Shown here piece by piece: positions 1 through 64,000 of a stretch of 64,000 bases of DNA. The notes under the pieces were generated by a model. The model did no database searches and had not been told where the DNA came from. It saw only the letters and a program-made list of their open reading frames with translations. The DNA is taken from assembly GCA_028293725.1 (NCBI GenBank), contig JAQGOE010000019.1:14649-78648 (forward strand). Reading direction: 5' to 3'. Origin of the DNA: Gammaproteobacteria bacterium. GTDB lineage: Bacteria; Pseudomonadota; Gammaproteobacteria; Steroidobacterales; Steroidobacteraceae. The translations under genes were made by a program, and so were the position numbers. The first letter of the stretch is position 1, and each line of letters opens with the position of its first letter.

Positions 1-650
1 AGGTTATTGGTGGAGCGACCCTGAACATCGCGGGGTACGCGCGTGCCCCAGTTGGTCTCGAGAGCGGCCTGGGCGATGAGATTGCGGGGATCGACGCCGA
101 GTTGCTGGCCGGCCGCCTGGGCCGAGGGCCATAGATCGCTGATGAAGCTCGCCTTCGCCTGGGGCGATGCGATCGGGGCGACGGCCTCGCCCGAGGAGCC
201 GCCGTTGCGGTTGCCCTGGGGGTCACCCTGAAATTTTCTCAGGGCGGACTTCGCGCCCATTTGCGGCGTGATAGCCGAAGCGCCTGCGGCCGCGCCCTTG
301 GCGCCTTTCGCATCCTCTGAAGCGTCTGTCTTGGCGCCCCCGCTGATTTTCTGCAGCTGTCGCACCAACATGTCGGCGAGCCCGAGGCCACGCCCCTTGG
401 TCATCTCGATCGACAGCTGGTCGTCGTACATTTCCTGGTAGGTCTGCCCTTCGTCGCTGCCGAAGATCGGGTCCTTACCAACCGCGTCACGCATGCTCTT
501 GATCATCATGCGGGCGAACAGGCTCTCGTACTGCTTCGCGACCTGGCGCAGGGCGTTCGGGTCGTTGGTCCGCACATCCTTCTTGAGGGCGGTGAGGCCC
601 GCGAAGTCGGTGTAGACGTCCGCCGAGCTGCTGCCGACTGGCACTGTCAT
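1..650 (-). CDS. flgJ: FlgJ, rod-assembly protein with peptidoglycan hydrolase domain (3' end outside window)
   Basis: Reading the minus strand from the ATG at 650 gives [19 protein letters not shown] and, further on, a [18 protein letters not shown] segment typical of the FlgJ rod-capping N-domain. An Ala/Gly/Ser-rich linker follows (about residues 120-170). Then comes the start of a glucosaminidase/lysozyme-like domain ([19 protein letters not shown], then [10 protein letters not shown]), whose Glu in the ETNWG-type motif is the usual catalytic residue. About 216 residues are visible, so roughly the last third is missing. FlgJ caps the growing rod in the periplasm and opens the peptidoglycan for it. 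The start overlaps the flgI stop as ATGA (647-650), so it is translationally coupled and last in the visible flgB-J operon. Confidence 0.93.
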
Positions 651-1759
651 ATGACGATCATTTCGGCGCGCAGAGCGCCGGCTTGTTGGAGTGCTTCGAG
701 GATCGCCACGAGGTCGCTGGGAGCCGCCCCTACCTGGTTCACCGCTCGCACGATCTCATCGAGATTCACGCCGGCCTGGAATACGAACATGCGCGCATCC
801 CCTTCCTTCACGTTGATCGAGCTCTTCGGGGTGACCGTCGCCGTTTGCACCTGCGTGAATGGATTGGGCTGACTGACCTGGTCGCGTTCGGTGATGGTCA
901 CTGAGAGCGAGCCGTGCGCGACCGCCGCCGCCATGACTCGCACGTGTGAGCTGATAACGACCGTGCCGGTGCGCGAATTGATGATTACGCGCGCCGGAGG
1001 ATCACCCGGGTCGACGTCGATCCCTTCGAGGGTCGCGAGATAAGCCGTGCGCTGGTTTGCGTCGACAGGGGCCGCGACACGAATGGACACCGCGTCGAGC
1101 GCGTCCGCAGTGCCGGCGCCGAGAATCTTGTTGATGGCATTCACTACGCGCGAGGCCGTCGTGAAGTCGGGAGTATTGAGGTTGAATACCAGGTGTCCGT
1201 CGCCGCCGAACTTCACCGGTACCTCGCGCTCCACGCTGGCGCCGTTCGGAATGCGGCCGGCACTCGGCACGTTGAGGGAGATCTTCGAGCCGTCCTTACC
1301 GGAGATGCCGAAGCCGCTTACCACCATGCTTCCTTGAGCGAAAGCATATACCTGCCCGTCGACGCCGCGGAGCGGTGTCATGAGCAGGCTGCCCCCGCGC
1401 AGGCTCGAAGCATTACCGATGGAAGCCACCGTGATATCGATTGTCTGCCCGGTCTTGGCGAACGCCGGCAGGTCCGCGGTGACCGTTACCGCGGCTACGT
1501 TCTTCAGCTGCGGATTGGTGCCCGGGGGAATGGGCACGCCGAAGCGCGCCAACATGTTGGTGATACTCTGGATCGTGAATGGCGCCTGGCTGGTCTGGTC
1601 GCCGGTGCCGTCGAGACCGACGACGAGGCCGTATCCCACGAGTTGGTTGGTACGTACACCCGCCACGGTGGCGAGATCCTTGATGCGCTCGGCGTGCGCC
1701 GTGACGCTGGCGCCGGCGAGTATGCCGAAGGCCAACAGCAGTGCTTTGAGTTGGCGCAT
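647..1759 (-). CDS. flgI: FlgI, flagellar P-ring protein precursor
   Basis: The 370-residue product forms the periplasmic P-ring around the distal rod in the peptidoglycan layer. A clear Sec signal peptide opens it ([16 protein letters not shown], cleavage after AHA), followed by the family hallmarks [20 protein letters not shown] and [13 protein letters not shown]. The C-terminus [20 protein letters not shown] is the standard end. I chose the ATG at 1759 because it overlaps the flgH stop as TGATG and sits directly before the signal peptide. A start at 1774 adds five residues (MDAIL) and remains possible. FlgA, encoded at 7100, is its periplasmic assembly chaperone. Confidence 0.96.
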
Positions 1760-2448
1760 CAGAATGGCGTCCACGGTGAATTGAAGAAGCGCGACAGCCA
1801 GCCGGCCGCGTTCGCATCCGCGATCGCTCCCTTGCCGCCGTAGGTGATCCGGGCGTTAGCTACGCGCGAGGAGGGGACCGAATTGTCGGGAGCGACATCG
1901 ATCGCCCGGATGACGCCACTGAGCATGACGTTCTCCTGCCCCTGGTTGATCCAGATCTTCTTCTCGCCCTTCACATACAGGTTGCCGTTCGGCAATACCT
2001 TCGCCACCGTAGCGGTGATGAAGCCGGTCAGACTGTTGCTCTGCGCGCTGTTACCCGCACCATCGAACTTGCTCGCATCATTTACGCTGCCGCTCAGCAC
2101 CGAGGCGCCGTGAATCGTCACGGGCGATCCGAACAGCGACACGCCGGGCATGGTGTCGGTCGTCGCCTTCGAGGTCGATGTGGTTGCGCTCTTCTGCGCG
2201 GCGGTGGCTTCGCTGAGGATGATCGTAACGACGTCGCCGATGTGCCGCGCTATGGGATTCTCGAACAACGCCACGTCGCGTCCGACCTGGTAGATAGACC
2301 CGTTGGAGGCCGGCGGCACGGGCTCCTGGAGCCAGCTGAGGCCGTCGTCGTCGTCTTTCTTTTCTTTCTTCGCGGGATGCAACGTGCCGCAACCGGCCAG
2401 GAGGGCGGTAGCGCACAGGCACGCGATGAAAAAGGTCGGATGTCGCAT
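1759..2448 (-). CDS. flgH: FlgH, flagellar L-ring lipoprotein
   Basis: This 229-residue protein makes the outer-membrane L-ring. The N-terminus carries a lipoprotein signal with lipobox LLAGC (Cys at residue 20), as expected for FlgH. After a charged Lys/Asp stretch come family segments such as [20 protein letters not shown] and, towards the end, [14 protein letters not shown], then [18 protein letters not shown]. The length matches the family (about 220-240). It lies 17 bp downstream of flgG, and its stop overlaps the chosen flgI start. Together with FlgI it forms the bushing through which the rod passes. Confidence 0.96.
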
Positions 2449-2465
2449 TTAGATATCGGATCCGG

Positions 2466-3251
2466 TTACATGTTCTGGTTGGCGTATTGCAGCATCTGGT
2501 CGCAGGTCTGCACGGCCTTCGAGTTCATCTCGTAGGCCCGCTGGATCTGGATCATGTTGACCATCTCCTCCACCACATTGACGTTCGAGCTCTCGAGCGA
2601 GCCTTGCACCAGCGTGCCCAGGCCCGAAACGCCAGGCGTGCCCGTGGTCGCCGTGCCGCTCGAGGCGGATTCGGTCAACAGGTTGCCGCCCTGGGACTGC
2701 AGGCCGGCCGGGTTGATGAAGTCGGCGAGCTGCAGCGTGCCGACCGTCGTGGGCGCCGCCTGGTTGGCGAGCTGCACGCTGACCGTGCCGTCGCTGCCGA
2801 TGGTGACGCTCTGTGTGCCCGACGGAATGGTGATCGCGGGCTGCACCTGGTAGCCCTCCGCCGTGACGAGCTGTCCAGTGTTGGTGACCTGGAAGCTGCC
2901 GTCGCGGGTGTAGGCAAGGGTACCGCTGGGCAACAGGATCTGGAAGTAGCCGCGTCCCTGGATCGCGAGATCGAGCGAGTTACCCGTCTGGTTGAGACTG
3001 CCTTGCGTATTCACGGTTTCCGTGGCGACCACGCGCACGCCCGTGCCGAGCTGCAGGCCGGACGGCGACTGCGTGGTCTGCGAAGTGTTGGCGCCCACCT
3101 GCGTGACGTTTTGGTACAGCAGGTCCTCGAATACGCCGCGGCTGGCCTTGAAGCCGGTCGTGCTGACGTTGGCGAGGTTGTTCGCCGTGACCGTCATTTG
3201 AGTCTGCTGTGCGTCGAGACCGGTTTTGGCGGCCCAGAGTGCGGGTTCCAT
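2466..3251 (-). CDS. flgG: FlgG, distal rod protein
   Basis: The 261-residue product polymerises into the distal rod. It has the rod/hook N-terminal motif ([20 protein letters not shown], then GFKASRG) and the C-terminal motif [20 protein letters not shown] followed by [14 protein letters not shown], both standard for FlgG. Length is exactly that expected. The leader between flgF and flgG contains a tandem 16-bp duplication (3260-3292, see that entry), leaving an AGG-type Shine-Dalgarno about 9 nt before the ATG at 3251. It sits in the flgBCDEFGHIJ operon between flgF and flgH. Confidence 0.97.
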
Positions 3252-3259
3252 AGGATGTA

Positions 3260-3292
3260 CCTGTTAGAGGATTAGGCCTGTCAGAGGATTAG
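3260..3292. repeat. Tandem 16-bp direct repeat in the flgF-flgG spacer
   Basis: Plus-strand CCTGTTAGAGGATTAG (3260-3275) is followed after one base by CCTGTCAGAGGATTAG (3277-3292), with one mismatch. It occupies most of the 55-bp gap between flgF and flgG. On the coding (minus) strand each copy ends in ACAGG, so the duplication supplies two weak Shine-Dalgarno-like sequences upstream of flgG. Confidence 0.85.
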
Positions 3293-3306
3293 ATATAGCG
3301 CGCGCG

Positions 3307-4050
3307 TCAGCCCTGCGACTGCAGCAGTTTCGTGGCCGACTGCGCGTTCTCGTCCGCGGAATGCACCGCCTTGATTTGCATGTCGAACTGTCGCGCCAGC
3401 TCGATCATGTTCACCATCGCACTGGCGATGTTCACATTGCTCGATTCGAGCGTGCCGGGAGTCACCGTCGTCGCGGCGTCGGCTTCCACCGGGTCGGTAC
3501 TCGTGCTGTGAAAGAGCGCGTCCGCTCCCCGCTGCAGCGTATTGGCCGGCGGGTTGACGAGTTTGAGGCGCGCGACGATGGCATTCGTTTGCGCGGTCGA
3601 GCCGAGCGGCACGATCGAGATCGAGCCGTCCTTTGCCACCGTGATCGAGCTATAAGGCGGCACACTGATCGGGCCGTTGTCGCCCAACACAGGATGCCCC
3701 GTCGCAGTCAGGAGTTGACCGCTCGGATCCACATGGAGGTCGCCGGCGCGCGTGTAGGCTTCGTTTCCGGTCGCGTCCTGTACGGCGAAGTAGCCCGTAC
3801 CGTTCACGGACACATCCAGCGCGTTGCCGGTCTCTTGCTGTGATCCGACCGAGGAGTCCCAGCCGACCACATTGTCCTGCGCATAGACGCGCGACGCATA
3901 GCCCGGTCCGCTGACCGCACGACTCTGGAACGCGCTCAGATCGGCCTTGAAGCCGGTCGTGCTCGCGTTCGCGAGGTTGTGGTTGTTGGCAGCCTGGGCG
4001 CGCAGGGTCTCTTTCGCACCCGACATTGCAACGTATAGCAGCTTGTCCAT
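3307..4050 (-). CDS. flgF: FlgF, proximal rod protein
   Basis: This 247-residue rod protein begins MDKLLYVAMSGAKETLRAQA and has the ANNHNLANASTTGFKADLSA motif shared by flagellar axial proteins. The C-terminus carries the matching helix LESSNVNIASAMVNMIELAR followed by QFDMQIKAVHS. The asparagine- and QLLTATG-containing middle fits FlgF rather than FlgG. It lies 24 bp downstream of flgE and 55 bp upstream of flgG. It assembles in the periplasm after export through the flagellar type III apparatus. Confidence 0.95.
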   Translation of the reverse strand: MDKLLYVAMSGAKETLRAQAANNHNLANASTTGFKADLSAFQSRAVSGPGYASRVYAQDNVVGWDSSVGSQQETGNALDVSVNGTGYFAVQDATGNEAYTRAGDLHVDPSGQLLTATGHPVLGDNGPISVPPYSSITVAKDGSISIVPLGSTAQTNAIVARLKLVNPPANTLQRGADALFHSTSTDPVEADAATTVTPGTLESSNVNIASAMVNMIELARQFDMQIKAVHSADENAQSATKLLQSQG

Positions 4051-4074
4051 GGTCGGCTCGCGCGCTTACGCGCC

Positions 4075-5301
4075 TTAACCGTTCTGGGTCACGGTGATGA
4101 CCGTCTGGGTGATCTGGTCCTGCGTCTGGATCATCTGCGCGTTCGCCTGGAAGTCGCGTTGCGCGGTAATCATGCTGACCAGGGCCGAGGTGGTATCGAC
4201 GTTCGATTGCTCGAGCGAGCCGGACTGGATGGAGCCAAAGCCGGAGCCGCCTGCAATGCCCTGTACCACCGATCCCGAGGCGGTCGTGGCTGTCCAGGTG
4301 GCATTGCCGTTCTGCTGCAAGCCCTGCGTGTTGGCGAAGTTCGCCATGGCGACCTGGCCGAGGGCCACCGAGCGGCCGTTCGTGAAGCTCGCCTGCACGA
4401 CACCCGAGGAATCGATGTTGATGCCCGTGAGGGTGCCGGTCGTAAAGCCGTCCTGCTGTACGGCCGTCACGGCGAAGGTGCTGCCGGTCTGCTGCGTCTG
4501 GTTGAAATTGAACGTCATGTTCATGTCCGCCGCGCCCGTAGCCGGGGTGTAGGCCGGCAAAGTGACCTGGCCGTTGGCCGGGCTTGTCAGCACACCGGAG
4601 CTCGAATACTGGAGGTCCTGCGGGGTACCGACGGCGTTGCCGTCGACATAGGTCTGCACCGACCAGTCATTGGCGGCTGCGCCCTTGGTGAAGTAGAGCG
4701 ACGCCGTATGTGCCGCGCCCAGCGAGTCATAGACGGTGAGCGAGGTCGTGTCTGTGTAGCTCGTCGGATCCGAGGGGCTGAAGGTCGTCGTGGTCGGTAC
4801 CGTGGCGTTCGCCTGCAACGTCGCGGTAATCGACGCGGTCGCGGTCGCTTGCGGAGCGCTCTCGTTCGTCGTGAGAGTGAGATTCGACAGGCCGCCGGTG
4901 TTGAATCCGCCGGTGGGCAGCGGCGCATAGACCTGCAGATCCGCGCCGGAGGAGGTGACCACCTGTCCCGCGTTGTTGAGCTGGAACTGGCCGTCGCGCG
5001 TATAGGAGAGCGCGCCGCCATTGCTGAGCGTAAAGAAGCCGTTGCCGTTAATGGCGAGGTCGAGGCTGTTGCCGGTCGTCTCGACGTTACCCTGGCTGAA
5101 CTGCTGAGCCACTTCCTGGACCCGTACGCCGTTGCCCACGGCGGTCGAGGACACGCCGGTCGCAGTCGCGGCGTAGATATCGCCGAACTCGGCACGCGAG
5201 CTTTTGAAGCCCACGGTGGCGGAGTTCGCCAGGTTGTTGGAGACGACCGCGAGATCCTGGGTGGCGGCGTTCAGGCCCGTGAGGGCGACGTTGAATGACA
5301 T
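4075..5301 (-). CDS. flgE: FlgE, flagellar hook protein
   Basis: The 408-residue product is the structural subunit of the hook. It starts MSFNVALTGLNAATQDLAVV and continues SNNLANSATVGFKSSRAEF, the axial-protein D0 motif. The C-terminal partner helix contains SLEQSNVDTTSALVSMITAQ then RDFQANAQMIQTQDQI. The middle is Thr/Ala/Ser-rich with low sequence conservation, as usual for surface-exposed hook domains. FlgD, the hook cap, is encoded 12 bp upstream. The length is typical (about 400). Confidence 0.97.
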   Translation of the reverse strand: MSFNVALTGLNAATQDLAVVSNNLANSATVGFKSSRAEFGDIYAATATGVSSTAVGNGVRVQEVAQQFSQGNVETTGNSLDLAINGNGFFTLSNGGALSYTRDGQFQLNNAGQVVTSSGADLQVYAPLPTGGFNTGGLSNLTLTTNESAPQATATASITATLQANATVPTTTTFSPSDPTSYTDTTSLTVYDSLGAAHTASLYFTKGAAANDWSVQTYVDGNAVGTPQDLQYSSSGVLTSPANGQVTLPAYTPATGAADMNMTFNFNQTQQTGSTFAVTAVQQDGFTTGTLTGINIDSSGVVQASFTNGRSVALGQVAMANFANTQGLQQNGNATWTATTASGSVVQGIAGGSGFGSIQSGSLEQSNVDTTSALVSMITAQRDFQANAQMIQTQDQITQTVITVTQNG

Positions 5302-5313
5302 GAAGGGTTCTCC

Positions 5314-5994
5314 TTAAAGAATGCTGACAATGCTGCTGAGTGGGACAGTGCCGTTCTCGGTCGTGACATCGAGCGCCTGGGTCGACGGATCGACTATCAC
5401 GCTCGTGACCTTGGAGGCGATCAGCGGGGTGAGCTTCGTGTTCGTCAAGCCGTTGCTGGACGTCGTTGCGATGGTGTACTGTCCCGCCGGCGCGGCTGCG
5501 CCGGTGCTGGTGGTGCCGTTCCACGTGAAGTTGGTGAGCCCCGTGTCCGCGGGCGCGACCTGGAAGGTGTTGATAAGTGAGCCTTTCGAATCCGTGACGG
5601 TCACTGTTACGCGTGTGGCGCCCGTTGGGGGGTTTACAGCGCCACTCACCGAGCCACCGCTGGCGTCCAGCATGGCGGTCGTGCTGGGCGCCAGTACGGT
5701 CTGGCCGAGAAGCGCGGCGCCGTTGGCCATCTGGGTGGATTGCAGGCTGGTCTGCAGGCCCGACAGCGAGGTCTGCATGGACTGCATGCTCGACACCTGG
5801 CTCATCTGCTCGAGTTGGCCGAGAAACTGTGTCGGGTCGGTCGGCTGCAGCGGATTCTGATCCTTCAGCTGTGTGGTAATGAGCTGGAGGAAATCCGCCG
5901 GCGTGATGTTCAGCGCGCTGCTGAGGGCGGAGCTGGACGAGCTGTTGCTGTTATTGCTCGTGCTCGAGCCGACCGGGTTTGTCGATGATGACAT
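5314..5994 (-). CDS. flgD: FlgD, hook-capping protein
   Basis: A 226-residue protein that caps the growing hook so that FlgE can polymerise. A Ser/Asn-rich N-terminus (residues 1-25) precedes the FlgD signature ITPADFLQLITTQLKDQNPL then QPTDPTQFLGQLEQMSQVSS. The C-terminal half has the FlgD Ig/FLG domain pattern (GATRVTVTVTDSKG, then FTWNGTTSTG and PAGQYTIATTSSNG). It sits between flgC and flgE, as in most flg operons. Confidence 0.96.
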   Translation of the reverse strand: MSSSTNPVGSSTSNNSNSSSSSALSSALNITPADFLQLITTQLKDQNPLQPTDPTQFLGQLEQMSQVSSMQSMQTSLSGLQTSLQSTQMANGAALLGQTVLAPSTTAMLDASGGSVSGAVNPPTGATRVTVTVTDSKGSLINTFQVAPADTGLTNFTWNGTTSTGAAAPAGQYTIATTSSNGLTNTKLTPLIASKVTSVIVDPSTQALDVTTENGTVPLSSIVSIL

Positions 5995-6028
5995 GCGAGA
6001 CCTCTAACGATCAGATGTTGACGGTGCT

Positions 6029-6469
6029 TCAGGAGCCGAGCTTCAAGGTCGCGAGCATCAGCTGTTTCGAGGTGTTCATGACCTCGACGTTGTTCTGATA
6101 GGCGCGCGAGGCCGAAATCATGTCGGTCATCTCTTCGATGACGTTCACGTTGGGCGAGTAGATGTTCCCGTCCGCGTTGGCGAGCGGATTGCCCGGCTCG
6201 TAGCGCTCGTTTGGCTGCGCCGTGCTTTCCACGATGCCGCGGACACGTACCGCTGCGCTGCCGGCGTCGGTACCGTTGGCCGTGCCGATGGCCTGCGCAG
6301 CCACGGAGGCTTTCACACTTTCAAACACCGGGTGCCGCGCCTTGTAGACCGTGGAGGGGTCGCCACTGACGCTGTCGGCGTTGGCGAGGTTGCTCGCCAC
6401 CGTGTTGAGTCGTACCGACTGGGCTGAGATCCCGGAGCCGGCGATATCGAATATCTTGAATGAGGACAT
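6029..6469 (-). CDS. flgC: FlgC, proximal rod protein
   Basis: This 146-residue rod protein begins MSSFKIFDIAGSGISAQSVR and carries LNTVASNLANADSVSGDP, the FlgC-type axial motif. It ends with NVNVIEEMTDMISASRAYQN and VEVMNTSKQLMLATLKLG, the C-terminal D0 helix. Length is normal (about 135-150). It follows flgB by 25 bp and precedes flgD. A probable role in the MS-ring/rod junction is inferred from family knowledge. Confidence 0.96.
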   Translation of the reverse strand: MSSFKIFDIAGSGISAQSVRLNTVASNLANADSVSGDPSTVYKARHPVFESVKASVAAQAIGTANGTDAGSAAVRVRGIVESTAQPNERYEPGNPLANADGNIYSPNVNVIEEMTDMISASRAYQNNVEVMNTSKQLMLATLKLGS

Positions 6470-6494
6470 GTCGATTGCTCCTGCGGCCGGGGCC

Positions 6495-6905
6495 TTACTG
6501 CCCGGTGATGGCGGTCATGAGATCTTTGAGGCTGCCCGACAGGAAGGTCAGGGTCGCCTGGTAGCGGACGGTGTTGTCCGCGAACGCCGCCTGCTCCATC
6601 TGCGCGTCGACGGTGTTGCCATCGAGCGAGGGAGCGAGCGGGACTCTGTATTTGAGCGCGCCCGAGGTATCTATGTCGCCGCTGGTCGCGCTGTTGCCTA
6701 TCTGGTTGGAGGTCGTCGTCGCCAGGGGCAACGCCCCTCCCGGCGCGCCGGCCTGGGCGAGGGCGGTCTTGAAATCGATGTCCTGCGCCTTGTAGTTAGG
6801 CGTATCGACGTTCGCGAGATTCTTCGCGAGCACTTCCATACGCTTCGACTGCACTTTGAGTGCGTCTTGCTGTACTCCCAAGTACGAATCCAGGCTGAGT
6901 GGCAT
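6495..6905 (-). CDS. flgB: FlgB, proximal rod protein
   Basis: From the ATG at 6905 the protein is 136 residues (MPLSLDSYLGVQQDALKVQS, then KRMEVLAKNLANVDTPNYKA), the normal FlgB length and start. The open frame extends upstream to 6962. That start is excluded by a sigma54 promoter at 6946-6962, whose transcript would begin near 6935, and by a GGAAG Shine-Dalgarno about 8 nt before 6905. FlgB is the first rod subunit on the MS-ring/export gate. As first gene of the flgBCDEFGHIJ operon, its promoter sets expression of the whole rod/hook/ring set. Confidence 0.96.
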   Translation of the reverse strand: MPLSLDSYLGVQQDALKVQSKRMEVLAKNLANVDTPNYKAQDIDFKTALAQAGAPGGALPLATTTSNQIGNSATSGDIDTSGALKYRVPLAPSLDGNTVDAQMEQAAFADNTVRYQATLTFLSGSLKDLMTAITGQ

Positions 6906-6945
6906 GTGCGTGCTTCCGTCAAAAGAATGACTTGGCGAAAGCAAC

Positions 6946-6962
6946 AGCAATACGCATGCCAA
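6946..6962 (-). promoter_or_regulatory. Sigma54 (-24/-12) promoter of the flgB operon
   Basis: Minus-strand TTGGCATGCGTATTGCT matches the sigma54 consensus. The GG and GC dinucleotides are exactly 10 nt apart (GG at 6960-6959, GC at 6948-6947). The expected start site is near 6935, giving a leader of about 30 nt to the flgB ATG at 6905. It would need an NtrC-family activator, most likely the FleQ homolog at 47494. Confidence 0.82.
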
Positions 6963-7071
6963 TTACGTGGAAGGCCGCTGTGGGCGTTCCAGGGTGCGTT
7001 GGGGTGTGAGACGGGTCACGCGGGCGGCAAGAGGCTGCCGCCGGGAGAGCGGCCGAAAAGCGGCGCGCCAA

Positions 7072-7088
7072 TTGGCCCACCACTTGCA
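7072..7088 (+). promoter_or_regulatory. Sigma54 (-24/-12) promoter of flgA
   Basis: Plus-strand TTGGCCCACCACTTGCA has GG (7074-7075) and GC (7086-7087) separated by exactly 10 nt, with a perfect TTGCA -12 box. It lies back to back with the flgB promoter, about 110 bp away, so one activator site between them could serve both. The predicted transcription start (about 7098-7100) coincides with the first possible flgA start codon at 7100. Confidence 0.75.
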
Positions 7089-7099
7089 ACTACCCTGTC

Positions 7100-7828
7100 A
7101 TGACAATGAAAGTGACAGAAAGCCGTCGCGCCGCAGTGCTGTTGTTAGCGACCTGGCTGGCCGGAACTGTAGCGGTCGTGGCCCAGGACGCCGCCCGTAC
7201 GGAGTCACCGGAATCGATTCGCGCTGCCGCCGAGTCCTTCGTGAAATCACAGATGCCGCGCGACGCGAATGTGGCGAGCGTGACCGCGGGCGCTTTGGAC
7301 AGCCGTTTACGTCTGGTTCGTTGCACGGAGGGCCTGCAGGCCCAACTTCCGACAGGCGCGGCGCTCCAGTCGCGAACCATGGTGGGAGTCGCTTGCCAGG
7401 GGCCGGTGCGCTGGAAAGTCTATGTGCCGGTCACGGTCGAGAGCCGCATCACGGTTCTCGTTCTCAAACACCCGGTGCCGCGCGATGCGCGCCTCACTAT
7501 AGAAGATGTGACTGTCGAGTCCCGCAAGGTGACCGGACTCGCCACAGCCTTCCTCACCGATGTGAGCGATCTGCGGGCGCGCTCGGTGGAGCGGCCGCTG
7601 CCCATGGGCGCGACCCTGACCATGGATATGTTCAAACCCGACATGGTGATCCGCCATGGCCAGGAGGTCACGTTGGTCGCCGCGGGTGGCGGGATCGAAG
7701 TACGCGCGGCCGGCAGGGCTCTTGCGGACGCAGCAGGGGGCACACGGCTCAAGGTACAGAATCTGAGCTCCCTGAAAGTGGTGGAGGGAGTGGTGGAAGG
7801 ACCCGATCTGGTGAGGGTGGCGCAATGA
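7100..7828 (+). CDS. flgA: FlgA, P-ring assembly chaperone
   Basis: This 242-residue protein has a Sec signal peptide (RRAAVLLLATWLAGTVAVVA) and the FlgA/SAF C-terminal domain, with VPVTVESRITVLVLKHPVPR and RDARLTIEDVTVESRKVTGL. The tail GTRLKVQNLSSLKVVEGVVE is the usual FlgA ending. It helps FlgI assemble the P-ring in the periplasm. In-frame starts are ATG 7100, ATG 7106 and GTG 7112. The sigma54 promoter at 7072-7088 would start transcription near 7098-7100, so there is little room for a Shine-Dalgarno. It is followed by two flgM-flgN pairs, a common neighbourhood for flgA. Confidence 0.94.
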   Translation: MTMKVTESRRAAVLLLATWLAGTVAVVAQDAARTESPESIRAAAESFVKSQMPRDANVASVTAGALDSRLRLVRCTEGLQAQLPTGAALQSRTMVGVACQGPVRWKVYVPVTVESRITVLVLKHPVPRDARLTIEDVTVESRKVTGLATAFLTDVSDLRARSVERPLPMGATLTMDMFKPDMVIRHGQEVTLVAAGGGIEVRAAGRALADAAGGTRLKVQNLSSLKVVEGVVEGPDLVRVAQ

Positions 7829-7855
7829 TCCCTGTCGGGAATCTGAGACGGCCAC

Positions 7856-7882
7856 TACAGTTCTGGCGAACCCGGTCGATAA
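7856..7882 (+). promoter_or_regulatory. Sigma28 (FliA) promoter of the first flgM-flgN pair
   Basis: TACAGTTC (7856-7863), 11 nt, then GTCGATAA (7875-7882) fits the FliA consensus TAAAGTTT-N11-GCCGATAA with 6/8 and 7/8 matches and the exact spacer. It lies between flgA and the first flgM, about 34 bp before the GTG start at 7916. Confidence 0.72.
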
Positions 7883-7915
7883 CCAGTTCGCAGTACGAGA
7901 CACGGGGAGCCGCCA

Positions 7916-8242
7916 GTGACCAACACAATTGATAGTTTCCAGGGGAACGGCCCCACATCGGGGGCGACGAACCGTACCCCGCAATCCGCTCGGGACAACA
8001 CCTCGCCCGCCACGACCGGCAATCCGCCGCAGTCGGGTGGCAATGAAGAGGTGCAGATCACCAGCACGGCCGCGCAACTCGCCAGCCTCGGGCAGAAACT
8101 GAGCTCGATGCCGGCGGTCGACCAGAATCGCGTCGCGCGTATCACGCAGTCGCTCGCGGATGGTAGCTACAGCATTTCGGCGGAGAAGATCGCCAGCGGA
8201 CTATTGCAGTCCGACCACGCGCTGGCGCAGATGGGCTTATAA
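7916..8242 (+). CDS. flgM: FlgM anti-sigma28 factor, first copy
   Basis: A 108-residue protein with a disordered, Gly/Asn/Pro-rich N-terminal half and a C-terminal FlgM domain (VQITSTAAQLASLGQKL, then VDQNRVARITQSLADGSYSI and SAEKIASGLLQ). It starts at GTG 7916, with GGGGAG 8 nt upstream. FlgM holds FliA inactive until the hook is finished and it is exported. A second flgM follows at 8898. The two share the FlgM core but differ in their N-termini. It is driven by the sigma28 promoter at 7856-7882 and is followed by flgN after 14 bp. Confidence 0.92.
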   Translation: MTNTIDSFQGNGPTSGATNRTPQSARDNTSPATTGNPPQSGGNEEVQITSTAAQLASLGQKLSSMPAVDQNRVARITQSLADGSYSISAEKIASGLLQSDHALAQMGL

Positions 8243-8256
8243 AAGAGAGTTGAGGT

Positions 8257-8742
8257 ATGGATCAGGCACAGTGTTGCGAGAAGATGGGCAAGCTGATCAC
8301 CGAGGAATCCACGGGCCTGGCCCAGCTCATGGACCTGCTCGAGCACGAGCACGGCCTGCTGCTGGCCGGTGACGCGGTAGCCCTCGGGACGGCCATCAAT
8401 GAGCGCCAGCGCTGTGTCGCACGAATTGCCCGCGTGGACGATGAGCGCCGCGCCCTGTGCCACGCCCGAAATTATTCCCTCGACGCCCCGGGGCTGGAGA
8501 GCCTGCTGCGCTGGTGCGATCCAGCCGGAACACTGTCCACCCGCTGGGCCGAATGCGCCGCCGCGGCCGCGCGTTGCCGCATGCTCAATGATCGCAACGG
8601 GGCCCTGGTGGGAACGCAGCTTCAGCACGTCCGGGCCCGGCTGGGGACTCTCATCCAGTCCGGCCGCGAGACGCTCACTTACCGTCGCAATGGTGCCTAC
8701 GGCCAGGGTACGGTCGGCCGGATGCTGGCCACCGAGGCCTGA
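8257..8742 (+). CDS. flgN: FlgN-type filament-junction export chaperone, first copy
   Basis: A 161-residue, largely helical protein with no signal peptide. It has the FlgN-like pattern LITEESTGLAQLMDLLEHEH, INERQRCVARIARVDDERRA and MLNDRNGALVGTQLQHVRAR. FlgN chaperones the hook-filament junction proteins FlgK and FlgL to the export apparatus. Assignment rests on this pattern and on position directly after flgM. The paralog at 9269-9766 aligns over its length, sharing the LLWCDPxGTL-like stretch (LLRWCDPAGTLSTRWAEC here) and LNDRNG/LNERNG. Confidence in the family is good; client specificity cannot be read from sequence. Confidence 0.87.
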   Translation: MDQAQCCEKMGKLITEESTGLAQLMDLLEHEHGLLLAGDAVALGTAINERQRCVARIARVDDERRALCHARNYSLDAPGLESLLRWCDPAGTLSTRWAECAAAAARCRMLNDRNGALVGTQLQHVRARLGTLIQSGRETLTYRRNGAYGQGTVGRMLATEA

Positions 8743-8752
8743 CCCGACTCGC

Positions 8753-8791
8753 CGCGGCGCGTTATGACCGTCATGCGGTCAGCGCGCCGCG
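8753..8791. terminator. Strong hairpin between the two flgMN modules
   Basis: CGCGGCGCG (8753-8761) pairs with CGCGCCGCG (8783-8791), and inside it TGACCG (8765-8770) pairs with CGGTCA (8776-8781). It lies 10 bp after the first flgN stop and before the second sigma28 promoter. There is no T-tract, so it may be a Rho-independent-like terminator, an mRNA-stabilising end or a processing site. Confidence 0.6.
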
Positions 8792-8840
8792 TTGCATAAC
8801 GCACCGCCGTCATACGGTGACGTGATTTTGATCTCAGCCC

Positions 8841-8867
8841 TAAAGTTCTCCCGATGGCGGCCGCTAC
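8841..8867 (+). promoter_or_regulatory. Sigma28 (FliA) promoter of the second flgM-flgN pair
   Basis: TAAAGTTC (8841-8848), 11 nt, then GCCGCTAC (8860-8867) matches the FliA -35 element at 7/8 and the -10 element at 6/8 with exact spacing. It lies 30 bp before the GTG start of the second flgM at 8898. Confidence 0.7.
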
Positions 8868-8897
8868 AGCAGGTAGTGAAGTCCCAGGAGAGTTCCT

Positions 8898-9263
8898 GTG
8901 TCGAGCAAAATCGGTGGATTCGCCGGCAGTAGTCCGACCGCCCCAGTAGGCGCCGGCCGTGCCGTGCAGCGTCCGCAGGACGCAGCCGCCGGCGGTGCCC
9001 AAAGCTCTGACGCGTCGTCCGGCGGGAACCAGGACAACGTCCAGATTACGGGGGTCGCCCGACAGCTCGCTTCCCTCGAGCAGGCGGTTCGTGATGCCCC
9101 CGTGGTGAATAGCTCCCGGGTGGCCCAGATCAGCAGCTCGATTGAGCAGGGGACCTATACGGTCAACGCCCAGGGCATCGCCGACAAGCTCGTGCAGATG
9201 GAGAAGGAGCTCGCGCACCTGGGGAATCAACATCAGCCCGAAGCGGAATCTGACGCGGAATAG
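8898..9263 (+). CDS. flgM: FlgM anti-sigma28 factor, second copy
   Basis: The 121-residue product has a Gly/Ser/Ala-rich N-terminus and a FlgM domain (VQITGVARQLASLEQAV, then VNSSRVAQISSSIEQGTYTV and NAQGIADKLVQMEKEL), followed by an acidic tail. It begins at GTG 8898, preceded by AGGAGAG. Compared with the first FlgM (7916), the core is homologous but clearly diverged, so this is not a recent copy. It has its own sigma28 promoter and its own flgN 5 bp downstream. Both copies keep the amphipathic helices expected to bind FliA (28593-29321), so both may be active. Confidence 0.92.
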   Translation: MSSKIGGFAGSSPTAPVGAGRAVQRPQDAAAGGAQSSDASSGGNQDNVQITGVARQLASLEQAVRDAPVVNSSRVAQISSSIEQGTYTVNAQGIADKLVQMEKELAHLGNQHQPEAESDAE

Positions 9264-9268
9264 CCGTC

Positions 9269-9766
9269 GTGGACGCCAATGCCCTGGACCGGGACGTCTG
9301 CCGCGAACACCTTGCAGAGGTGCTCGCCGAAGAGGCAGCCCTGTTGGGTGAGCTGCGCACTCTCCTCGAGCGCGAATACGAAGTACTGGGCACCAAAGAC
9401 GCTATCGCAGTGGAGCAGACCGTTCTCGCCCGCCAGGAGCGCGTAGGCGCTCTCGCCCGCGTCGAAGAGCACCGCCGCCGCCTTTGCAGCCTCCACGGTT
9501 ACTCCGCCGACTACGCGGGCCTCGAGGGCCTCTTAGTCTGGTGCGACCCCCAGGGGACGTTGGTTTCGCGCCTGCGCGAATGTGCCAAGCGTGCCGCCGA
9601 TTGCCGCGATCTGAACGAGCGCAACGGAACGCTGGTGGCCGCGAAGTTGAAGCGTGTGGAGGGTTTGTTAGGAGCGCTGACAGGGCGTACCAGCTCGGCC
9701 GACACCTATAACGCGAATGGCTCGAACGCACCGACGCGCCCGGGCCGCGTGTTAGGCGCCGCCTGA
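9269..9766 (+). CDS. flgN: FlgN-type export chaperone, second copy
   Basis: A 165-residue helical protein, paralog of the product of 8257-8742. Shared features are EEAALLGELRTLLEREYEVL, ARQERVGALARVEEHRRRLC, VWCDPQGTLVSRLRECAKRA and DLNERNGTLVAAKLKRVEGL. It starts at GTG 9269, 5 bp after the second flgM stop, so the pair is co-transcribed. It is expected to bind export substrates such as FlgK/FlgL. Why two chaperones exist is unknown; division of clients between them is one possibility. A bidirectional terminator follows. Confidence 0.86.
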   Translation: MDANALDRDVCREHLAEVLAEEAALLGELRTLLEREYEVLGTKDAIAVEQTVLARQERVGALARVEEHRRRLCSLHGYSADYAGLEGLLVWCDPQGTLVSRLRECAKRAADCRDLNERNGTLVAAKLKRVEGLLGALTGRTSSADTYNANGSNAPTRPGRVLGAA

Positions 9767-9804
9767 TGATCTGAGCCGCTCAAGACCCGAACCGGCATAC
9801 TATT

Positions 9805-9834
9805 CGCGAGAAAAAGCCACGCCTTTTTCTCGCG
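9805..9834. terminator. Bidirectional terminator between converging operons
   Basis: A perfect 12-bp stem, CGCGAGAAAAAG (9805-9816) with CTTTTTCTCGCG (9823-9834), encloses the 6-nt loop CCACGC. It lies between the second flgN (plus) and the HDOD gene (minus). The A/T run inside the stem provides a T-rich 3' arm in both directions. Confidence 0.8.
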
Positions 9835-9893
9835 TGCGGTCACAGCTCTAGGCGCGCTCGCGGCAATCGCGGCACGCGAGTGCCGCCAATAGA

Positions 9894-10793
9894 TCAATGG
9901 CCTAGCGCGTCGCGCAGCGCTGCCAGCTCCTGCGCCGATTCCTTCAGGAACGTATCGCAGGCCGCATAGTCCAGACGCAGTCGTTGCAGGGGCTTTGAGC
10001 ACTGAGTCTGCGCCTGCAATACCGCCGGCTCACCCTGCAGATCCGCGAGGATCGTGGCGACTACCAACACGTCGGCGAGATTCGCCGTGCCGCGGGTCTC
10101 GCGATCGAAATTCTCCGAGTCGTGCACCGCCTGGACGATCTCATCGGCGATGCCCCAGTTCTCCAGCAGTGCCGCCGCAATACTCAGGTGCCAGTCGTGC
10201 TCGATCGTCTGGTAGGTGAGGGGGTCGGCAAACAGTGAGGGATGGCGGCTCGCGCGCGTCAGAATGTAGAGGCGGCCTATTCCCTGCAGCAGGCCGGCGA
10301 GCATGGCGGTGTCCGCGCTGACACTCGTCAAGCGGCGCGCGACCGCGTAGCTCAGAGCCGCAACCTGTACGCCGTGGCGCCAGAGCACGCCGAGCTGCTT
10401 TTCCAGGCCTTTCAGTGCGGGCGCTTCTTTCAACTGCTGGATGGCGAAGGCAATCGTCGCGGAACGCACGGTGTCGAGTCCCACTCGGGCGACCGCGGCA
10501 CGCAGATCCATGACCTTGGCCCCACCGGGATTCAGGGCCGCGGAGTTCGCCATCCGCACGAGCTGCGTGGCGAGCACCGGCTCGCTGCCAATGACACGCA
10601 CGATGCGCGGGGCATCGGAGGATTCATCGGCCAACACTTTTTGCACACGCATCACAATGTGCGGAAATCCGGGCAGCTCGACTTTGCCGCCCGAGAGCTC
10701 GGCCGCGAGCGCCTGCACAAAGGTGAAAGCGACGTTGTTGTCCTCAGTGGAGGACTTGGTGTCGCCGGGCCTTATGGAAGCTGATGCGTTCAC
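9894..10793 (-). CDS. HDOD-domain protein, second of a tandem pair
   Basis: A 299-residue protein with one HDOD (HD-related output) domain across about residues 25-230. It includes AELSGGKVELPGFPHIVMRV, VRVIGSEPVLATQLVRMANS and AMLAGLLQGIGRLYILTRAS. HDOD proteins usually lack the metal-binding HD residues and act as signalling or scaffold modules, often near chemotaxis and c-di-GMP genes. There is no receiver or other domain attached. The gene follows its paralog (10794-11678) with no spacer. The two share the same architecture, including the HDWH-like stretch and the LLENWG motif. A role in tuning chemotaxis or motility is inferred only from position at the end of the cheR-cheD-cheB group. 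Confidence 0.85.
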   Translation of the reverse strand: MNASASIRPGDTKSSTEDNNVAFTFVQALAAELSGGKVELPGFPHIVMRVQKVLADESSDAPRIVRVIGSEPVLATQLVRMANSAALNPGGAKVMDLRAAVARVGLDTVRSATIAFAIQQLKEAPALKGLEKQLGVLWRHGVQVAALSYAVARRLTSVSADTAMLAGLLQGIGRLYILTRASRHPSLFADPLTYQTIEHDWHLSIAAALLENWGIADEIVQAVHDSENFDRETRGTANLADVLVVATILADLQGEPAVLQAQTQCSKPLQRLRLDYAACDTFLKESAQELAALRDALGH

Positions 10794-11678
10794 TCAAACT
10801 CCGAGCGCCTGCCTCAGGGCGTCAATTTCGTGCTCCGATTCGTCGATGAGCTTCTCGTAGCTGGCGCGGTCGATATTCATGCGCTTGCAGGCGGCGACGT
10901 CGTGCATGTTGATTTCGAGCGATTCCGGGTGCTCTTTGAAAGCGGCGAGGAGGTTGCCCACGGTGAGCACATCCGTCAGGTCCACCGGGCCGCTGTGCAC
11001 GCGCTCCAGGTCCTCGTAGTCGCTCACGGCGACGACGATTTCCTCGGCCATGTCCCAGTTCTCCAGCAGCGCCTTCGCCACCGGGCTGTGCCAGTCGCGC
11101 ACGATCTGGTTATAGGTCGCCTGGTCGGCGAACAGGGCCGGGTGTTTGCTGGAGCGGGTGAGGATGTATAACTTGCCGATCCCGTGCAGCAGGCCGGCGA
11201 GCATGCCGGTGTCCGGGTTGACCTTGCTGTAGCGCTTCGCAACAGCGTGTGACATCGCCGCCACGGCGGCGCTGCTCTTCCACAGGTCGTCGAGCGGCTT
11301 CTCCAGGCCTTTCAGGGAATCGACTTTCTTCAGCTGCGACATCGCGAAGGCAATTGCTGCACTGCGGACCATGTTGTGGCCCATGCGATTGATGGCGGTA
11401 CGCAGATCGTTGATCGGCTTCCCGGTGAAGTTGAGCGCCGCTGAGTTGGCAATCTGCATGAGACGCGCGGCCAGCGCCGGCTCCGAGCCGACGACGCGTA
11501 CCACCTGTTCCTGGGTGACCTCCTCGTCGCCCAGCACTTTTCGGACACGCAGTGCGATATCCGGAAAGCTGGGAAGGTCGACCTTGCCCCTGGATAGCTC
11601 GGAGGCCAACGCCTGCACGAAAGCGAACGCTTCCGCGTCGACGGTGCTCTTCTGGGCTTGGGCAGCAGCGGTATTCAT
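10794..11678 (-). CDS. HDOD-domain protein, first of a tandem pair
   Basis: A 294-residue HDOD-domain protein paralogous to the product of 9894-10793. Visible signatures are SELSRGKVDLPSFPDIALRV, VVRVVGSEPALAARLMQIAN and GMLAGLLHGIGKLYILTRSS, then HSPVAKALLENWDMAEEIVV. The N-terminus (residues 1-20) is a low-complexity tail. Its ATG at 11678 lies 67 bp downstream of cheB, and a weak sigma28-like element is present in that gap (11698-11724). The tandem arrangement suggests a gene duplication with retention of both copies. No enzymatic activity can be assigned. Confidence 0.86.
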   Translation of the reverse strand: MNTAAAQAQKSTVDAEAFAFVQALASELSRGKVDLPSFPDIALRVRKVLGDEEVTQEQVVRVVGSEPALAARLMQIANSAALNFTGKPINDLRTAINRMGHNMVRSAAIAFAMSQLKKVDSLKGLEKPLDDLWKSSAAVAAMSHAVAKRYSKVNPDTGMLAGLLHGIGKLYILTRSSKHPALFADQATYNQIVRDWHSPVAKALLENWDMAEEIVVAVSDYEDLERVHSGPVDLTDVLTVGNLLAAFKEHPESLEINMHDVAACKRMNIDRASYEKLIDESEHEIDALRQALGV

Positions 11679-11697
11679 CGGGTTCCCTCTTGAATCG

Positions 11698-11724
11698 GTA
11701 GCGGCTCATCCTCCGTCCACTTGA
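11698..11724 (-). promoter_or_regulatory. Possible weak sigma28 promoter upstream of the HDOD pair
   Basis: On the minus strand TCAAGTGG (11724-11717), 11 nt, then GCCGCTAC (11705-11698). The -10 element is identical to that of the second flgM promoter, but the -35 element matches only 5/8. It lies about 20 bp before the HDOD start at 11678. Confidence 0.35.
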
Positions 11725-11745
11725 GAACTAAGTCCCGTAACCGGT

Positions 11746-12888
11746 TCACGCCTCGCGTGCGTCGCGGGTGATATCCATCGCGTCGGCCAGGGAGAGGATC
11801 TTTCCTGCCACATTTTCGAGCGGCAGGACGTACTGCGCGGCCCCCAGGGTGACCGCTTCGCCAGGCATTCCCCAGACCACGCTCGTCGCCTCGTCCTGCG
11901 CGATCGTGCGGCTGCCCGCGTCGAGCATCTCCTTCAAACCGCGGGCGCCGTCTTTGCCCATGCCGGTCAGGATGGCGCCGATGGCGTTGCGACCGGCGTT
12001 CTGTGCGACCGAGCGGAACAGGACGTCCACCGAGGGCTTATGCCGGTTTACGGGCACACCATCGTCGAGACGACAGACATAGCGCGCGCCATCGCGCACG
12101 ACCAGGAGGTGCTTGTCCCCCGGTGCGATGTAGGCATGCCCGGCCAGAACCTGCTGCCCGTCCTCCGCCTCGTACACGGTGACCTGGCAGCAGTCGTTCA
12201 TTCGCTTCGCGAACGGGCCGCTGAAGGCCTTCGGAATATGTTGGGCAATGACCACGCCGGGCGTATCCGGCGGTAGCCGCATGAGGACTTCCTTGATCGC
12301 CTCGGTGCCGCCGGTGGAGGCGCCGATCGCGATGATGCGATCCGTGGTACGCAGCTGTTTGGGCGGCGGAGCCTTGCGCAACACCGCGTCGGTGCTGTGC
12401 GCCGCCTTGGCGGTGATCATCGCGGCGCGCTGCGGATCGAGAGCCCGCACGCTGGCCTTGGAGGCCGCCCGGATCTTCTCGATGAGCTCGTCGCCGTAGT
12501 CCTTCAGCGTCGCGGCGAGATCGATCTTCGGCTTCGACAGGTAATCCACCGCGCCGAGGGCGAGCGCGTCCAACGTAACATCCGCGCCGCGCTCGGTGAG
12601 GGACGAGACCATGACGACCGGCATCGGGCGCAGTCGCATGAGGTTCTTCAGGAAGGTGATGCCGTCCATTTTCGGCATCTCGACGTCCAGTGTCAGGACG
12701 TCGGGGTTGAGCGCTTTGATCTTCTCGCGCGCGATGTGCGCGTCGCTCGCGACACCGACGACCTCGATGCCCGGGTCCGCCTTGAGAATGTCGGTGAGCA
12801 GACTGCGCACCAGCGCGGAGTCGTCGACGATGAGAACTTTGATCCGGCGCCCTGCGGCGCTGGCGGATGCGGCTGTTGTGCTGTTCAT
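11746..12888 (-). CDS. cheB: CheB, receptor methylesterase/glutamine deamidase
   Basis: The 380-residue protein has an N-terminal receiver domain ([15 protein letters not shown]; phospho-acceptor Asp about residue 68 in [12 protein letters not shown]). A linker joins it to a C-terminal esterase domain with the catalytic serine in [17 protein letters not shown], the histidine in AQHIPKAF and the aspartate in [13 protein letters not shown]. It removes methyl groups from glutamates of the chemoreceptors and is activated by CheA phosphorylation. It follows cheD by 11 bp. The order cheR-cheD-cheB places all three receptor-modifying enzymes in one transcription unit. Confidence 0.97.
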
Positions 12889-12899
12889 ATGGGTTGCGC

Positions 12900-13559
12900 C
12901 TATTCGAACAGATCGACGTCGCCGCCGTCCGTAGCCTGCTTCTTGAGACTGTCGCGGTACAACTGCTCGTGGTGACTGATGGTGCGGTTCTCTACCTGCG
13001 GCAGCTTGCGCAGCTTGCAGCGCCCGCTGGCCGGAAAGTAGATCACCTTGCGAGGTTGCGTGCCGCCCATGTCTTCGGCTGCGATGCGCAGCCCTTCGAG
13101 CTGTATGTAGCTCTTGATGAAATCGATGTTGCGCTCGCCGACGTCCGTCATCCCTGCCAGGATACGGCCGCCGCCGAAGAGTTTGATCTCCAGCCGCTCG
13201 CGCGTCGCGCCCAGCTTGAGCAGATCGTTGATCAGGCTTTCCATCGCGTACGAGCCGTAACGGGTGGCGAGTCCCACGGCGGGATCGAGCCAGTTGTTGG
13301 GTCCGACGGATTTGTCTTCCGGGAGCATGAAGTGATTCATGCCACCCACGTTGATGCGCGGATCGCGGATACAGGCGGAAATGCAGGAGCCCAGCACTGT
13401 ACTGACCGCCTCGTCGCCCTTGGTCACGTAATACTCACCGGGCAGGATTTTCACGGCCCAGCGCTCGTTGTCCGGATCCCAGTGACGCGTCATGTGCGAA
13501 AACGCCGGCAGCATCGGGCCCGGCTCGACAGGTGCGGTGCGGTTGAGAAAAGCGCTCAT
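12900..13559 (-). CDS. cheD: CheD, chemoreceptor glutamine deamidase
   Basis: A 219-residue protein with the CheD signature [23 protein letters not shown] region (split here at the Met), whose Cys and His are the catalytic pair in the family. Further family segments are [20 protein letters not shown] and [20 protein letters not shown]. It deamidates glutamines in receptors and in some systems interacts with CheC-type phosphatases; no cheC was seen here. It starts one base after the cheR stop. The N-terminal 30 residues and the C-terminal tail (about 40 residues after LRKLPQVE) extend beyond the core domain. Confidence 0.95.
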
Positions 13560-13560
13560 G

Positions 13561-14430
13561 TCATGCCCGCCGGTACACGGTCTTGCCGATCGGGATGTAG
13601 CTCTCTGACACTTTGAAGAGGCTCTCGGAATGGCCGAGGAATAGCAGGTTACCGGGGCGCTGCAGTTGCGCGATGCGGGAGAACAACTCGCGCTGGGTGT
13701 CCTTGTCGAAATAGATCACGACGTTCCTGCAGAAGATGGCGTCCAGTGGACCCTTCATCGGCAGGGGGTGCATGAGGTTGAGCTGCTTGAAGGTAATGAG
13801 TGACGTGAGTTCCGGCTTGACCTCGAAGGTTGCGCCTTCGCGTCCGCCGCGCCGTTCTGCAAAAAAACGTGAAAGTCGTTGCGGGCCGAGGGGACGCACG
13901 CGCTCGGCGGCGTAAATGCCACGCTGCGCTTTGGCCAACACGTCCGAATCGAGGTCGGTCGCCAGGATCTTCACATCCCAGGTGCGCAGATCGGGGATCG
14001 ATTCGATCACGGTGATGGCGAGCGAGTAAGCCTCCTCCCCGGTCGAGCAGCCCGCGGACCAGATGCGCACCCGGCGTGATGCGGTGCGATTTGCCACCAT
14101 GGGCTGCAACACCTGGTCGCGCAGATACTCGAAATGATGCGACTCGCGGAAGAACGAGGTGAGATTCGTGGTGATGGCATTGCAAAACTCGCCGATCTCG
14201 CGGCCGCCATCACTGGCCAGCAGGTCGCGGTATTCGGCGAAGGTGCGCAGGTGCAGCACGCGAAGGCGCCGCGCCAGCCGTCCGTACACGAGCTCCCGCT
14301 TCTGATCCGAGAGATTGATGCCCGTGATCTCTTTGACCAGCTTGCGCAAAGCCTCGAAATCATCGTTGCCAAAGTCGAACTCACGCACCCTGGGGGCCGA
14401 AAGCGCTTCGCGGAGCTGGTTGGATATCAT
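13561..14430 (-). CDS. cheR: CheR, receptor methyltransferase
   Basis: The 289-residue enzyme transfers methyl groups from S-adenosylmethionine to receptor glutamates. The N-terminal helical domain (LRKLVKEITGINLSDQKREL) precedes the catalytic domain. That domain has the SAM-binding WSAGCSTGEEAYSLAITVIE motif, ATDLDSDVLAKAQRGIY and the late IFCRNVVIYFDKDTQRELFS motif. Both receptors encoded nearby end in a xWxxF pentapeptide of the type bound by CheR, which fits a tethered CheR. It is preceded by the DxxxQ protein gene (12 bp gap). Confidence 0.97.
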   Translation of the reverse strand: MISNQLREALSAPRVREFDFGNDDFEALRKLVKEITGINLSDQKRELVYGRLARRLRVLHLRTFAEYRDLLASDGGREIGEFCNAITTNLTSFFRESHHFEYLRDQVLQPMVANRTASRRVRIWSAGCSTGEEAYSLAITVIESIPDLRTWDVKILATDLDSDVLAKAQRGIYAAERVRPLGPQRLSRFFAERRGGREGATFEVKPELTSLITFKQLNLMHPLPMKGPLDAIFCRNVVIYFDKDTQRELFSRIAQLQRPGNLLFLGHSESLFKVSESYIPIGKTVYRRA

Positions 14431-14442
14431 GGCGCAGACCTG

Positions 14443-15069
14443 TCAGAACAACTCAACGCTGCCCTCGTTGGCATGCAGCGCGGGAACCGTGGTGCGCCCT
14501 CCGGTGCCAGGCAACAGCAGGTTGAAGAGAATCCGATGCGAGTCCGAGGTAAAGCGGGCACGCAGGTTCTCGAGCAGCACCTGCCAGTTGTGCGGATGGC
14601 CCGCCAGCGGGCGGCCCGCCATGTCCGTGGGCACGTCGCTGAACGCCAGGGTCGCCAGGAGATTGCGCACCTGGGTGAGCTGTTGTGTCAGGCGATCGTG
14701 AAACTGCAGGTTCTCGATGCAGACCGCGACCTCCCGCGCCAGTTGCGCGCGGTGGGCCTGGATATCGTTGTCACCGGGCCTGCCTTGCACGAGCTGCGCC
14801 ATGCGCGCCAGCGCGCCGCTGAGCTCCTCCACGGGTCCGTTCGATTCGTGCAGACACAGCTCGATCAGCGCTGCGGCGGCTTCTACCGGGGTCGCCGGCT
14901 CGGCTCGGGTGTGCAGTGCGCGGAGCTTGGTGGTTACACCGGTATCGACCGGGGCTCGTCCGGGGCGGTCATCATGCGATGCAGCATGGTGGGGTTGAGA
15001 AGGCACGTCGACCTTTTTCCTTTTATCGGCCGGAGCGTCTCGACGCGGAACGTCTGTATGTCGCTTCAT
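14443..15069 (-). CDS. Unrecognised chemotaxis-operon protein with a CheZ-like DxxxQ motif
   Basis: From the ATG at 15069 (MKRHTDVPRRDAPADKRKKV) the product is 208 residues. An upstream open extension to 15339 is Arg-rich and crosses the hairpin and the end of the preceding gene, so it is unlikely to be translated. Residues 1-60 look disordered. Residues 65-145 are helical and contain IENLQFHDRLTQQLTQV, in which Asp125 and Gln129 form D-x-x-x-Q. The same spacing is catalytic in CheZ (compare YQDLTGQII in the CheZ at 27426). Similar LQFxDxxxQ motifs occur in CheT and other chemotaxis accessory proteins. I infer a possible phospho-CheY phosphatase or CheR partner; this is unproven. It lies directly upstream of cheR. 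Confidence 0.7.
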   Translation of the reverse strand: MKRHTDVPRRDAPADKRKKVDVPSQPHHAASHDDRPGRAPVDTGVTTKLRALHTRAEPATPVEAAAALIELCLHESNGPVEELSGALARMAQLVQGRPGDNDIQAHRAQLAREVAVCIENLQFHDRLTQQLTQVRNLLATLAFSDVPTDMAGRPLAGHPHNWQVLLENLRARFTSDSHRILFNLLLPGTGGRTTVPALHANEGSVELF

Positions 15070-15131
15070 TTTCTGCGGGTCACCTTCGGCAGCTACTGTC
15101 CTTCGCGTTCTCCTCCGTGCGCGTCGGGAAG

Positions 15132-15159
15132 CCCGGCGCGGACGTGCAGCCGCGCCGGG
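15132..15159. terminator. GC-rich hairpin downstream of the small secreted protein gene
   Basis: CCCGGCGCGG (15132-15141) pairs perfectly with CCGCGCCGGG (15150-15159) around an 8-nt loop. It lies 38 bp beyond the stop at 15198 and 62 bp before the start of the DxxxQ gene. There is no T-tract, so it may attenuate rather than fully terminate transcription into cheR-cheD-cheB. Confidence 0.6.
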
Positions 15160-15197
15160 GAACGTAGTTAGGACTGCAACTGTGGCAGCTTCAAACC

Positions 15198-15530
15198 TCA
15201 GCCGCTCTTCGACTTGAAGGTGCGGACCTGTTCGTTGAACTTGCCGGCCACCTTCGTGAGCGTGTCCACGGCCAGGTTGTGCATCTTCTCCTGGTCGCCG
15301 GCGCTCAGGCGATTCTGCTTCGCCTCGAACTCCAGGCACTTGAGGTAGGTGTCGACGTCGCCGTTGTATTCCTTCAACGTCTGCATCGCGGTGACCATTT
15401 CCTGCTCGCTCGCGGTTTTGCCGTCGGGAATTTTGCTCGGTGCCGGTGGCAGTACGCAGTCCGCGTGAGCCGCGAGACTCACGGAATAAGCGACGGCCAG
15501 GGCGAGCAGCATCCTCTTTGCGGATTTCAT
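15198..15530 (-). CDS. Small secreted/periplasmic protein of unknown function
   Basis: From the ATG at 15530 the product is 110 residues. The start is supported by GAGG about 8 nt upstream and by an immediate signal peptide (MKSAKRMLLALAVAYSVSLA, cleaved near AHA). The mature part begins DCVLPPAPSKIPDGKTASEQ and contains a second cysteine in YLKCLEFEAKQNRL, so a single disulfide is plausible; the rest is predicted helical. This pattern (CVxPxxPxxIPDG then YLxCL) recurs in small secreted proteobacterial proteins of unknown function. It sits between cheY and the DxxxQ gene, an odd place for a periplasmic protein; a link to receptor periplasmic domains is speculation. Confidence 0.75.
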   Translation of the reverse strand: MKSAKRMLLALAVAYSVSLAAHADCVLPPAPSKIPDGKTASEQEMVTAMQTLKEYNGDVDTYLKCLEFEAKQNRLSAGDQEKMHNLAVDTLTKVAGKFNEQVRTFKSKSG

Positions 15531-15574
15531 GACATGTCCTCTGTGTAGTGATTGAAAATAGAAAACGAAACAGG

Positions 15575-15937
15575 CTAGCCGAGCACTTTGGCGACGGTCG
15601 CCAGCAGCCTCTCGGGGTTGAAGGGTTTCACAAGCCAACCAGTCGCCCCCGCCGCCTTCCCTTGTTGCTTGCGCTCAGTCGTCGCTTCTGTCGTCAACAC
15701 CAGGAGTGGCACGTACTTGTAGCTTGCGCGATTGCGCAACTCGCGCACCAACGTGATGCCGTCCATGTTCGGCATATTCACATCGGTGATCACGAGATCG
15801 AACTTCGTCCTTTCGGCGATCTCCAGGGCCTGGCAGCCATCGATGGCCTGCTCTACCTGGTGACCCGCGCCGGCGAGCGTAATGCCCACCATCTGGCGCA
15901 TCGCCGCCGAGTCATCTACCGCTAGTATCCGGGCCAT
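15575..15937 (-). CDS. cheY: CheY-like single-domain response regulator
   Basis: From the ATG at 15937 (MARILAVDDSAAMRQMVGIT) the product is 120 residues, a stand-alone receiver domain. It has the acidic pair VDDS, the phospho-acceptor Asp in LVITDVNMPNMDG, the Thr in VLTTEAT and the Lys in WLVKPFNPE. The frame stays open to 16048, but that would overlap the preceding receptor gene and lacks domain sequence. It is the second cheY-type gene here (the other is at 28192), and differs enough (PNMDG versus PGMPG) to suggest a separate role, such as a phosphate sink or an output other than the motor. It follows the receptor pair by 31 bp. Confidence 0.9.
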   Translation of the reverse strand: MARILAVDDSAAMRQMVGITLAGAGHQVEQAIDGCQALEIAERTKFDLVITDVNMPNMDGITLVRELRNRASYKYVPLLVLTTEATTERKQQGKAAGATGWLVKPFNPERLLATVAKVLG

Positions 15938-15968
15938 CGCCGCTCTCCGTTGATTGTCCCGATCATTT

Positions 15969-18647
15969 TTAGAACTCCCGCCAGTCGGTATCGGCGCCGT
16001 TGCCGGTCGCACGGGCGACCGCTTGGCGCGCGGGTGACAGCGCCACATCCGCTACCGCCGTGGCGGCACCGGACTTGCCCGCTTTGCCCGCCCAGGGGCG
16101 AGGGCCCCCCCGACGGTCCGCACGTACAGACGTGTCCGCGCGGGATTTCGCTGTCGCCGCACTGGCGCGGACGGCAGCGTTGTTGCTTGTTGAATTGAGG
16201 GCGGCCTCGGCGATCCGGTAGCGCGCCAGCATCTCGTTGAGTCCGCGCACCTGCTCGGCCATGGCCTGGGAAGCTGCGGTCGCTTCTTCGACGAGGGCGG
16301 CGTTCTGCTGAGTCAGCTCGTCCATCTGCATGACGGCACGGTTGACCTGCTCGATGCCCGAAGACTGCTCGCGTGAGGCGGCGGCGATTTCGGCGACGAT
16401 GTCGGAGACCTTCTTCACCGAGGCCACGATCTTCTCGAGGGTCTGACCGGACTGGGTGACGAGCACCGAGCCGTCCTCGACCTTCTTGACCGAGTCCTGG
16501 ATGAGCTCTTTGATCTCTTTTGCTGCCGTGGCCGAGCGGCCCGCGAGGCTGCGGACCTCGCTGGCGACGACCGCGAAGCCGCGGCCCTGCTCGCCCGCCC
16601 GGGCGGCTTCCACCGCGGCGTTCAGGGCGAGAAGGTTGGTCTGGAACGCGATGTCGTCGATGACACCGATGATGTCGGCGATCTTCTTCGACGCGTCGTT
16701 GATATCCGCCATCGCCTTGACGGCCTGGCTGACCACCGAGCCGCCTTTCTCCGCCTGGTCGCGCGCAGCCATGGCGAGCTGGTTCGCCTGGCCGGCGTTG
16801 TCGGCGTTCTGCTTGACGGTGGTCGTCATCTCCTCCATCGAGGAGGCTGTTTCCTCCAGCGACGAGGACTGCTCTTCGGTGCGCTGTGAGAGATTGGCGT
16901 TACCCGAGGAAATTTCGTCGGCGCCGCGATGCACCTCGGCAGCCACGAGCTTCACCTTCGAGACGACCTCGGCCATGTTGTCGGCGAGCTGGTTGACGCC
17001 ACGGCTCATCGCTTCGAAGAAGGCCGTTTTGCCGGAGAGGTCGATACGCTTGGTCAGGTCGCCACCCACAACGGCGGCGAGCATGTTTTGCATCTCCTTC
17101 TCGACGGCGACTTCCTGCGTGCGGTCCGTCCACTCGACGACCGTACCGATGCGTTCGCCCTTGTCGTTGCGGACCGGGTTGGCAACGGTGCGGAACGTGC
17201 AGGCGCCGAGTACGCGCTCGTGCATGTCGGAACCGGTAAGGTTGTCGAGCGCGCGGCGCATGTTGTTCGGGTCGATCGACAGCACCTCCATGCTCTGCCC
17301 ACGTAGCCGGCCCGCATCGAAATTCGGCAGTGTCTTGCGGATCTCGTGCTGATTGCGCGCGAACATCGCCTGCGCGGTGTCGTTGATATAGATGACCTGG
17401 TACTGGGCGTCCGAGAGCACCACGCTCGTGGAGACCTTGTCCAGCGCCTGGCGGATGCGTGAGTTCTCAGCCGCGAAGGCACGCTCTGTCTCGATCTGCG
17501 TGCGCAGCTTGCCCTGCATCTCATCGATTGCCTGCAGCACCTGTCCGGCCTCGTCGGTGCCACCGCGCTCGATCTGATTGTCGTACTTGCCGGCCGAGAT
17601 GTTGCCGAACACCGCAACGGCGTGGGCCAGCGGGGCGGACAGCGAACGGGTAATCAACCAGGAGAGCGCCAGCGCGAAGGCGAGGGCGAGGGCGGTGATG
17701 CCCGCTGTCAGGTTGCGCCAGGTCGTCACTTCCGAGAGGCGCTGCTGGACGGCGGCGTTCATCGCGCTGTAGCTGACGTCGGAGAGCTGTTGCAACGAAG
17801 AGGTGATCTCACGAGTCGCGCTATAAACTTCCGCGGTCGTGATCTCCATTTTCTGCGTGTCGAGAATCTTTTCCTTCACGGTGCCGTAAGCCGAATTGAA
17901 GGCGTTCCGGGCCGATTCCACCGCCGGCCGCACCTTCGCTTTGGCGTCCTCGGAGGCGCGATCGAGGTCCCGGGCCACGGAGTCGAAGTGTTCGATGAAC
18001 TCATCGTGATACAGGCCCAGGGCCATGCGGTCGTCGCCGCCGAGATAGCCCTTGATGCTGGCGCGCGTCGCGTACCAGCGGATGTTGCCCGAGGCGATCA
18101 GGGCGCTAGGCACGTTGCGCGTGGCGATCTGAATGAGAACCGCCGTTTCCGAGGACGGATCGACGTTCAGTCCCGAGCGCGCCGCGATCGTCTCACTCAA
18201 TTTGAAGATGCGGTCGATGAGCGCGTTGTGGCGTGCGACAGCCTCATCCGGCGAGAGCTTCGGACCCTCGGCCTTGAGACGCTCCCAGTCCGTCTTGATG
18301 GTCTGCCAGGATTCGGACACCTTGAACTTGGAGCCCACCTTGGCATCGCTCGAATCGACGGCCGCCACGAGCTTATCCATCTCGCTCTCGGAGGTGCTCA
18401 CCTCGTCACGCCGCGCCGCATCGCCTGTCAACAGCGCGAATAGGCGGCTGCGATGGTTGGAAGCTTCCGCGAGTACCGCGCCCACGGACTGCACGTAGCG
18501 GGCACCCTCAATCTCATCCGACGCCAGCGCCACCTGTGCGTTGGCACCACCCAGATAGAAGACTCCCAGCAGCGCAGTCGGCACGGCCATCGCCACAACG
18601 AGCAATGCCAGCTTCTGCCAGAGCTTCAAGCGATTCAGGAACTGCAT
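15969..18647 (-). CDS. Methyl-accepting chemotaxis protein (chemoreceptor), second of tandem pair
   Basis: An 892-residue receptor from the ATG at 18647 ([20 protein letters not shown]). GAAGG lies just upstream; an earlier in-frame start at 18692 would overlap the preceding gene. Layout: transmembrane segment (about 10-30), long periplasmic helical sensor region (35-305), second transmembrane segment (about 310-335), HAMP, a PAS-like module ([20 protein letters not shown]), a second HAMP-like region, and the signalling domain with the hairpin-tip sequence [21 protein letters not shown] long Ala/Ser-rich tail ends in DWREF, a CheR/CheB-tethering type pentapeptide. The ligand is unknown. Neighbouring cheW, cheA, cheR, cheD and cheB form its pathway. 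Confidence 0.93.
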
Positions 18648-18676
18648 GACCTTCAATCCTTGTTGTACCGACCTGA

Positions 18677-21406
18677 TCAGAATTCCTGCCACTCGCTGCT
18701 GTCCTTGCCGGCTTCGGCACGGACGGGCACGCGGGGGGCGGAGGCAACAGCCGCTTCAGGTCGGGGCGCGGCTGGCGCTGGTTTACGATTCGCCTGATTA
18801 ACCCAGGGACGAGTGGCTTTGCGGCGCTCGGCGCGCGAAGTTGCGCCGGATGTCGCTAGCTTCTTTTCGGCTGAGGCGTCTTTTACTGGAGCGGTGTCGC
18901 TCGTGACGGCCGAGCTGTGGACGGTAGCGTAGGCCGTACCGTTATTTCCCGTCGGGACACCGGTGAAATCGTAACGAGCCATCATCTCGTTGAGGCCGCC
19001 GGCTTCTGTGGTCATTGCCTGGGAAGCGGCGGTCGCCTGCTCGACGAGCGCGGCGTTCTGTTGTGTCAGCTCGTCCATCTGCATGACAGCGCGGCCGACC
19101 TGCTCGATGCCGAGCGATTGCTCGCGCGAGGCGGCAGCGATCTCGGCGACGATGTCGGACACCTTCTTCACGGAGACGACGATCTGCTCCAGCGTCTGAC
19201 CGGACTGGGTCACGAGCACCGAGCCGTCGGACACCTTCTTGACGCTGTCCTGGATGAGGTCTTTGATCTCTTTCGCGGCGGTCGCCGAGCGGCCGGCCAG
19301 ATTCCTGACTTCCGACGCCACGACCGCGAAGCCGCGGCCCTGTTCTCCGGCGCGCGCTGCTTCGACCGCCGCATTGAGCGCGAGGAGATTCGTCTGGAAG
19401 GCGATCTCGTCAATCACACTGATGATGTCCGCGATCTTGCGGGCCGAGTCGTTGATACCCGACATCGCCTGCACGGCTTTGCCGACCACCATGCCACCTT
19501 GCTCGGCCTGGTCACGCGCGGCGAGGGCGAGTTGATTCGCCTGGCCGGCGTTGTCGGCATTTTGTTTGACCGTCGTGGTCATCTCTTCCATTGACGATGC
19601 GGTCTCTTCGAGCGAGGCCGCCTGTTCTTCCGTGCGCAGCGACAGGTTGGAGTTGCCCGCGGAGATTTCCTGCGCACCGCGATGAATTTCCACCGCCGCG
19701 CTCTTCACCATCGACACGGTCGCGGTGATGTTGTCGGCGAGCTGGTTGATGCCGCGGCTCATGGCCTCGAAGAAGCCGTTCTTGCCGGCCAGGTCGATGC
19801 GCTTGCCGAGGTTGCCGCCGTTGACAGCGGCGAGCATGGTCTGCAGCTCCTTCTCGACACGCACTTCCTGCGTGCGCTGTGACCATTCCATCACGGTGCC
19901 GAGCCGCTCGCCCCGGTCGCCAATGACGGGATTCGTCACGGTGCGGAAGGTGAATTCACCCAGCACCCGCTCCTGTACGTCGGCGCCCGCCAGGTTGTCG
20001 AGCAGGCGGCGCTGGCTCGTCGGGTCGGCTGATAGGGACTCGAGGCCGGAGCCACGTAGGCGGGTCGCGTCGAAGTTAGGCAGCGAGGTGCGGATTTCCT
20101 GCGCATTGCGTGTGAAGCTCGCCTGCGCAATCTCGTTCACATAGATGATCTGGTGCTTCTCGTCCGCGAGCACCACACTCGTCGAAGCTTTGTCGAGCGC
20201 CTGCCGGATGCGGGTATTCTCCGCCGCAACCGAGCGCTCGGTCTCGATCTGGGTACGCAGCTTGCCCTGCATCTCATCGAGGGCTCGCAACACCTGGCCG
20301 GCCTCATCGTTGGAGCTGGTGTCGATCTTGCTGTCGTAGTGGCCCGAGGAGATGCTGCCGAATACCGTTATGGCCTGTGTGAGCGGCTGCGTCAGGGAGC
20401 GGGTAACCATCCACGCGAGCGCCAGTGCGAACGCCAGCATGAGGAAACTGATTCCGGCGGAGATATTCCGATGTAAGGCCAGGTCCGTCACACGTTGCTG
20501 CAGCGACTTGACAGTTGCCTCGAAGCTCGCGGCGGAGAGTTTCTTGACAGCGCGATTCGTGGCGACCCCGGCGTCGTATAACTCTGCTCCGGTCACTGAC
20601 ATGGTGGCCGCAGCGATGAGTTTCGCCTGTACGACCGAGTCGTATTCAGCGGCTGTTGACACCGCGGCATCGAAGGAAGGGCGTAGCTCGGCCTGCGCGT
20701 CCGCCGGCAACTGTTCCAGGGCGGTCCGGGCTTGCTCGATTTCAGCATGGAAACGGTCGCGATAGATCTGGATCCCCATGCGATCGTCGCCGCCCAGGTA
20801 GCCCTTGGAGGCCGCCTTCACGGCAAAACGGCGCATGTTGCCCGCGTAAATCAACGCCTTCGGTGTGTCATCGGACGCCATGTGAATGAGCGCGTGCGTT
20901 TTCACCTCTGGATCGAGCAAAGTCTTCGAGCGCCCGCCCACGAGTTGCATCAACTGCTGCAGGTGATCGGTGAGAGCCACGTTCGCGGCGTCGCTCTCCG
21001 CTACGGACTGTGTGAGGGCCTTGGACTTCAGTGCCGCCCATTCGGCCTTTACGCTCTGCCAGGCATCCGACACGCCAAGCTGTTTGCCGAGGTCGGCGTT
21101 CAGCGTGTCCATGGCGGAAATCTGCTTCTCAACCTCTTCCTGCTGCGCGACGACGTCGCCGCGGCGCGCGGCGTCACCGCTCAGAAAGACGAACGCGCGG
21201 CTGCGGTGAGTGAGGATCTCTCCCTCCACGGCACTCAAACCCTGCAGATAGCGCGCGCCTTCCAGCTCATCACGGGCTTGGCTCACCTGCGTTTCGGCGA
21301 GACGCAGGTAGAAGAAGCCAACCAGCGCGGCAGGAATGGCCATCGCGAGGACGAGCCATCCGAGTTTCTGCCAGAGCTTCAGGCGGTTGAGGACTTGAGT
21401 GATCAT
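18677..21406 (-). CDS. Methyl-accepting chemotaxis protein (chemoreceptor), first of tandem pair
   Basis: A 909-residue receptor with the same architecture as the product of 15969-18647. It has an N-terminal transmembrane segment ([16 protein letters not shown] region), a periplasmic helical domain, a second transmembrane segment, HAMP, a PAS-like module ([20 protein letters not shown]) and the signalling domain with [20 protein letters not shown]. The two proteins align from end to end, most closely in the cytoplasmic half, so they arose by tandem duplication. The C-terminus EWQEF is again a xWxxF CheR-docking pentapeptide on a flexible tail. The periplasmic halves differ more, suggesting different ligands. 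It lies 16 bp downstream of cheW. Confidence 0.94.
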
Positions 21407-21422
21407 CAGTATTGACCTGCGG

Positions 21423-21959
21423 TCAGGCAGCGGCGCCCGCGACCAGTGAAGTCTCTCCCTGAGATAGGTTTCCTGAGAACTGAGCCATGTCGGTCGCGAT
21501 CAGGCGATCGATGTCGAGCAACACGACCATGCGGTCGGAGACCGAGACGAGGCCACGGATGTAGTCGGTCGCGGCGCGCGAGCCGAGCTCCGGAGCGGGC
21601 TTCACTTCGGCGGTGTTGACATCGACCACGTCCGAGACGCCATCGACGACCACACCGAAATCACGCCGTCCGGCGGCCGAGAGCACCGACACGACAATGA
21701 TCACCGTGATCGCGGTGTATTCCGCGCGATCGAGGGCGAACCGCATCCGCAGGTCGACTATCGGGACGATGGAGCCACGCAGATTCAGCACGCCGAGAAC
21801 ATGCGACGGGGCGTGCGGGATCTTGGTCACTGCAGACCATCCACGGATTTCCTGCACGCGCAGAATATCGACGCCATACGTCTCGTTGCCGAGTACAAAA
21901 GTCAGCACCTGGTGCGAGCCGGCGCCGGCCTGCTCCGGTTTCACCGCGTTGGTAGACAT
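21423..21959 (-). CDS. cheW: CheW, receptor-kinase coupling protein
   Basis: A 178-residue CheW-domain protein. Landmarks are [59 protein letters not shown] and [14 protein letters not shown], all standard in CheW. It links the receptors to CheA in the signalling array at the inner membrane. It is placed between cheA (64 bp upstream) and the two receptors. The C-terminal tail (about 10 residues after [10 protein letters not shown]) is slightly longer than in E. coli CheW. Confidence 0.96.
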
Positions 21960-22023
21960 TGAATGAGTGCCTCGAAAGTTGTCATTTGGACTGGCCCAAT
22001 GGGGACGTGTGACTCTTGATGGT

Positions 22024-24387
22024 TCATGCGGCAGCCCCCACTGGGGGTTCCCTCGCTGGCCGCTCGGTCGCCCGCATCGACGCCGCCTGGATGATTCCCG
22101 CCACGTCGAGAATCAGGGCGACGGAGCCGTCGCCGAGGATGGTGGCTCCTGAAACACCCTCGACATGTCCGTAGTTGGCTTCCAGAGACTTGATCACGAC
22201 CTGCTGCTGGCCGAGCAGGTCATCCACGAACAGTCCGACGCGGCGGCCGTCGCCCTCGGCGATCACGACCAGGCCCTCGTGCAGCGCACGGGCGCGCGGC
22301 TCGATACCGAACAGCTCATGGAGGCGGATGATGGGGAGGTAGTCGCCGCGGAACGAGAAGACTTCATTGTGTCCGGACAGGCGGCTGATGCTCGTCTCCT
22401 TGAGTCGCATCGACTCGACGATGGAGATGAGCGGAATGATGTAGGTCTCGCTGCCGACCGCCACTGACTGGCCATCGACGATGGCGAGTGTGAGGGGCAG
22501 GGTGATAATGAAGCGCGAGCCTTTGCCACGCTCGCTGCGAAGCTCGATCTTGCCGCCGAGCTCCTTCACGTTCCGGCGCACGACGTCCATACCGACGCCA
22601 CGTCCCGAGAGATCGGTGGTCTTCTCGGCGGTGGAGAAGCCCGGGAGGAAGATGAGGTCGTGAATCTGGTCATCGGTGAGCACGTCGTTCTGGCCGATGA
22701 GGCCGCGCTGGCGCGCTTTCGCGAGAATGCGCTCTTTGTCGAGTCCGCCACCGTCGTCACTGACCTCGACGGCGATATTGCCGCCGCGATGGCAGGCATC
22801 GAGGTGCACCGTGCCGGCCGCGCCCTTGCCCGCGGCGATCCGCACGTCAGGCATTTCAATGCCGTGGTCGATGCTGTTTCGGACGAGATGTACGAGCGGG
22901 TCGCCGATTTTTTCGAGGACGGTTTTATCGAGCTCCGTCTGTTCCCCGGTGAGTTTGAGGTCGATCTGCTTCCCGAGGCGCTGCGCGATGTCGCGCACCA
23001 TGCGGGGGAAGCGGCTGAATACGAAGCTGATGGGCAACATGCGCACGCGCATGACGCTTTCCTGCAGCTCGCGGGTGTTGCGTTCGAGCTGGGCGAGGCC
23101 GGCGCGCAGCTTCTCGGCGTTTGCGCCTTCGAACGCGGCGCCGAGCTGGCTGAGCATCGCCTGGGTGATCACGAGCTCGCCGACGGTGTTCATGAGCTCG
23201 TCGATTTTCTCGACACTGACGCGGATCGAGCCGGAGTCGCCGACTGCGCCGATGGAAGCATCGGGCTTGGCTGACGGGACGGCTGTCAGGGTGGGCGCGG
23301 TGGCGGTCGGGGCAGCCGCTGCGGCAGCGGGCGCAGCGGGTTCGTGTTTGGGTTCTTCGGCGGCCGGCGACCGAGCGGCGACCGAGCGGCCAGCGAGGGA
23401 ACCCCCAGCGGGGGCTAGCGACTGAGCGGTCAGCGAAGGAACCCCCAGCGGGGGCGAGGGAATCCCCAGCGGGGGTGTGTTGCCGGACAGGATGGCGTCC
23501 GCGACGATGTTGCTGGCGGTCACCTCGGTTGGCGCACTGGCGCTCGCGGCAGCGACGACAGGCGCTGCGGCCGTTTCGGCACCGACGCGACGCAACTCGA
23601 GATCGCAGTCGCCTTCGGCCCACTCAAACACCTGTTTGATGGCGTCTTCGCTGACGTCGCCGGCGAGTTCGAGTTTCCAGGCGAGATAGCAGCTTTGCGC
23701 GTCGAGAGCGGCGAAGGCGGGCAGGGCGCTCGTGTCGACTTCTACCTTCAGCTCACCCAGTTCGGCGAGCTCGCGCATCATGCGCAACGGATCATTGCCG
23801 CGGGCGAACAGCTCACGGTACGGGCGGAAGGAGATTTCCCAGTGTTTGGCTACCGCCGCGACGACGGGCGCCGGCGCGACCGAGCGGCCAGCGAGGGAAT
23901 CCCCAGCGGGGGCGACCGATACCGGCGCGGGCGACGGAGCCGGCGGAGGAGCAACCGCCACCGGCGCCACCACAGCAGGCTTCGCCGGCGCGTTATTTTT
24001 CTGCGCGATTATGAGCTCGACATCGAATTGGATGTCGGAGACCCGCTGCATGTTGAGCGGCTGTTTGGATTGCGTCGAGCGCAACATCGCGCGCATGACG
24101 TCCACGGTCTTCAGCAGCAGGTCCGAGATATCGAGTGAGACCTGCATGCCGCCGCTGCGCAGCTCATCGAGCAGCGTCTCGCAGCTGTGCGTGAAGGAGG
24201 CGATGTCGGAGAAACCGAAGGTCGCGCTGCCACCCTTGATGGAATGCGCGACGCGGAAGATGGTGTTGATCAGCTCGGGCTCGGGCGCGCCGATGTCGAG
24301 CTTGAGGAGGGCGGCCTCCATCGAGTCGAGCGCCTCGAAGCTCTCTTCGAAGAACGCGTCGTGAAACTGTGTCAGGTCTATCGTCAT
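22024..24387 (-). CDS. cheA: CheA, chemotaxis sensor histidine kinase
   Basis: A 787-residue kinase from the ATG at 24387, coupled to the STAS gene stop (ATGA). Domains: HPt with the phosphorylated His48 in FRVAHSIKGGSATFGF (1-130); an intermediate domain around WEISFRPYRELFARGNDPLR (about 190-290); dimerisation helices (about 400-470); the ATPase with HLVRNSIDHGIEMPD and GRGVGMDVVRRNVKELGG (to about 640); and a CheW-like domain. The linkers on both sides of the intermediate domain, and the extreme C-terminus, carry copies of a GC-rich palindromic repeat (23876-23913, 23368-23475, 22034-22072). CheA phosphorylates CheY and CheB. An upstream in-frame extension to 24471 is a shadow of the STAS gene. 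Confidence 0.96.
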   Translation of the reverse strand: MTIDLTQFHDAFFEESFEALDSMEAALLKLDIGAPEPELINTIFRVAHSIKGGSATFGFSDIASFTHSCETLLDELRSGGMQVSLDISDLLLKTVDVMRAMLRSTQSKQPLNMQRVSDIQFDVELIIAQKNNAPAKPAVVAPVAVAPPPAPSPAPVSVAPAGDSLAGRSVAPAPVVAAVAKHWEISFRPYRELFARGNDPLRMMRELAELGELKVEVDTSALPAFAALDAQSCYLAWKLELAGDVSEDAIKQVFEWAEGDCDLELRRVGAETAAAPVVAAASASAPTEVTASNIVADAILSGNTPPLGIPSPPLGVPSLTAQSLAPAGGSLAGRSVAARSPAAEEPKHEPAAPAAAAAAPTATAPTLTAVPSAKPDASIGAVGDSGSIRVSVEKIDELMNTVGELVITQAMLSQLGAAFEGANAEKLRAGLAQLERNTRELQESVMRVRMLPISFVFSRFPRMVRDIAQRLGKQIDLKLTGEQTELDKTVLEKIGDPLVHLVRNSIDHGIEMPDVRIAAGKGAAGTVHLDACHRGGNIAVEVSDDGGGLDKERILAKARQRGLIGQNDVLTDDQIHDLIFLPGFSTAEKTTDLSGRGVGMDVVRRNVKELGGKIELRSERGKGSRFIITLPLTLAIVDGQSVAVGSETYIIPLISIVESMRLKETSISRLSGHNEVFSFRGDYLPIIRLHELFGIEPRARALHEGLVVIAEGDGRRVGLFVDDLLGQQQVVIKSLEANYGHVEGVSGATILGDGSVALILDVAGIIQAASMRATERPAREPPVGAAA
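22034..22072 (+). repeat. Intragenic palindromic repeat copy at the 3' end of cheA
   Basis: A 39-bp copy of the repeat also found at 23368-23475, 23876-23913, 31116-31163 and 31202-31288, but inverted relative to those copies. It contains a near-palindromic CCCCCACTGGGGG arm. CheA reads it as ATERPAREPPVGA, just before its stop codon. Confidence 0.8.
23368..23475 (-). repeat. Cluster of three intragenic repeat units in the second linker of cheA
   Basis: Two complete units and one partial unit, each with the CCCCAGCGGGG box and most with the GACCGAGCGG/GACTGAGCGGTC box. In CheA they encode about residues 305-340, between the intermediate domain and the dimerisation helices. Adjacent units are translated in different phases, giving PPLGVPSLTAQS from one and PAGGSLAGRSVA from the next. 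Confidence 0.85.
23876..23913 (-). repeat. Intragenic palindromic repeat copy in the first linker of cheA
   Basis: A single 38-bp unit with the CCCCAGCGGGG box, translated as part of APAGDSLAGRSVAP at about residues 159-171 of CheA, between the HPt domain and the intermediate domain. Confidence 0.82.
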
Positions 24388-24758
24388 GGGGCGGTCGTCG
24401 GAAGTTTGAGGAGGGAGCTCAGACCGAGGAGCTTCGCCGCCGCTGCCAGGGAGGGCGCTGCACCGCGCCACTGCACCTGCCGCCCGAGCGACTCGCGCTC
24501 ACGAACGAATGTTGCGATGACCTGCAGGCCGGCCGTATCGATGCGTTGTACGGAGCCGATGTCGAGAGTGACTACACCAGTGTCGTCGAGCAGCTTCGCC
24601 AGTCCGGACTTCAGCGTGCTGGCATCCGCGACCGTGCATTCGGCGGCAACGGCAAACGCACCGCTTGCCGCGTTATGTTCGGTTTCCGCGCCAGGCGTTT
24701 TGGCGGCGCGCCCACGGCGGGTGGTGCGAGTCGCGGCCCCTTGCTTGCGTTTGTTCAT
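24384..24758 (-). CDS. STAS-domain protein coupled to cheA
   Basis: A 124-residue protein. Residues 1-30 are basic and disordered (MNKRKQGAATRTTRRGRAAK). Residues 35-120 form a STAS domain with VTLDIGSVQRIDTAGLQVIA, where the Asp-Thr-Ala-Gly stretch corresponds to the DTAG/DSSG phosphorylation-site loop (Thr in place of Ser). STAS proteins act as anti-sigma antagonists or adaptors. Its stop overlaps the cheA start (24384-24387, ATGA), so the two are made together. A role in CheA signalling is an inference from coupling. No partner kinase of the RsbW type was seen in the window. Confidence 0.85.
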   Translation of the reverse strand: MNKRKQGAATRTTRRGRAAKTPGAETEHNAASGAFAVAAECTVADASTLKSGLAKLLDDTGVVTLDIGSVQRIDTAGLQVIATFVRERESLGRQVQWRGAAPSLAAAAKLLGLSSLLKLPTTAP

Positions 24759-24879
24759 GGCAGTGGATTATGAAAAAGGTCGCTGCTACGGCTGCACACT
24801 CAGTATCGGCTCCCGTGGCTCGCCCCTTGAGGGTGCGTTGCGGAAAGTAGACGTAGTTCCGCTCGCCGTTACGGCTGGC

Positions 24880-25296
24880 TCAAATACGTACCGGGCCCGA
24901 AGATCCGTGCAGGCGCCGCACCAACTCGGCCTCGGCCAGCGACAAGCCGCAGCCGGCCATGAGCTCTTCGCGCGATGCGCCGCCCTTGGCGAGGCGGATG
25001 GCCATCTGGTAGCTGGCCGAGGGACCGTTGCCCGTGGGGGGCAGCGCTGGGCGCTCGAGCCGGTCTCCCAGCTGGGAAATCGTGGTCTTGGTCGCGTCGA
25101 CCCGGGCTTCCAGGGACGCGAGCCGTTGCAGCACGGTGTTTGTTTGGGACAGCACCTGGGCCGTTTGCACCTGTATGGCGCGCCGCCAGGAGGTGAAGGC
25201 GAAGGCGGCGACGACGAAGGAAAACAACAGAAAAACGGCGCGCCCGGCGACGAGCAGGAATTCAACGGAGGTCAATTCGGCGGCTGGCAGACTCAT
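24880..25296 (-). CDS. DUF2802-family membrane-anchored protein
   Basis: A 138-residue protein with one N-terminal transmembrane segment (VEFLLVAGRAVFLLFSFVVA), a coiled-coil stretch (TNTVLQRLASLEARVDATKT) and a C-terminal DUF2802 motif (YQMAIRLAKGGASREELMAG, then CGLSLAEAELVRRLHG). DUF2802 proteins sit next to cheW or motCD in many polar-flagellate gammaproteobacteria; their function is unknown. Here it lies between motD and the STAS-cheA-cheW group. The C-terminal motif resembles a small helix-turn-helix. Confidence 0.85.
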   Translation of the reverse strand: MSLPAAELTSVEFLLVAGRAVFLLFSFVVAAFAFTSWRRAIQVQTAQVLSQTNTVLQRLASLEARVDATKTTISQLGDRLERPALPPTGNGPSASYQMAIRLAKGGASREELMAGCGLSLAEAELVRRLHGSSGPVRI

Positions 25297-25386
25297 GGGC
25301 GCTTAGCTCCTGTGAACACGTTCACACTTGCCGCGCAGGCTCGAGTCAGATGTCGGAAAACCGGCGCGGTCAGGCAGTTGTGTTAT

Positions 25387-26667
25387 TCAGGGTGCAGGAA
25401 CCATGCCATTGCCGGCGACGTGCGCGCCGGATGTCGACAGCGTCACATTTGATGTTGCCCGCGCCGCCGTGGCCTCAGTAGGCGCGGCCCGTGGGGGCGC
25501 CACACGACCGGGGAGTTGGGCCGGCTCGCCGGGGGCGGCCAATGTTGCTTGAGTGGCGGGGGCCGGGAAGGCCGTAGCCGGGGTGCCACCGTCTGATGCC
25601 GGCTGCCGGGCCGTGACGGTACCGGCGGACGTCGCGGCACCGGCAGGCGTTGCAGTGCCGGCGGACGCCGCGGGGTCTGGCAGGAACGGCATGGCGTTAG
25701 CTGCCGCGCCGGGTTGCAGTGCTGTTGCGTTGTTTGTGGCTGCCGCTGGCGGGGCGCCCGTCGAGGAGGGGATCGGGCTCGGGCCGCCCGGTTGGTCGGC
25801 TGGGGACTTCTGCCGTTGCAACTCCGTTGACAGGATCACGACTACCACGCGCCGGTTGGCGTTGCGTCCCGGCTCGGTGTCATTGGGCTGCACGGGGCGC
25901 GTGTCGCCGTAGCCGATTACGGCGAGCCGCTCGGGGCCGACGCCCTGTGCCTGGAGCACCCGTACTACGCTGCCGGCGCGGGCGGCTGAAAGCTCCCAGT
26001 TCGAATAAAACGCTACCGTACTGATTGGCTTGTTGTCCGTGTGTCCCTCCACCCGGATCGGGTTCGGGAATGGGGCCAGTGCGCCGCCCAGACGTTGGAT
26101 GACGTCCACCGCATAGGGAGCGAGGTGCGCGCTACCGCTGGGGTAGAGGATGTCCGTCTTGATCTCGACCTCGATCCAGAACTCCGTGCGACGCACGACG
26201 ACGAGGTTCTGCTTGACGAGGTCATCCATGGCGCGAGTGACTTCGTCGGCCAGGCGCTGGAGTGCGGCCGCGGCGGCGGCGCCTGCCCCGGACAGGTGGT
26301 TTGCTATCGGCGAGGCGCCTGCCTGTTGGTTGCCGCCCTGGACAGGGACTGGCGCGAGTGACGAGCGCTGCTGTCCCTGCAGTGTGGACTGGACGATGGA
26401 GGCATCGATCTCCGCGCCCGAGCCATTGGGCTTTTCGCCCACCTGGATCGGGTCCATGGTGCGCGGGGCGCCCCGGAACGCGGCAAACAGCGAATCCGAC
26501 AGCACCCGGTACTTGCCGGCGTTGACGGAGGAAATCGCGTACATGACCACGAAAAACGCGAGCAGCAACGTAACGAGATCGCCATAGGGGATGGCCCACG
26601 CTTCGTGGTTGGTATGCTCGTCGTGGCGCCGGATACGCCGCGTCATGACAGGCTTCTTGCGACTCAT
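25387..26667 (-). CDS. motD: MotD, flagellar stator B-type subunit
   Basis: From the ATG at 26667 (MSRKKPVMTRRIRRHDEHTN) the product is 426 residues. A plug/transmembrane segment contains the channel aspartate (AIPYGDLVTLLLAFFVVMYA). An OmpA-like peptidoglycan-binding domain follows (NPIRVEGHTDNKPIS, then LSAARAGSVVRVLQAQGV and VIGYGDTRPVQPN). After it, an unusually long low-complexity tail of about 140 residues, rich in Ala, Pro, Thr and Gly, extends to the C-terminus. MotD anchors the MotC/MotD stator to the cell wall. The start lies 8 bp after the motC stop; the frame's extension to 26739 overlaps motC and is unlikely to be used. Confidence 0.94.
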   Translation of the reverse strand: MSRKKPVMTRRIRRHDEHTNHEAWAIPYGDLVTLLLAFFVVMYAISSVNAGKYRVLSDSLFAAFRGAPRTMDPIQVGEKPNGSGAEIDASIVQSTLQGQQRSSLAPVPVQGGNQQAGASPIANHLSGAGAAAAAALQRLADEVTRAMDDLVKQNLVVVRRTEFWIEVEIKTDILYPSGSAHLAPYAVDVIQRLGGALAPFPNPIRVEGHTDNKPISTVAFYSNWELSAARAGSVVRVLQAQGVGPERLAVIGYGDTRPVQPNDTEPGRNANRRVVVVILSTELQRQKSPADQPGGPSPIPSSTGAPPAAATNNATALQPGAAANAMPFLPDPAASAGTATPAGAATSAGTVTARQPASDGGTPATAFPAPATQATLAAPGEPAQLPGRVAPPRAAPTEATAARATSNVTLSTSGAHVAGNGMVPAP

Positions 26668-26675
26668 GACACGCG

Positions 26676-27416
26676 CTAGTGCAGGTATCCCTGCAGCTTC
26701 GCTTCGATAGAGCGCGGATTCTCGCCCTGCGCTATACATAACATACCGTCGATCACCATCTCCCGGAATTGTGTCTGCCGGTGAATGATGGCTTTGAGTT
26801 TGGAGGCGACGGGCAGAAAGAACAGGTTCGCGAAGCCGATGCCATAGACCGTGGCGGTGAACGCCGCGGCGATGCCATGCCCGAGCTTGCTCGGATCAGC
26901 CAGGTTCTGCAGTACTGCCATGAGACCCAGCACCGCTCCGATGATGCCCAGGGTCGGTGAATATATGCCCATTCCTTCGAACACCTTCGCCGCACTCGTG
27001 TCGGCGTGCTCCCGCATGTTGAGTTCAACGTACATCACGGCGCTGATGCTATCTGGCTCGCTGCCGTCGACGACCAGTTGCAGCGCCTTCTTCACGAAAT
27101 CGTCCGGCTCTTTGGCGATCGTGGGCTCGAGCCCGAGCAGCCCCTGTTTGCGCGCCGTGTTGCTCCACTCGACGATCTTGGTGATGAGCAGGTTGCCGTT
27201 GCTGGCCGGGGGACGCATGATCCACGGGAAAATCTTGAGCGCGCGCCGCATGACCGGCAGCGGCGTTTGAATGAAGATGGCTGCGATGGTCCCCACGACC
27301 ACGATCATGAAAGCGGCCGACGAGACGAGCGCCATGAGGCCGGCGCCTTTCAACACGGCGCCGACCAGGATGGCGTTCAGGGCGAGCACCAGGCCGACGA
27401 TGCTCAGAATGTCCAC
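26676..27416 (-). CDS. motC: MotC, flagellar stator A-type subunit
   Basis: A 246-residue MotA/TolQ-type protein with four transmembrane segments (for example LALNAILVGAVLKGAGLMAL and ILGAVLGLMAVLQNLADP). It has the cytoplasmic loop used for rotor contact and TVYGIGFANLFFLPVASKLK, a MotA-family signature. Together with MotD it forms a proton-driven stator. motC and motD, rather than motA and motB, accompany che genes in Pseudomonas-like clusters. No motAB pair was seen in this window. Confidence 0.95.
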   Translation of the reverse strand: MDILSIVGLVLALNAILVGAVLKGAGLMALVSSAAFMIVVVGTIAAIFIQTPLPVMRRALKIFPWIMRPPASNGNLLITKIVEWSNTARKQGLLGLEPTIAKEPDDFVKKALQLVVDGSEPDSISAVMYVELNMREHADTSAAKVFEGMGIYSPTLGIIGAVLGLMAVLQNLADPSKLGHGIAAAFTATVYGIGFANLFFLPVASKLKAIIHRQTQFREMVIDGMLCIAQGENPRSIEAKLQGYLH

Positions 27417-27425
27417 GAAGGCCCC

Positions 27426-28184
27426 TTACATTCCGAGACCCGACAGCAGTGCGTCCACATCTGTCTGGCCCGAGGCGATTTCGCCCTTGGTGACACCAGG
27501 CACGGCCGGGCCGTGGCCGGCGCTCTCACCCATGGAGGCGTGCTCGACCACGTCGCCCGAGAGTCGCGAGAGATCGGTAAGAGCGATTTCGAGCTCCTCG
27601 ACGAGCTTCATCACGCTGCGGATGATCTGGCCGGTGAGGTCCTGATAGCCCTGGGCAATCAGCACGTCCGCGAGATTCCGGCGGATGAGCTCGGAGTCGG
27701 CGCGCGCGGCGGGGAGAAATGCCTCGACGGCGCGCACGACCGGCACGTAGGCGTCGATCGAGCGTGCGACTCCCTCGAATCCTTGCACACCCGTCGATTG
27801 CGCGCGGTACGCGTTGATCATGTCGATGAGCGTGCCGGCCGCCTTCGAAGTCCGCTCCGCGACCGGTCCCGACTGCTCGACCAGGTCGAGAGTGCGATGG
27901 GCGGCTTCGTCCGTCATGCTGATGACGTGGTTGAGGCGCGCACGCGCATCCGGAATTTCGTTCTCGGCGATATCCGTCAGCTTCGACTCGATGCTGAAGC
28001 GTTCGAGCGCCTTCTGCAGGTCGCCGGTGAGCTTGCGCAGCTCGCCAAACATTCCCGGCTCGCGCATGTGCACGATGTGGTCGACCGCCGCGAAGAAAGC
28101 CTTCTCGTCCTCGGTGCGCAAGGCGTCGGTGAGCGCCTCGACGCAGGCGCTGTATTCAAGTTTCAGTACCGCAAAGCTCGACAT
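27426..28184 (-). CDS. cheZ: CheZ, CheY-phosphate phosphatase
   Basis: The 252-residue helical protein has the catalytic motif AQGYQDLTGQIIRSVMKLVE with Asp182 and Gln186 (D-x-x-x-Q). Its C-terminal peptide, VDALLSGLGM, matches the CheY-binding tail of CheZ. It dephosphorylates the motor-controlling CheY encoded 7 bp upstream and sits between cheY and motC as in Pseudomonas. A second protein with a similar DxxxQ motif is encoded at 14443. Confidence 0.96.
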   Translation of the reverse strand: MSSFAVLKLEYSACVEALTDALRTEDEKAFFAAVDHIVHMREPGMFGELRKLTGDLQKALERFSIESKLTDIAENEIPDARARLNHVISMTDEAAHRTLDLVEQSGPVAERTSKAAGTLIDMINAYRAQSTGVQGFEGVARSIDAYVPVVRAVEAFLPAARADSELIRRNLADVLIAQGYQDLTGQIIRSVMKLVEELEIALTDLSRLSGDVVEHASMGESAGHGPAVPGVTKGEIASGQTDVDALLSGLGM

Positions 28185-28191
28185 GTTGACC

Positions 28192-28575
28192 TCACTTACC
28201 CGGGCCCAGGATCTTGTCGAGCTTTTCTTTCAGCGTTTCCGCCGTGAAGGGCTTGATGACATAGCCGTTGACTCCGGCTTGGGCGGCTTCGATGATCTGC
28301 TCGCGCTTGGCTTCCGCCGTCAGCATGAGGACCGGCATCTTGGCGAGCTTGGCATCGGCGCGCACCGCCTTGATCAGGTCGAGGCCGGGCATGCCCGGCA
28401 TGTTCCAATCCGTGATCAGGAAGTCGAAGCTGCCCGCCTGCAGCATGGGCAGCGCGGTCTTGCCGTCGTCCGCCTCATCGACGTTGGGATAGCCGAGGTC
28501 GTGCAGCAGATTTTTGATAATACGCCGCATGGTCGAGAAGTCATCGACCACCAGGAATTTCAGATCTTTGCTCAC
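28192..28575 (-). CDS. cheY: CheY, flagellar-motor response regulator
   Basis: A stand-alone receiver with [20 protein letters not shown], the phospho-acceptor Asp in [20 protein letters not shown], Thr in [14 protein letters not shown] and Lys in [15 protein letters not shown], closely matching CheY of E. coli and Pseudomonas. I place the start at the GTG at 28575 (127 residues). The AGGAG at about 28586 is 6-7 nt from it, whereas the ATG at 28581 would be only 1 nt away. The frame's extension to 28677 overlaps fliA. Phospho-CheY binds FliM/FliN to reverse rotation. It follows fliA by 17 bp and precedes cheZ. Confidence 0.94.
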
Positions 28576-28592
28576 AACCATTCTCCTGCCAC

Positions 28593-29321
28593 TTACGCCT
28601 GCGCTTCTACGCGTCCATCGCGCCAATCCGCCAACCGCGCCTTCAGTCTCACGAGCGCCTGGCCATGTAACTGGCAAGCGCGCGATTCCGTAACTTTCAA
28701 CACCGCCCCGATCTCTTTCAGGTTCAGCCCGTCGGTGTAGTACAACGACATGACCAACCTCTCCCGCTCCGGCAGGCTGTCGATCGCCTGCGCGAGCGCC
28801 AATCTGAACCGGTCGTCCGAGGTCTCGCGGAATGGATCCGCGGAACCCGCCGCCGTCGCCGCCGTCATATCGTCGAGCGTCGCGAGCCGGCAGCTCGCCG
28901 CGTCCTGGACGATCGAGTGATACTCACTCAACGGCACACCCATTCGTTCCGCGATCTCGGCGTCCCGCGCATCGCGTCCCGTCTGGCGTTCGATCTCCTG
29001 CACTACCGCCGCCACCGCCCGTGCCTTGCGATGGACCGACCGTGGCGCCCAATCCAACTTCCTCAAGGCATCGATCATCGCCCCGCGGATCCGGATTCCC
29101 GCGTACGTCTCGAAGCTCGCCCCGCGGTTCGCCGCGTAGTGCGAAGCCGCCTCGAGCAACCCCAGCATCCCCGCCTGGATCAGGTCATCGACCTCCACCG
29201 ACGGCGGCAACCTTCCCGCGAGGTGGTAGGCGATGCGCTTCACCAGCTCGGCGTGCTGCATGATCAGCGCGTCCGCCTCGCTCGCTCCCCGATGCGCCCC
29301 GTATGCGCTCGCTGCATTCAT
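28593..29321 (-). CDS. fliA: FliA, sigma28 factor for late flagellar genes
   Basis: A 242-residue sigma factor. Region 2 contains [40 protein letters not shown] and [20 protein letters not shown]. Region 3 contains [20 protein letters not shown]. Region 4 contains [20 protein letters not shown] with the DNA-binding helix [20 protein letters not shown]. It recognises TAAA-N15-GCCGATAA type promoters, of which three good examples are in this window (7856, 8841, 50003). Two FlgM paralogs are available to inhibit it. Its ATG overlaps the flhG stop (29318-29321, ATGA). Confidence 0.97.
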
Positions 29322-30199
29322 GTCACGGTTTCCAGCCGGGGCGCGCTCCTTCGCACTAACCGTTCCACGAAGAACTCAATATTTCCCCGTGGGCCCGCTG
29401 GCACTGGCCATGTATCGGCCCGCGCTGCCAGTTTCTTGAACGCGCGCGACGCCGGACTAGACGGATATGCATCACAAACCGGACGTTGCTCTCTAACGGA
29501 GCGACGCAGGTACTCGTCTTCAGGAATCTCGCCTGCGAATTCAAGCACTACATCGAGGAAGCGTGCTGTGACGCGCTCGAAACGGTGGAAAAGCTCGGCG
29601 CCGGCGCCTGGAATACGCATCTGGTTGGCCAGCACGCGGAATCGATTCACGCCGTGATTGCGACTCAGCACCTTGACGAGTGCATACGCGTCAGTTAGCG
29701 ACGCGGGCTCATCGCAGATCACGACTACAACGTGTTGGCACGCTTGTGAGAACTGCAGCACACTATGGGCGATGCCGGCGGCCGTATCGACGATCAGGAC
29801 ATCAACTCGCGCGGCGAGGGTACTGAACGCCTGCACCAGGCCCAGGTGCTCGGCGGCGCTCATATTCACCATGTCAGCCGCTCCTGAAGCGGCCGGCACG
29901 ACCAGGAAGCCCTGGGGCGCGGTTACGAGAATTTCATCCAACGTCCGCTCGCCGGACATGACGTGCGCCAGGGTGTAGCGTGGCGAAAGGCCCAGAAACA
30001 CATCGGCGTTGGCGAGTCCCAGGTCACCGTCGAGCAGTACTACACGCTTGCCGCTTGCCGCGAGGGCCGTGGCAAGGTTGACGGAAACACTGGTTTTGCC
30101 AACACCGCCTTTCCCGCCGGTGACGGCGATGACCTGTACGGGCTGCGCCAGTCCGCTCAAGTCGGTGCTGCTGATGAGGTTGAGATCAGATGATGGCAT
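29318..30199 (-). CDS. flhG: FlhG (FleN), MinD-like ATPase controlling flagellar number
   Basis: From the ATG at 30199 the product is 293 residues. It has the deviant Walker A of MinD/ParA proteins (VIAVTGGKGGVGKTSVSVNL), the VLLDGDLGLANADVFLGLSP segment and VDVLIVDTAAGIAHSVLQFS. FlhG limits flagellar number, acting on FlhF and, in Pseudomonas, on FleQ. The start overlaps the flhF 3' end by 14 bp. A longer frame to 30325 lies wholly inside flhF and lacks domain sequence. The C-terminal 40 residues after YLRRSVREQRPV are typical of the family. Confidence 0.95.
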   Translation of the reverse strand: MPSSDLNLISSTDLSGLAQPVQVIAVTGGKGGVGKTSVSVNLATALAASGKRVVLLDGDLGLANADVFLGLSPRYTLAHVMSGERTLDEILVTAPQGFLVVPAASGAADMVNMSAAEHLGLVQAFSTLAARVDVLIVDTAAGIAHSVLQFSQACQHVVVVICDEPASLTDAYALVKVLSRNHGVNRFRVLANQMRIPGAGAELFHRFERVTARFLDVVLEFAGEIPEDEYLRRSVREQRPVCDAYPSSPASRAFKKLAARADTWPVPAGPRGNIEFFVERLVRRSAPRLETVT

Positions 30200-31760
30200 G
30201 TGCGGCTTTTCCAAATCGACGGCGCAGAAGATCTTCATCGGCCGCCGCACCGCTCGTCTTCGCGAGCCGCACGGCCGTCGACACCAATTCCAGGGCGCGC
30301 GCGGGACGCAGGTCCTCCGGCACACGTTGTCCTTCGCTCACGTACGAAACCGGCAGCCGTGCTTTGATCAGCACGGACAAGGCACCCCCGAGGCTGGCGG
30401 CCTCGTCGACCTTGGTGAGCACACAGCAGGCGGGATTGGCCGACGCGTAGCGCTTCACGGTTTCCTCCACGGCGCCGGCCTGCGTGCTGGCCGCGAGCAC
30501 CAGTGCGGTTTCCATCTGCGAAGCGCAGTTGGACAACACACCCAGGCGGTGCGCGAGCTGGCCGTCGCGCAGGCTCGAGCCCGGGGTGTCGATTAGAATC
30601 ATCCGATGTCGATCGCCGAGACGCCCCAGCAGTGTGGGCAGACTTTCGAAATTCTCCGGCGTATAGACGGGGACACCCAGCAGCTGCCCGAGCGATTGAA
30701 TTTGGTCTTGAGCCCCGATGCGCACAGTGTCGGAGCCTACTAGTGCGATGTCCCGGGGTCCGTGACGCAAGACCCAGCGTACGGCGAGCTTTGCGAGAGT
30801 TGTGGTCTTTCCGACGCCGGTGGAACCGATAAAAGCCACCCGGCCGCCGTTTTCGAGCCAGCGATCGCCGGTGACGAGGAGATATTGCGAGAGGCCGGCG
30901 ATTGCGAAGCGTCGTGCGAAGCCTAATTCCACCTTCTCCGGGAGTTGCTTGAGGATGTACTCCGAGAGCTCCTGCGAGATGCCGATTTCAGTGAGCTCCC
31001 GCAGGATCTCCACGTGAACCGGCGCGCGGCGTGTCATGTCATTCCAGGCGAGTTGCGCGAGCTGGGTTTCCAGCATCCGGCGCATCATCTTCATCTCAGT
31101 GCCCATGGCGTCGCTCGACTGAGCGGCGACCGAGCGGTCAGCGAGGGAATCCCCAGCGGGGACGGCCAGATCCTCGCTCGGCGGCGCCGTGATGTTGAGT
31201 ACGACCGAGCGGCTAGCGACTGAGCGGTCAGCGACTGAGCGGTCAGCGAAGGAACCCCCAGCGGGGGCGAAGGAACCCCCAGCGGGGGTCGGCTCCCGGC
31301 GCGACACGGCCTCAGCGGCCTTCACCGGGGCGCTTTCGTGGTGCGTCGCAGCAGCGACTGCGGGGGCGGGCGCTGATATCGCAGTCGCCTCCTGACCGAG
31401 AATGTGAGCGAACGGTCGCGAGTCGGAGGCCTGCGCAGCCGGGAAATAGTGTGACGCTGCCGCGTGGGAGTAGGAAGGCGCGGGAGCCGGAGCGGGCGTC
31501 GGAGCAGGCGCGGTGCGCGAGGATGCCAGTGCGCGCGAGGCAGCCGCCGGTTGTGTTGGCAGTGGCGTGGCGGTCAGAGTCTCCGCCGGAGCGTTCATCG
31601 CGCCTTGCAAACTCGTGGCGTCGAAGTCAATGGCGGCGGTGACCTCCACTCCCTCCGGAATGCGTCGCGAGGACAGGATTACTGCGTCATCTCCGAGTTG
31701 CTCTCGGATCGAACGCATTGCCTGACGCATGTCGGGCGCGATGTGTCGGACTATCTTCAT
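30186..31760 (-). CDS. flhF: FlhF, SRP-type GTPase positioning the flagellum
   Basis: A 524-residue protein. The N-terminal B domain starts MKIVRHIAPDMRQAMRSIRE, then QLGDDAVILSSRRIPEGVEV. A long Ala/Pro/Ser linker spans about residues 75-215. The NG GTPase core carries Walker A VAFIGSTGVGKTTTLAKLAV, ALVGSDTVRIGAQDQIQSLG, the ILIDTPGS motif and CCVLTKVDEAASLGG. The linker contains two clusters of the palindromic repeat also present in cheA (31116-31163 and 31202-31288), which makes it longer than in many FlhF proteins. FlhF marks the cell pole for assembly. It lies 12 bp after flhA and overlaps flhG. Confidence 0.95.
   Translation of the reverse strand: MKIVRHIAPDMRQAMRSIREQLGDDAVILSSRRIPEGVEVTAAIDFDATSLQGAMNAPAETLTATPLPTQPAAASRALASSRTAPAPTPAPAPAPSYSHAAASHYFPAAQASDSRPFAHILGQEATAISAPAPAVAAATHHESAPVKAAEAVSRREPTPAGGSFAPAGGSFADRSVADRSVASRSVVLNITAPPSEDLAVPAGDSLADRSVAAQSSDAMGTEMKMMRRMLETQLAQLAWNDMTRRAPVHVEILRELTEIGISQELSEYILKQLPEKVELGFARRFAIAGLSQYLLVTGDRWLENGGRVAFIGSTGVGKTTTLAKLAVRWVLRHGPRDIALVGSDTVRIGAQDQIQSLGQLLGVPVYTPENFESLPTLLGRLGDRHRMILIDTPGSSLRDGQLAHRLGVLSNCASQMETALVLAASTQAGAVEETVKRYASANPACCVLTKVDEAASLGGALSVLIKARLPVSYVSEGQRVPEDLRPARALELVSTAVRLAKTSGAAADEDLLRRRFGKAAHAII
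31116..31163 (-). repeat. Intragenic palindromic repeat in the FlhF linker, downstream cluster
   Basis: One full unit with GACCGAGCGGTC (a 5-bp inverted repeat) followed by CCCCAGCGGGG, plus a partial GACTGAGCGGC box. It is translated in flhF as VPAGDSLADRSVAAQSS (about residues 200-215). Confidence 0.83.
31202..31288 (-). repeat. Intragenic palindromic repeat in the FlhF linker, upstream cluster
   Basis: Two CCCCAGCGGGG boxes and three GA(C/T)(C/T)GAGCGG(C/T) boxes in tandem. They encode TPAGGSFAPAGGSFADRSVA and a short run of DRSVA repeats at about residues 158-187 of FlhF. Confidence 0.85.
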
Positions 31761-31772
31761 GGGCTAGGCCTC

Positions 31773-33863
31773 TTATTTACCGACCGCCGAAACCAGGCGG
31801 ACCTTGCGGTTATCCGGAATCTCGTTCCAGGCGAGCACGTGCAGGTTAGGCACGCTCGAACGTGTGAATCTCGCGAGTGTGTGGCGTAGTTGCGGGGGCA
31901 CCAACAATACTGCCGGCTCGCCCGCCGTCTCCTGCCGTCGTGCCGCTTCAGCAAGACGTTGTTGCAGTCGTTCCGCGAGTCCGGGCTCCAAACCCGGGTT
32001 GGCGGCATTGCCGGCGAGTGACGATTGCAACAGCTTCTCGAGATCGGGCTCCAGGGTGATCACGGGCAGCTCGGCGCTGACACCCGCGATGTCCTGCACG
32101 ATCTGCCGGCCCAGTGCCACGCGCACGTGACCTTGAAGTACCGATGCGTCCTGAGTCTTCGCCGCGTGCTCGGCGAGCGTTTCGATGATCGTGCGCATGT
32201 TGCGGATCGGCACCCGCTCCGAAAGCAAGCCCTGCATGACACGCACCAGGATGGACAGCGGCACCACACGCGGCACGAGGTCCTCGACGAGTTTCGGGGC
32301 CGTCTTCGCCAGCGTGTTGAGAAGGTGTTGGACTTCCTCGTGGCCCAGGATCTCGTGGGCATGCCCCTGCACGATGAAGCTCAGGTGGGTCGCGATGACA
32401 GTGCTCGGATCGACGACCGTGTAGCCCAGGGTCTGCGCGTGATCGCGCGCCGACGGCTCGATCCAGACGGCATCCATCCCGAACGCCGGATCCTTCGTCG
32501 CGATGCCCTGTATGGCGCCGAACACGCGTCCCGGGTTGATGGCGAGCTCGCGATCCGGATAGATGATGCTCTCGCCGACCGGCACGCCACCCAGGTTGAT
32601 GCGGTAAACGTTCGGTGCGAGGTCGAGGTTATCCCGGATGTGGACCGCCGGCACGAGGAAGCCCAGGTCCTGCGAAAGCTTGCGGCGCACGCCGCGCACT
32701 CGAGCAAGCAGGTCGCCGCTCTGGCGCTTGTCGACGAGCGGCACCAGGCGGTAGCCGACTTCCAGACCGATGAGGTCCACCGGCTTGACGTCATCCCAGG
32801 ACAGCTCGCGCGTCTCGTTGTTGGGTGCCGCGTTCGTGGCCGGCGCCAGAATTTCCGGAACCGGTGTTGCCCGGCGCTTGGCCACGGCGTAGGCGGCCGA
32901 GCCACACAGAGCCGCCATGAACAGGAAGGCCACATTCGGCATGCCGGGCACCAGGCCCATCACGCCGAGGAGCCCGGCAGCGACGCCGAGCGCTTTCGGG
33001 TGACCGAAGAGCTGTTTGGTGAGCTCGCCGCCCATATCCTGGGCGCGGGACATGCGGGTCACGATGAGGGCGACGGCGGTCGACAACAGCAGCGCCGGAA
33101 TCTGCGTGACCAGGCCATCGCCGATGGTCAGCAGTGTATAGGTCTTGCCGGCTTCCGCGATCGGCATTCCGTGACCGATCGTGCCGATGGCCAGACCACC
33201 GAGGATGTTGATGACCATGATCAGGATGCCCGCGACCGCATCACCGCGGACGAACTTGCTGGCACCGTCCATGGAGCCGTAGAAGTCCGCTTCCGCCCGA
33301 ACGTCGGCGCGACGTGTGCGTGCCTCGTCCTGCGTGATGAGGCCGGAATTCAGATCGGCGTCAATGGCCATCTGCTTGCCGGGCATGGAATCCAAGGTGA
33401 ATCGGGCACTGACTTCCGAGATACGGCCCGAGCCCTTGGTGACGACCACGAAGTTGATGATGGTCAGAATGACGAACACGACCACACCGACCGCGAAGTT
33501 GCCGCCGATCACGAATTCGCCGAACGACTGGATCACGCGGCCGGCGGCTCCCGGACCGCTGTGCCCGTTGAGAAGCACAACGCGCGTGGAAGCAACGTTC
33601 AGTGCGAGGCGCAACAGGGTTGCGACCAGCAGGACGGTCGGAAACACGCCGAACTCAACGGGCCGCGATACATAGAACACGGCCATCATGATCACGATCG
33701 ACAGTGCGATGTTGAACGTGAACAGGATGTCGAGTGCCATCGGCGGCAACGGCATTACGATCATCGCGAGAACCGCGAGCACACCGATAGGCACGCCGAC
33801 CCCGGTGCGGATCAGCTCGCGCATCGTAGGCATAGTTGCGGTGGTGGCGGGGGTCGTTGCCAT
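31773..33863 (-). CDS. flhA: FlhA, flagellar type III export gate protein
   Basis: A 696-residue protein with about eight transmembrane segments in the N-terminal half and a large cytoplasmic domain. It has the conserved FHIPEP-family loop ARFTLDSMPGKQMAIDADLN (then SGLITQDEARTRRADVRAEA), FYGSMDGASKFVRGDAVAGI, and the C-terminal domain with PDRELAINPGRVFGAIQG and DPAFGMDAVWIEPSARD. FlhA forms the nonameric ring that receives substrate-chaperone complexes such as FlgN and FliS clients. It follows flhB by 18 bp. The first 13 residues are Thr/Ala-rich, and the Met at residue 14 is an alternative start. Confidence 0.97.
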   Translation of the reverse strand: MATTPATTATMPTMRELIRTGVGVPIGVLAVLAMIVMPLPPMALDILFTFNIALSIVIMMAVFYVSRPVEFGVFPTVLLVATLLRLALNVASTRVVLLNGHSGPGAAGRVIQSFGEFVIGGNFAVGVVVFVILTIINFVVVTKGSGRISEVSARFTLDSMPGKQMAIDADLNSGLITQDEARTRRADVRAEADFYGSMDGASKFVRGDAVAGILIMVINILGGLAIGTIGHGMPIAEAGKTYTLLTIGDGLVTQIPALLLSTAVALIVTRMSRAQDMGGELTKQLFGHPKALGVAAGLLGVMGLVPGMPNVAFLFMAALCGSAAYAVAKRRATPVPEILAPATNAAPNNETRELSWDDVKPVDLIGLEVGYRLVPLVDKRQSGDLLARVRGVRRKLSQDLGFLVPAVHIRDNLDLAPNVYRINLGGVPVGESIIYPDRELAINPGRVFGAIQGIATKDPAFGMDAVWIEPSARDHAQTLGYTVVDPSTVIATHLSFIVQGHAHEILGHEEVQHLLNTLAKTAPKLVEDLVPRVVPLSILVRVMQGLLSERVPIRNMRTIIETLAEHAAKTQDASVLQGHVRVALGRQIVQDIAGVSAELPVITLEPDLEKLLQSSLAGNAANPGLEPGLAERLQQRLAEAARRQETAGEPAVLLVPPQLRHTLARFTRSSVPNLHVLAWNEIPDNRKVRLVSAVGK

Positions 33864-33881
33864 GGGTTAGTTCGTCAGTCC

Positions 33882-35018
33882 TTAGTGCCGCGTGAGGTCG
33901 GGATCGAGTCCCGGATCGATGGCCGGGGGCTGCGGCATGACCGCTCCATAATTCCGCGCGGCCTTCACCTGGTAGATGTAGGTGAGGACCTGTGCGACCG
34001 CTACGTACAGATTGCTCGGGATTTCGCCTCCGAGGTCGACGTTGCGATGTAGCGCCCGAGCCAGCGGCGGAGCCTCGAAGATCGGGACGTTGTTTTCGGT
34101 GGCGACCGCGCGGATGCGGGCCGCGATCTCATCGGCGCCTTTCGCCACGACGACCGGCGCGCGCATGCGCTTTTCGTCGTAGCGAAGCGCGACGGCAAAG
34201 TGCGTCGGGTTGGTGACGATGACGTTCGCCTTCGGCACTTCCTGCATCATCCGGCGGCGGGCGACCTCCTGCTGCACGCGGCGGATGCGGCCCTTCATTT
34301 CGGGCGAGCCGTCGGCCTCTTTCGCTTCCTCTTTGATTTCCTGGCGGCTCATCTTCAGTTTCTGGTTGTGCTGCCAGAGCTGCAATGGCACGTCGATGCC
34401 GGCGATCAGCCCCATGGTGCCGGCCAGTACCAGGAATGAATGACCCGCGAGTGTCGCGGCATGCGAGAGCCCGCTGGCGATCGGCTCGGAGCCCAGGCCC
34501 ATGAGCTCGCCCGTGTGACTCCACAGCAGCCAGGCCGCGACCGAGCCGATGAACAGGAACTTCGCGAATGCTTTGGCCAACTCAACGAGACTGCGAGACG
34601 AGAACATGCGTGCGAGGCCCGCGGTCGGGTCGAGCTTGCCAAAGTTCGGCGCCAGGGCCTCGAAGCTCAGGTTCCAGCCGCCGATGGCGATGGGGGCAAG
34701 GAAAGCCGCCACTAACGTGAGACCCAGGATCGGCGCACACGCGACGAGGGCGTGCAGCACCTCGTTCGCGAAGATGCCGAGAGCCCGTGATTCGTCGAGA
34801 GTCTCTTCACGTGAGAGCGACAGTCCCGAGCGCATGAGGTCGTGCAGCTGTGTGCCAAGATGCGCGCCCATGAAATGCAGCCCGCCGCCGGCTAGTAACA
34901 TGACCGCGGCGGCATTGAGCTCGGTCGAACGGGGAACCTGCCCTTGCTTGCGGGCTTCCTCCACCCGCTTACTGGTAGGTTGTTCGGTCCGTTCCTGGTC
35001 ACTATCGCCCTCCGCCAT
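33882..35018 (-). CDS. flhB: FlhB, export gate protein and substrate-specificity switch
   Basis: A 378-residue protein beginning MAEGDSDQERTEQPTSKRVE, then EARKQGQVPRSTELNAAAVM, the standard FlhB N-terminus. Four transmembrane segments precede the cytoplasmic domain, which contains the autocleavage motif NPTH in VIVTNPTHFAVALRYDEK. Cleavage between Asn and Pro, with FliK (39299) measuring hook length, switches export from hook to filament proteins. It starts 3 bp after fliR. The C-terminal tail (PQPPAIDPGLDPDLTRH) is Pro-rich. Confidence 0.97.
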   Translation of the reverse strand: MAEGDSDQERTEQPTSKRVEEARKQGQVPRSTELNAAAVMLLAGGGLHFMGAHLGTQLHDLMRSGLSLSREETLDESRALGIFANEVLHALVACAPILGLTLVAAFLAPIAIGGWNLSFEALAPNFGKLDPTAGLARMFSSRSLVELAKAFAKFLFIGSVAAWLLWSHTGELMGLGSEPIASGLSHAATLAGHSFLVLAGTMGLIAGIDVPLQLWQHNQKLKMSRQEIKEEAKEADGSPEMKGRIRRVQQEVARRRMMQEVPKANVIVTNPTHFAVALRYDEKRMRAPVVVAKGADEIAARIRAVATENNVPIFEAPPLARALHRNVDLGGEIPSNLYVAVAQVLTYIYQVKAARNYGAVMPQPPAIDPGLDPDLTRH

Positions 35019-35021
35019 GGC

Positions 35022-35801
35022 TCAGCCCACCCCGGTCAACATACGGACCAGCATGAGGGCGTCCTGTAGCAGGCGCTCGAAGCCCGTCTGCACGGTCGGA
35101 AGACCCACCAGCATGATCACCAGGCCGAAGACGAGCGATACCGGAAGTCCAACAGCAAACAGGTTCAATGTCGGCGCAGCGCGGCTCATGACACCGAAGG
35201 AGATATTCACGATGAGAAGGGCGGTCACGCCGGGCAGAGCGACGCTCAACGCGCCGGAGAACAATGTCGAGCCCCACTGCGCGACCGTCCACAGCCCATC
35301 CGGTCCGAGACCACTCGTGCCGATAGGCAAAGTATGGAATCCGTCGACCAGGATCTCGATCAGCCGCAGATGGCCGTTCAGGGCGAGAAAGGTCATCGTG
35401 ACCAGCAGCGTGTAGAACTGCCCCAGCACCGGAGTCTGCGCGCCGTGCATCGGGTCGAGGTTGTAGGCGAACGAGAGACCCATGCTGTTGGCGAGTAACT
35501 GGCCGCCGAGCGTTACCGCGTCGAACACGATCTGCATGCAGAACCCCAGCGCCACGCCGATAACGGCCTGCTGCACGGTGATGACGAATCCCGCCGCCGA
35601 GAAGGGTGCGATGCCCGGGGGCGAAGGCACCAGCGGCGCGATAATCAGAGCAACCCCGCCAGCGATTACGAGACGGATCCGCGCCGGCACGAACGCGGCG
35701 CCGAACGCGGGAGCCACCATGAAGCAGGATCCCACGCGCACAAAAGGCCAGAAGATCTGGGCGATCCAGATTTCGAGCTGTTCTGTGGTGAGAGTGAGCA
35801 T
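35022..35801 (-). CDS. fliR: FliR, export gate membrane protein
   Basis: A 259-residue membrane protein with about six transmembrane segments. Examples are LEIWIAQIFWPFVRVGSCFM, VIAGGVALIIAPLVPS and LVFGLVIMLVGLPTVQTGFE. It matches FliR in length and in the FAYNLDPMHGAQTPVLGQFY loop. FliR, FliQ and FliP together form the export gate core under the MS-ring. The order fliP-fliQ-fliR-flhB-flhA is retained. Confidence 0.96.
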   Translation of the reverse strand: MLTLTTEQLEIWIAQIFWPFVRVGSCFMVAPAFGAAFVPARIRLVIAGGVALIIAPLVPSPPGIAPFSAAGFVITVQQAVIGVALGFCMQIVFDAVTLGGQLLANSMGLSFAYNLDPMHGAQTPVLGQFYTLLVTMTFLALNGHLRLIEILVDGFHTLPIGTSGLGPDGLWTVAQWGSTLFSGALSVALPGVTALLIVNISFGVMSRAAPTLNLFAVGLPVSLVFGLVIMLVGLPTVQTGFERLLQDALMLVRMLTGVG

Positions 35802-35822
35802 GGTGGTAGGGGGTCAGATGGA

Positions 35823-36092
35823 TCAGTTGATCAGCGACGGGATGCTCTCGAACAGCTCGCGGGTGTAGCTGATGAGTACTTTCAACATCCAGGGGCCGAC
35901 GAACACCAGGGTCGCGGAGATCGCCAGCAGCTTCGGGATGAACGAGAGCGTCTGCTCGTTGATCGAGGTCGCGGCCTGGAAGGCGCCGACGATGAGGCCG
36001 GTGACGAGGCCTACCAGCAACATCGGCGCCGCGATCATCAACGCGATCTCGAGCGCACGGCTGCCGACGGTCATGATGGTTTCAGGATTCAT
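35823..36092 (-). CDS. fliQ: FliQ, export gate membrane protein
   Basis: An 89-residue protein with two transmembrane helices (LEIALMIAAPMLLVGLVTGL and IPKLLAISATLVFVGPWMLK) joined by IVGAFQAATSINEQTLSF, the typical FliQ loop. It is the smallest export gate subunit (four copies around FliP/FliR). It lies between fliP (6 bp) and fliR (21 bp). Confidence 0.96.
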   Translation of the reverse strand: MNPETIMTVGSRALEIALMIAAPMLLVGLVTGLIVGAFQAATSINEQTLSFIPKLLAISATLVFVGPWMLKVLISYTRELFESIPSLIN

Positions 36093-36098
36093 AGCGGT

Positions 36099-36863
36099 TC
36101 AGGAGTAGAAGCTCGAGGCCAGCGTGCCCATGACGAGGGCCCAGCCGTCGACGAGCACGAACAACATGAGTTTGAAAGGCAGGGAAATGAGCACGGGCGA
36201 GAGCATCATCATGCCCATCGACATCAGCACGCTCGCGACCACGAGATCGATGATCACGAACGGAATGAAGAGCAGAAACCCGATCAGAAAGGACGTCTTC
36301 AGCTCACTCGTGACAAAGGACGGCACGAGGATCATGAGGGGCACGTCCTGCGGTGTGGCGTAGCCCTTGCCTCCGGAGATACGCACGAAGGTCGCGATGT
36401 CGCTCTCGCGGGTCTGATCCAGCATGAACTTTTTCAAGGGTACGAGGGCCTTGTCGAGCGCCGCCGGCGCTTCGATCGTCCCGGCTGCGTAGGGCTTGTA
36501 GGCATCCTCGTTGATGCGCTCTACGACGGGAGACATCACGAACAGGGTCAGAAAGAGCGCCAACCCGATCAGCACCTGGTTGGGCGGAGTGTTGCCCGCG
36601 CCGATTGCCTGGCGAAGGATGCCCAACACGATCACGATGCGCGTGAAGGCGGTCATCATGAGAAGAATCGCCGGCAGCATGGTGACTGCCGTCATCAGGA
36701 GCAGGACCTGGATGGTCAGCGAGTAGGTCTGTCCACCGCCGGCCGCGGTCTGTACCGTCAAAGCGGGGAGGCCGGGCTCGGCTAACGCTGCAGCTGGAAA
36801 CAGTGCGGCCGCCGGGAGCACCGCGGCGCAGACGAGCAAGGTATTTCGCAGCGTGCGTGTCAC
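36099..36863 (-). CDS. fliP: FliP, export gate membrane protein
   Basis: A 254-residue protein with a cleavable-type signal ([20 protein letters not shown]) and the FliP core. The core includes [60 protein letters not shown] and [20 protein letters not shown]. It nucleates export gate assembly, helped by FliO. The ATG overlaps the fliO stop (36860-36863, ATGA). Confidence 0.97.
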
Positions 36864-37234
36864 TTTCCGAGACTCCGCAGGAGAATCGTGCGGAACGCGT
36901 TGCCGGAATCGCCCGAGACTCCCCCGGGCGGTTTCGTCAGCTCGAGGGGCTCGGTGAGGACGTGAAGCGTGCTGACCTGCCCGGGTGCCACACCCAGCAG
37001 GATCTGTGTGGTGCCGACTTTCAACAGTACCGCGCGCTCTTTCTGTCCGAGCTGCACGTTGGCGAGTACGTCTATGGCGCCGCCGACCCGGTTACCCACG
37101 ATCCGCATCCGACGGAAGAGCCATGCAACCACGAATATCGCGGCCAGCACGACGATGAGGGCGAGCGCGACCTCGCCGAGTCCGCCGATGCCGGTCGGAT
37201 GAGGCGTAACAGTAGTTTGGGGGGCGGCGAACAT
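36860..37234 (-). CDS. fliO: FliO, export gate assembly protein
   Basis: A 124-residue protein with one transmembrane helix ([20 protein letters not shown]) followed by a cytoplasmic FliO domain ([20 protein letters not shown], then [20 protein letters not shown]). FliO assists FliP oligomerisation. Position between fliN and fliP is the usual one. The periplasmic N-terminus is short, about 20 residues. Confidence 0.93.
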
Positions 37235-37236
37235 GC

Positions 37237-37569
37237 TTATTTGAGCTTGCGGATGCGCTCGGCGGGGCTGATGACATCCGTGAGCCGGATACCGAACTTC
37301 TCGTTCACGACGACGACTTCGCCGTGTGCCACGAGCGTTCCGTTCACGAAGACATCGAGAGGCTCACCGGCGGCGCGGTCTAACTCCACCACGGAGCCCT
37401 GGTTGAGTTGCAACAGGTTGCGGATCGGGATGCGGGTGCGCCCGACTTCCATCGAAAGAGTGACCGGTACGTCGAGGATTACGTCCAGGTTGACGTCCTG
37501 AGGACCCTTCTGAGTCTCGTCCTGGAGGTTGTCGAACTCGGCGGCGCGCGGCTCTACGTTGGCATTCAT
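37237..37569 (-). CDS. fliN: FliN, flagellar motor switch C-ring protein
   Basis: A 110-residue SpoA-domain protein with the core LDVILDVPVTLSMEVGRTRI, RNLLQLNQGSVVELDRAAGE and VNGTLVAHGEVVVVNEKFGI. FliN forms the base of the C-ring together with FliM and helps bind CheY-P and export complexes. The N-terminal extension is short (about 25 residues). It starts 8 bp after the fliM stop. Confidence 0.97.
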   Translation of the reverse strand: MNANVEPRAAEFDNLQDETQKGPQDVNLDVILDVPVTLSMEVGRTRIPIRNLLQLNQGSVVELDRAAGEPLDVFVNGTLVAHGEVVVVNEKFGIRLTDVISPAERIRKLK

Positions 37570-37577
37570 AGTGCTTC

Positions 37578-38582
37578 TCAGCTTCTCTTGACGGGCAGAT
37601 GATCGATGGCAGGGTTGTTGCGGCGGACACGCTCTTCGAACTTGATTGCCTGCTGGCCTCGCGACAGGCCGAAGCTGCCGCGAAACATGGGCACATCCTC
37701 GGCGAGCACCAGCACCTTGCCGGTGAAGTCGCAGGAAAGAATGTCACCGGGCTTGAGGTTCAGCAGTTCCGCGAGGGTCACGGAGGTGCGGCCGAGAAGT
37801 GTGGTCAGCTGGACCTCCGCGTCCTCGATTTCCTCGCGCAGACATACGTTCCAACGATCGTCCTTCTCGACGCGGTCGCTCGCCATACCCGAGTCGAGCA
37901 CCTCGCGTAGCGGCTCGATCATGGCGTAGGGCATGGTGACATGCAGCTCACCACCACCGCCGTCGAGCTCCACGTGAAAGCTGGTGATGACGACGATTTC
38001 GGAGGGCGAGACGATGTTGGCGAAGTGCGGATTGATCTCGGACTGCAGGTACTCGACTTCAATCGGCGCGATGTGCGACCAGGCCTCGTGGAGGTCGGCG
38101 AACACGTTTCGCAGCATCATGTGGATGATGCGTTGCTCGGTGGCGGTGAACTCGCGGCCTTCGATTTTCGCGTGGCGGCCGGTGCCGCCGAAGAAGTTGT
38201 CGACCACCGCGAACACCAGCTTCGGATCGAGCACGATCAGGGCGGTGCCGCGGAAGGGGTTGATTTTCACGAGGTTGAGATTCGTCGGCACGTGGAGCGT
38301 GTGGACGTACTCGCTGAATTTCTTGATCGCTACGGGGGCCACGGAAATTTCCGGCGAGCGGCGCAGCAGGTTGTAGAGGCTGACACGGAACAGGCGCGCG
38401 AAGCGCTCGTTGATCATCTCGAGCGTGGGCATGCGCCCGCGCACGATGCGCATCTGGTTCTGGAAGTCGTACGAGCGGATCTCGCCGGGCGCCGGACCGG
38501 GGTCGGTGTTGACCGCGCCACTGTCGACACCGTGGATGAGGGCGTCGATCTCGGCTTGGTCAAGTATCTTTTCTGAGCTCAC
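37578..38582 (-). CDS. fliM: FliM, flagellar motor switch protein
   Basis: A 334-residue protein. The N-terminal peptide KILDQAEIDALIHGVDSG is the CheY-P binding segment. The middle CheC-like domain has MRIVRGRMPTLEMINERFAR and GGTGRHAKIEGREFTATEQR, and a C-terminal SpoA domain ends with FRGSFGLSRGQQAIKFEER. FliM connects FliG to FliN in the C-ring and is the target of the CheY at 28192. It lies 15 bp after fliL and belongs to the fliLMNOPQR-flhBA unit. Confidence 0.97.
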   Translation of the reverse strand: MSSEKILDQAEIDALIHGVDSGAVNTDPGPAPGEIRSYDFQNQMRIVRGRMPTLEMINERFARLFRVSLYNLLRRSPEISVAPVAIKKFSEYVHTLHVPTNLNLVKINPFRGTALIVLDPKLVFAVVDNFFGGTGRHAKIEGREFTATEQRIIHMMLRNVFADLHEAWSHIAPIEVEYLQSEINPHFANIVSPSEIVVITSFHVELDGGGGELHVTMPYAMIEPLREVLDSGMASDRVEKDDRWNVCLREEIEDAEVQLTTLLGRTSVTLAELLNLKPGDILSCDFTGKVLVLAEDVPMFRGSFGLSRGQQAIKFEERVRRNNPAIDHLPVKRS

Positions 38583-38597
38583 CGGGTAGCTTCCGCG

Positions 38598-39107
38598 TTA
38601 TTGCATGACGAAGCTGGTGAAGTACACCGCCTCGACTTTTTCAGGCTTGCCGCCGGCGCCCGCGACGATTTTGCGAACCGCGGCGAGTGTCTGGGTCCGC
38701 AGCGCCTCCTTGCCCTCGCGAGTGGAGACGACCGAGTACTTCTGGCCACCGAACAGCATGAGGAGGTCGTTGCGCACCACCGGGTCGTTGGTTTTCAGCA
38801 GCTCGATGGTGCCCGGATCCCGCGACATGAGTTGCGCGGTCACCTGGAGAAAGCGCACCTGCTGGTCGGCTTCGAAGTTGACGACGAAGGGTGGATCGAG
38901 CGCCACATACAGCGCCGGTGCCGGCGGCTCCTGCTTCGCCGCCTGGTGCTTCTTGTTGCCGTGGGGCGCGAAGGCGAACCAGGCGCCGACGCCGCCGCCC
39001 GCCAGCAGCAGGACTGCCAACACCATCACAATAATCAGTGTCTTTTTGCTTTTGCCGGCCGGTGCAGCATCTTCCGCTGCCGGGGCAAGTACGGGTACGT
39101 CAGCCAT
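38598..39107 (-). CDS. fliL: FliL, stator-associated membrane protein
   Basis: From the ATG at 39107 (MADVPVLAPAAEDAAPAGKS) the product is 169 residues. A cytoplasmic tail is followed by one transmembrane helix (TLIIVMVLAVLLLAGGGVGA) and a periplasmic FliL domain (LDPPFVVNFEADQQVRFLQV, ending VEAVYFTSFVMQ). FliL rings surround stators and support torque. The chosen start has AGGAG upstream and lies 38 nt below the start site predicted for the sigma54 promoter at 39157-39172. An earlier in-frame start at 39140 adds 11 residues and is less likely. Confidence 0.94.
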   Translation of the reverse strand: MADVPVLAPAAEDAAPAGKSKKTLIIVMVLAVLLLAGGGVGAWFAFAPHGNKKHQAAKQEPPAPALYVALDPPFVVNFEADQQVRFLQVTAQLMSRDPGTIELLKTNDPVVRNDLLMLFGGQKYSVVSTREGKEALRTQTLAAVRKIVAGAGGKPEKVEAVYFTSFVMQ

Positions 39108-39156
39108 CGCCTGGGTCACTCCTGCATACGTCACACACAACTGCGAAGAGTTAAGT

Positions 39157-39172
39157 GCAACGTGTATGCCAC
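39157..39172 (-). promoter_or_regulatory. Sigma54 (-24/-12) promoter of the fliL-fliR-flhBA operon
   Basis: Minus-strand TGGCATACACGTTGCA has GG (39171-39170) and GC (39159-39158) exactly 10 nt apart and a perfect TTGCA -12 box. The predicted start is near 39145, about 38 nt before the fliL ATG. It separates the fliE-K and fliL-flhA units. Confidence 0.8.
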
Positions 39173-39239
39173 GAGCGTCGCGACGCCTCTAAGTCACTGT
39201 AGGATAAGACTTTAGGGGTTGTTGGAAGAGTGTGAAATG

Positions 39240-39263
39240 CGTCGCATGAGACTTCATGCGACG
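39240..39263. terminator. Hairpin 1 in the fliK-fliL intergenic region
   Basis: A perfect 10-bp stem, CGTCGCATGA (39240-39249) with TCATGCGACG (39254-39263), and the 4-nt loop GACT. It is the distal of two hairpins after the fliK stop. Confidence 0.65.
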
Positions 39264-39269
39264 GAATCT

Positions 39270-39292
39270 TGGCGCTCGTATGACGAGCGCCA
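39270..39292. terminator. Hairpin 2 immediately after fliK
   Basis: A perfect 10-bp stem, TGGCGCTCGT (39270-39279) with ACGAGCGCCA (39283-39292), and the 3-nt loop ATG. It lies 6 bp beyond the fliK stop on the minus strand. Neither hairpin is followed by a strong T-tract. As a tandem pair they probably end the fliE-fliK transcript or protect its 3' end. Confidence 0.68.
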
Positions 39293-39298
39293 GAGCGT

Positions 39299-40657
39299 TC
39301 AGGCGTAGGTGTCGACGAGCCCGAGGCGGGTGCTTGCCACGGCGGCGAGGGGAGAAGTCGACTCTTCGCTCGAGACCCCGCCGATGGCGCCAATGGCTGC
39401 TACGGCGTGCTTCTGCGACTGTCCGCGAGGTGACTGTTGCGACACGCTGGCGTCGGTCAGCGTGAGTCCCTGCGTGGCAAACATCTCGCGCAAGCGCGGC
39501 AGGGCTTGTTCCAGGGCCGCGCGCGCGTCCGCGTGATTCGCATTGAATGCAACGCTGGCCGAGCCGTCCTGCACCGAGATGTGCACGGCGACCGGTCCAA
39601 GATGCTCTGGCGAAAGCTGCAGAGAGGCGGATTGCACCCCTTGATTCGCCATCCAGGTGATTTTCCCACCGAGCTCGTCGTTGAAGGCCGGCGTGCCGAC
39701 GGGCGCGCTGACCTTGTCGTTGGTCGTCTGGGTGTTGGCGGTTGTTTGAAAGTGTGAGCCAACGCTCATTTGCGCCTGGAAGGCGCTCATGCCCGAGGCG
39801 CTGCCGTCCGCAGCACCAGTGGCCGTCGCTGCGGCACTGCCTTTGGGGTCCGGGCCGGCAGCCGCTGTCACGGCTTTCAACTCGGCCGCGGTGCCCTTTG
39901 TCAGGCTCGCGACGATGTTCTGGATAGAAGAGCCGCTCGCGAGCGAGACACCATCGATCGAAGAGCCATCGACCGAAGCGCCCTCTCTGGAGCCAGCGGC
40001 CGCGGTCGCCTGCCCCGCGGCGGGCTGCTGCTGGACTCCGGACATGACCGCGGCGAGCGATTGCGCCAGGAAGCCGAGAGACGCAGGTGAGGCACCGGCG
40101 TCGTCGCTCTTCTCCCCTTTGGAAGGCTTTGCGTCGCCGGTGACTTCTTCAGGGGCTGCTGTTGCGACGGTACTGACACTGTCCGCGGCTTGCGCCTGTG
40201 ACTGCGCCAGTGCCTCTATGAAACTGGGTCCGTCGGAGTTGCTCGGCGCGCCTGGAGCTGTTGGGGCGCCAGGGCCCGAGCCCGCTGCGGTGGATTGGGT
40301 CTGAGCCGACGACGCAGTGTTCTGCTTCGACTGCGAGCTTGCGGAGGCGTCCTTGGATTGCGTGCTTGCGGTTGTACCGCGCGTTGAGCTCGCGCCGCGG
40401 TTCGAGGAGCCGCTGGATGACTTGCCCGAATTCTTTGCTGCAGTGCGGTTAGCGCTGCTGGCGCTGCCATCCGATCCGCCGCCCGATCCGTTAGATCCGG
40501 CTGCCGAGCCGGGTGTCGAGCTGGCTGAAGCTCCCGACGACGAGGGGCCTCCCAAGCTGCTGGCCGTGCCGGATGAGCCCGACGAAGAGGATTGCGAGCG
40601 CGCCGCCGCCTTGGGTGGCTGCGGAGTGGGAGTCGGCAGAATGGAATCAAGCGCCAC
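39299..40657 (-). CDS. fliK: FliK, hook-length control protein
   Basis: A 452-residue protein. The N-terminal two thirds are low complexity, very rich in Ser, Ala, Gly and Thr, as expected for the extended ruler. The C-terminal domain (about residues 330-430) has the FliK signature QSASLQLSPEHLGPVAVHIS, then VQDGSASVAFNANHADARAA and LEQALPRLREMFATQGLTLT. This domain contacts FlhB to stop hook growth. It begins inside the end of fliJ (11-bp overlap) and is the last gene of the fliE-K unit, followed by two hairpins. Confidence 0.93.
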   Translation of the reverse strand: MALDSILPTPTPQPPKAAARSQSSSSGSSGTASSLGGPSSSGASASSTPGSAAGSNGSGGGSDGSASSANRTAAKNSGKSSSGSSNRGASSTRGTTASTQSKDASASSQSKQNTASSAQTQSTAAGSGPGAPTAPGAPSNSDGPSFIEALAQSQAQAADSVSTVATAAPEEVTGDAKPSKGEKSDDAGASPASLGFLAQSLAAVMSGVQQQPAAGQATAAAGSREGASVDGSSIDGVSLASGSSIQNIVASLTKGTAAELKAVTAAAGPDPKGSAAATATGAADGSASGMSAFQAQMSVGSHFQTTANTQTTNDKVSAPVGTPAFNDELGGKITWMANQGVQSASLQLSPEHLGPVAVHISVQDGSASVAFNANHADARAALEQALPRLREMFATQGLTLTDASVSQQSPRGQSQKHAVAAIGAIGGVSSEESTSPLAAVASTRLGLVDTYA

Positions 40658-41114
40658 GCGAAATCATTCCTTGCGCCCAGATGCGCTGTGAACGTTCATC
40701 GGATTCATGTTGCTCGCGGCGGTCGAGCGCGTAGCGCTCCTCGCCTTGCCAGCGTTTAACGGTTTGGCCAATGGCTTCGGCGCGTTGCGCCGCGTCCTGC
40801 CAGTTCTGCCACTCCGAATCGCGTTGCGCGCGCGCGCCCGTAACGGCCTGCGCCTGCTGTTTCAACGCATCATCCAGCCGGGTCAGAAATACCTGGTAGT
40901 CGCGAGCGGCCGCGGCGCCGATACCGGCTCTGGCGCGGAGGGCGAAGTCACGGACATAGCCGTCCCGGTACGCTTCGAGGTCGGCGAGCTTCTTTTCGTT
41001 TTCGTTGACGCGGCGCTCCGCCGCGGCGAGGGCTTCCGCTTTGCGGCGCTCGAAATCGTCGACGACCTTTTTGACCATCTCCAATCTTTCGCTGCGCTTC
41101 ATAACGCTACCCAT
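40647..41114 (-). CDS. fliJ: FliJ, export chaperone/ATPase stalk protein
   Basis: A 155-residue, highly charged coiled-coil protein (KRSERLEMVKKVVDDFERRK, then AEALAAAERRVNENEKKLAD). Length and helix content fit FliJ, the stalk of the FliI ATPase that escorts chaperones to FlhA. The ATG at 41114 overlaps the fliI stop as TGATG; an ATG at 41102 (MKRSERLEM) is an alternative. Sequence conservation in FliJ is low, so position between fliI and fliK is important evidence. Confidence 0.9.
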   Translation of the reverse strand: MGSVMKRSERLEMVKKVVDDFERRKAEALAAAERRVNENEKKLADLEAYRDGYVRDFALRARAGIGAAAARDYQVFLTRLDDALKQQAQAVTGARAQRDSEWQNWQDAAQRAEAIGQTVKRWQGEERYALDRREQHESDERSQRIWAQGMISRGA

Positions 41115-42490
41115 CACTTGGTCTTCCCAGGCTCACTGTCGGCCAGTACGGCCTTGAGCGCTGAGAGGCTGGCCGCGAAATCGACACGCTCACGCATGTC
41201 CTGCTGCATGAAGCGCTGCATTCGCGGCCAAAGTGTGATGGCGTTATCGATACGCGGGTCGGTGCCGGGCTGATACGCACCGATGGAGATGAGATCGCGA
41301 TTCTGCTGGTACGTCGAGAGCGTCTGGCGGAACTGGCGCGCCGCCTGGATCTGGTCCGGCTTGGCGATTTCCTGCATGACGCGGCTGATCGAGGCCTCGA
41401 CATCGATAGCGGGATATTGACCGCTTTCGGCGATGCGGCGCGACAGCACAATGTGTCCGTCGAGAATGGCGCGCGCCGCATCGGCGATGGGATCCTGGTT
41501 GTCATCGCCTTCCGTGAGGACGGTGTAGAAGGCAGTGATGGAGCCGCCGCCTTCCACGCCGTTGCCAGCGCGCTCGACGAGTTGCGGCAGCTTGGCAAAC
41601 ACCGAGGGCGGATAACCCTTGGTGGCGGGCGCCTCACCGATGGCCAGGCCGATTTCGCGCTGCGCCTGTGCAAAGCGTGTCAGCGAATCCATTAGCAGCA
41701 ATACGCTGCGGCCCTGGTCGCGGAAATACTCGGCGATGGCCGTACACAGCCATGCGCCATGCAGACGCATCAGGGGCGGGTGATCGGCAGGAGTCGCTAC
41801 CACGACAGCGCGTGTGCGGTCCTTCGGACCCAGGATGCGCTCGACAAATTCCTTCACTTCGCGACCGCGCTCACCGATCAGGCCGACGACGATCACGTCC
41901 GCGCTCGTGTAGCGAGCCATCATACCGAGCAACACGCTTTTACCCACACCGCTACCGGCGAACAGGCCGATGCGCTGGCCGCGGCCGATGGTGAGCATGG
42001 AGTTGATTGTACGAACCCCGACATCGAGAGGTTCCGAGATCGGCTGACGCGCCAGCGGGTTGATGGGCTTACCCGACAGTCTGACCCGGGTCTCGCACTC
42101 GAGGGGTCCGAGGTTATCCAGGGGGTTCGCGGCGCCGTCGATGATTCTTCCGAGGAGCTGGGGTCCAACAGGCACGGTGCCGGCGCCGGGGCGCGGGATT
42201 ACGCGTGCGTTCGGTCCGAGTCCATGCGCGTCGCCGGTGGGCATGAGATAGAGCCGCTCGCCGGAAAATCCGACGACTTCGGACTCGACGCGCGAGCCGT
42301 CTCCCGCGATCACGTCGCAGGTGTCGCCCATCGAGGCCTGGCAGCCGATGGCTTCGAGAGTGAGCCCGACCATGCGGGTCAGTGAGCCCTCGACCGGCGG
42401 CGCGGGTGTGAGCTCCACCTTGCGTACATGGCGCTCGAGCTTGCTGCTCCAGATGGAGCCGCGCGCGGTGTTGAGGTCCGCCGCCGTCAT
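41114..42490 (-). CDS. fliI: FliI, flagellar export ATPase
   Basis: A 458-residue ATPase of the F1-beta family. It has Walker [21 protein letters not shown], a Walker B region [20 protein letters not shown], then [20 protein letters not shown] and [20 protein letters not shown]. FliI is the hexameric ATPase of the export apparatus. Its ATG overlaps the fliH stop (42487-42490, ATGA), and its own stop overlaps fliJ. Confidence 0.97.
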
Positions 42491-43164
42491 GCCGCTCCCT
42501 CCGGCGGCTGCGTGTCGGTCCGGTCCGGCGAGCGTTCATCGCCCAGGGCGTTGGCGATCACGGTGTTGATGCGACTTTCCAGGCGTGCATCGATCCGCGA
42601 AGTTTCGCTCTTGACGACGCACCCGCCGCGAGACATGGCGGGGTCTTCAACGATCGTCCAGGCCCGCTCGTTGGACGGCGCCGCGAGGCGCTCGCGTACT
42701 ATCGCGGCATCTTCCGGATGTAGATGAACCCGGATTTCGCGGGCGGCCGTGGGTAGCTCCTGGAGCGACTCCCGGATGATGGCAATGACCTGCGACGGGT
42801 CGATGCGCAGCTCGCGCCGCGCCAGTTGCTTGCCGACGGCGAGTGTCAGTTGTAGCAAAGTCTTCTCGACTTCCGCATCGAGCTCCTGCAGCGGGCGGGC
42901 GATGAACTGCAACACCGAGTCGAGCCGCTGCACGTGCGCGGTCAACTCCGCGATGCGCCCCTGCATTTCGGCCTGCGCCTTCGCCATGCCGGCCTCGTGG
43001 CCGCGCGCCTCGCTTTGCTCGCGGGCGACCCGGGCAATCGCTTCCGCCGCGGCCTTGGCCTTGCGCTCGTCGACCGGTCGTCCGATGACGTTGCCTTCGA
43101 CCAGCGGCAGCGACCAGCGCTCGATAGCGGCGCCGGATGAAAACGTACGCTGCGGATCAGACAT
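42487..43164 (-). CDS. fliH: FliH, regulator of the FliI ATPase
   Basis: A 225-residue protein with a helical, Ala/Glu-rich N-terminal half ([20 protein letters not shown]) and a C-terminal FliH domain ([20 protein letters not shown], then [20 protein letters not shown] and AIVRERLAA). It inhibits and localises FliI and links it to the C-ring. The start lies within the last 8 bp of fliG. The last 15 residues are acidic/Pro-rich. Confidence 0.93.
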
Positions 43165-44176
43165 ACGCTTCGCCCTTGCCGGCTAGCGCGATCGCGCCGG
43201 AGTCCGCCAGCTTGCGGGCGATCTGCAGGATCTCTCGCTGCGCGCCTTCGACTTCGGAGATGCGCACCGGTCCCTTGGCTTCGAGGTCGTCCTTGAGCAT
43301 TTCGGAGGCACGTTGTGACATGTTCTTGAAGATCTTTTCTTTGAGTGGCTCGTCGGCGCCCTTCAGGGCGAGCAGCAACCGGTCGCTCGGGACCTGGCGC
43401 ATGAGCTCCTGCATGCTGCGGTCGTCGAGCTCGAGGAGGTTGTCGAAGACGAAGATGAGATCCTGGATGCGCGCGCCCAGTGTCTGGTCGGTCTTGGTGA
43501 TCTGCTCCATGATCATGCCTTCCTGGCTGGGCTCCAGGAGGTTGATGATGTTGGCGGCGGCCTTGGCGCCGCCCATGGCCGAAGTCTTGCCGCCGCCGCC
43601 GGTCTTGCCGGAGAACTGCTTTTCCATGATGTCGTCGAGCTCGTTGATCGCGCTCGGCTGCACGCCATCGAGTGTCGCTATGCGCACTACGACGTCGGAG
43701 CGCATATTCGCGGGCAGATGGGTGAGCACTTCCGCCGACTGGTCGGCATCGAGATACGCGAGCACGATCGCGATGATCTGCGGGTGCTCGAGCCGGATGA
43801 GCTCAGCGACGGCGCGTGCGTCCATCCACTTGAGGGCCTCGAGCCCCTTGGTCGAGCGGCCGATGTTGATGCGGTCGATGATGCTCGCCGCCTTGTCCTG
43901 GCCGAGCGCGTCGACGAGGACCTTGCGGAGGAATTCATCGGTGCCGACGCCGACCGAGGTCTCGCTTTCCACCGAAGAGGTGAACTGCGTGATGACACCG
44001 CGGACTTCCTCCCTCGAGACGTTCGAGAGCTTCGACATCGCCGAGCCGATGCGCTGCACTTCTTTAGCGCCCATGTGTTTGAGCACCTGGGCGGCTTCCT
44101 GTTCTCCGAGTGTCAACAGCAAAATGGCGGCACGCTCGGTACCGCTGCGAGGGGTGTCGCCTTTTTCCTTCGCCAT
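43157..44176 (-). CDS. fliG: FliG, motor switch protein
   Basis: A 339-residue protein with three FliG domains. The N-terminal MS-ring binding part has GTERAAILLLTLGEQEAAQV. The middle domain has the EHPQ motif in IRLEHPQIIAIVLAYLDADQ. The C-terminal torque helix has GARIQDLIFVFDNLLELDDR, then SMQELMRQVPSDRLLLALKG. FliG meets the MotC stator and transmits torque. It lies 9 bp after fliF and overlaps fliH by 8 bp. Confidence 0.97.
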   Translation of the reverse strand: MAKEKGDTPRSGTERAAILLLTLGEQEAAQVLKHMGAKEVQRIGSAMSKLSNVSREEVRGVITQFTSSVESETSVGVGTDEFLRKVLVDALGQDKAASIIDRINIGRSTKGLEALKWMDARAVAELIRLEHPQIIAIVLAYLDADQSAEVLTHLPANMRSDVVVRIATLDGVQPSAINELDDIMEKQFSGKTGGGGKTSAMGGAKAAANIINLLEPSQEGMIMEQITKTDQTLGARIQDLIFVFDNLLELDDRSMQELMRQVPSDRLLLALKGADEPLKEKIFKNMSQRASEMLKDDLEAKGPVRISEVEGAQREILQIARKLADSGAIALAGKGEAYV

Positions 44177-44185
44177 GGACTGGTC

Positions 44186-45925
44186 CTATTCGTCCTGACC
44201 GACCCAGCCGCGCACCACCTGCGCAACCCGTTTCGCGTCTTGATTGACCAAGGTGCGGGCCGCCGCAACCTGCTGGTCGTGGGTGAGCGCAATCGCCTTC
44301 GGATCGGCCCCCGGGAGTGCCGGGTTGTTGCCGGCCTGAAGTGGCTCGTTATCCACGGTCTCGCCGGCGACACGGGGGAAGATCTGCACGGGCGGGCGAG
44401 TCGGGCCCACCAGGGTGCGCACCATCGGTCGCAGGACCGACAGTACGAGAACGAGGAGCACGGCCAGACCGGCACCCAGCTTCGCCATGTTGAGGAACAG
44501 CGGGGATTCCCAGAACGGCGGGCTCTCCAACTCGCCCTCGGGCGGCGCGGGCTCGGTCGTGAACGAAGCGTTGACCACGTTCACGTTGTCACCGCGCGAC
44601 TCGTCAAATCCTACTGTGTCCTTGACGAGTTGCGTCACGTGTTCGAGTTGCTGCGCGCTGAGCGCGACTTCCTTGACCTTGCCGTCTTTGTCCGTCGAGC
44701 GCATGTTGTCGACGAGCACAGCGACCGTGAGGCGTTTCAGCTTGCCCGCGGGCTGGCGTGTGTAGGCGAGCGTGCGATCGATTTCGTAGTTCCGGGTCGT
44801 GCTCTTCGAGGAAGAGGCATCGCTCCCGGCACTCGCCGCGCCACCGACCGGTTGCGTGAGGCCGGTAGCGCCTGCCGGTGCTTTGCTCGCTGCGGCGCCG
44901 GCGGCGGCATTGGCAGGACCGTTGGCGTTGCTTGCGTTCGTGTTGTTCTGGGCAGCCGTGTTCGGTGGCGCCTGGGCGACGCCCGCCGGCGGGGGCTGAT
45001 TGGTCAGCGCGCCCGGCACACCGCCCGAGGCGGACCCGTCGCGGCTGCTCTGCTCCGAGATCTGCTCGCTGCGCACGATCTGACTTTCCGGCCGGTATTG
45101 CTCGTGAGCTTCTTCGCTCACTGCCATGTCCATCTGAGCAACGACCTGCGCGCGGATGCGGCCGGCGCCGATCATCGGCGTGAGCAACGCTTCGATACGC
45201 TGCGTATAGTCTTCCTCGAGCCGGTGAACCATGTCGAATTGCTGCTCACGCAGGGCGAACTCGTCATGGCCTTCAGGGGAGGACAGTAGCCGGCCCTGTT
45301 GGTCGACCACCGTGACCTGGCTGGCTTCCATTTCAGGGATGCTGGAGGCCACCAGGTTCACAATGGCCGTCACCTGGCCCTGCTCGAGACGTCGGCCGGG
45401 CTTCACTTGTACGAATACCGAGGCGCTGCCGGGGTGGTGATCGCGCACGAACGCGGACTGGCGTGGAATGGCGAGGTGAACCCTCGCTGCCTCTATGGGA
45501 CGCAGGTTCGCAATCGTGCGCCCCAGCTCGGTCTCCAATGCGTGTTGGTACCGGGCATTCTCCATGAACTGGCTGACCCCGAAGCCGGGGTCCTTGTCCA
45601 TGAGCGCGAAGCCGCCGCCACTCTCGGGCAGCCCCTGGCCGGCGAGCTTCATACGAGCTTCACTCACACGCTCCGCGGGGACTTCGATGTTGTTCGAGCC
45701 CGGTTGAATACGATAAGGGATCTGCGCCGCTTCTAGCGCCTGGGCGATCTGCGACTGATCTCCGGCGGCAATGTTGGCGTAGAGCAGGCTGTAGCTCGGA
45801 CCGCGCGTCCACAGGACGACGGTGACACCGGCGGCCACGGCAGCGGCAATGCCGATGAGCAGCAGAATGGGTTTCAGGCCCGCGGTGAGAGCAGAGGGAG
45901 CAGGCAATGTGTTCGCTTCGGCCAT
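44186..45925 (-). CDS. fliF: FliF, MS-ring protein
   Basis: A 579-residue protein with two transmembrane segments (ILLLIGIAAAVAAGVTVVLW near residues 20-40, and LNMAKLGAGLAVLLVLVLSV near residues 465-490). It has the periplasmic ring-building motifs LEAAQIPYRIQPGSNNIEVP, GFGVSQFMENARYQHALETE and IEAARVHLAIPRQSAFVRDH. A Gln/Asn/Ala/Gly-rich insert occupies about residues 300-370. The C-terminal helix binds FliG. It forms the base on which the rod and export gate assemble and follows fliE by 8 bp. Confidence 0.97.
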   Translation of the reverse strand: MAEANTLPAPSALTAGLKPILLLIGIAAAVAAGVTVVLWTRGPSYSLLYANIAAGDQSQIAQALEAAQIPYRIQPGSNNIEVPAERVSEARMKLAGQGLPESGGGFALMDKDPGFGVSQFMENARYQHALETELGRTIANLRPIEAARVHLAIPRQSAFVRDHHPGSASVFVQVKPGRRLEQGQVTAIVNLVASSIPEMEASQVTVVDQQGRLLSSPEGHDEFALREQQFDMVHRLEEDYTQRIEALLTPMIGAGRIRAQVVAQMDMAVSEEAHEQYRPESQIVRSEQISEQSSRDGSASGGVPGALTNQPPPAGVAQAPPNTAAQNNTNASNANGPANAAAGAAASKAPAGATGLTQPVGGAASAGSDASSSKSTTRNYEIDRTLAYTRQPAGKLKRLTVAVLVDNMRSTDKDGKVKEVALSAQQLEHVTQLVKDTVGFDESRGDNVNVVNASFTTEPAPPEGELESPPFWESPLFLNMAKLGAGLAVLLVLVLSVLRPMVRTLVGPTRPPVQIFPRVAGETVDNEPLQAGNNPALPGADPKAIALTHDQQVAAARTLVNQDAKRVAQVVRGWVGQDE

Positions 45926-45933
45926 GGACTAGA

Positions 45934-46260
45934 TCACATCTGCATGTTCATGATGTCTTGGTACGCGCTCACGAGACGGTTACGGACCTCGTTCAGCGCG
46001 TGGAACGAGATGTTCGCCTTCGCTCCTGCCAACATGACCTGCGGTAGCTCGACGCCCGGCGTGCCGCGCGCGAAAGCGTCCGAGAGCTCGTCAGCCTTCA
46101 TCTGGTTCTGGTTCACGGAGTCCAGGCCCTGGCGCATGATGTTGGCGAACTCGCTCGGTCCGGTTTGCTGTGTCTGGGTCGCCGGCGAGGTGCCAACCTT
46201 CGTTTGCGCTGACAGCGAGCGGATCTGTGCGAGGACCTGGTTGATTTCCATTTGGCTCAT
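45934..46260 (-). CDS. fliE: FliE, MS-ring/rod adaptor
   Basis: A 108-residue protein with the FliE C-terminal domain FANIMRQGLDSVNQNQMKAD, then VMLAGAKANISFHALNEVRN and RLVSAYQDIMNMQM. Length is normal. It is the first gene of the fliEFGHIJK unit, 27 bp downstream of the fleR-like gene. No -24/-12 element was seen in that gap, so it may be read through from the fleR promoter at 47414. Confidence 0.95.
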   Translation of the reverse strand: MSQMEINQVLAQIRSLSAQTKVGTSPATQTQQTGPSEFANIMRQGLDSVNQNQMKADELSDAFARGTPGVELPQVMLAGAKANISFHALNEVRNRLVSAYQDIMNMQM

Positions 46261-46287
46261 GATGGTGCTCTTGAGTTGGATCGCAGA

Positions 46288-47373
46288 TCAGGCGGCGGGG
46301 ACATCAATGCCGGCCTCGCGCAGTCGCGCCAGCTTGTATCGCAAGGTGCGTGGGCTGATTCCCAGCCGCTCCGCGGCCTCGCGCCGGTTGCCCTGGCCGC
46401 TGCGTAACGCATCGAGAATCAAATCGCGCTCCGTCTGGCCGAGTGAGTTGGCCAGTGAGCCGGTCGCGGCGCTGTCCGCGCTGACAACGCCCGCAGGCGC
46501 GGATTTCGCAGCGCTCCGTACGGGCAGATGGGCGACGATGATTCCGCCTCCCGTCATACCCGCGGCGTCGTTGGCAAGCTCGAACTGGATGTGCTCGGGA
46601 CGGATCACCGGCCCGTTCACGAGAATGAGAGCCCGTTGCAGCAGATTATCCAACTCGCGCACGTTGCCCGGCCACGGATAGGTGAGGAGCAGGTGTGCGG
46701 CTTCCGCGCTGAGAGCCGGGATCGGCTCTCCGGGACGGCAACGTCCGGAGAGGAGCTGCATCGCAAGCGGCAACACGTCGTCGCGCCGCAGTCGCAGTGG
46801 CGCCAGCGCCAGAGGAAACACGTTGAGTCGGTAATAGAGGTCTTCACGGAAGCGCCCGGCTGCGACTTCCTCGCGTAGGCGACGGTTTGTCGTCGCCAGC
46901 ACGCGCACGTCGAGTGTGATCGCAGTCCGGCTGCCGATGCGCTCGACTTCGCGCTCCTGCAGGACGCGTAACAACTTCGCCTGCAATGCGAGCGGCATTT
47001 CGGTGATCTCATCCAGGAGCAGGGTGCCGCCCTGCGCCTGCTCGAACTTGCCGGGATGCGCGGCCTGCGCGCCGGTGAAGCTGCCCCGCTCGTAACCGAA
47101 CAGCATGGCTTCGAGCATGTTTTCCGGGATCGCGGCGCAATTCACTGCTACAAACGGTTGCGCGGCGCGCGGCGAGCGGCGATGGATGAACCGCGCCAGT
47201 ACTTCCTTGCCTGTGCCGGACTCACCGACGATCAACACCGTGCAGTCGCTTGCGGCCACGCGCCGGGCGACCTCGACGAGGCGCTGCGAGCTGGGTGCAT
47301 AAGCAACAGGCTGCGGCTCCGCGCGGGTCGCGCAGGCAGCGGCAGATTGTTTGTCGAGAGAGTCGTCTGTCAT
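46288..47373 (-). CDS. fleR: FleR-like sigma54 activator lacking a receiver domain
   Basis: From the ATG at 47373 ([20 protein letters not shown]) the product is 361 residues. A GGAGG lies 6 nt upstream, and a sigma54 promoter begins 41 nt upstream, which excludes the earlier in-frame start at 47418. About 35 residues precede the AAA+ domain: Walker [20 protein letters not shown], the sigma54-contact loop [20 protein letters not shown] and Walker [21 protein letters not shown]. The C-terminal helix-turn-helix is [20 protein letters not shown]. FleR of Pseudomonas carries an N-terminal receiver phosphorylated by FleS; here both the receiver and any fleS gene are absent. It should activate class III basal-body genes with sigma54. 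Confidence 0.9.
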
Positions 47374-47380
47374 TTGACCT

Positions 47381-47394
47381 CCCACATCTGTGGG
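47381..47394 (-). promoter_or_regulatory. Inverted repeat covering the fleR Shine-Dalgarno region
   Basis: CCCACATCTGTGGG is a perfect dyad within the short fleR leader. On the transcript the 3' arm GTGGG runs directly into the GGAGG that precedes the ATG at 47373, so the hairpin could hide the ribosome-binding site; alternatively it is a protein-binding operator. Confidence 0.55.
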
Positions 47395-47413
47395 TACTTC
47401 GTAGAGTAGGAGG

Positions 47414-47430
47414 TGCAAAAGGCGTGCCGG
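47414..47430 (-). promoter_or_regulatory. Sigma54 (-24/-12) promoter of the fleR-like gene
   Basis: Minus-strand CCGGCACGCCTTTTGCA matches TGGCACG-N4-TTGCA except for the first T, with GG (47428-47427) and GC (47416-47415) exactly 10 nt apart. The predicted start is near 47403, giving a 30-nt leader. It lies in the 120-bp gap after fleQ, as expected if FleQ activates fleR. Confidence 0.82.
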
Positions 47431-47493
47431 GTTGGATTCGGCCGCAAAGCGTGAGAGGCGTCACAGGCGCGGCAACAAACCGCCGCGCGAGCG

Positions 47494-48756
47494 TCAATCT
47501 TCCGTCACGGTCTCCGTCGCGTCCGTCGCCATGCCCAGTTTGCGGAGCTTCTCGACGAGAGTCGTGCGCCGCAAGTTGAGGAGACGGGCCGCGTGTGCAA
47601 CGGTGCCGTTGGAACGCGCGAGAGCCTGCTCGACGAGCCGGCGCTCGATGGCGAGCAGATGGGCGCGCAGGTCCATGCCTTCCTGCGGCAGGATGGTCAT
47701 AGCGTGGAAAGGATCCATGGTGGCAGCCTGGATCGCCGTCGGGGCGAGTCGGCTCGGCTCGAGCGGCTCCGGCTCGAACGCTTCTGATTCCAACATCGTC
47801 AGAGCGTTCTCGTCGCTCAGGGACACTTGCTCCTCCACCGCGATGGCCTGCGAGGCATCATCGAGAGCGGAGATGCACAGTGAGCTGTCGAGAGCTTTGA
47901 CTTCGAGCGTCCAATCTTCTGGCGGCCGATATTTCGGCGGCAGGTCGCGAACTTCGACCACGCGGTTGCAGCAGACGATTGACAGCCGCTCGATGAGATT
48001 ACCGAGCTCGCGGACGTTGCCGCTCCACGAGTGCAGTGCGAGGGCTGCGAGCGCGCGCTGCGAGAGCTGCAGGCGGCCGCGGCCTTCAGACATGTTATGC
48101 GCTACGAAGTCGCGTATGAGTAGCGGGATGTCTTCGCTGCGCGTGCGCAGCGGGGGCATCTCGATGGGGAATACGTTGATGCGATGAAAGAGGTCTTCGC
48201 GAAACGTACCGCGCGTGATGGAGTCTTCGAGATTGCGATGCGTTGCGGCGATGATGCGGACGTTGCAGCGGATCGACGCATGATTGCCGACGCGCTCGAA
48301 CACTCGCTCCTGCAGGACACGCAGCAGCTTCACCTGCATGGACGGGCTCATATCCCCGATCTCGTCGAGGAAGAGAGTGCCGCCCTCGGCGATCTCGAAA
48401 CGGCCCTTGCGGGCGGCGATGGCGCCGGTAAAGGAGCCCTTTTCGTGGCCGAACAGCTCGGATTCCAACAGATCGGCGGGGATCGCGCCGCAGTTCACCG
48501 CCACAAAGGGGCGGCCGCGACGCGGACTCAAATCATGGATGGCGCGGGCGACGACTTCCTTACCGGTGCCGGATTCGCCGAGCACGAGCGCTGTGGAGTC
48601 GAAAACCGCTACCTGGCGTATGAGAGCAATAACGTCGCGGATGGCCGTGGACGTGCCGGTCGGTAAACGCACGCCTGCGGTGATGGGCGTCACCACGCTC
48701 GTTCTTGTTTCGCTGCCGATGAGCTCGGACGCCAAATGTGATTCCACCGCCGCCAT
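47494..48756 (-). CDS. fleQ: FleQ-like master flagellar regulator lacking the N-terminal FleQ domain
   Basis: A 420-residue sigma54 activator. Only about 50 residues precede the AAA+ domain, versus about 140 in Pseudomonas FleQ. AAA+ features are Walker [21 protein letters not shown], the loop [20 protein letters not shown] and Walker [21 protein letters not shown]. The C-terminal helix-turn-helix, [20 protein letters not shown], is characteristic of FleQ. Where Pseudomonas FleQ has LFRSLVG before Walker A (a c-di-GMP contact region, from memory), this protein has GVRLPTG, keeping only the Arg and Gly. It has a GGAG Shine-Dalgarno 9 nt before the ATG. It is expected to drive the sigma54 promoters found at 6946, 7072, 39157 and 47414. 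Confidence 0.91.
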
Positions 48757-48953
48757 TGAATCTCCAGCCCTTCATCAACGTTTTTTTGCTTTAGTTCTCT
48801 ACCCGCGAGACAGCGTCCGACTGCAAGCCTCAGCGACGAGGGCTATGTTGCTGATGGGGGAGCGTAAAAGCTGTGAAGCACATCCGACTTGGGCCGTGTG
48901 CACTGCAACGCTAGCGTGATGCCATTCACACCCGCCGCGACAATTGTCTAAAC

Positions 48954-49529
48954 TTAACCTTGTCCGCGCCGGGGTTGCCGGCTGCCAGCGATCTGACGGC
49001 GGTGGCGACGGAAGGCGAGCTTCTCGATGAGGTCGGCTACAGCCTCTCCGACTGGAGCGAACCTCACTTTGACATGACCGTCGGGTGTGACGTTCGTCAC
49101 ACGTCCGGGCAACCGCAGGGGTTGCGCGAGGGCATCGTGCAGGTAGATTTCGGCGACGCCCTGTTCTCCGGCTTCCGGCAGAGGGGTCGTGCCGCGCCAC
49201 ATGCCGCCCAGGGCATTGAAGCGAACGGACACGGCGGGCGGTCGCGGCCGGTTGGCGGCAAGGATTTGCCCCACCATGTCCAGGAGCAGGTTGATCTTGA
49301 GGTCCAGGCGCAGGATGTCCGCCGCGTACGGGGCCGCCTCGTCCGGCTTGTCGACCGGGCCATGCTCGTCCATGGCATCCCAGGCCTGCAGCACCTGCAG
49401 GTTACGCTCGGTGAAGCCCGCGGCCATATCGCGATCGGCAGGGTTGGGCATCTGGCGCCAGACGACGGGTAGTACGTCCTGGAAAGCCAGCTCTTCGTAT
49501 AGAACGACTGTGTCCGCGCCGTCGAACAT
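48954..49529 (-). CDS. Probable PilZ-domain protein
   Basis: A 191-residue soluble protein. The N-terminal half is helical (LQVLQAWDAMDEHGPVDKPD, then ADILRLDLKINLLLDMVGQI). The C-terminal half is predicted beta-rich (AVSVRFNALGGMWRGTTPLP, then GVAEIYLHDALAQPLRLPGR and VTNVTPDGHVKVRFAPVGEA), in the manner of atypical PilZ domains encoded near fliS in Xanthomonas-like clusters. The c-di-GMP motif RxxxR is not evident, so it may not bind the nucleotide. It lies 34 bp after fliS and probably shares its sigma28 promoter. The stop is TAA at 48956-48954; a basic tail ends the protein. Confidence 0.72.
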   Translation of the reverse strand: MFDGADTVVLYEELAFQDVLPVVWRQMPNPADRDMAAGFTERNLQVLQAWDAMDEHGPVDKPDEAAPYAADILRLDLKINLLLDMVGQILAANRPRPPAVSVRFNALGGMWRGTTPLPEAGEQGVAEIYLHDALAQPLRLPGRVTNVTPDGHVKVRFAPVGEAVADLIEKLAFRRHRRQIAGSRQPRRGQG

Positions 49530-49563
49530 TCGAGTCTCCGTGCCGCGCCAAGGGGGCGCTGTG

Positions 49564-49965
49564 CTAGTTCCTTGACGCTACGCGAACTTCCACCGGCATG
49601 TAGTTCCAGGCCGATTGAAGCGCGTCCAGCAGATGCGACACCTCGTCCAGTGCCGCGATTCCATTCTGAAGATCGGCAGCTCCGAGCCGCCGGCACATGT
49701 AATCGTACAGGTCATCGAGGTTTGCCGCGATGGCACCGCCCCGGGGCAGGTCGAGGTCGGCCCGCAGCTCGGTGATGATCATCACCGCGGACCGCAGCTG
49801 GGACTGTCCGGCTGCATCCCCGTCCAGGAGGCGCTCCCGGGCGGCTTCGATCCGCTCGAGCGCGCCGTCCATCAGCAGCCGGGCAATTCCGTAGGGACCT
49901 ACGGCCGGACCCCCCTGACCGAGTCGGGAGCCGTGGCTGGCGCGGAATGTGAGGGTCGCTGGCAT
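49564..49965 (-). CDS. fliS: FliS, flagellin export chaperone
   Basis: A 133-residue helical protein. It has the FliS pattern PYGIARLLMDGALERIEAAR, RSAVMIITELRADLDLPRGG, AIAANLDDLYDYMCRRLGAA and VSHLLDALQSAWNYMPVEVR. FliS binds the C-terminus of flagellin FliC and carries it to FlhA. fliC and fliD, usually just upstream, are absent from this window. A sigma28 promoter lies 38 bp upstream (50003-50030). The N-terminus carries an extra Gly-rich stretch (about 25 residues) relative to E. coli FliS. Confidence 0.92.
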   Translation of the reverse strand: MPATLTFRASHGSRLGQGGPAVGPYGIARLLMDGALERIEAARERLLDGDAAGQSQLRSAVMIITELRADLDLPRGGAIAANLDDLYDYMCRRLGAADLQNGIAALDEVSHLLDALQSAWNYMPVEVRVASRN

Positions 49966-50002
49966 GGGGGCGGTCTGTCGGGATCAATGGCCGTTGCTCC
50001 CG

Positions 50003-50030
50003 GTATCGGCCAGCTACGGGGGCAACTTTA
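50003..50030 (-). promoter_or_regulatory. Sigma28 (FliA) promoter of fliS and the PilZ gene
   Basis: On the minus strand TAAAGTTG (50030-50023), a 12-nt spacer, then GCCGATAC (50010-50003). Both elements match the FliA consensus at 7/8. The spacer is one base longer than the E. coli optimum and than the flgM promoters here. Confidence 0.72.
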
Positions 50031-50093
50031 GGCGGATGGACTTAAGGCGGGGGCACGCCCGCCTGCGGCGGGAACGGTTAGGACTTCGGTCTG

Positions 50094-50822
50094 TCAGTCC
50101 GTGGTCGCCGTGTCAGGTCGCGTGTTCGCCAGCGATGTCAGGTTGCTGGCGGTCTCGTCGAGGAAGAAGCGCCTCACCATCATCGCCTGTTGCAGTTTGC
50201 CCTTGCGGACGTAAGCCTCGTACAGGAGATCCTTGACCACCTCGAGCGCGATGCCGGCTTCATAACTGTCCAGCAGCGGCATGTTGGGACGTGGGTCGGT
50301 CTCGTTGCCGAACAACATCGTGCGCAGCTTGTTGAAGGGCTCCGTGGCGATGCCGGCGAGCTCGCGCACGTTGTTGAGCTCGTCGAAAAGCCGCATTTTC
50401 CCAGGCTCGCCGAGATCGGCGAACGCCGCCTGCGCGGTGCGGCGGCACATCGAGGCGAACGCGTTGTAGGCCGCGTTCGAGAAACACACCAGTGCTTCCC
50501 TGAAGAGAATTTCGACTTCCTCGGGAAGGTAGGTGTAGGTGAATTTCTCGCGCGCGCGCTCGACTTCGGTGAACTGTGGCGCGAGCTCGATGCGCGCCGT
50601 GCCGTAACTGCGCACGGTGAAGCGCAGAAAAATGGGCGCGTGGCAGTTGTCGCAGAGATACACGACACCCACCTGGCGTGGCTTGTGAACCGCGAGGTCT
50701 TCGAAGCGGGGCACCGCGACGGGTGTGATGTGCGACACAACCTGACAATGGGGACACGTGACGGCGAGGTTTTCGGCCTGGTCGTGATTGAGACGGCTGG
50801 CGAGATCGATGTAGACCGACAT
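50094..50822 (-). CDS. DUF4145-type protein with N-terminal zinc ribbon
   Basis: A 242-residue soluble protein. The N-terminal zinc ribbon has two Cys-x-x-Cys pairs (TCPHCQVVSH near residue 25 and LCDNCHAPIF near residue 57). The rest is helical and matches DUF4145 (ALVCFSNAAYNAFASMCRRT, then LVxxxL-type helices near VREL and YEAGIALEVVKDLLYEAYVR). DUF4145 proteins often appear next to restriction or defence genes, but here the neighbours are flagellar and membrane-lipid genes, so no such role is claimed. A perfect 7-bp dyad lies 57 bp upstream of its ATG (50879-50895). Confidence 0.75.
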   Translation of the reverse strand: MSVYIDLASRLNHDQAENLAVTCPHCQVVSHITPVAVPRFEDLAVHKPRQVGVVYLCDNCHAPIFLRFTVRSYGTARIELAPQFTEVERAREKFTYTYLPEEVEILFREALVCFSNAAYNAFASMCRRTAQAAFADLGEPGKMRLFDELNNVRELAGIATEPFNKLRTMLFGNETDPRPNMPLLDSYEAGIALEVVKDLLYEAYVRKGKLQQAMMVRRFFLDETASNLTSLANTRPDTATTD

Positions 50823-50878
50823 TATGTTGTGCCGGCTGAGCTTGTTGTTGTGTCCGGAACGAGCTGCGATTCTATCTC

Positions 50879-50895
50879 ATGACGTGGCACGTCAT
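50879..50895. promoter_or_regulatory. Perfect dyad ATGACGT-GGC-ACGTCAT upstream of the DUF4145 gene
   Basis: A 7-bp inverted repeat with a 3-bp spacer, centred 66 bp upstream of the ATG at 50822. Its size and symmetry fit a dimeric repressor or activator site. No regulator is identified. Confidence 0.5.
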
Positions 50896-50912
50896 TGCCG
50901 CATTCGGGTCGC

Positions 50913-50930
50913 CCCACGTCGCGCCGTGGG
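50913..50930. terminator. Weak hairpin after the acvB/virJ gene
   Basis: CCCACG (50913-50918) pairs with CGTGGG (50925-50930). It lies downstream of the stop at 51009 on the minus strand. No T-tract follows. Confidence 0.35.
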
Positions 50931-50938
50931 CGCTTCGC

Positions 50939-50967
50939 GGGATTCCCTCCGCTACGCTCCGGTCGCC
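50939..50967 (+). repeat. Intergenic sequence resembling the cheA/flhF repeat
   Basis: This 29-bp stretch keeps GGGATTCCCTC, GCT, GCTC and GGTCGCC in the same order as the repeat units in cheA and flhF, with small insertions. It lies in the 186-bp gap between the acvB/virJ gene and the DUF4145 gene. Membership of the same family is tentative. Confidence 0.4.
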
Positions 50968-51008
50968 CCGGCTGTACTGCTACGCACACGCCTGCGTTAT
51001 GTAATGGG

Positions 51009-52532
51009 TCAGGTCGTGGGGCGCGGTGTGCGCGCGAAGGCCAGGATGCGCTCGGCGAGCGTGGAGTATTCGCCGCTGAAGTGATGGCCCTTGCCGACTT
51101 CGGCGAGTGTGATTTTCGTGTGCTCGGGACTTTTGGGCAGTCCGGGGCAGATCGAGTCCGATTCGCCTTCGCCGTAGACGCACAGCACCGGCACGCCACC
51201 GATGGCCGCGACCTCGGGTTGGGTAGGCGGTCCGCCGTCATCGGAACCGACCCAGTCGGCGATCCGAATCTCGAAGGAGGCGTTCGAGTCGACGCCCAAC
51301 AGGCTGACAGTTGCAACACGCTGGCGCAGATCGGGCGGTAGCCGGTTCACTACGAACGGCAACACGTCCGCCCCAAAAGAGTAACCAACGAGCAGCACGC
51401 GCTGTTTGTTCCACGCCGCCAGGTAATGGCTCATGACGCGGGCGACGTCTTTCGCGGTTTCGGCCGGAGTGCGCTCGGTCCAGAAGTATTTCAGCGAGTT
51501 CAGGCCCACGGTGGGCACGCCGCTCGCGGCCAACTGTGTGGCCAACTCCTGGTCGAGCCCCGCCCAGCCGCCGTCACCCGTGAGGAGGACCGCCATCTCA
51601 TCCGAGCTGGAATGGCCTTCCGCCGCCGGGACCTCGTTCACAGGCAGGTCGCTGATTTCCTGCGGACGCGCGGCGGGCGCTTCGGTATGAGCGCTGATGC
51701 TGGCGTAGGCCTCGCGAAACTGCGGCATCCAGTTGCGCTCGACCGAGAAGCCGTGGCCCACGAGTGGCAGCTTGACGACCTGGGCGCCGTTGGTCCGTGC
51801 GGCGAATAGGTCCACGGGCGCGGGGCCGCACACCTCGTCTTTCTGGCCCTGGAAGGCGATCCAGGGCTGCTTGAGGTTTTTGGCAGGCTCAAAAACGAGG
51901 TCGGTCTTTTTGCCGGGTGTGTAGTGCAAGCCGGCGCCCGGGCAGAGTGCGGCGCCGGAGAAATCCTGGTCGGGGCAGAAGCCGAGGCTCAGAGCGCCGG
52001 CGAAGGTGCCCGGTGGGGACTGCACGAGGGCTGCGTAGACCACCGTGGCGCCGGAGGAGTAACCGACGAGAACGGGCACGTGATACACGAACATGCCGAT
52101 CTCTTTCTGGATCTGGTGACTGAGATTCTCGAAGTCTCCCGCGATCAGTTGGCAGGGTGCGTTCGGACGCTGCGCGGCTTTGCCGAGCGCACCGAGGTAT
52201 TGGCGGATGTCCACGCCAATGACGACCGCGCCCATGTCGACGAGTGCCTTCGCCATACTGATGACGCCCAGATTCCAGCCGCCGTCACCCGAGAGGAAGA
52301 TGGCGACACTCTTGGGCGTGCCCTCGGGAATGTAGACCGTGACGGTGCCGAAGCGGCCGGCGGGGAGATGGGTTTCGCCTTCGGTGGGGTCGACGGGGGC
52401 CTTGGTCGCGGTGGGCTTGTTGGCTTGCGCGGAGGCGGTGCTGGCCTGGGGAGCTTCTGCGGTGGCTGCACCGGCCGTTGCCGTGACGGCCAGCAACAGC
52501 GCTACGACCCCTGCAAGGCATCTGCGACTCAT
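51009..52532 (-). CDS. acvB: AcvB/VirJ-family hydrolase with two virulence-protein domains, likely lysyl-phosphatidylglycerol hydrolase
   Basis: From the ATG at 52532, which overlaps the mprF stop (52529-52532, ATGA), the product is 507 residues. A signal peptide (LAGVVALLLAVTATAGAATA) targets it to the periplasm. Two related alpha/beta-hydrolase halves follow, each with a GDGGW motif (AIFLSGDGGWNLGVISMAKA and LLTGDGGWAGLDQELATQLA) and a nucleophile elbow (VLVGYSSGATVVYA and LLVGYSFGADVLPF). AcvB of Agrobacterium hydrolyses lysyl-phosphatidylglycerol made by its MprF homolog LpiA. Coupling to mprF here suggests the same pair. A long upstream extension to 53042 overlaps mprF and is rejected. 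Confidence 0.86.
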   Translation of the reverse strand: MSRRCLAGVVALLLAVTATAGAATAEAPQASTASAQANKPTATKAPVDPTEGETHLPAGRFGTVTVYIPEGTPKSVAIFLSGDGGWNLGVISMAKALVDMGAVVIGVDIRQYLGALGKAAQRPNAPCQLIAGDFENLSHQIQKEIGMFVYHVPVLVGYSSGATVVYAALVQSPPGTFAGALSLGFCPDQDFSGAALCPGAGLHYTPGKKTDLVFEPAKNLKQPWIAFQGQKDEVCGPAPVDLFAARTNGAQVVKLPLVGHGFSVERNWMPQFREAYASISAHTEAPAARPQEISDLPVNEVPAAEGHSSSDEMAVLLTGDGGWAGLDQELATQLAASGVPTVGLNSLKYFWTERTPAETAKDVARVMSHYLAAWNKQRVLLVGYSFGADVLPFVVNRLPPDLRQRVATVSLLGVDSNASFEIRIADWVGSDDGGPPTQPEVAAIGGVPVLCVYGEGESDSICPGLPKSPEHTKITLAEVGKGHHFSGEYSTLAERILAFARTPRPTT

Positions 52533-55186
52533 CTTGCGAACAACTCCTTCATCCCGCCCGCGATCAGCACGGAAACGTCCACGAGCACGCGGGGCAATGA
52601 GATGCCGCCGCGGGCCACGAGGTACTTCGCTTCCCACACGGGATCGAACTTCGCCTTGTAGCGGCGCAGGCCGTCGAAGTTGTAGAAGTGCTCGCCGTGG
52701 CGGAACACGAAATTTCCAACACGGTGCCAGGCGGGGGCGAGGGGATGCACCTCGAGACCTGCCAGCGGTGCCATGCCCAGGTTGAACCAACGGAAGCCCT
52801 GCGTGCGGCCCCACTTCATGAGCTCGATGAACAGGTAGTCCATGGCGCCGCGCGGCGCGTCCGGGCCGAAGCGCATCAGGTCCACGGACAGCTCTTCCTT
52901 CGTGCCCGTGGTCCACAGGTTGGCGAACGCGGCCGGCATGCCCTCGCAATAGACGAGCGCGATCGGAAAGTGCCGAAGATATTCGGGCGAAAAGGCACCC
53001 ACCGAGAAGCGCTTCTCGCCGGTGGACTTGCTCGCGAGCCACGAATCCGACAGTTGCCGCAGCGTCGGCAGGATCTCATCGAGGCGCTCCGGCGTGATCA
53101 CTTCGAAGCTCGCCCCATCGCGCTCCGCGCGGCGATGCGCCTGGCGCAGGTCCGCCCGTGCGGAGCCCTCCAGTCCGAAATCCGCCAGCGGCACGCGGGC
53201 CTCTTCGCCGATCTTCAGTGCCGCGAGGCCCAGATCCACGTACAGCGCCAGGCTCTCGGCGCTCGTCTGGTAGAAGACCGTCTCGCCGCCGTGATGATCG
53301 GAGATCTCGCGGAAGCGCCACACGAGTTCCTCCGCGCCCGCGTCCGACCCGACTGGATCGCCCAGGGCGACCCAACTGCGCCCGGCGATCTGGTACATGA
53401 CGAATGTATCGCCGGCTTCGGAGAACAACAGCCGTTTGTCGCCCGCCAGTGCGGCGTTTGCCATTGTCAGATCCGAGGTCGCAATGATCCTGCGGGCGCG
53501 CTCGATGTCATCCGGGCCCGCCACTGCAGGCTCGGGTCGCGCCGGTCGGAGCATGTTCAATAGCAGGTACGCGGCTGCGAGTACGATGACTGCGAGCGAG
53601 GCCCGCAACATGCGCGGTGTATGAGCGTCGACGTCGAACGTCCACCACAGCTCTTGCGAGTAGATGACACGCCGGTGTGCCATGTACCCGACCCAGACCG
53701 CCATCACGATGACGCCGATGATGCTCGCGATCCACGCCGGCGTGAACCGCTCCGAGAGAATCGCTGTCGGACGGTAGAAGGACCGGCGGCCAAGGCCCAT
53801 GACACCCAGTACCAGGGCGAGGATGATCGCTTCCTCGAAGTCCAACCCCTTCAGCAGCGACGCGACCATGCCGGCGACGAGCAGCCAGAAGACGATGTGA
53901 TAGGCGGCCTGCACCCTGCGGTAAAGGGCGCGCGCCAGGATGATGAGGCCCAGACCGATGAGACTTCCTGCGAGGTGCGACACCTCGAGCACCGTGAGCG
54001 GCAGGAAGCGGTCCAGGAAGGCGAGTCGCTCGTTGATCCCAGGGGTGGCCCCGGAAATCAACAGCACGGTGCCGGCCAGAAACACCAGGGCGCTCGCGAC
54101 TTGCGGAACGACCGGCGCAATGTAAGCCGAGGCGAGCTCATGCGCGCGCGCGATCCGGGTGCTCGCTGCGCTCAGCTCCTTGGCCCCGAACAGCACCGCT
54201 CCGAACAGAATGGGGACGAGGTAGTAGATCGCGCGGTAGGCCAACAGGGAGCCGAGGAGCGCTTCTGGCTGGACGTTAGGTAACGCCAGGATCATTACGG
54301 TCTCGAACACCCCGATACCGCCGGGCACGTGGCTCACGATCCCCGCAATTACGGCGGCCGCGTAGGCCCCGAGGAAGGTGAGGAAGTCGATGTTGGCATC
54401 ATCGGGCAACAGCCAGTAGACCACCGCCCCAGCCAGGCTCAGGTCGATCATGGCGAGGGCGACTTGTGGGAGTCCGATCGACGGGCCGGGCGCGCGCAAC
54501 GCCCAGCCGCGGATCTCCAGCGTGCTCTTCGATAGCGAAGCCCACAGGGCATAGGCGACAACGGTTGCCAGAGACAGCGCTCCGATCAACATCAGCCAGG
54601 AGCGGCCCAGGTGCAGGACCAACGCGGCCTGGTTGGGCGCGAACACGAGCGAGAATCCCGCGATCGTCGCCAACCCGATGCCGATCGAGAGACTGCAGAA
54701 GGCGGAGATGGTCGCTACCTCGATCGCCGTAACGCCCGCGGTCGCATACAACCTGAAACGGATCGCCGCGCCTGTGAATGCAGCGAAACCCAACGTATGG
54801 CCGAACGAGTAGGCGATGAATGAGGTAAAGACGATACGTCCGTAAGGGATCTTCTTACGCAAGTAGCGAAGCGCGAGCACCTCGTAGGTGCTCAAGAGCC
54901 AGTAGCTGAGCGCGGTGAAGCAGAGAGCCGCAACAACATTCCGGCGCGGGATGTTGTGCAGGTGGGCCCAGACGTCCCGGATATGCAGGTGCGCCATTTC
55001 GCGACGCAAAACCCACGCGCCGCCTGCGAATATCAGCAGAGCCGCAATGGGCCCGATCCAACGGAAACCGCTGCGGTCTTCCGCGCCCGGTCGCTCACCT
55101 GCGGGTGTCGATGACACAGTCAACGCTTCGGCAGGTCGCTCAGCGAGTGAGCGGCTTGTACTTGATACGGTGAGGCTGCGAAGCAT
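52529..55186 (-). CDS. mprF: MprF, phosphatidylglycerol aminoacyltransferase/flippase
   Basis: About 885 residues from the ATG at 55186. The N-terminal two thirds are membrane embedded with about 14 helices (for example [20 protein letters not shown] and [16 protein letters not shown], typical of the flippase domain). The C-terminal soluble transferase (DUF2156) has [60 protein letters not shown] and [20 protein letters not shown]. MprF transfers an amino acid, usually lysine, from tRNA to phosphatidylglycerol, lowering envelope negative charge. The chosen start overlaps ettA by 47 bp; TTG or GTG codons just after the ettA stop are alternative starts. Confidence 0.9.
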
Positions 55187-56813
55187 CGTCTCCGGTGCGA
55201 CGCTTGTAGTCCTCGACGTATTCCTGGTAGTTGCCTTCGAACCAGACCACCTGCGAATCGCCCTCGAAGGCAAGGATGTGAGTGGCGATACGGTCGAGGA
55301 ACCAGCGGTCGTGCGAGATGACGACGGCGCAGCCGGGGAAATTCAGCAGTGCATCCTCCAGGGCGCGCAGGGTCTCGATATCGAGATCGTTGGTGGGCTC
55401 GTCGAGCAGCAGGACGTTGCCGCCCTGTTTCAACACTTTCGCGAGATGGACGCGGTTGCGCTCGCCGCCGGAGAGGTCGCCGATCACCTGCTGTTGCTGC
55501 GCGCCCCTGAAGTTGAAGCGGCCCACGTAGCCGCGCGAGGGAGTCTCGTAGTTGCCGACCTTGATGATGTCGAGGCCGCCCGAGATTTCCTGCCAGACGG
55601 TTTTCTTGTCGTCGAGGGCCTGGCGCGACTGATCGACGTAGGCGAGCTTCGTCGTGGGTCCCAGGCGCATCTCGCCGGAATCCGGCTTCTCGACACCGGT
55701 GAGCATACGGAACAGTGTGGTCTTACCCGCGCCGTTCGGGCCAATGATGCCGACGATGCCGCCGCGCGGCAGGTTGAATGTCAGGTTGTCGATGAGCAGG
55801 CGGTCGCCATAGGCCTTGCGCAGGCTCTTCACTTCGACGACCAGGTCACCCAGGCGCTCGCCCGGCGGAATATAGATCTCGTTCGTCTCGTTGCGCTCCT
55901 GGAACTCTTTCGAGGCGAGCTCTTCGTAGCGTTGCAGGCGGGCCTTGCTCTTCGCCTGGCGCGCCTTGGGATTCTGCCGCACCCATTCGAGCTCACGTTC
56001 CAGGGTCTTACGCAATGCTTCGCGCTCGCGCTCCTCCAGGGCGAGACGCTTCTCTTTCTGCTCGAGCCATGAGGAGTAGTTCCCCTGGTAGGGGATGCCG
56101 TGTCCACGATCGAGCTCGAGAATCCATTCGGCCACGTTATCGAGGAAATAGCGGTCGTGGGTGACCGCTATGACGGTACTCGGATACTCCTCGAGATAGC
56201 GTTCCAGCCAGGCGATGGACTGTGCGTCGAGATGGTTGGTCGGCTCATCGAGCAGCAGCATGTCGGGGGCCGACAACAGTAGTCGACACAGCGCAACGCG
56301 CCGTTTCTCGCCTCCCGACAGGGGGCCGATCTTCGCCTCCCAGGCCGGCAGGCGCAGGGCGTCGGCGGCGATCTCCAGCTTGCGTTCCAGCTCCCAGCCG
56401 CCGGCGGTGTCGATGGCGTCCTGCAGCTTGGCTTGTTTTTCCAGAAGCGCCGTCATCTCGTCGTCCGACATGGGCTCGGCGAACTTGTCGCTGATCTGGT
56501 TGAACTCTTCCAACAGCTTGAAGGTGGTGCCGACCCCTTCCATGACCGTGGTGCGCACGTCTTTCGCGTCATCGAGCTCGGGCTCCTGCGGCAGGAAGCC
56601 GACACGGATACCGCTTTGCGGACGGGCCTCGCCGTCAAAGCTCGGGTCCGTTCCGGCCATGATGCGCAGCAGGGACGATTTGCCGGAACCGTTGAGACCC
56701 AGCACGCCGATCTTGGCGCCGGGAAAGAAGGAGAGACTGATGTCCCGGAGGATGGTCCGTTTCGGCGGTACCACCTTGGACACCCGGTTCATCGTATAGA
56801 TGTATTGAGCCAT
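55140..56813 (-). CDS. ettA: EttA, ABC-F energy-dependent translational throttle protein
   Basis: A 557-residue ABC-F protein with two ATPase cassettes and no transmembrane segments. Walker A sites are [20 protein letters not shown] and [20 protein letters not shown]. Signatures are [16 protein letters not shown] and [15 protein letters not shown], and the Walker B/EQ-type stretches are [15 protein letters not shown] and [15 protein letters not shown]. The arm between subdomains and the linker [20 protein letters not shown] fit EttA, which binds the ribosomal E site and links translation to energy status. Length matches E. coli EttA (555). Confidence 0.96.
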
Positions 56814-56997
56814 GCTTGCTGATCACTACCGTCGCGGTTGCCTTCCGTGACGAACTGTAAAAGTCCGGCATCGGGGCGGCATTATCATCGACTAAGCCCC
56901 GGTTGGCGACCGTTGTGCTGGGAGGCTGTGCTACGCTTCTGCGCGCCAGGTCGAGTCACATTCATTCATTAGCGCCTGTCAGCGGAATGCCGACCTC

Positions 56998-57969
56998 ATG
57001 AAATCCAACGGGCCCGCCTCAGGGCCGGCGTCGTACCCCGTGGCAGTCGTCGTCAGCGACCGCCTGGCTCGCTACGGCTTCGGTGACGGCCATCCCTTTG
57101 GTACGGACCGCCACGCTGCGTTCGTACGCGAGTTCGAGGCGCGTGGCCTGGATAAACGCGTTCGCATCCTCGAGCCACGCGTTGCAACTGAAGAGGAGCT
57201 GCACTCCTTCCATACACCCGCTTACGTGGACTTTGTGCGAGAGCGTTCCGCCAGTGGCCAAGGATTGCTGGATGGGGGCGACACGCCGGCATTTCGAGGT
57301 GTCTACGAAGCGGCCGCCTGCGTTGTGGGCGCCACCCTAAATGCCGCTGACGCAATTATGCAGGGCGAGTGCCGCCGCGCTTTCGTGCCTATCGCGGGAC
57401 TTCATCACGCCGCGCGGGATCGTGCAGCCGGTTTCTGTGTCTTTAACGATTGCGGTGTAGCCATCGAGCTGTTGCGGAAGAAATCAGGGCTCGACCGCAT
57501 CGCTTACGTCGACATCGACGCCCATCACGGCGATGGCGTGTTCTACGCGTTCGAGAACGATGCCGCTGTCATCTTCGCGGACGTGCATGAGGATGGGCGT
57601 TATCTATATCCCGGCACCGGCGCTGCGGATGAGACGGGACGTGGCGCTGCGCAGGGAACGAAGCTCAATTTGCCGATGGCGCCGGGTTCCGACGACGCCG
57701 CTTTCGCGCGGGTGTGGCCTCAGGTGATAGCGCACCTCGAGCGTTTTGCGCCTGAGTTCATCATTCTCCAGTGTGGCGCCGACAGTGTGGAAGGTGACCC
57801 GATTACCCACCTGCGCTTTTCGTCGAAGACTCACGGCTTCGCGGCGCGCGAATTGATGGAACTCGCCGAGCGCCTCGGTCACGGGCGCGTGCTGGCGCTC
57901 GGTGGGGGCGGCTACAACCGGGTCAATATCGCGCAGGCATGGACCGCGGTGGTTGAAAACCTGCTCTGA
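56998..57969 (+). CDS. Histone deacetylase-family (AcuC-like) zinc hydrolase
   Basis: A 323-residue enzyme. Active-site landmarks of class II-type bacterial deacetylases are GLHHAARDRAAGFCVFNDCG (His-His pair and substrate loop), AYVDIDAHHGDGVFYAFEND (Asp and His metal ligands) and FIILQCGADSVEGDPI (Asp ligand region). LGGGGYNRVNIAQAWTAVVE supplies the late GGGGY motif. Such enzymes remove acyl groups from proteins (AcuC) or from polyamines (AphA); the substrate here is unknown. It is transcribed divergently from ettA. The ATG at 56998 follows GCGGAATGCCGACCTC, with no strong Shine-Dalgarno, so a start a few codons downstream is possible. Confidence 0.9.
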   Translation: MKSNGPASGPASYPVAVVVSDRLARYGFGDGHPFGTDRHAAFVREFEARGLDKRVRILEPRVATEEELHSFHTPAYVDFVRERSASGQGLLDGGDTPAFRGVYEAAACVVGATLNAADAIMQGECRRAFVPIAGLHHAARDRAAGFCVFNDCGVAIELLRKKSGLDRIAYVDIDAHHGDGVFYAFENDAAVIFADVHEDGRYLYPGTGAADETGRGAAQGTKLNLPMAPGSDDAAFARVWPQVIAHLERFAPEFIILQCGADSVEGDPITHLRFSSKTHGFAARELMELAERLGHGRVLALGGGGYNRVNIAQAWTAVVENLL

Positions 57970-58053
57970 CGCGAATGCGCAGGCGGGGGTCGCTTTCACG
58001 CGCCAATTGGGCTTTTCTTAGCGAGGTCGCCCACGGCCCGCGCAGGGTTCCGG

Positions 58054-58059
58054 TACAAT
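58054..58059 (+). promoter_or_regulatory. Possible -10 box of the glyA promoter
   Basis: TACAAT (5/6 match to TATAAT), 42 bp before the glyA ATG. No convincing -35 hexamer is at the right distance, so the call is tentative. Confidence 0.4.
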
Positions 58060-58100
58060 CCGCAGCCTCCCTTCCGCACCGCTAACTAAAGGTTCCGCGC

Positions 58101-59357
58101 ATGTTCCGGACGACGATGACTATCGAAGGGTTCGACCCTGAGCTTTCCAAGGCCATCCAAGGCGAGAAGCGTCGCCAGGAAGAGCACATCGAGCTCATTG
58201 CGTCCGAGAATTACACCAGCCCCCGGGTGCTCGAGGCACAGGGCTCGGTACTCACCAACAAGTACGCGGAAGGCTACCCCGGGAAGCGCTACTACGGTGG
58301 TTGCGAATACGTGGATATTGCCGAACAGCTCGCCATCGATCGGGCGAAGCAACTCTTCGGTGCCGACTACGCGAACGTGCAGCCGCATTCGGGCTCGCAG
58401 GCCAACGCCGCGGCCTATTTCGCCCTGGTGCAGCCGGGTGACGCCATTCTCGGCATGAGCCTCGATCACGGCGGCCACCTGACTCACGGCGCGAAGGTGA
58501 ATTTCTCCGGCAAGTTCTTCAAGGCCGCCCAGTATGGGATCCGTCCCGACACGGGTGAGATCGACTACGACCAGGTGCAGCGGCTCGCCGACGAGCACAG
58601 GCCGAAGATGATCATTGCCGGATTCTCGGCCTACTCGCGTGTCATCGACTGGGCCCGCTTCGCGGCGATTGCCAAGAGTGTCGGCGCCTATTTCGTAGTC
58701 GACATGGCCCACGTCGCCGGGTTGGTCGCGACCGGGTTTTACCCGAATCCTTTGCCGCACGCGGATGTCGTAACCACGACGACGCATAAAACACTCCGCG
58801 GACCTCGCGGCGGGCTCATCCTCGCGCGCAAGAACGACGAAATCACCAAGAAGCTGCAATCGATCGTGTTTCCGGGAACCCAGGGCGGCCCGCTGATGCA
58901 CGTCATTGCCGCCAAGGCGGTCGCTTTCCTCGAAGCGCTGCAGCCGGAGTTCAAGGATTACCAACGGCAGGTGTTGGCGAACTCGCGGGCGCTGGCGGCG
59001 CGGCTGGCCAGGAACGGCTTCCAGATCGTTTCCGGCGGTACTGACAATCACCTGTTCCTGCTGAGCCTCGCGGATCGCAACATCACGGGTAAGGACGCCG
59101 ACGCGGCCCTCGGTAAAGCCAACATCACTGTGAACAAGAACGCCGTTCCCAACGATCCGCGGCCGCCGATGGTGACCAGCGGACTGCGTCTCGGCTCGCC
59201 GGCTTCGACGACCCGCGGTTTCAAGGAGCCGGAGATCGAGCAGGTGGCGGACTTCATCACGACGATCGTCGATGCTGAAGGCTCGCAGGCTGCCATCGAC
59301 AAAGTCCGGCCGCAGGTGATCGAACTTTGCCGTCGCTTCCCGGTGTACGGGGCGTAA
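58101..59357 (+). CDS. glyA: Serine hydroxymethyltransferase
   Basis: The 418-residue pyridoxal-phosphate enzyme interconverts serine and glycine with tetrahydrofolate, feeding one-carbon units. It has [40 protein letters not shown] and the lysine region [20 protein letters not shown], in which the Lys of TTTHKTLRG holds the cofactor. Length is normal. It is followed by a palindromic spacer and nrdR. glyA-nrdR-rib order is common in beta- and gammaproteobacteria. Confidence 0.98.
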
Positions 59358-59363
59358 GGGAAC

Positions 59364-59385
59364 GCGGGCAGCTCGAGCCGCCCGC
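59364..59385. terminator. Palindrome between glyA and nrdR
   Basis: GCGGGC (59364-59369) pairs with GCCCGC (59380-59385) around the self-complementary GCTCGAGC, with one mismatch. It lies 6 bp after the glyA stop. It may attenuate read-through or stabilise the glyA 3' end; there is no T-tract. Confidence 0.45.
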
Positions 59386-59405
59386 AACTACCAGGCACCC
59401 GCCGC

Positions 59406-60023
59406 ATGTATTGCCCCTTCTGCGGCCACATTGAGACCAAGGTGACGGACTCGCGTCTCGCGGGTGAGGGGCGTCAGATCCGCCGGCGGCGGGAGTGTCT
59501 CTCGTGTGAGGAGCGGTTCACCACCTTCGAGACGGCCGAGCTCGTCATGCCCATGGTGGTCAAGGGCGACCGCAGCCGCGAGGTGTTCGACGAAGCGAAG
59601 TTGCGCTCCGGCATGGAGAAGGCGCTCGAGAAGCGGCCCGTGCCGCGTGAGCAGTTAGACGAAGCGGTGAGCCGTATCACTCACAAGGTGCGCAGCCTCG
59701 GCGATCGCGAGGTGCAATCGCGCGCGATCGGCGAGCTCGTGATGGATGAGCTGCGGCAGTTGGATGAAGTTGCATACGTGCGCTTCGCTTCCGTCTATCG
59801 GCACTTCGAGGACGTCGAAGCATTTCACGAAGAGATCCAACGACTCCGCAGCCAACGCACACTCACGCCGACGGGCCGGGAAGGCCGGCGCACGCCGAAG
59901 CGCGAGCCCGGGCGCGACGCCAACCGGGATCAGTTGCCGTTGCTTCCAGTGGAGGGGCAGGGTAAGAGTGGGAGTCCGGCTGAGCCCACGGAAGACGAAG
60001 TAGCACCACCTCATGATCACTGA
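59406..60023 (+). CDS. nrdR: NrdR, transcriptional repressor of ribonucleotide reductase genes
   Basis: A 205-residue regulator. The N-terminal zinc ribbon has four cysteines ([13 protein letters not shown] and [13 protein letters not shown]) and the basic DNA-binding stretch [10 protein letters not shown]. The ATP-cone domain follows ([20 protein letters not shown], then [20 protein letters not shown] and [20 protein letters not shown]). The usual NrdR is about 150-170 residues; this one has an extra Arg/Pro-rich tail of about 45 residues. It senses ATP/dATP and represses nrd genes. The stop overlaps ribD by 11 bp. Confidence 0.97.
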
Positions 60024-61119
60024 TTTCGACCGCTTCGCAATGAATCGCGCCCTCGTGTTAGCGGCGCGCGGACTTGAAACGACTCATCCCAATCCGCGCG
60101 TGGGGTGTGTGATTGCACAGGGAACGAAGATTATCGGCGAGGGCTGGCATGAGCGTGCCGGCGAGGCGCACGCTGAAGTGGCGGCTTTAGCGGCGGTGCG
60201 CGCAGCGGGGGTGCAACCTGCCGGTGCCACTGTATATGCGACGCTCGAGCCGTGTAGCCACTATGGACGGACTCCGCCCTGTGTCGACGCTCTTATTTCG
60301 GCTGGCGTCGCACGCGTCGTTTTCGCAGTGCAAGACCCCAATCCGCAGGTCAGTGGTCAGGGTGCTGATGCCCTGCGTGCGGCGGGCATCGCCGTCGAGT
60401 CGGGCCTCATGGAAACCGAATCGGTGGACCTCAATATTGGCTTCATGAAGCGTATGACCTACGGTCGGCCGTGGGTTCGGCTGAAGCTCGCCATGAGCCT
60501 GGATGGTCGTACGGCGCTGTCGAATGGGGCTAGTCAGTGGATTACCGGCGAGGCTGCCAGAAACGATGTGCAGCATTGGCGCGCCCGCAGTTCGGCGGTG
60601 TTGACCGGCGTTGGCACCGTTCTCGCGGATGATCCGCGGCTCGATAATCGGTTGCCGCCGGAGAAGCCTGAGAACGAGCCTTGGCAGCCCTTGCGCGTGG
60701 TGCTGGATACCCGGCTGCGCACGCCTCCTGACTCACGTATTTTTGCCACTGGTGGCGAGGTGCTGATTCTCACGGAAGACGCGACGCGCGGCGCCGCGTT
60801 CGCCAACATGGGTGTGAGCGTGGAGGCCATTCCGGCGCCGTCGGGGAGGCTCGATCTCGCCGCTGTCATCCAGCGTTTGGGTGAGCTGGAAGCCAACGAG
60901 GTGCTGGTGGAGGCGGGTCCTACGCTTTCTGGCGAGCTGCTGCGAGAGGGTTTGATTGACGAGTTGCTGTTGTACGTGGCGCCGAAGCTGCTCGGTCCGC
61001 AAGGGCTGCCGCTTGTGGATTTGCCGGAGCTGGGCGACCTGCAGGATGCGCTGGGATTCACAGTCGCTGGGGTGCAGCGGCTGGAAGATGACTTGAGATT
61101 GAGGTTGCGGCCGCGTTGA
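60013..61119 (+). CDS. ribD: RibD, bifunctional riboflavin deaminase/reductase
   Basis: The 368-residue enzyme performs the second and third steps of riboflavin synthesis. The deaminase domain has the zinc-site motif [19 protein letters not shown] and [20 protein letters not shown]. The reductase domain has [40 protein letters not shown] and [20 protein letters not shown]. The ATG at 60013 lies inside the last codons of nrdR, so the two are coupled. Length is normal. Confidence 0.97.
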
Positions 61120-61146
61120 GCGGCGCGCGCCCCTGGAGGCCGGATC

Positions 61147-61746
61147 GTGTTTACTGGAATCGTGCAGGATGTGGGCAAGGTGCGGGCCCGCGATAATCGC
61201 GGCGGCGATGCGCGTATTGTCATCGCGTTCAATCATATGAAGTCCAGCGACTTTCGCGTTGGCGACAGCATTTCCGTGCAAGGCTGCTGCCTGACCGCTA
61301 CGGAACTCCTCGACGGCGCCTTCACCGCTGATGTCTCGCGCGAGACTCTTTCGCTAACCACTCTCGGTGATCTGGCTGTTGGTTCGCCCGTGAATCTGGA
61401 GCCGTCGCTCAAAGTGGGCGATGCCCTCGGTGGTCATCTCGTATCGGGCCACATCGATGGCCTCGCGGAAGTTGTGTCCATCAGCAGTGACGCTCATTCC
61501 GTACGCATCAAGATCGCGGTGCCCTCCGATCTCGCGCGCTACATAGCTCGCAAAGGCTCCGTCGCCGTGGACGGTGTGAGCCTCACCATAAACGAAGTCG
61601 AATCTGCCACCTTCGGCGTCAACATCATTCCGCACACGCAGACGGTAACGACGCTTGGGAAGCTCGTGGCTGGCTCTCGCGTGAATCTAGAGATCGATCA
61701 GGTTGCGCGGTATGTCGAGCGGATTCTTGCGATGGGTGGAAAGTGA
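61147..61746 (+). CDS. ribE: Riboflavin synthase (alpha subunit)
   Basis: A 199-residue enzyme with the canonical duplicated lumazine-binding domains. The first repeat starts MFTGIVQDVGKVRARDNRGG and has GDSISVQGCCLTATELLDGA, then FTADVSRETLSLTTLGDLAV. The second repeat has GHLVSGHIDGLAEVVSISSD, VAVDGVSLTINEVESATFGV and IIPHTQTVTTLGKLVAGSRV. It dismutates 6,7-dimethyl-8-ribityllumazine to riboflavin. The start is GTG 61147 with GGAGG upstream, 27 bp after ribD. Confidence 0.97.
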   Translation: MFTGIVQDVGKVRARDNRGGDARIVIAFNHMKSSDFRVGDSISVQGCCLTATELLDGAFTADVSRETLSLTTLGDLAVGSPVNLEPSLKVGDALGGHLVSGHIDGLAEVVSISSDAHSVRIKIAVPSDLARYIARKGSVAVDGVSLTINEVESATFGVNIIPHTQTVTTLGKLVAGSRVNLEIDQVARYVERILAMGGK

Positions 61747-61801
61747 CTAGCCCCTGAGGGTGGTATCCTCGTTGGCGTCCGATGCTCGCCAAGGGGATGG
61801 A

Positions 61802-62446
61802 ATGAAGCGCTCGTTGCTCAATCGGTTGCCGTTCTGTTGTCTCGCGTTGGTCGCGGTAGCGGCTAACTTCGGGGGGTTGGAGCCGGCGGCATCCGCTCAG
61901 GAGTGGTCCACGGAGAATGCGGCACGTGTCGCGACGATCTCCACTGAGTCGGGGCCGGTGTACGAGTCTGACGGGCGGTTGAAACTTCCCGCCAACTACC
62001 GCGAATGGATCTTTCTGAGCTCGGGTCTCGACATGAGTTATTCGGCTCCCAGCGCAGCGGATCACTCGATGTTCGATAATGTGTTTGCCGAGCCCACGGC
62101 GTATCGGGAGTTCGTGCGCACCGGGACCTGGCCTGACGGGACGTCGCTGTTGCTCGAAGCGCGCGGCGCTACCAGCAAGGGCTCGATCAACCAGCATGGA
62201 AAATTTCAGAACGGCGATGTCATGGGCGTGGAAATACACGTCAAGGACACGAAGCGCTTTCAGGGTGGATGGGCGTTCTTCTCGTTCGACAGTCCCGGGG
62301 CGGCGAAGCGGATTCCGGCAACCGCCGATTGCTACTCCTGTCACCAGCAGCACGCCGCGGTTGATACGACGTTCGTGCAGTTCTATCCAACACTGCTGAG
62401 TATCGCCACGCTGAAGGGGACGCTGAGCCCGGGATATAAGCCGTAG
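61802..62446 (+). CDS. Cytochrome P460-family haem protein
   Basis: From the ATG at 61802 (MKRSLLNRLPFCCLALVAVA) the product is 214 residues. An earlier in-frame ATG at 61760 lacks a ribosome-binding site, while GGGGATGGA lies directly before 61802. A signal peptide leads to the periplasm. The body matches cytochrome P460 (NYREWIFLSSGLDMSYSAPS, YREFVRTGTWPDGTSLLLEA and GWAFFSFDSPGAAKRIPATA), and the haem-binding motif is CYSCHQQHA near the C-terminus. Related proteins oxidise hydroxylamine or bind nitric oxide, but many are uncharacterised. It interrupts the riboflavin genes. Confidence 0.85.
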   Translation: MKRSLLNRLPFCCLALVAVAANFGGLEPAASAQEWSTENAARVATISTESGPVYESDGRLKLPANYREWIFLSSGLDMSYSAPSAADHSMFDNVFAEPTAYREFVRTGTWPDGTSLLLEARGATSKGSINQHGKFQNGDVMGVEIHVKDTKRFQGGWAFFSFDSPGAAKRIPATADCYSCHQQHAAVDTTFVQFYPTLLSIATLKGTLSPGYKP

Positions 62447-62749
62447 AGGGCGGGCGCGGCCTGCGCATTTGTTAAGGTCGCCGCCGCGGCGGGCACGGGG
62501 TTAACGGGGCGGCGCGCCGCGGAACGGCAGGCGCCTGTGAGGGTGCGGCGCAGTTCGGCAAAAACGCGGGAGAGGGTGAGTGGCATCCCCCGCGCTTCTG
62601 GGTTCATTCGCGGCATGCGCGCGCTCGCGTGTGCTCCAAATTAGCGACATAACGGCCTTAAAACAGCGCCTTACCGCTTTGCGGCGCTATGGCCGAAAGG
62701 CCCCTAAGGTATACTCCGCGCACCTTTTCTGTGCCTCCGGCGGCCCGCC
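62447..62749 (+). other. 303-bp intergenic leader upstream of ribBX
   Basis: No open frame here looks like a gene. The first half is very GC-rich with short palindromes (for example GCGGCGCGCCGC). The second half holds a nested fold: CGGCC (62653-62657) with GGCCG (62691-62695) enclosing a CCGC-TTT-GCGG hairpin, then GGCC-GAAA-GGCC (62691-62702). TATACT (62710-62715) could be a -10 box. I looked for the conserved blocks of an FMN riboswitch and did not find them. Confidence 0.55.
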
Positions 62750-63925
62750 ATGTCCAATGTTCTGCCACTCTCGGGTAAGCCCGTGCCCACCTCATCCGGC
62801 CTGAATTCCGTTGAGGAAATCCTTGCCGATCTGCGCGCGGGGCGCATGGTCATCATCATGGACGACGAGGATCGCGAGAACGAAGGCGACCTCATCATGG
62901 CGGCGGATCGCGCGACTCCCGAGGCAGTTGCATTCATGATCCGCTATACCAGCGGCATCATCTGCGTACCCATGGAGGAAGAAGGCCTCGTGCGCCTCGA
63001 CCTTCCGCAGATGGTCATGGCCAACAGCGAGTCGCATCGGACCGCGTTCACGGTGTCGGTGGATCTGAAAGCGGGTACGACCACCGGCGTCTCGTCGGCG
63101 GACCGCGCCGCGACGATTCGGGCGCTCGCCGATTCCACCGCCGCCGCGGCGGACTTCGCGCGCCCTGGCCACATCTTCCCGCTCCGCTCGCGCAAGGGCG
63201 GCGTCCTCGTGAGGGCCGGACACACCGAGGCTTCCGTGGACCTCTGCCGTCTCGCAGGGCTGAAGCCCGCGGGCGTGTTGTGTGAAATTATGAACGACGA
63301 CGGCACGATGGCGCGCCGACCGGAGTTGGAAGCCTTCGCTAAGCGACACAACCTCAAGATCGGCACCATCGCCGATCTCATTCGCCACCGCCTGCGCAAC
63401 GAGCGCTCGGTCGAGCGCATCTCCGAGCAGACGGTGCAAACGGATCTCGGTGAGTTTCGGCTCTACGCATACGAAGACCGCGTCAATCAGGACGTGCACC
63501 TGGCGCTGGCGCGTGGACGCCTCGACGGGCCGGAAGCACCGCTTGTGCGTGTGCATCTCCCTGACACACTTCGAGACCTCCTCGGAGTCCGGTCTCGACA
63601 GGGGGCGTGGACATTGCGCGCCGTCATGAAACGCATTGCCGAGTCTGGCAATGGCGTGGTCGTCATACTTCGGCAGCAGGAATCTCCTCGCGACCTCACG
63701 GACTCGGTGCGTTGGCTCGCGTCGACCGCACAGTCGGCCACGCAGTCCGAGCGTGCTGACAAGACGGAAGGCGAGGGGGCGGTGTTGCGAACCTTCGGTG
63801 TCGGTGCGCAGATATTGAAAGACCTTGGCGTGCGGCGCATGCGGGTGTTATCCGCCCCGAAACAGATGCACGGCATCTCCGCATTCGATCTCGAAATCGA
63901 AGGCTACGTCGGGGAAGAGAGCTGA
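62750..63925 (+). CDS. ribB: RibBX, 3,4-dihydroxy-2-butanone-4-phosphate synthase fused to a degenerate GTP cyclohydrolase II domain
   Basis: A 391-residue protein. Residues 1-215 are a complete RibB: the acidic metal site MVIIMDDEDRENEGDLIMAA, TAFTVSVDLKAGTTTGVSSA, the histidine in RAGHTEASVDLCRLAGLKPA and EIMNDDGTMARRPELEAFAK. The C-terminal 175 residues align with GTP cyclohydrolase II. However, the zinc-binding cysteine region is replaced (VRVHLPDTLRDLLGVRSRQG instead of a Cys-containing stretch), and the HRQEGR-like motif reads LRQQESPRDL. The second activity is therefore probably lost, as in proteins called RibBX. ribH follows after 1 bp. Confidence 0.94.
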   Translation: MSNVLPLSGKPVPTSSGLNSVEEILADLRAGRMVIIMDDEDRENEGDLIMAADRATPEAVAFMIRYTSGIICVPMEEEGLVRLDLPQMVMANSESHRTAFTVSVDLKAGTTTGVSSADRAATIRALADSTAAAADFARPGHIFPLRSRKGGVLVRAGHTEASVDLCRLAGLKPAGVLCEIMNDDGTMARRPELEAFAKRHNLKIGTIADLIRHRLRNERSVERISEQTVQTDLGEFRLYAYEDRVNQDVHLALARGRLDGPEAPLVRVHLPDTLRDLLGVRSRQGAWTLRAVMKRIAESGNGVVVILRQQESPRDLTDSVRWLASTAQSATQSERADKTEGEGAVLRTFGVGAQILKDLGVRRMRVLSAPKQMHGISAFDLEIEGYVGEES

Positions 63926-63926
63926 G

Positions 63927-64000
63927 ATGGAGTCTTCTCCGATCGTCGAAGGCCAGGTGACCGCACAGGGCCGCAAGGTCGCTGTCGTGGCCGCGCGCTT
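63927..64000 (+). CDS. ribH: 6,7-dimethyl-8-ribityllumazine synthase (5' end only)
   Basis: The ATG at 63927 opens MESSPIVEGQVTAQGRKVAV, then VAARF, the standard N-terminus of lumazine synthase, in which the Phe begins the substrate-binding region. Only about 24 residues are in the window. It lies 1 bp after the ribBX stop and catalyses the condensation giving the substrate of riboflavin synthase (61147-61746). Confidence 0.9.
   Translation, partial: MESSPIVEGQVTAQGRKVAVVAAR

Follow-up and report, generated by a model that had tools for sequence, protein, structure and literature searches.

A 36-bp repeat inserted stepwise and in frame in cheA, flhF and other genes, very probably a mobile element of a Steroidobacteraceae-like lineage

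Introduction

How does the same GC-rich DNA come to stand at five places within two protein-coding genes, in more than one reading phase, and leave both genes open? The question is raised by a 64-kb window (the whole stretch of DNA analysed here, part of one contig), in whose flagellar and chemotaxis cluster cheA and flhF are located. The cheA gene (22024..24387, minus strand) encodes a protein of 787 aa with Hpt (residues 9-99), H-kinase_dim (387-448), HATPase_c (497-633) and CheW (641-768) domains, and flhF (30186..31760, minus strand) a protein of 524 aa with an SRP54 GTPase domain at 308-495 and inserts at about 159-187 and 201-212.

A sequence-only reading had taken the repeats for a mobile or amplifying element comparable to the Rickettsia palindromic elements (RPEs). 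In excerpts of PMC10969869 and PMC3767692, RPEs (Ogata 2000) are described as in-frame repeats of about 100-150 bp in many unrelated protein-coding genes of Rickettsia and Wolbachia, with encoded parts reported to be solvent-exposed. CGTC-class elements are said, in excerpted text of PMC3733652, to be without a dedicated transposase, and R. conorii RPEs to end in CGTC. Here we resolve the window copies unit by unit, compare them with the same sites in close relatives, and follow the unit into other proteins and genomes.

Results

A 36-bp unit of two modules

Written in the sense read in most copies, the repeat is a 36-bp unit, CCCCCGCTGGGGRTTCCYTCGCTGRCCGCTCRGTCG, composed of a 21-bp module A with a CCCC-GCT-GGGG box and a 15-bp module B with a GRCCG-CT-CRGTC box. 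In frame f2 (the names f1-f3 and r1-r3, like the types 1 and 2 below, are coined in this analysis) module A reads PAGDSLA and module B GRSVA. The 23-base core pattern CAGCGARGGAAYCCCCAGCGGGG, allowing up to 3 mismatches, has 8 matches in the 64 kb (mean 0.00 over 100 shuffles), and 8 of 8 lie inside genes of this single contig; within the window the unit is confined to cheA and flhF. An nhmmer model built from the six full copies recovers these by construction (E 2e-11 to 4e-10) and adds four partial copies beside full ones in the same two genes (E 9e-5 to 0.27); two further rows elsewhere in the window were discarded as noise (E above 4). An isolated 10-mer fragment at 12007 and a 23-nt fragment with an 83% match at 35616 were also seen, for both of which chance suffices as an explanation. 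Scanning 30 ORFs of the window found no transposase.

All five loci first proposed do hold the unit, both frames are open, and the change of phase within CheA, with reversal at its C-terminus, is borne out: three reading phases occur in the window, PAGxSLA (f2), PPLGxPS (f3) and ATERPAREPPVG (r1, in the opposite orientation, at the CheA C-terminus). Regardless of frame, the full window copies (n=6) are identical at 32-36 of 36 bases, the r1 copy matching an f2 copy at 35/36. The two-box composition described earlier stands insofar as the boxes are visible; the exact GACCGAGCGGTC, however, is present in just one of the six full copies, the other five having GACCGAGCGGCC or GACTGAGCGGTC.

Two subtypes are distinguished by the letters GATTCCCTC ... 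GGCCGCTCGGTC (type 1) and GGTTCCTTC ... GACCGCTCAGTC (type 2), and intermediates between them exist. Type-1 units are stop-free in all six frames; in type-2 units f1 and r3 are interrupted by TGA, as is f1 in the copy at 31128. Since both modules are multiples of 3 and type-1 units are stop-free, insertions and later module gains or losses leave the host gene open, although the divisibility by 3 could be survivorship. The box stems are 4-5 bp. Shuffles fold as well as single units (z -0.01, -0.44, -0.39, +0.24, -0.57) and as the CheA array as DNA (z -0.52, -0.62); the sole outlier is the 87-nt FlhF array as RNA (z -2.33 vs shuffles). Terminal inverted repeats are not visible in the unit, and the exact tetranucleotides GTAG and CGTC, with their complements, are absent from type-1 and type-2 units on either strand.

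Stepwise and nested insertion in the CheA linkers

Linker 2 of CheA provides the clearest record of how the unit accumulates. The linker-2 array (23368..23475, minus strand; 108 bp, 36 inserted residues) resolves into three nested 36-bp units. The outer unit is split: its first part lies at 23455..23475 (minus strand) and the remainder at 23415-23418 and 23368-23378, which together rejoin to 36 bp and alone encode PPLGIPSLAARS, as in P0123 and P0126. Into it are set a type-2 unit at 23419..23454 (minus strand, frame f3, PPLGVPSLTAQS), which together with the outer unit gives a linker identical to that of P0122, and a second nested unit at 23379..23414 (minus strand, frame f2, PAGGSLAGRSVA). 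Stripping the 36-bp units singly from the array yields SGNTPPLGIPSPPLGVPSLTAQSLAARSPAAEE, then SGNTPPLGIPSLAARSPAAEE, then SGNTPAAEE; with the relatives' states read from protein, these are the linkers of P0122 (24 inserted residues), of P0123 and P0126 (12), and of P0125, P0129, P0130 and P0132 (the empty form, 0), respectively. P0124 has the 24-residue state with S replacing the first P. Three relatives matched residue for residue, with 24, 12 and 0 inserted residues versus 36 in the window, have CheA cores 98.5% identical to that of the window, and over 522 core residues P0001, P0122-P0126 and P0131 share 97.9-99.2% identity. The three-unit state itself was found in the window's CheA only, among the best-scoring 120 CheA of a larger set.

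Because unit-by-unit removal gives the linkers of relatives, we interpret the linker-2 array as one insertion that later received two others within it. The two entered the outer unit at different points, which also accounts for the 40-base spacing and the phase change between neighbouring copies, so that no frame-shifting indel is needed. The linker-1 unit (23877..23912, minus strand; 36 bp, frame f2, PAGDSLAGRSVA) behaves alike: stripped of it, the linker reads APVSVAPAPVVAAVA, as it does in P0131; in P0126 this linker contains 24 inserted residues in nested form. At both linkers the states of relatives differ in steps of exactly 12 codons. The prediction that close relatives would differ at exactly these sites is thus confirmed for CheA, where the insert is missing or variable.

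No target-site duplication was found at the three CheA sites, where the sequence left after removing 36 bp is that of the relatives and contains no duplication. A 2-bp GC duplication, hinted at by two sites, fails at the others, and no landing-site consensus held on inspection by eye.

An inverted copy at the CheA C-terminus

At the 3' end of cheA a 36-bp unit (22035..22070, plus strand) lies inverted relative to the gene and is read in frame r1 as TERPAREPPVGA. Its removal yields AASMRAAA*, the empty form of the relatives. Among the 29 GTDB loci fetched with FlhF, the cheA 3' end was readable in 16, and 16 of 16 are empty; in an alignment of one of them (L001) with the window across the site, the 36 bp are the sole gap, alongside substitutions, and TGAACCATC is common to both after the gene. 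Within the best-scoring 120 CheA of a larger set, one expression scored 89 of 97 readable C-termini as empty and 8 as filled, leaving 23 of the 120 unmatched, and a simpler test on the last residues gave the empty form in 105/120. Filled C-termini have 12, 17 or 24 inserted residues.

On a CheA tree of 102 of the 120 rows, in which 48/88 inner branches fall below 80% support, the 8 C-terminal inserts require 8 changes (shuffled labels, mean 7.8), and well-supported branches force just 1. Because the tree is weakly resolved, it does not separate recurrent insertion at a single site from loss or from gene exchange.

Copies in FlhF

In FlhF, a unit (31127..31162, minus strand; frame f2, PAGDSLADRSVA) lies in the linker before the SRP54-type domain and occupies the place of 12 residues found in some relatives. 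The outer 11 nt beside it (about 31116-31126) encode AAQS; element-free relatives have the same residues, and this stretch is therefore probably host sequence. Hence the limits first drawn require two corrections: the five sites were right, but these 11 nt probably belong to the host, and 23368-23475 holds three nested units, not one.

The FlhF array (31202..31288, minus strand) is 87 bp long, with modules of 21+21+15+15+15 bp (PAGGSFA PAGGSFA DRSVA DRSVA SRSVV) and a nested type-2 unit at 31232..31267 (minus strand). Between the same flanks, the window's FlhF reads VPAGDSLADRSV and P0003 reads AQTLAELPAMPT. Single inserts occur in other FlhF relatives to either side of the AQTLAELPAMPT stretch, so that a simple account of this difference would be recombination between two copies. 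The motif is held by 28/120 CheA and 53/120 FlhF, counted in each case over the best-scoring rows of larger sets.

Copies in unrelated proteins

If the unit is mobile, further copies would be expected. A query with the element peptides, limited to proteins of about 130-415 residues to exclude most CheA and FlhF, returned 76 proteins at E up to 10, some of which may be false ORFs or start at the wrong position. Because many of these lack significance by E-value alone, all 76 were checked by motif, which was found at no more than 1 mismatch in 76/76. With the element masked, the proteins fall into 37 clusters including CheA and FlhF, leaving 35 others, each with the motif. From source names or Pfam accessions, we take these further clusters to include DnaQ, RraA, PanE, CheW, cytochrome c, GspH and HprK, together with ImuA-like proteins, a fatty acid desaturase and a sigma factor.

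Copies over 316 proteins were read in f2 (190), r1 (41), f3 (22), r3 (9), r2 (5) and f1 (3), and the reversed-sequence control on the same 316 proteins gave 0 copies. Over the 35 clusters, f2 occurs in 25, r1 in 9, f3 in 5, r3 in 4, f1 in 3 and r2 in 1. Because only peptides of f2, f3 and r1 were used as query, f1, r2 and r3 are under-counted and the f2 share is inflated in these figures. Four frames occur within relatives of CheA and FlhF and two more elsewhere, so that the expected further copies are present in both orientations and in all six frames.

Several of these copies lie within domains. In DnaQ P0295, two segments (2-105 and 143-265) align to E. coli DnaQ, and the stretch separating them is 37 residues long versus 8 in E. 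coli; the inserts of P0295 and P0286 are apparently at different points of the same loop. The Pfam domain match runs across the insert in both RraA P0289 and PanE P0265. The PanE insert is absent from the relative P0268, which has a nested C-terminal insert. For CheW P0261 the alignment covers 34-107, with a weak second segment at 168-212, and the Pfam match does not span the insert. In PDB alignments the interrupted domain is well supported in DnaQ, and one half is weak in RraA (10.0 bits) and CheW (5.6 bits). As the domains of DnaQ, RraA and PanE, and on weaker evidence CheW, are interrupted, insertions reach inside conserved domains. The view that copies survive only at domain boundaries in disordered linkers therefore describes the window, where they sit in linkers or at a terminus, but does not extend to the DnaQ exonuclease, RraA and PanE domains or, less securely, to CheW. 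Because the confidence of the AlphaFold models is low (mean pLDDT 44 for FlhF, 26 rows; 36 for DnaQ, 3 rows), the models were left unused, and we infer that the inserts are disordered or exposed.

Arrays of i A modules followed by j B modules range from A1B1 to A5B4, and some are tandem. The two numbers are equal in 64/96 distinct strings (2000 shuffles: mean 45, largest 60) and unbalanced in 32/96. In 2+2 arrays the pairing of subtypes fits nesting better in 13/16 informative cases and crossed pairing better in 3/16. Both counts treat related arrays as separate and are used as supporting evidence only.

Genomes carrying the unit

The exact pattern had 0 matches in genome_contigs and 0 in viral_contigs, and blastn against plasmids and phages did not find the unit. 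In ten related genomes, 17 matches were found at up to 3 mismatches (backwards control, 10); one match had 2 mismatches, and all the others had 3. Up to 2 mismatches in 217 genomes of the family gave one match in each of 12 genomes, all with 2 mismatches, versus 4 for the control; three of the 12 are the same sequence. As no genome has more than one, we read this mild excess as background. A search of 396 order-level genomes for the GAGGG form alone, allowing at most 1 mismatch, gave 0 matches, and a fuzzy scan of the 29 GTDB loci gave one match, at 5 mismatches. Since the unit is missing from the collections searched, the carrying lineage lies outside the genomes examined, and it is known here from contigs outside those collections. 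The carriers with an organism name in the source are Steroidobacteraceae MAGs (P0124, P0253). Genes for Y1_Tnp are present in 10/40 genomes sampled from a related family; as that family shows no unit, we treat a link with them as a possibility only.

Discussion

We consider it very probable (about 0.88) that the unit is a 36-bp non-autonomous mobile DNA element that has been spreading in an uncultured Steroidobacteraceae-like lineage, with many copies into genes. The stepwise 36-bp states, the empty C-terminus in GTDB relatives and the 35 further clusters in all frames indicate what is apparently a dispersed, coding and recently active element and not a linker peptide. The earlier proposal of an RPE-like mobile or amplifying element thus gains support from the variable CheA sites and the dispersed copies, while the self-nesting and the 36-bp quantum go beyond it.

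A purely local origin, in which GC-rich modules of 15 and 21 bp expanded in tandem by replication slippage within Ala-Pro linkers and no mobile element took part, would suit the tandem arrays and the variation in module number from A1B1 to A5B4. We nevertheless hold it to be quite improbable, as it leaves unexplained why 35 further clusters contain this DNA, read in six frames and both orientations, why 36-bp steps are nested inside a unit, and why a single inverted copy stands at the CheA terminus. Slippage as the origin of all repeated modules was dropped, because removal of 36 bp reproduces the sequences of relatives; it is likely as a secondary process. Still harder to credit, to the point of being scarcely plausible, is a selected protein motif, either a flexible Pro-Ala-Gly-Ser linker or a binding peptide, that spread by gene conversion or convergence. 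Such a motif would fit the 190/270 copies in f2, which encode a flexible hydrophilic peptide, and the position of the window copies in linkers or at a terminus; but that f2 share is inflated by a query restricted to f2, f3 and r1, relatives lack the insert at the same sites, and it is the DNA that is kept, at 32-36 of 36 bases over three frames in the window, with four frames seen among relatives of CheA and FlhF and the remaining two in other proteins.

A different kind of proposal, compatible with the mobile element favoured here and naming only its mover, is that the unit is a REP-type palindrome moved by a RAYT (Y1 tyrosine transposase) and belongs to a new REP family, many of whose members are intragenic. 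Its size, its GC-rich paired boxes and the intragenic REPs described in the excerpted PMC3733652 speak for this, as do the Y1_Tnp genes in 10/40 sampled genomes of the related family. We regard it as unlikely, if worth keeping in view, given that neither GTAG nor CGTC occurs on either strand of the unit, that the window has no copy outside genes and no transposase among its 30 scanned ORFs, and that the related genomes sampled lack the unit beyond 2-mismatch matches.

Whoever moves it, the mobile element appears to behave as RPEs and intragenic REPs do; as GTAG and CGTC are absent and the size differs from that of RPEs, we claim membership in neither. To judge from the excerpted descriptions cited above, it shares with RPEs in-frame insertion in unrelated genes (35 clusters besides CheA and FlhF), and is set apart from them by its 36 bp versus about 100-150 bp, its gammaproteobacterial host, the lack of CGTC, its six observed frames and its nested insertion resolved stepwise. 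GTAG- and CGTC-tagged REPs, as portrayed in the parts of PMC3733652 consulted, are similar in their 20-40 bp, clusters and occasional units inside ORFs, and their stem-loop boxes recall the boxes visible here; the present unit differs in lacking the terminal tetranucleotide, in its stems of 4-5 bp, in having no linked transposase in the window, and in arrays whose units are one-directional or nested, whereas head-to-head dimers predominate in REPs. PARCELs (PMC2996958, in excerpt) are likewise coding repeats with DNA dyad symmetry that are thought to be mobilised; they encode a 25-residue amphipathic motif, whereas here the DNA is kept and its reading changes. In-frame MITEs such as ERIC or QMITE1 (PMC10969869, in excerpt) resemble the unit as short non-autonomous insertions capable of in-frame fusion, but the resolved CheA sites show no target-site duplication and the unit no terminal inverted repeats. 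In the open-access literature searched, we found neither the four element peptides and two DNA strings nor a description of this element.

We envision that movement would be catalysed in trans by a putative enzyme, perhaps via single-stranded hairpin intermediates, and that older copies may serve as preferred or safe landing sites. Insertions that harm folding would be removed by selection, such that survivors would be found in linkers, termini and loops, a length divisible by 3 and the lack of stops would make the unit tolerable, and recombination between two copies could remove the host residues that separate them. Slippage or deletion would be needed as well for module changes of 15 and 21 bp, as in the 17-residue C-termini, the unbalanced arrays and the 87-bp FlhF array. 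A bolder proposal, which we put forward tentatively and at somewhat below even odds, is that the family is adapted to gene interiors, through a 12-codon unit of 5- and 7-codon modules, stop-free type-1 units, duplication-free insertion and the use of its own old copies as landing pads; it would then stand outside the Rickettsiales and in neither the GTAG nor the CGTC class, with intermediates extant in sister populations. If so, each safe protein site would become a growing nursery of copies.

Selfish DNA within working genes is best known from Rickettsia. As empty, single, double and triple states of one site are available in near-identical relatives, insertion length, orientation, frame, landing site and protein tolerance are directly readable, which affords a rare stepwise view of selfish DNA in protein-coding genes. 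The copies further amount to a natural experiment on where conserved enzymes, for example the proofreading subunit of DNA polymerase, accept extra residues, and they warn that mobile DNA can cause linker-length variation in metagenome proteins.

Element insertion sites in FlhF and other proteins

At residues ~200–211 of the window's FlhF (window 30186–31760), the 36-bp element, read in frame, replaces 12 residues rather than being added to them; an FlhF relative, P0003, has AQTLAELPAMPT where the window protein has the element. Such a replacement is as expected if two inserts had recombined, with the intervening stretch being deleted.

Outside the CheA and FlhF sets, the proteins found with the element peptides include, among P0241–P0311, a cluster of 14 ImuA/SulA-like proteins, a family with inserts at the N-terminus and at an internal site. 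Since there are two insert sites and the inserts are read in four of the element's six frames (f2, r1, r2 and r3), this family seems to be a hot spot for element insertion. In a GspH-like protein of 233 aa (P0303), a multi-frame array of the element lies between RRGF and GGFTLIE, inside the prepilin leader region.

Other genes in the window

Two large ORFs adjoin at window 15969–18692 and 18677–21406. A domain scan of the second ORF revealed MCP and HAMP domains, and there is 84% identity between 300-nt stretches spaced 2753 bases apart; a chemoreceptor gene therefore appears to have been duplicated in tandem to give these two ORFs. At window 51009–55273, an ORF with a VirJ-domain hydrolase overlaps a lysyl-phosphatidylglycerol synthase-type ORF. 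Along window 58101–63925, genes for SHMT, NrdR and RibD are followed in the same row by a lumazine-binding and a RibBA-type gene, these last two being separated by a gene for a cytochrome P460.
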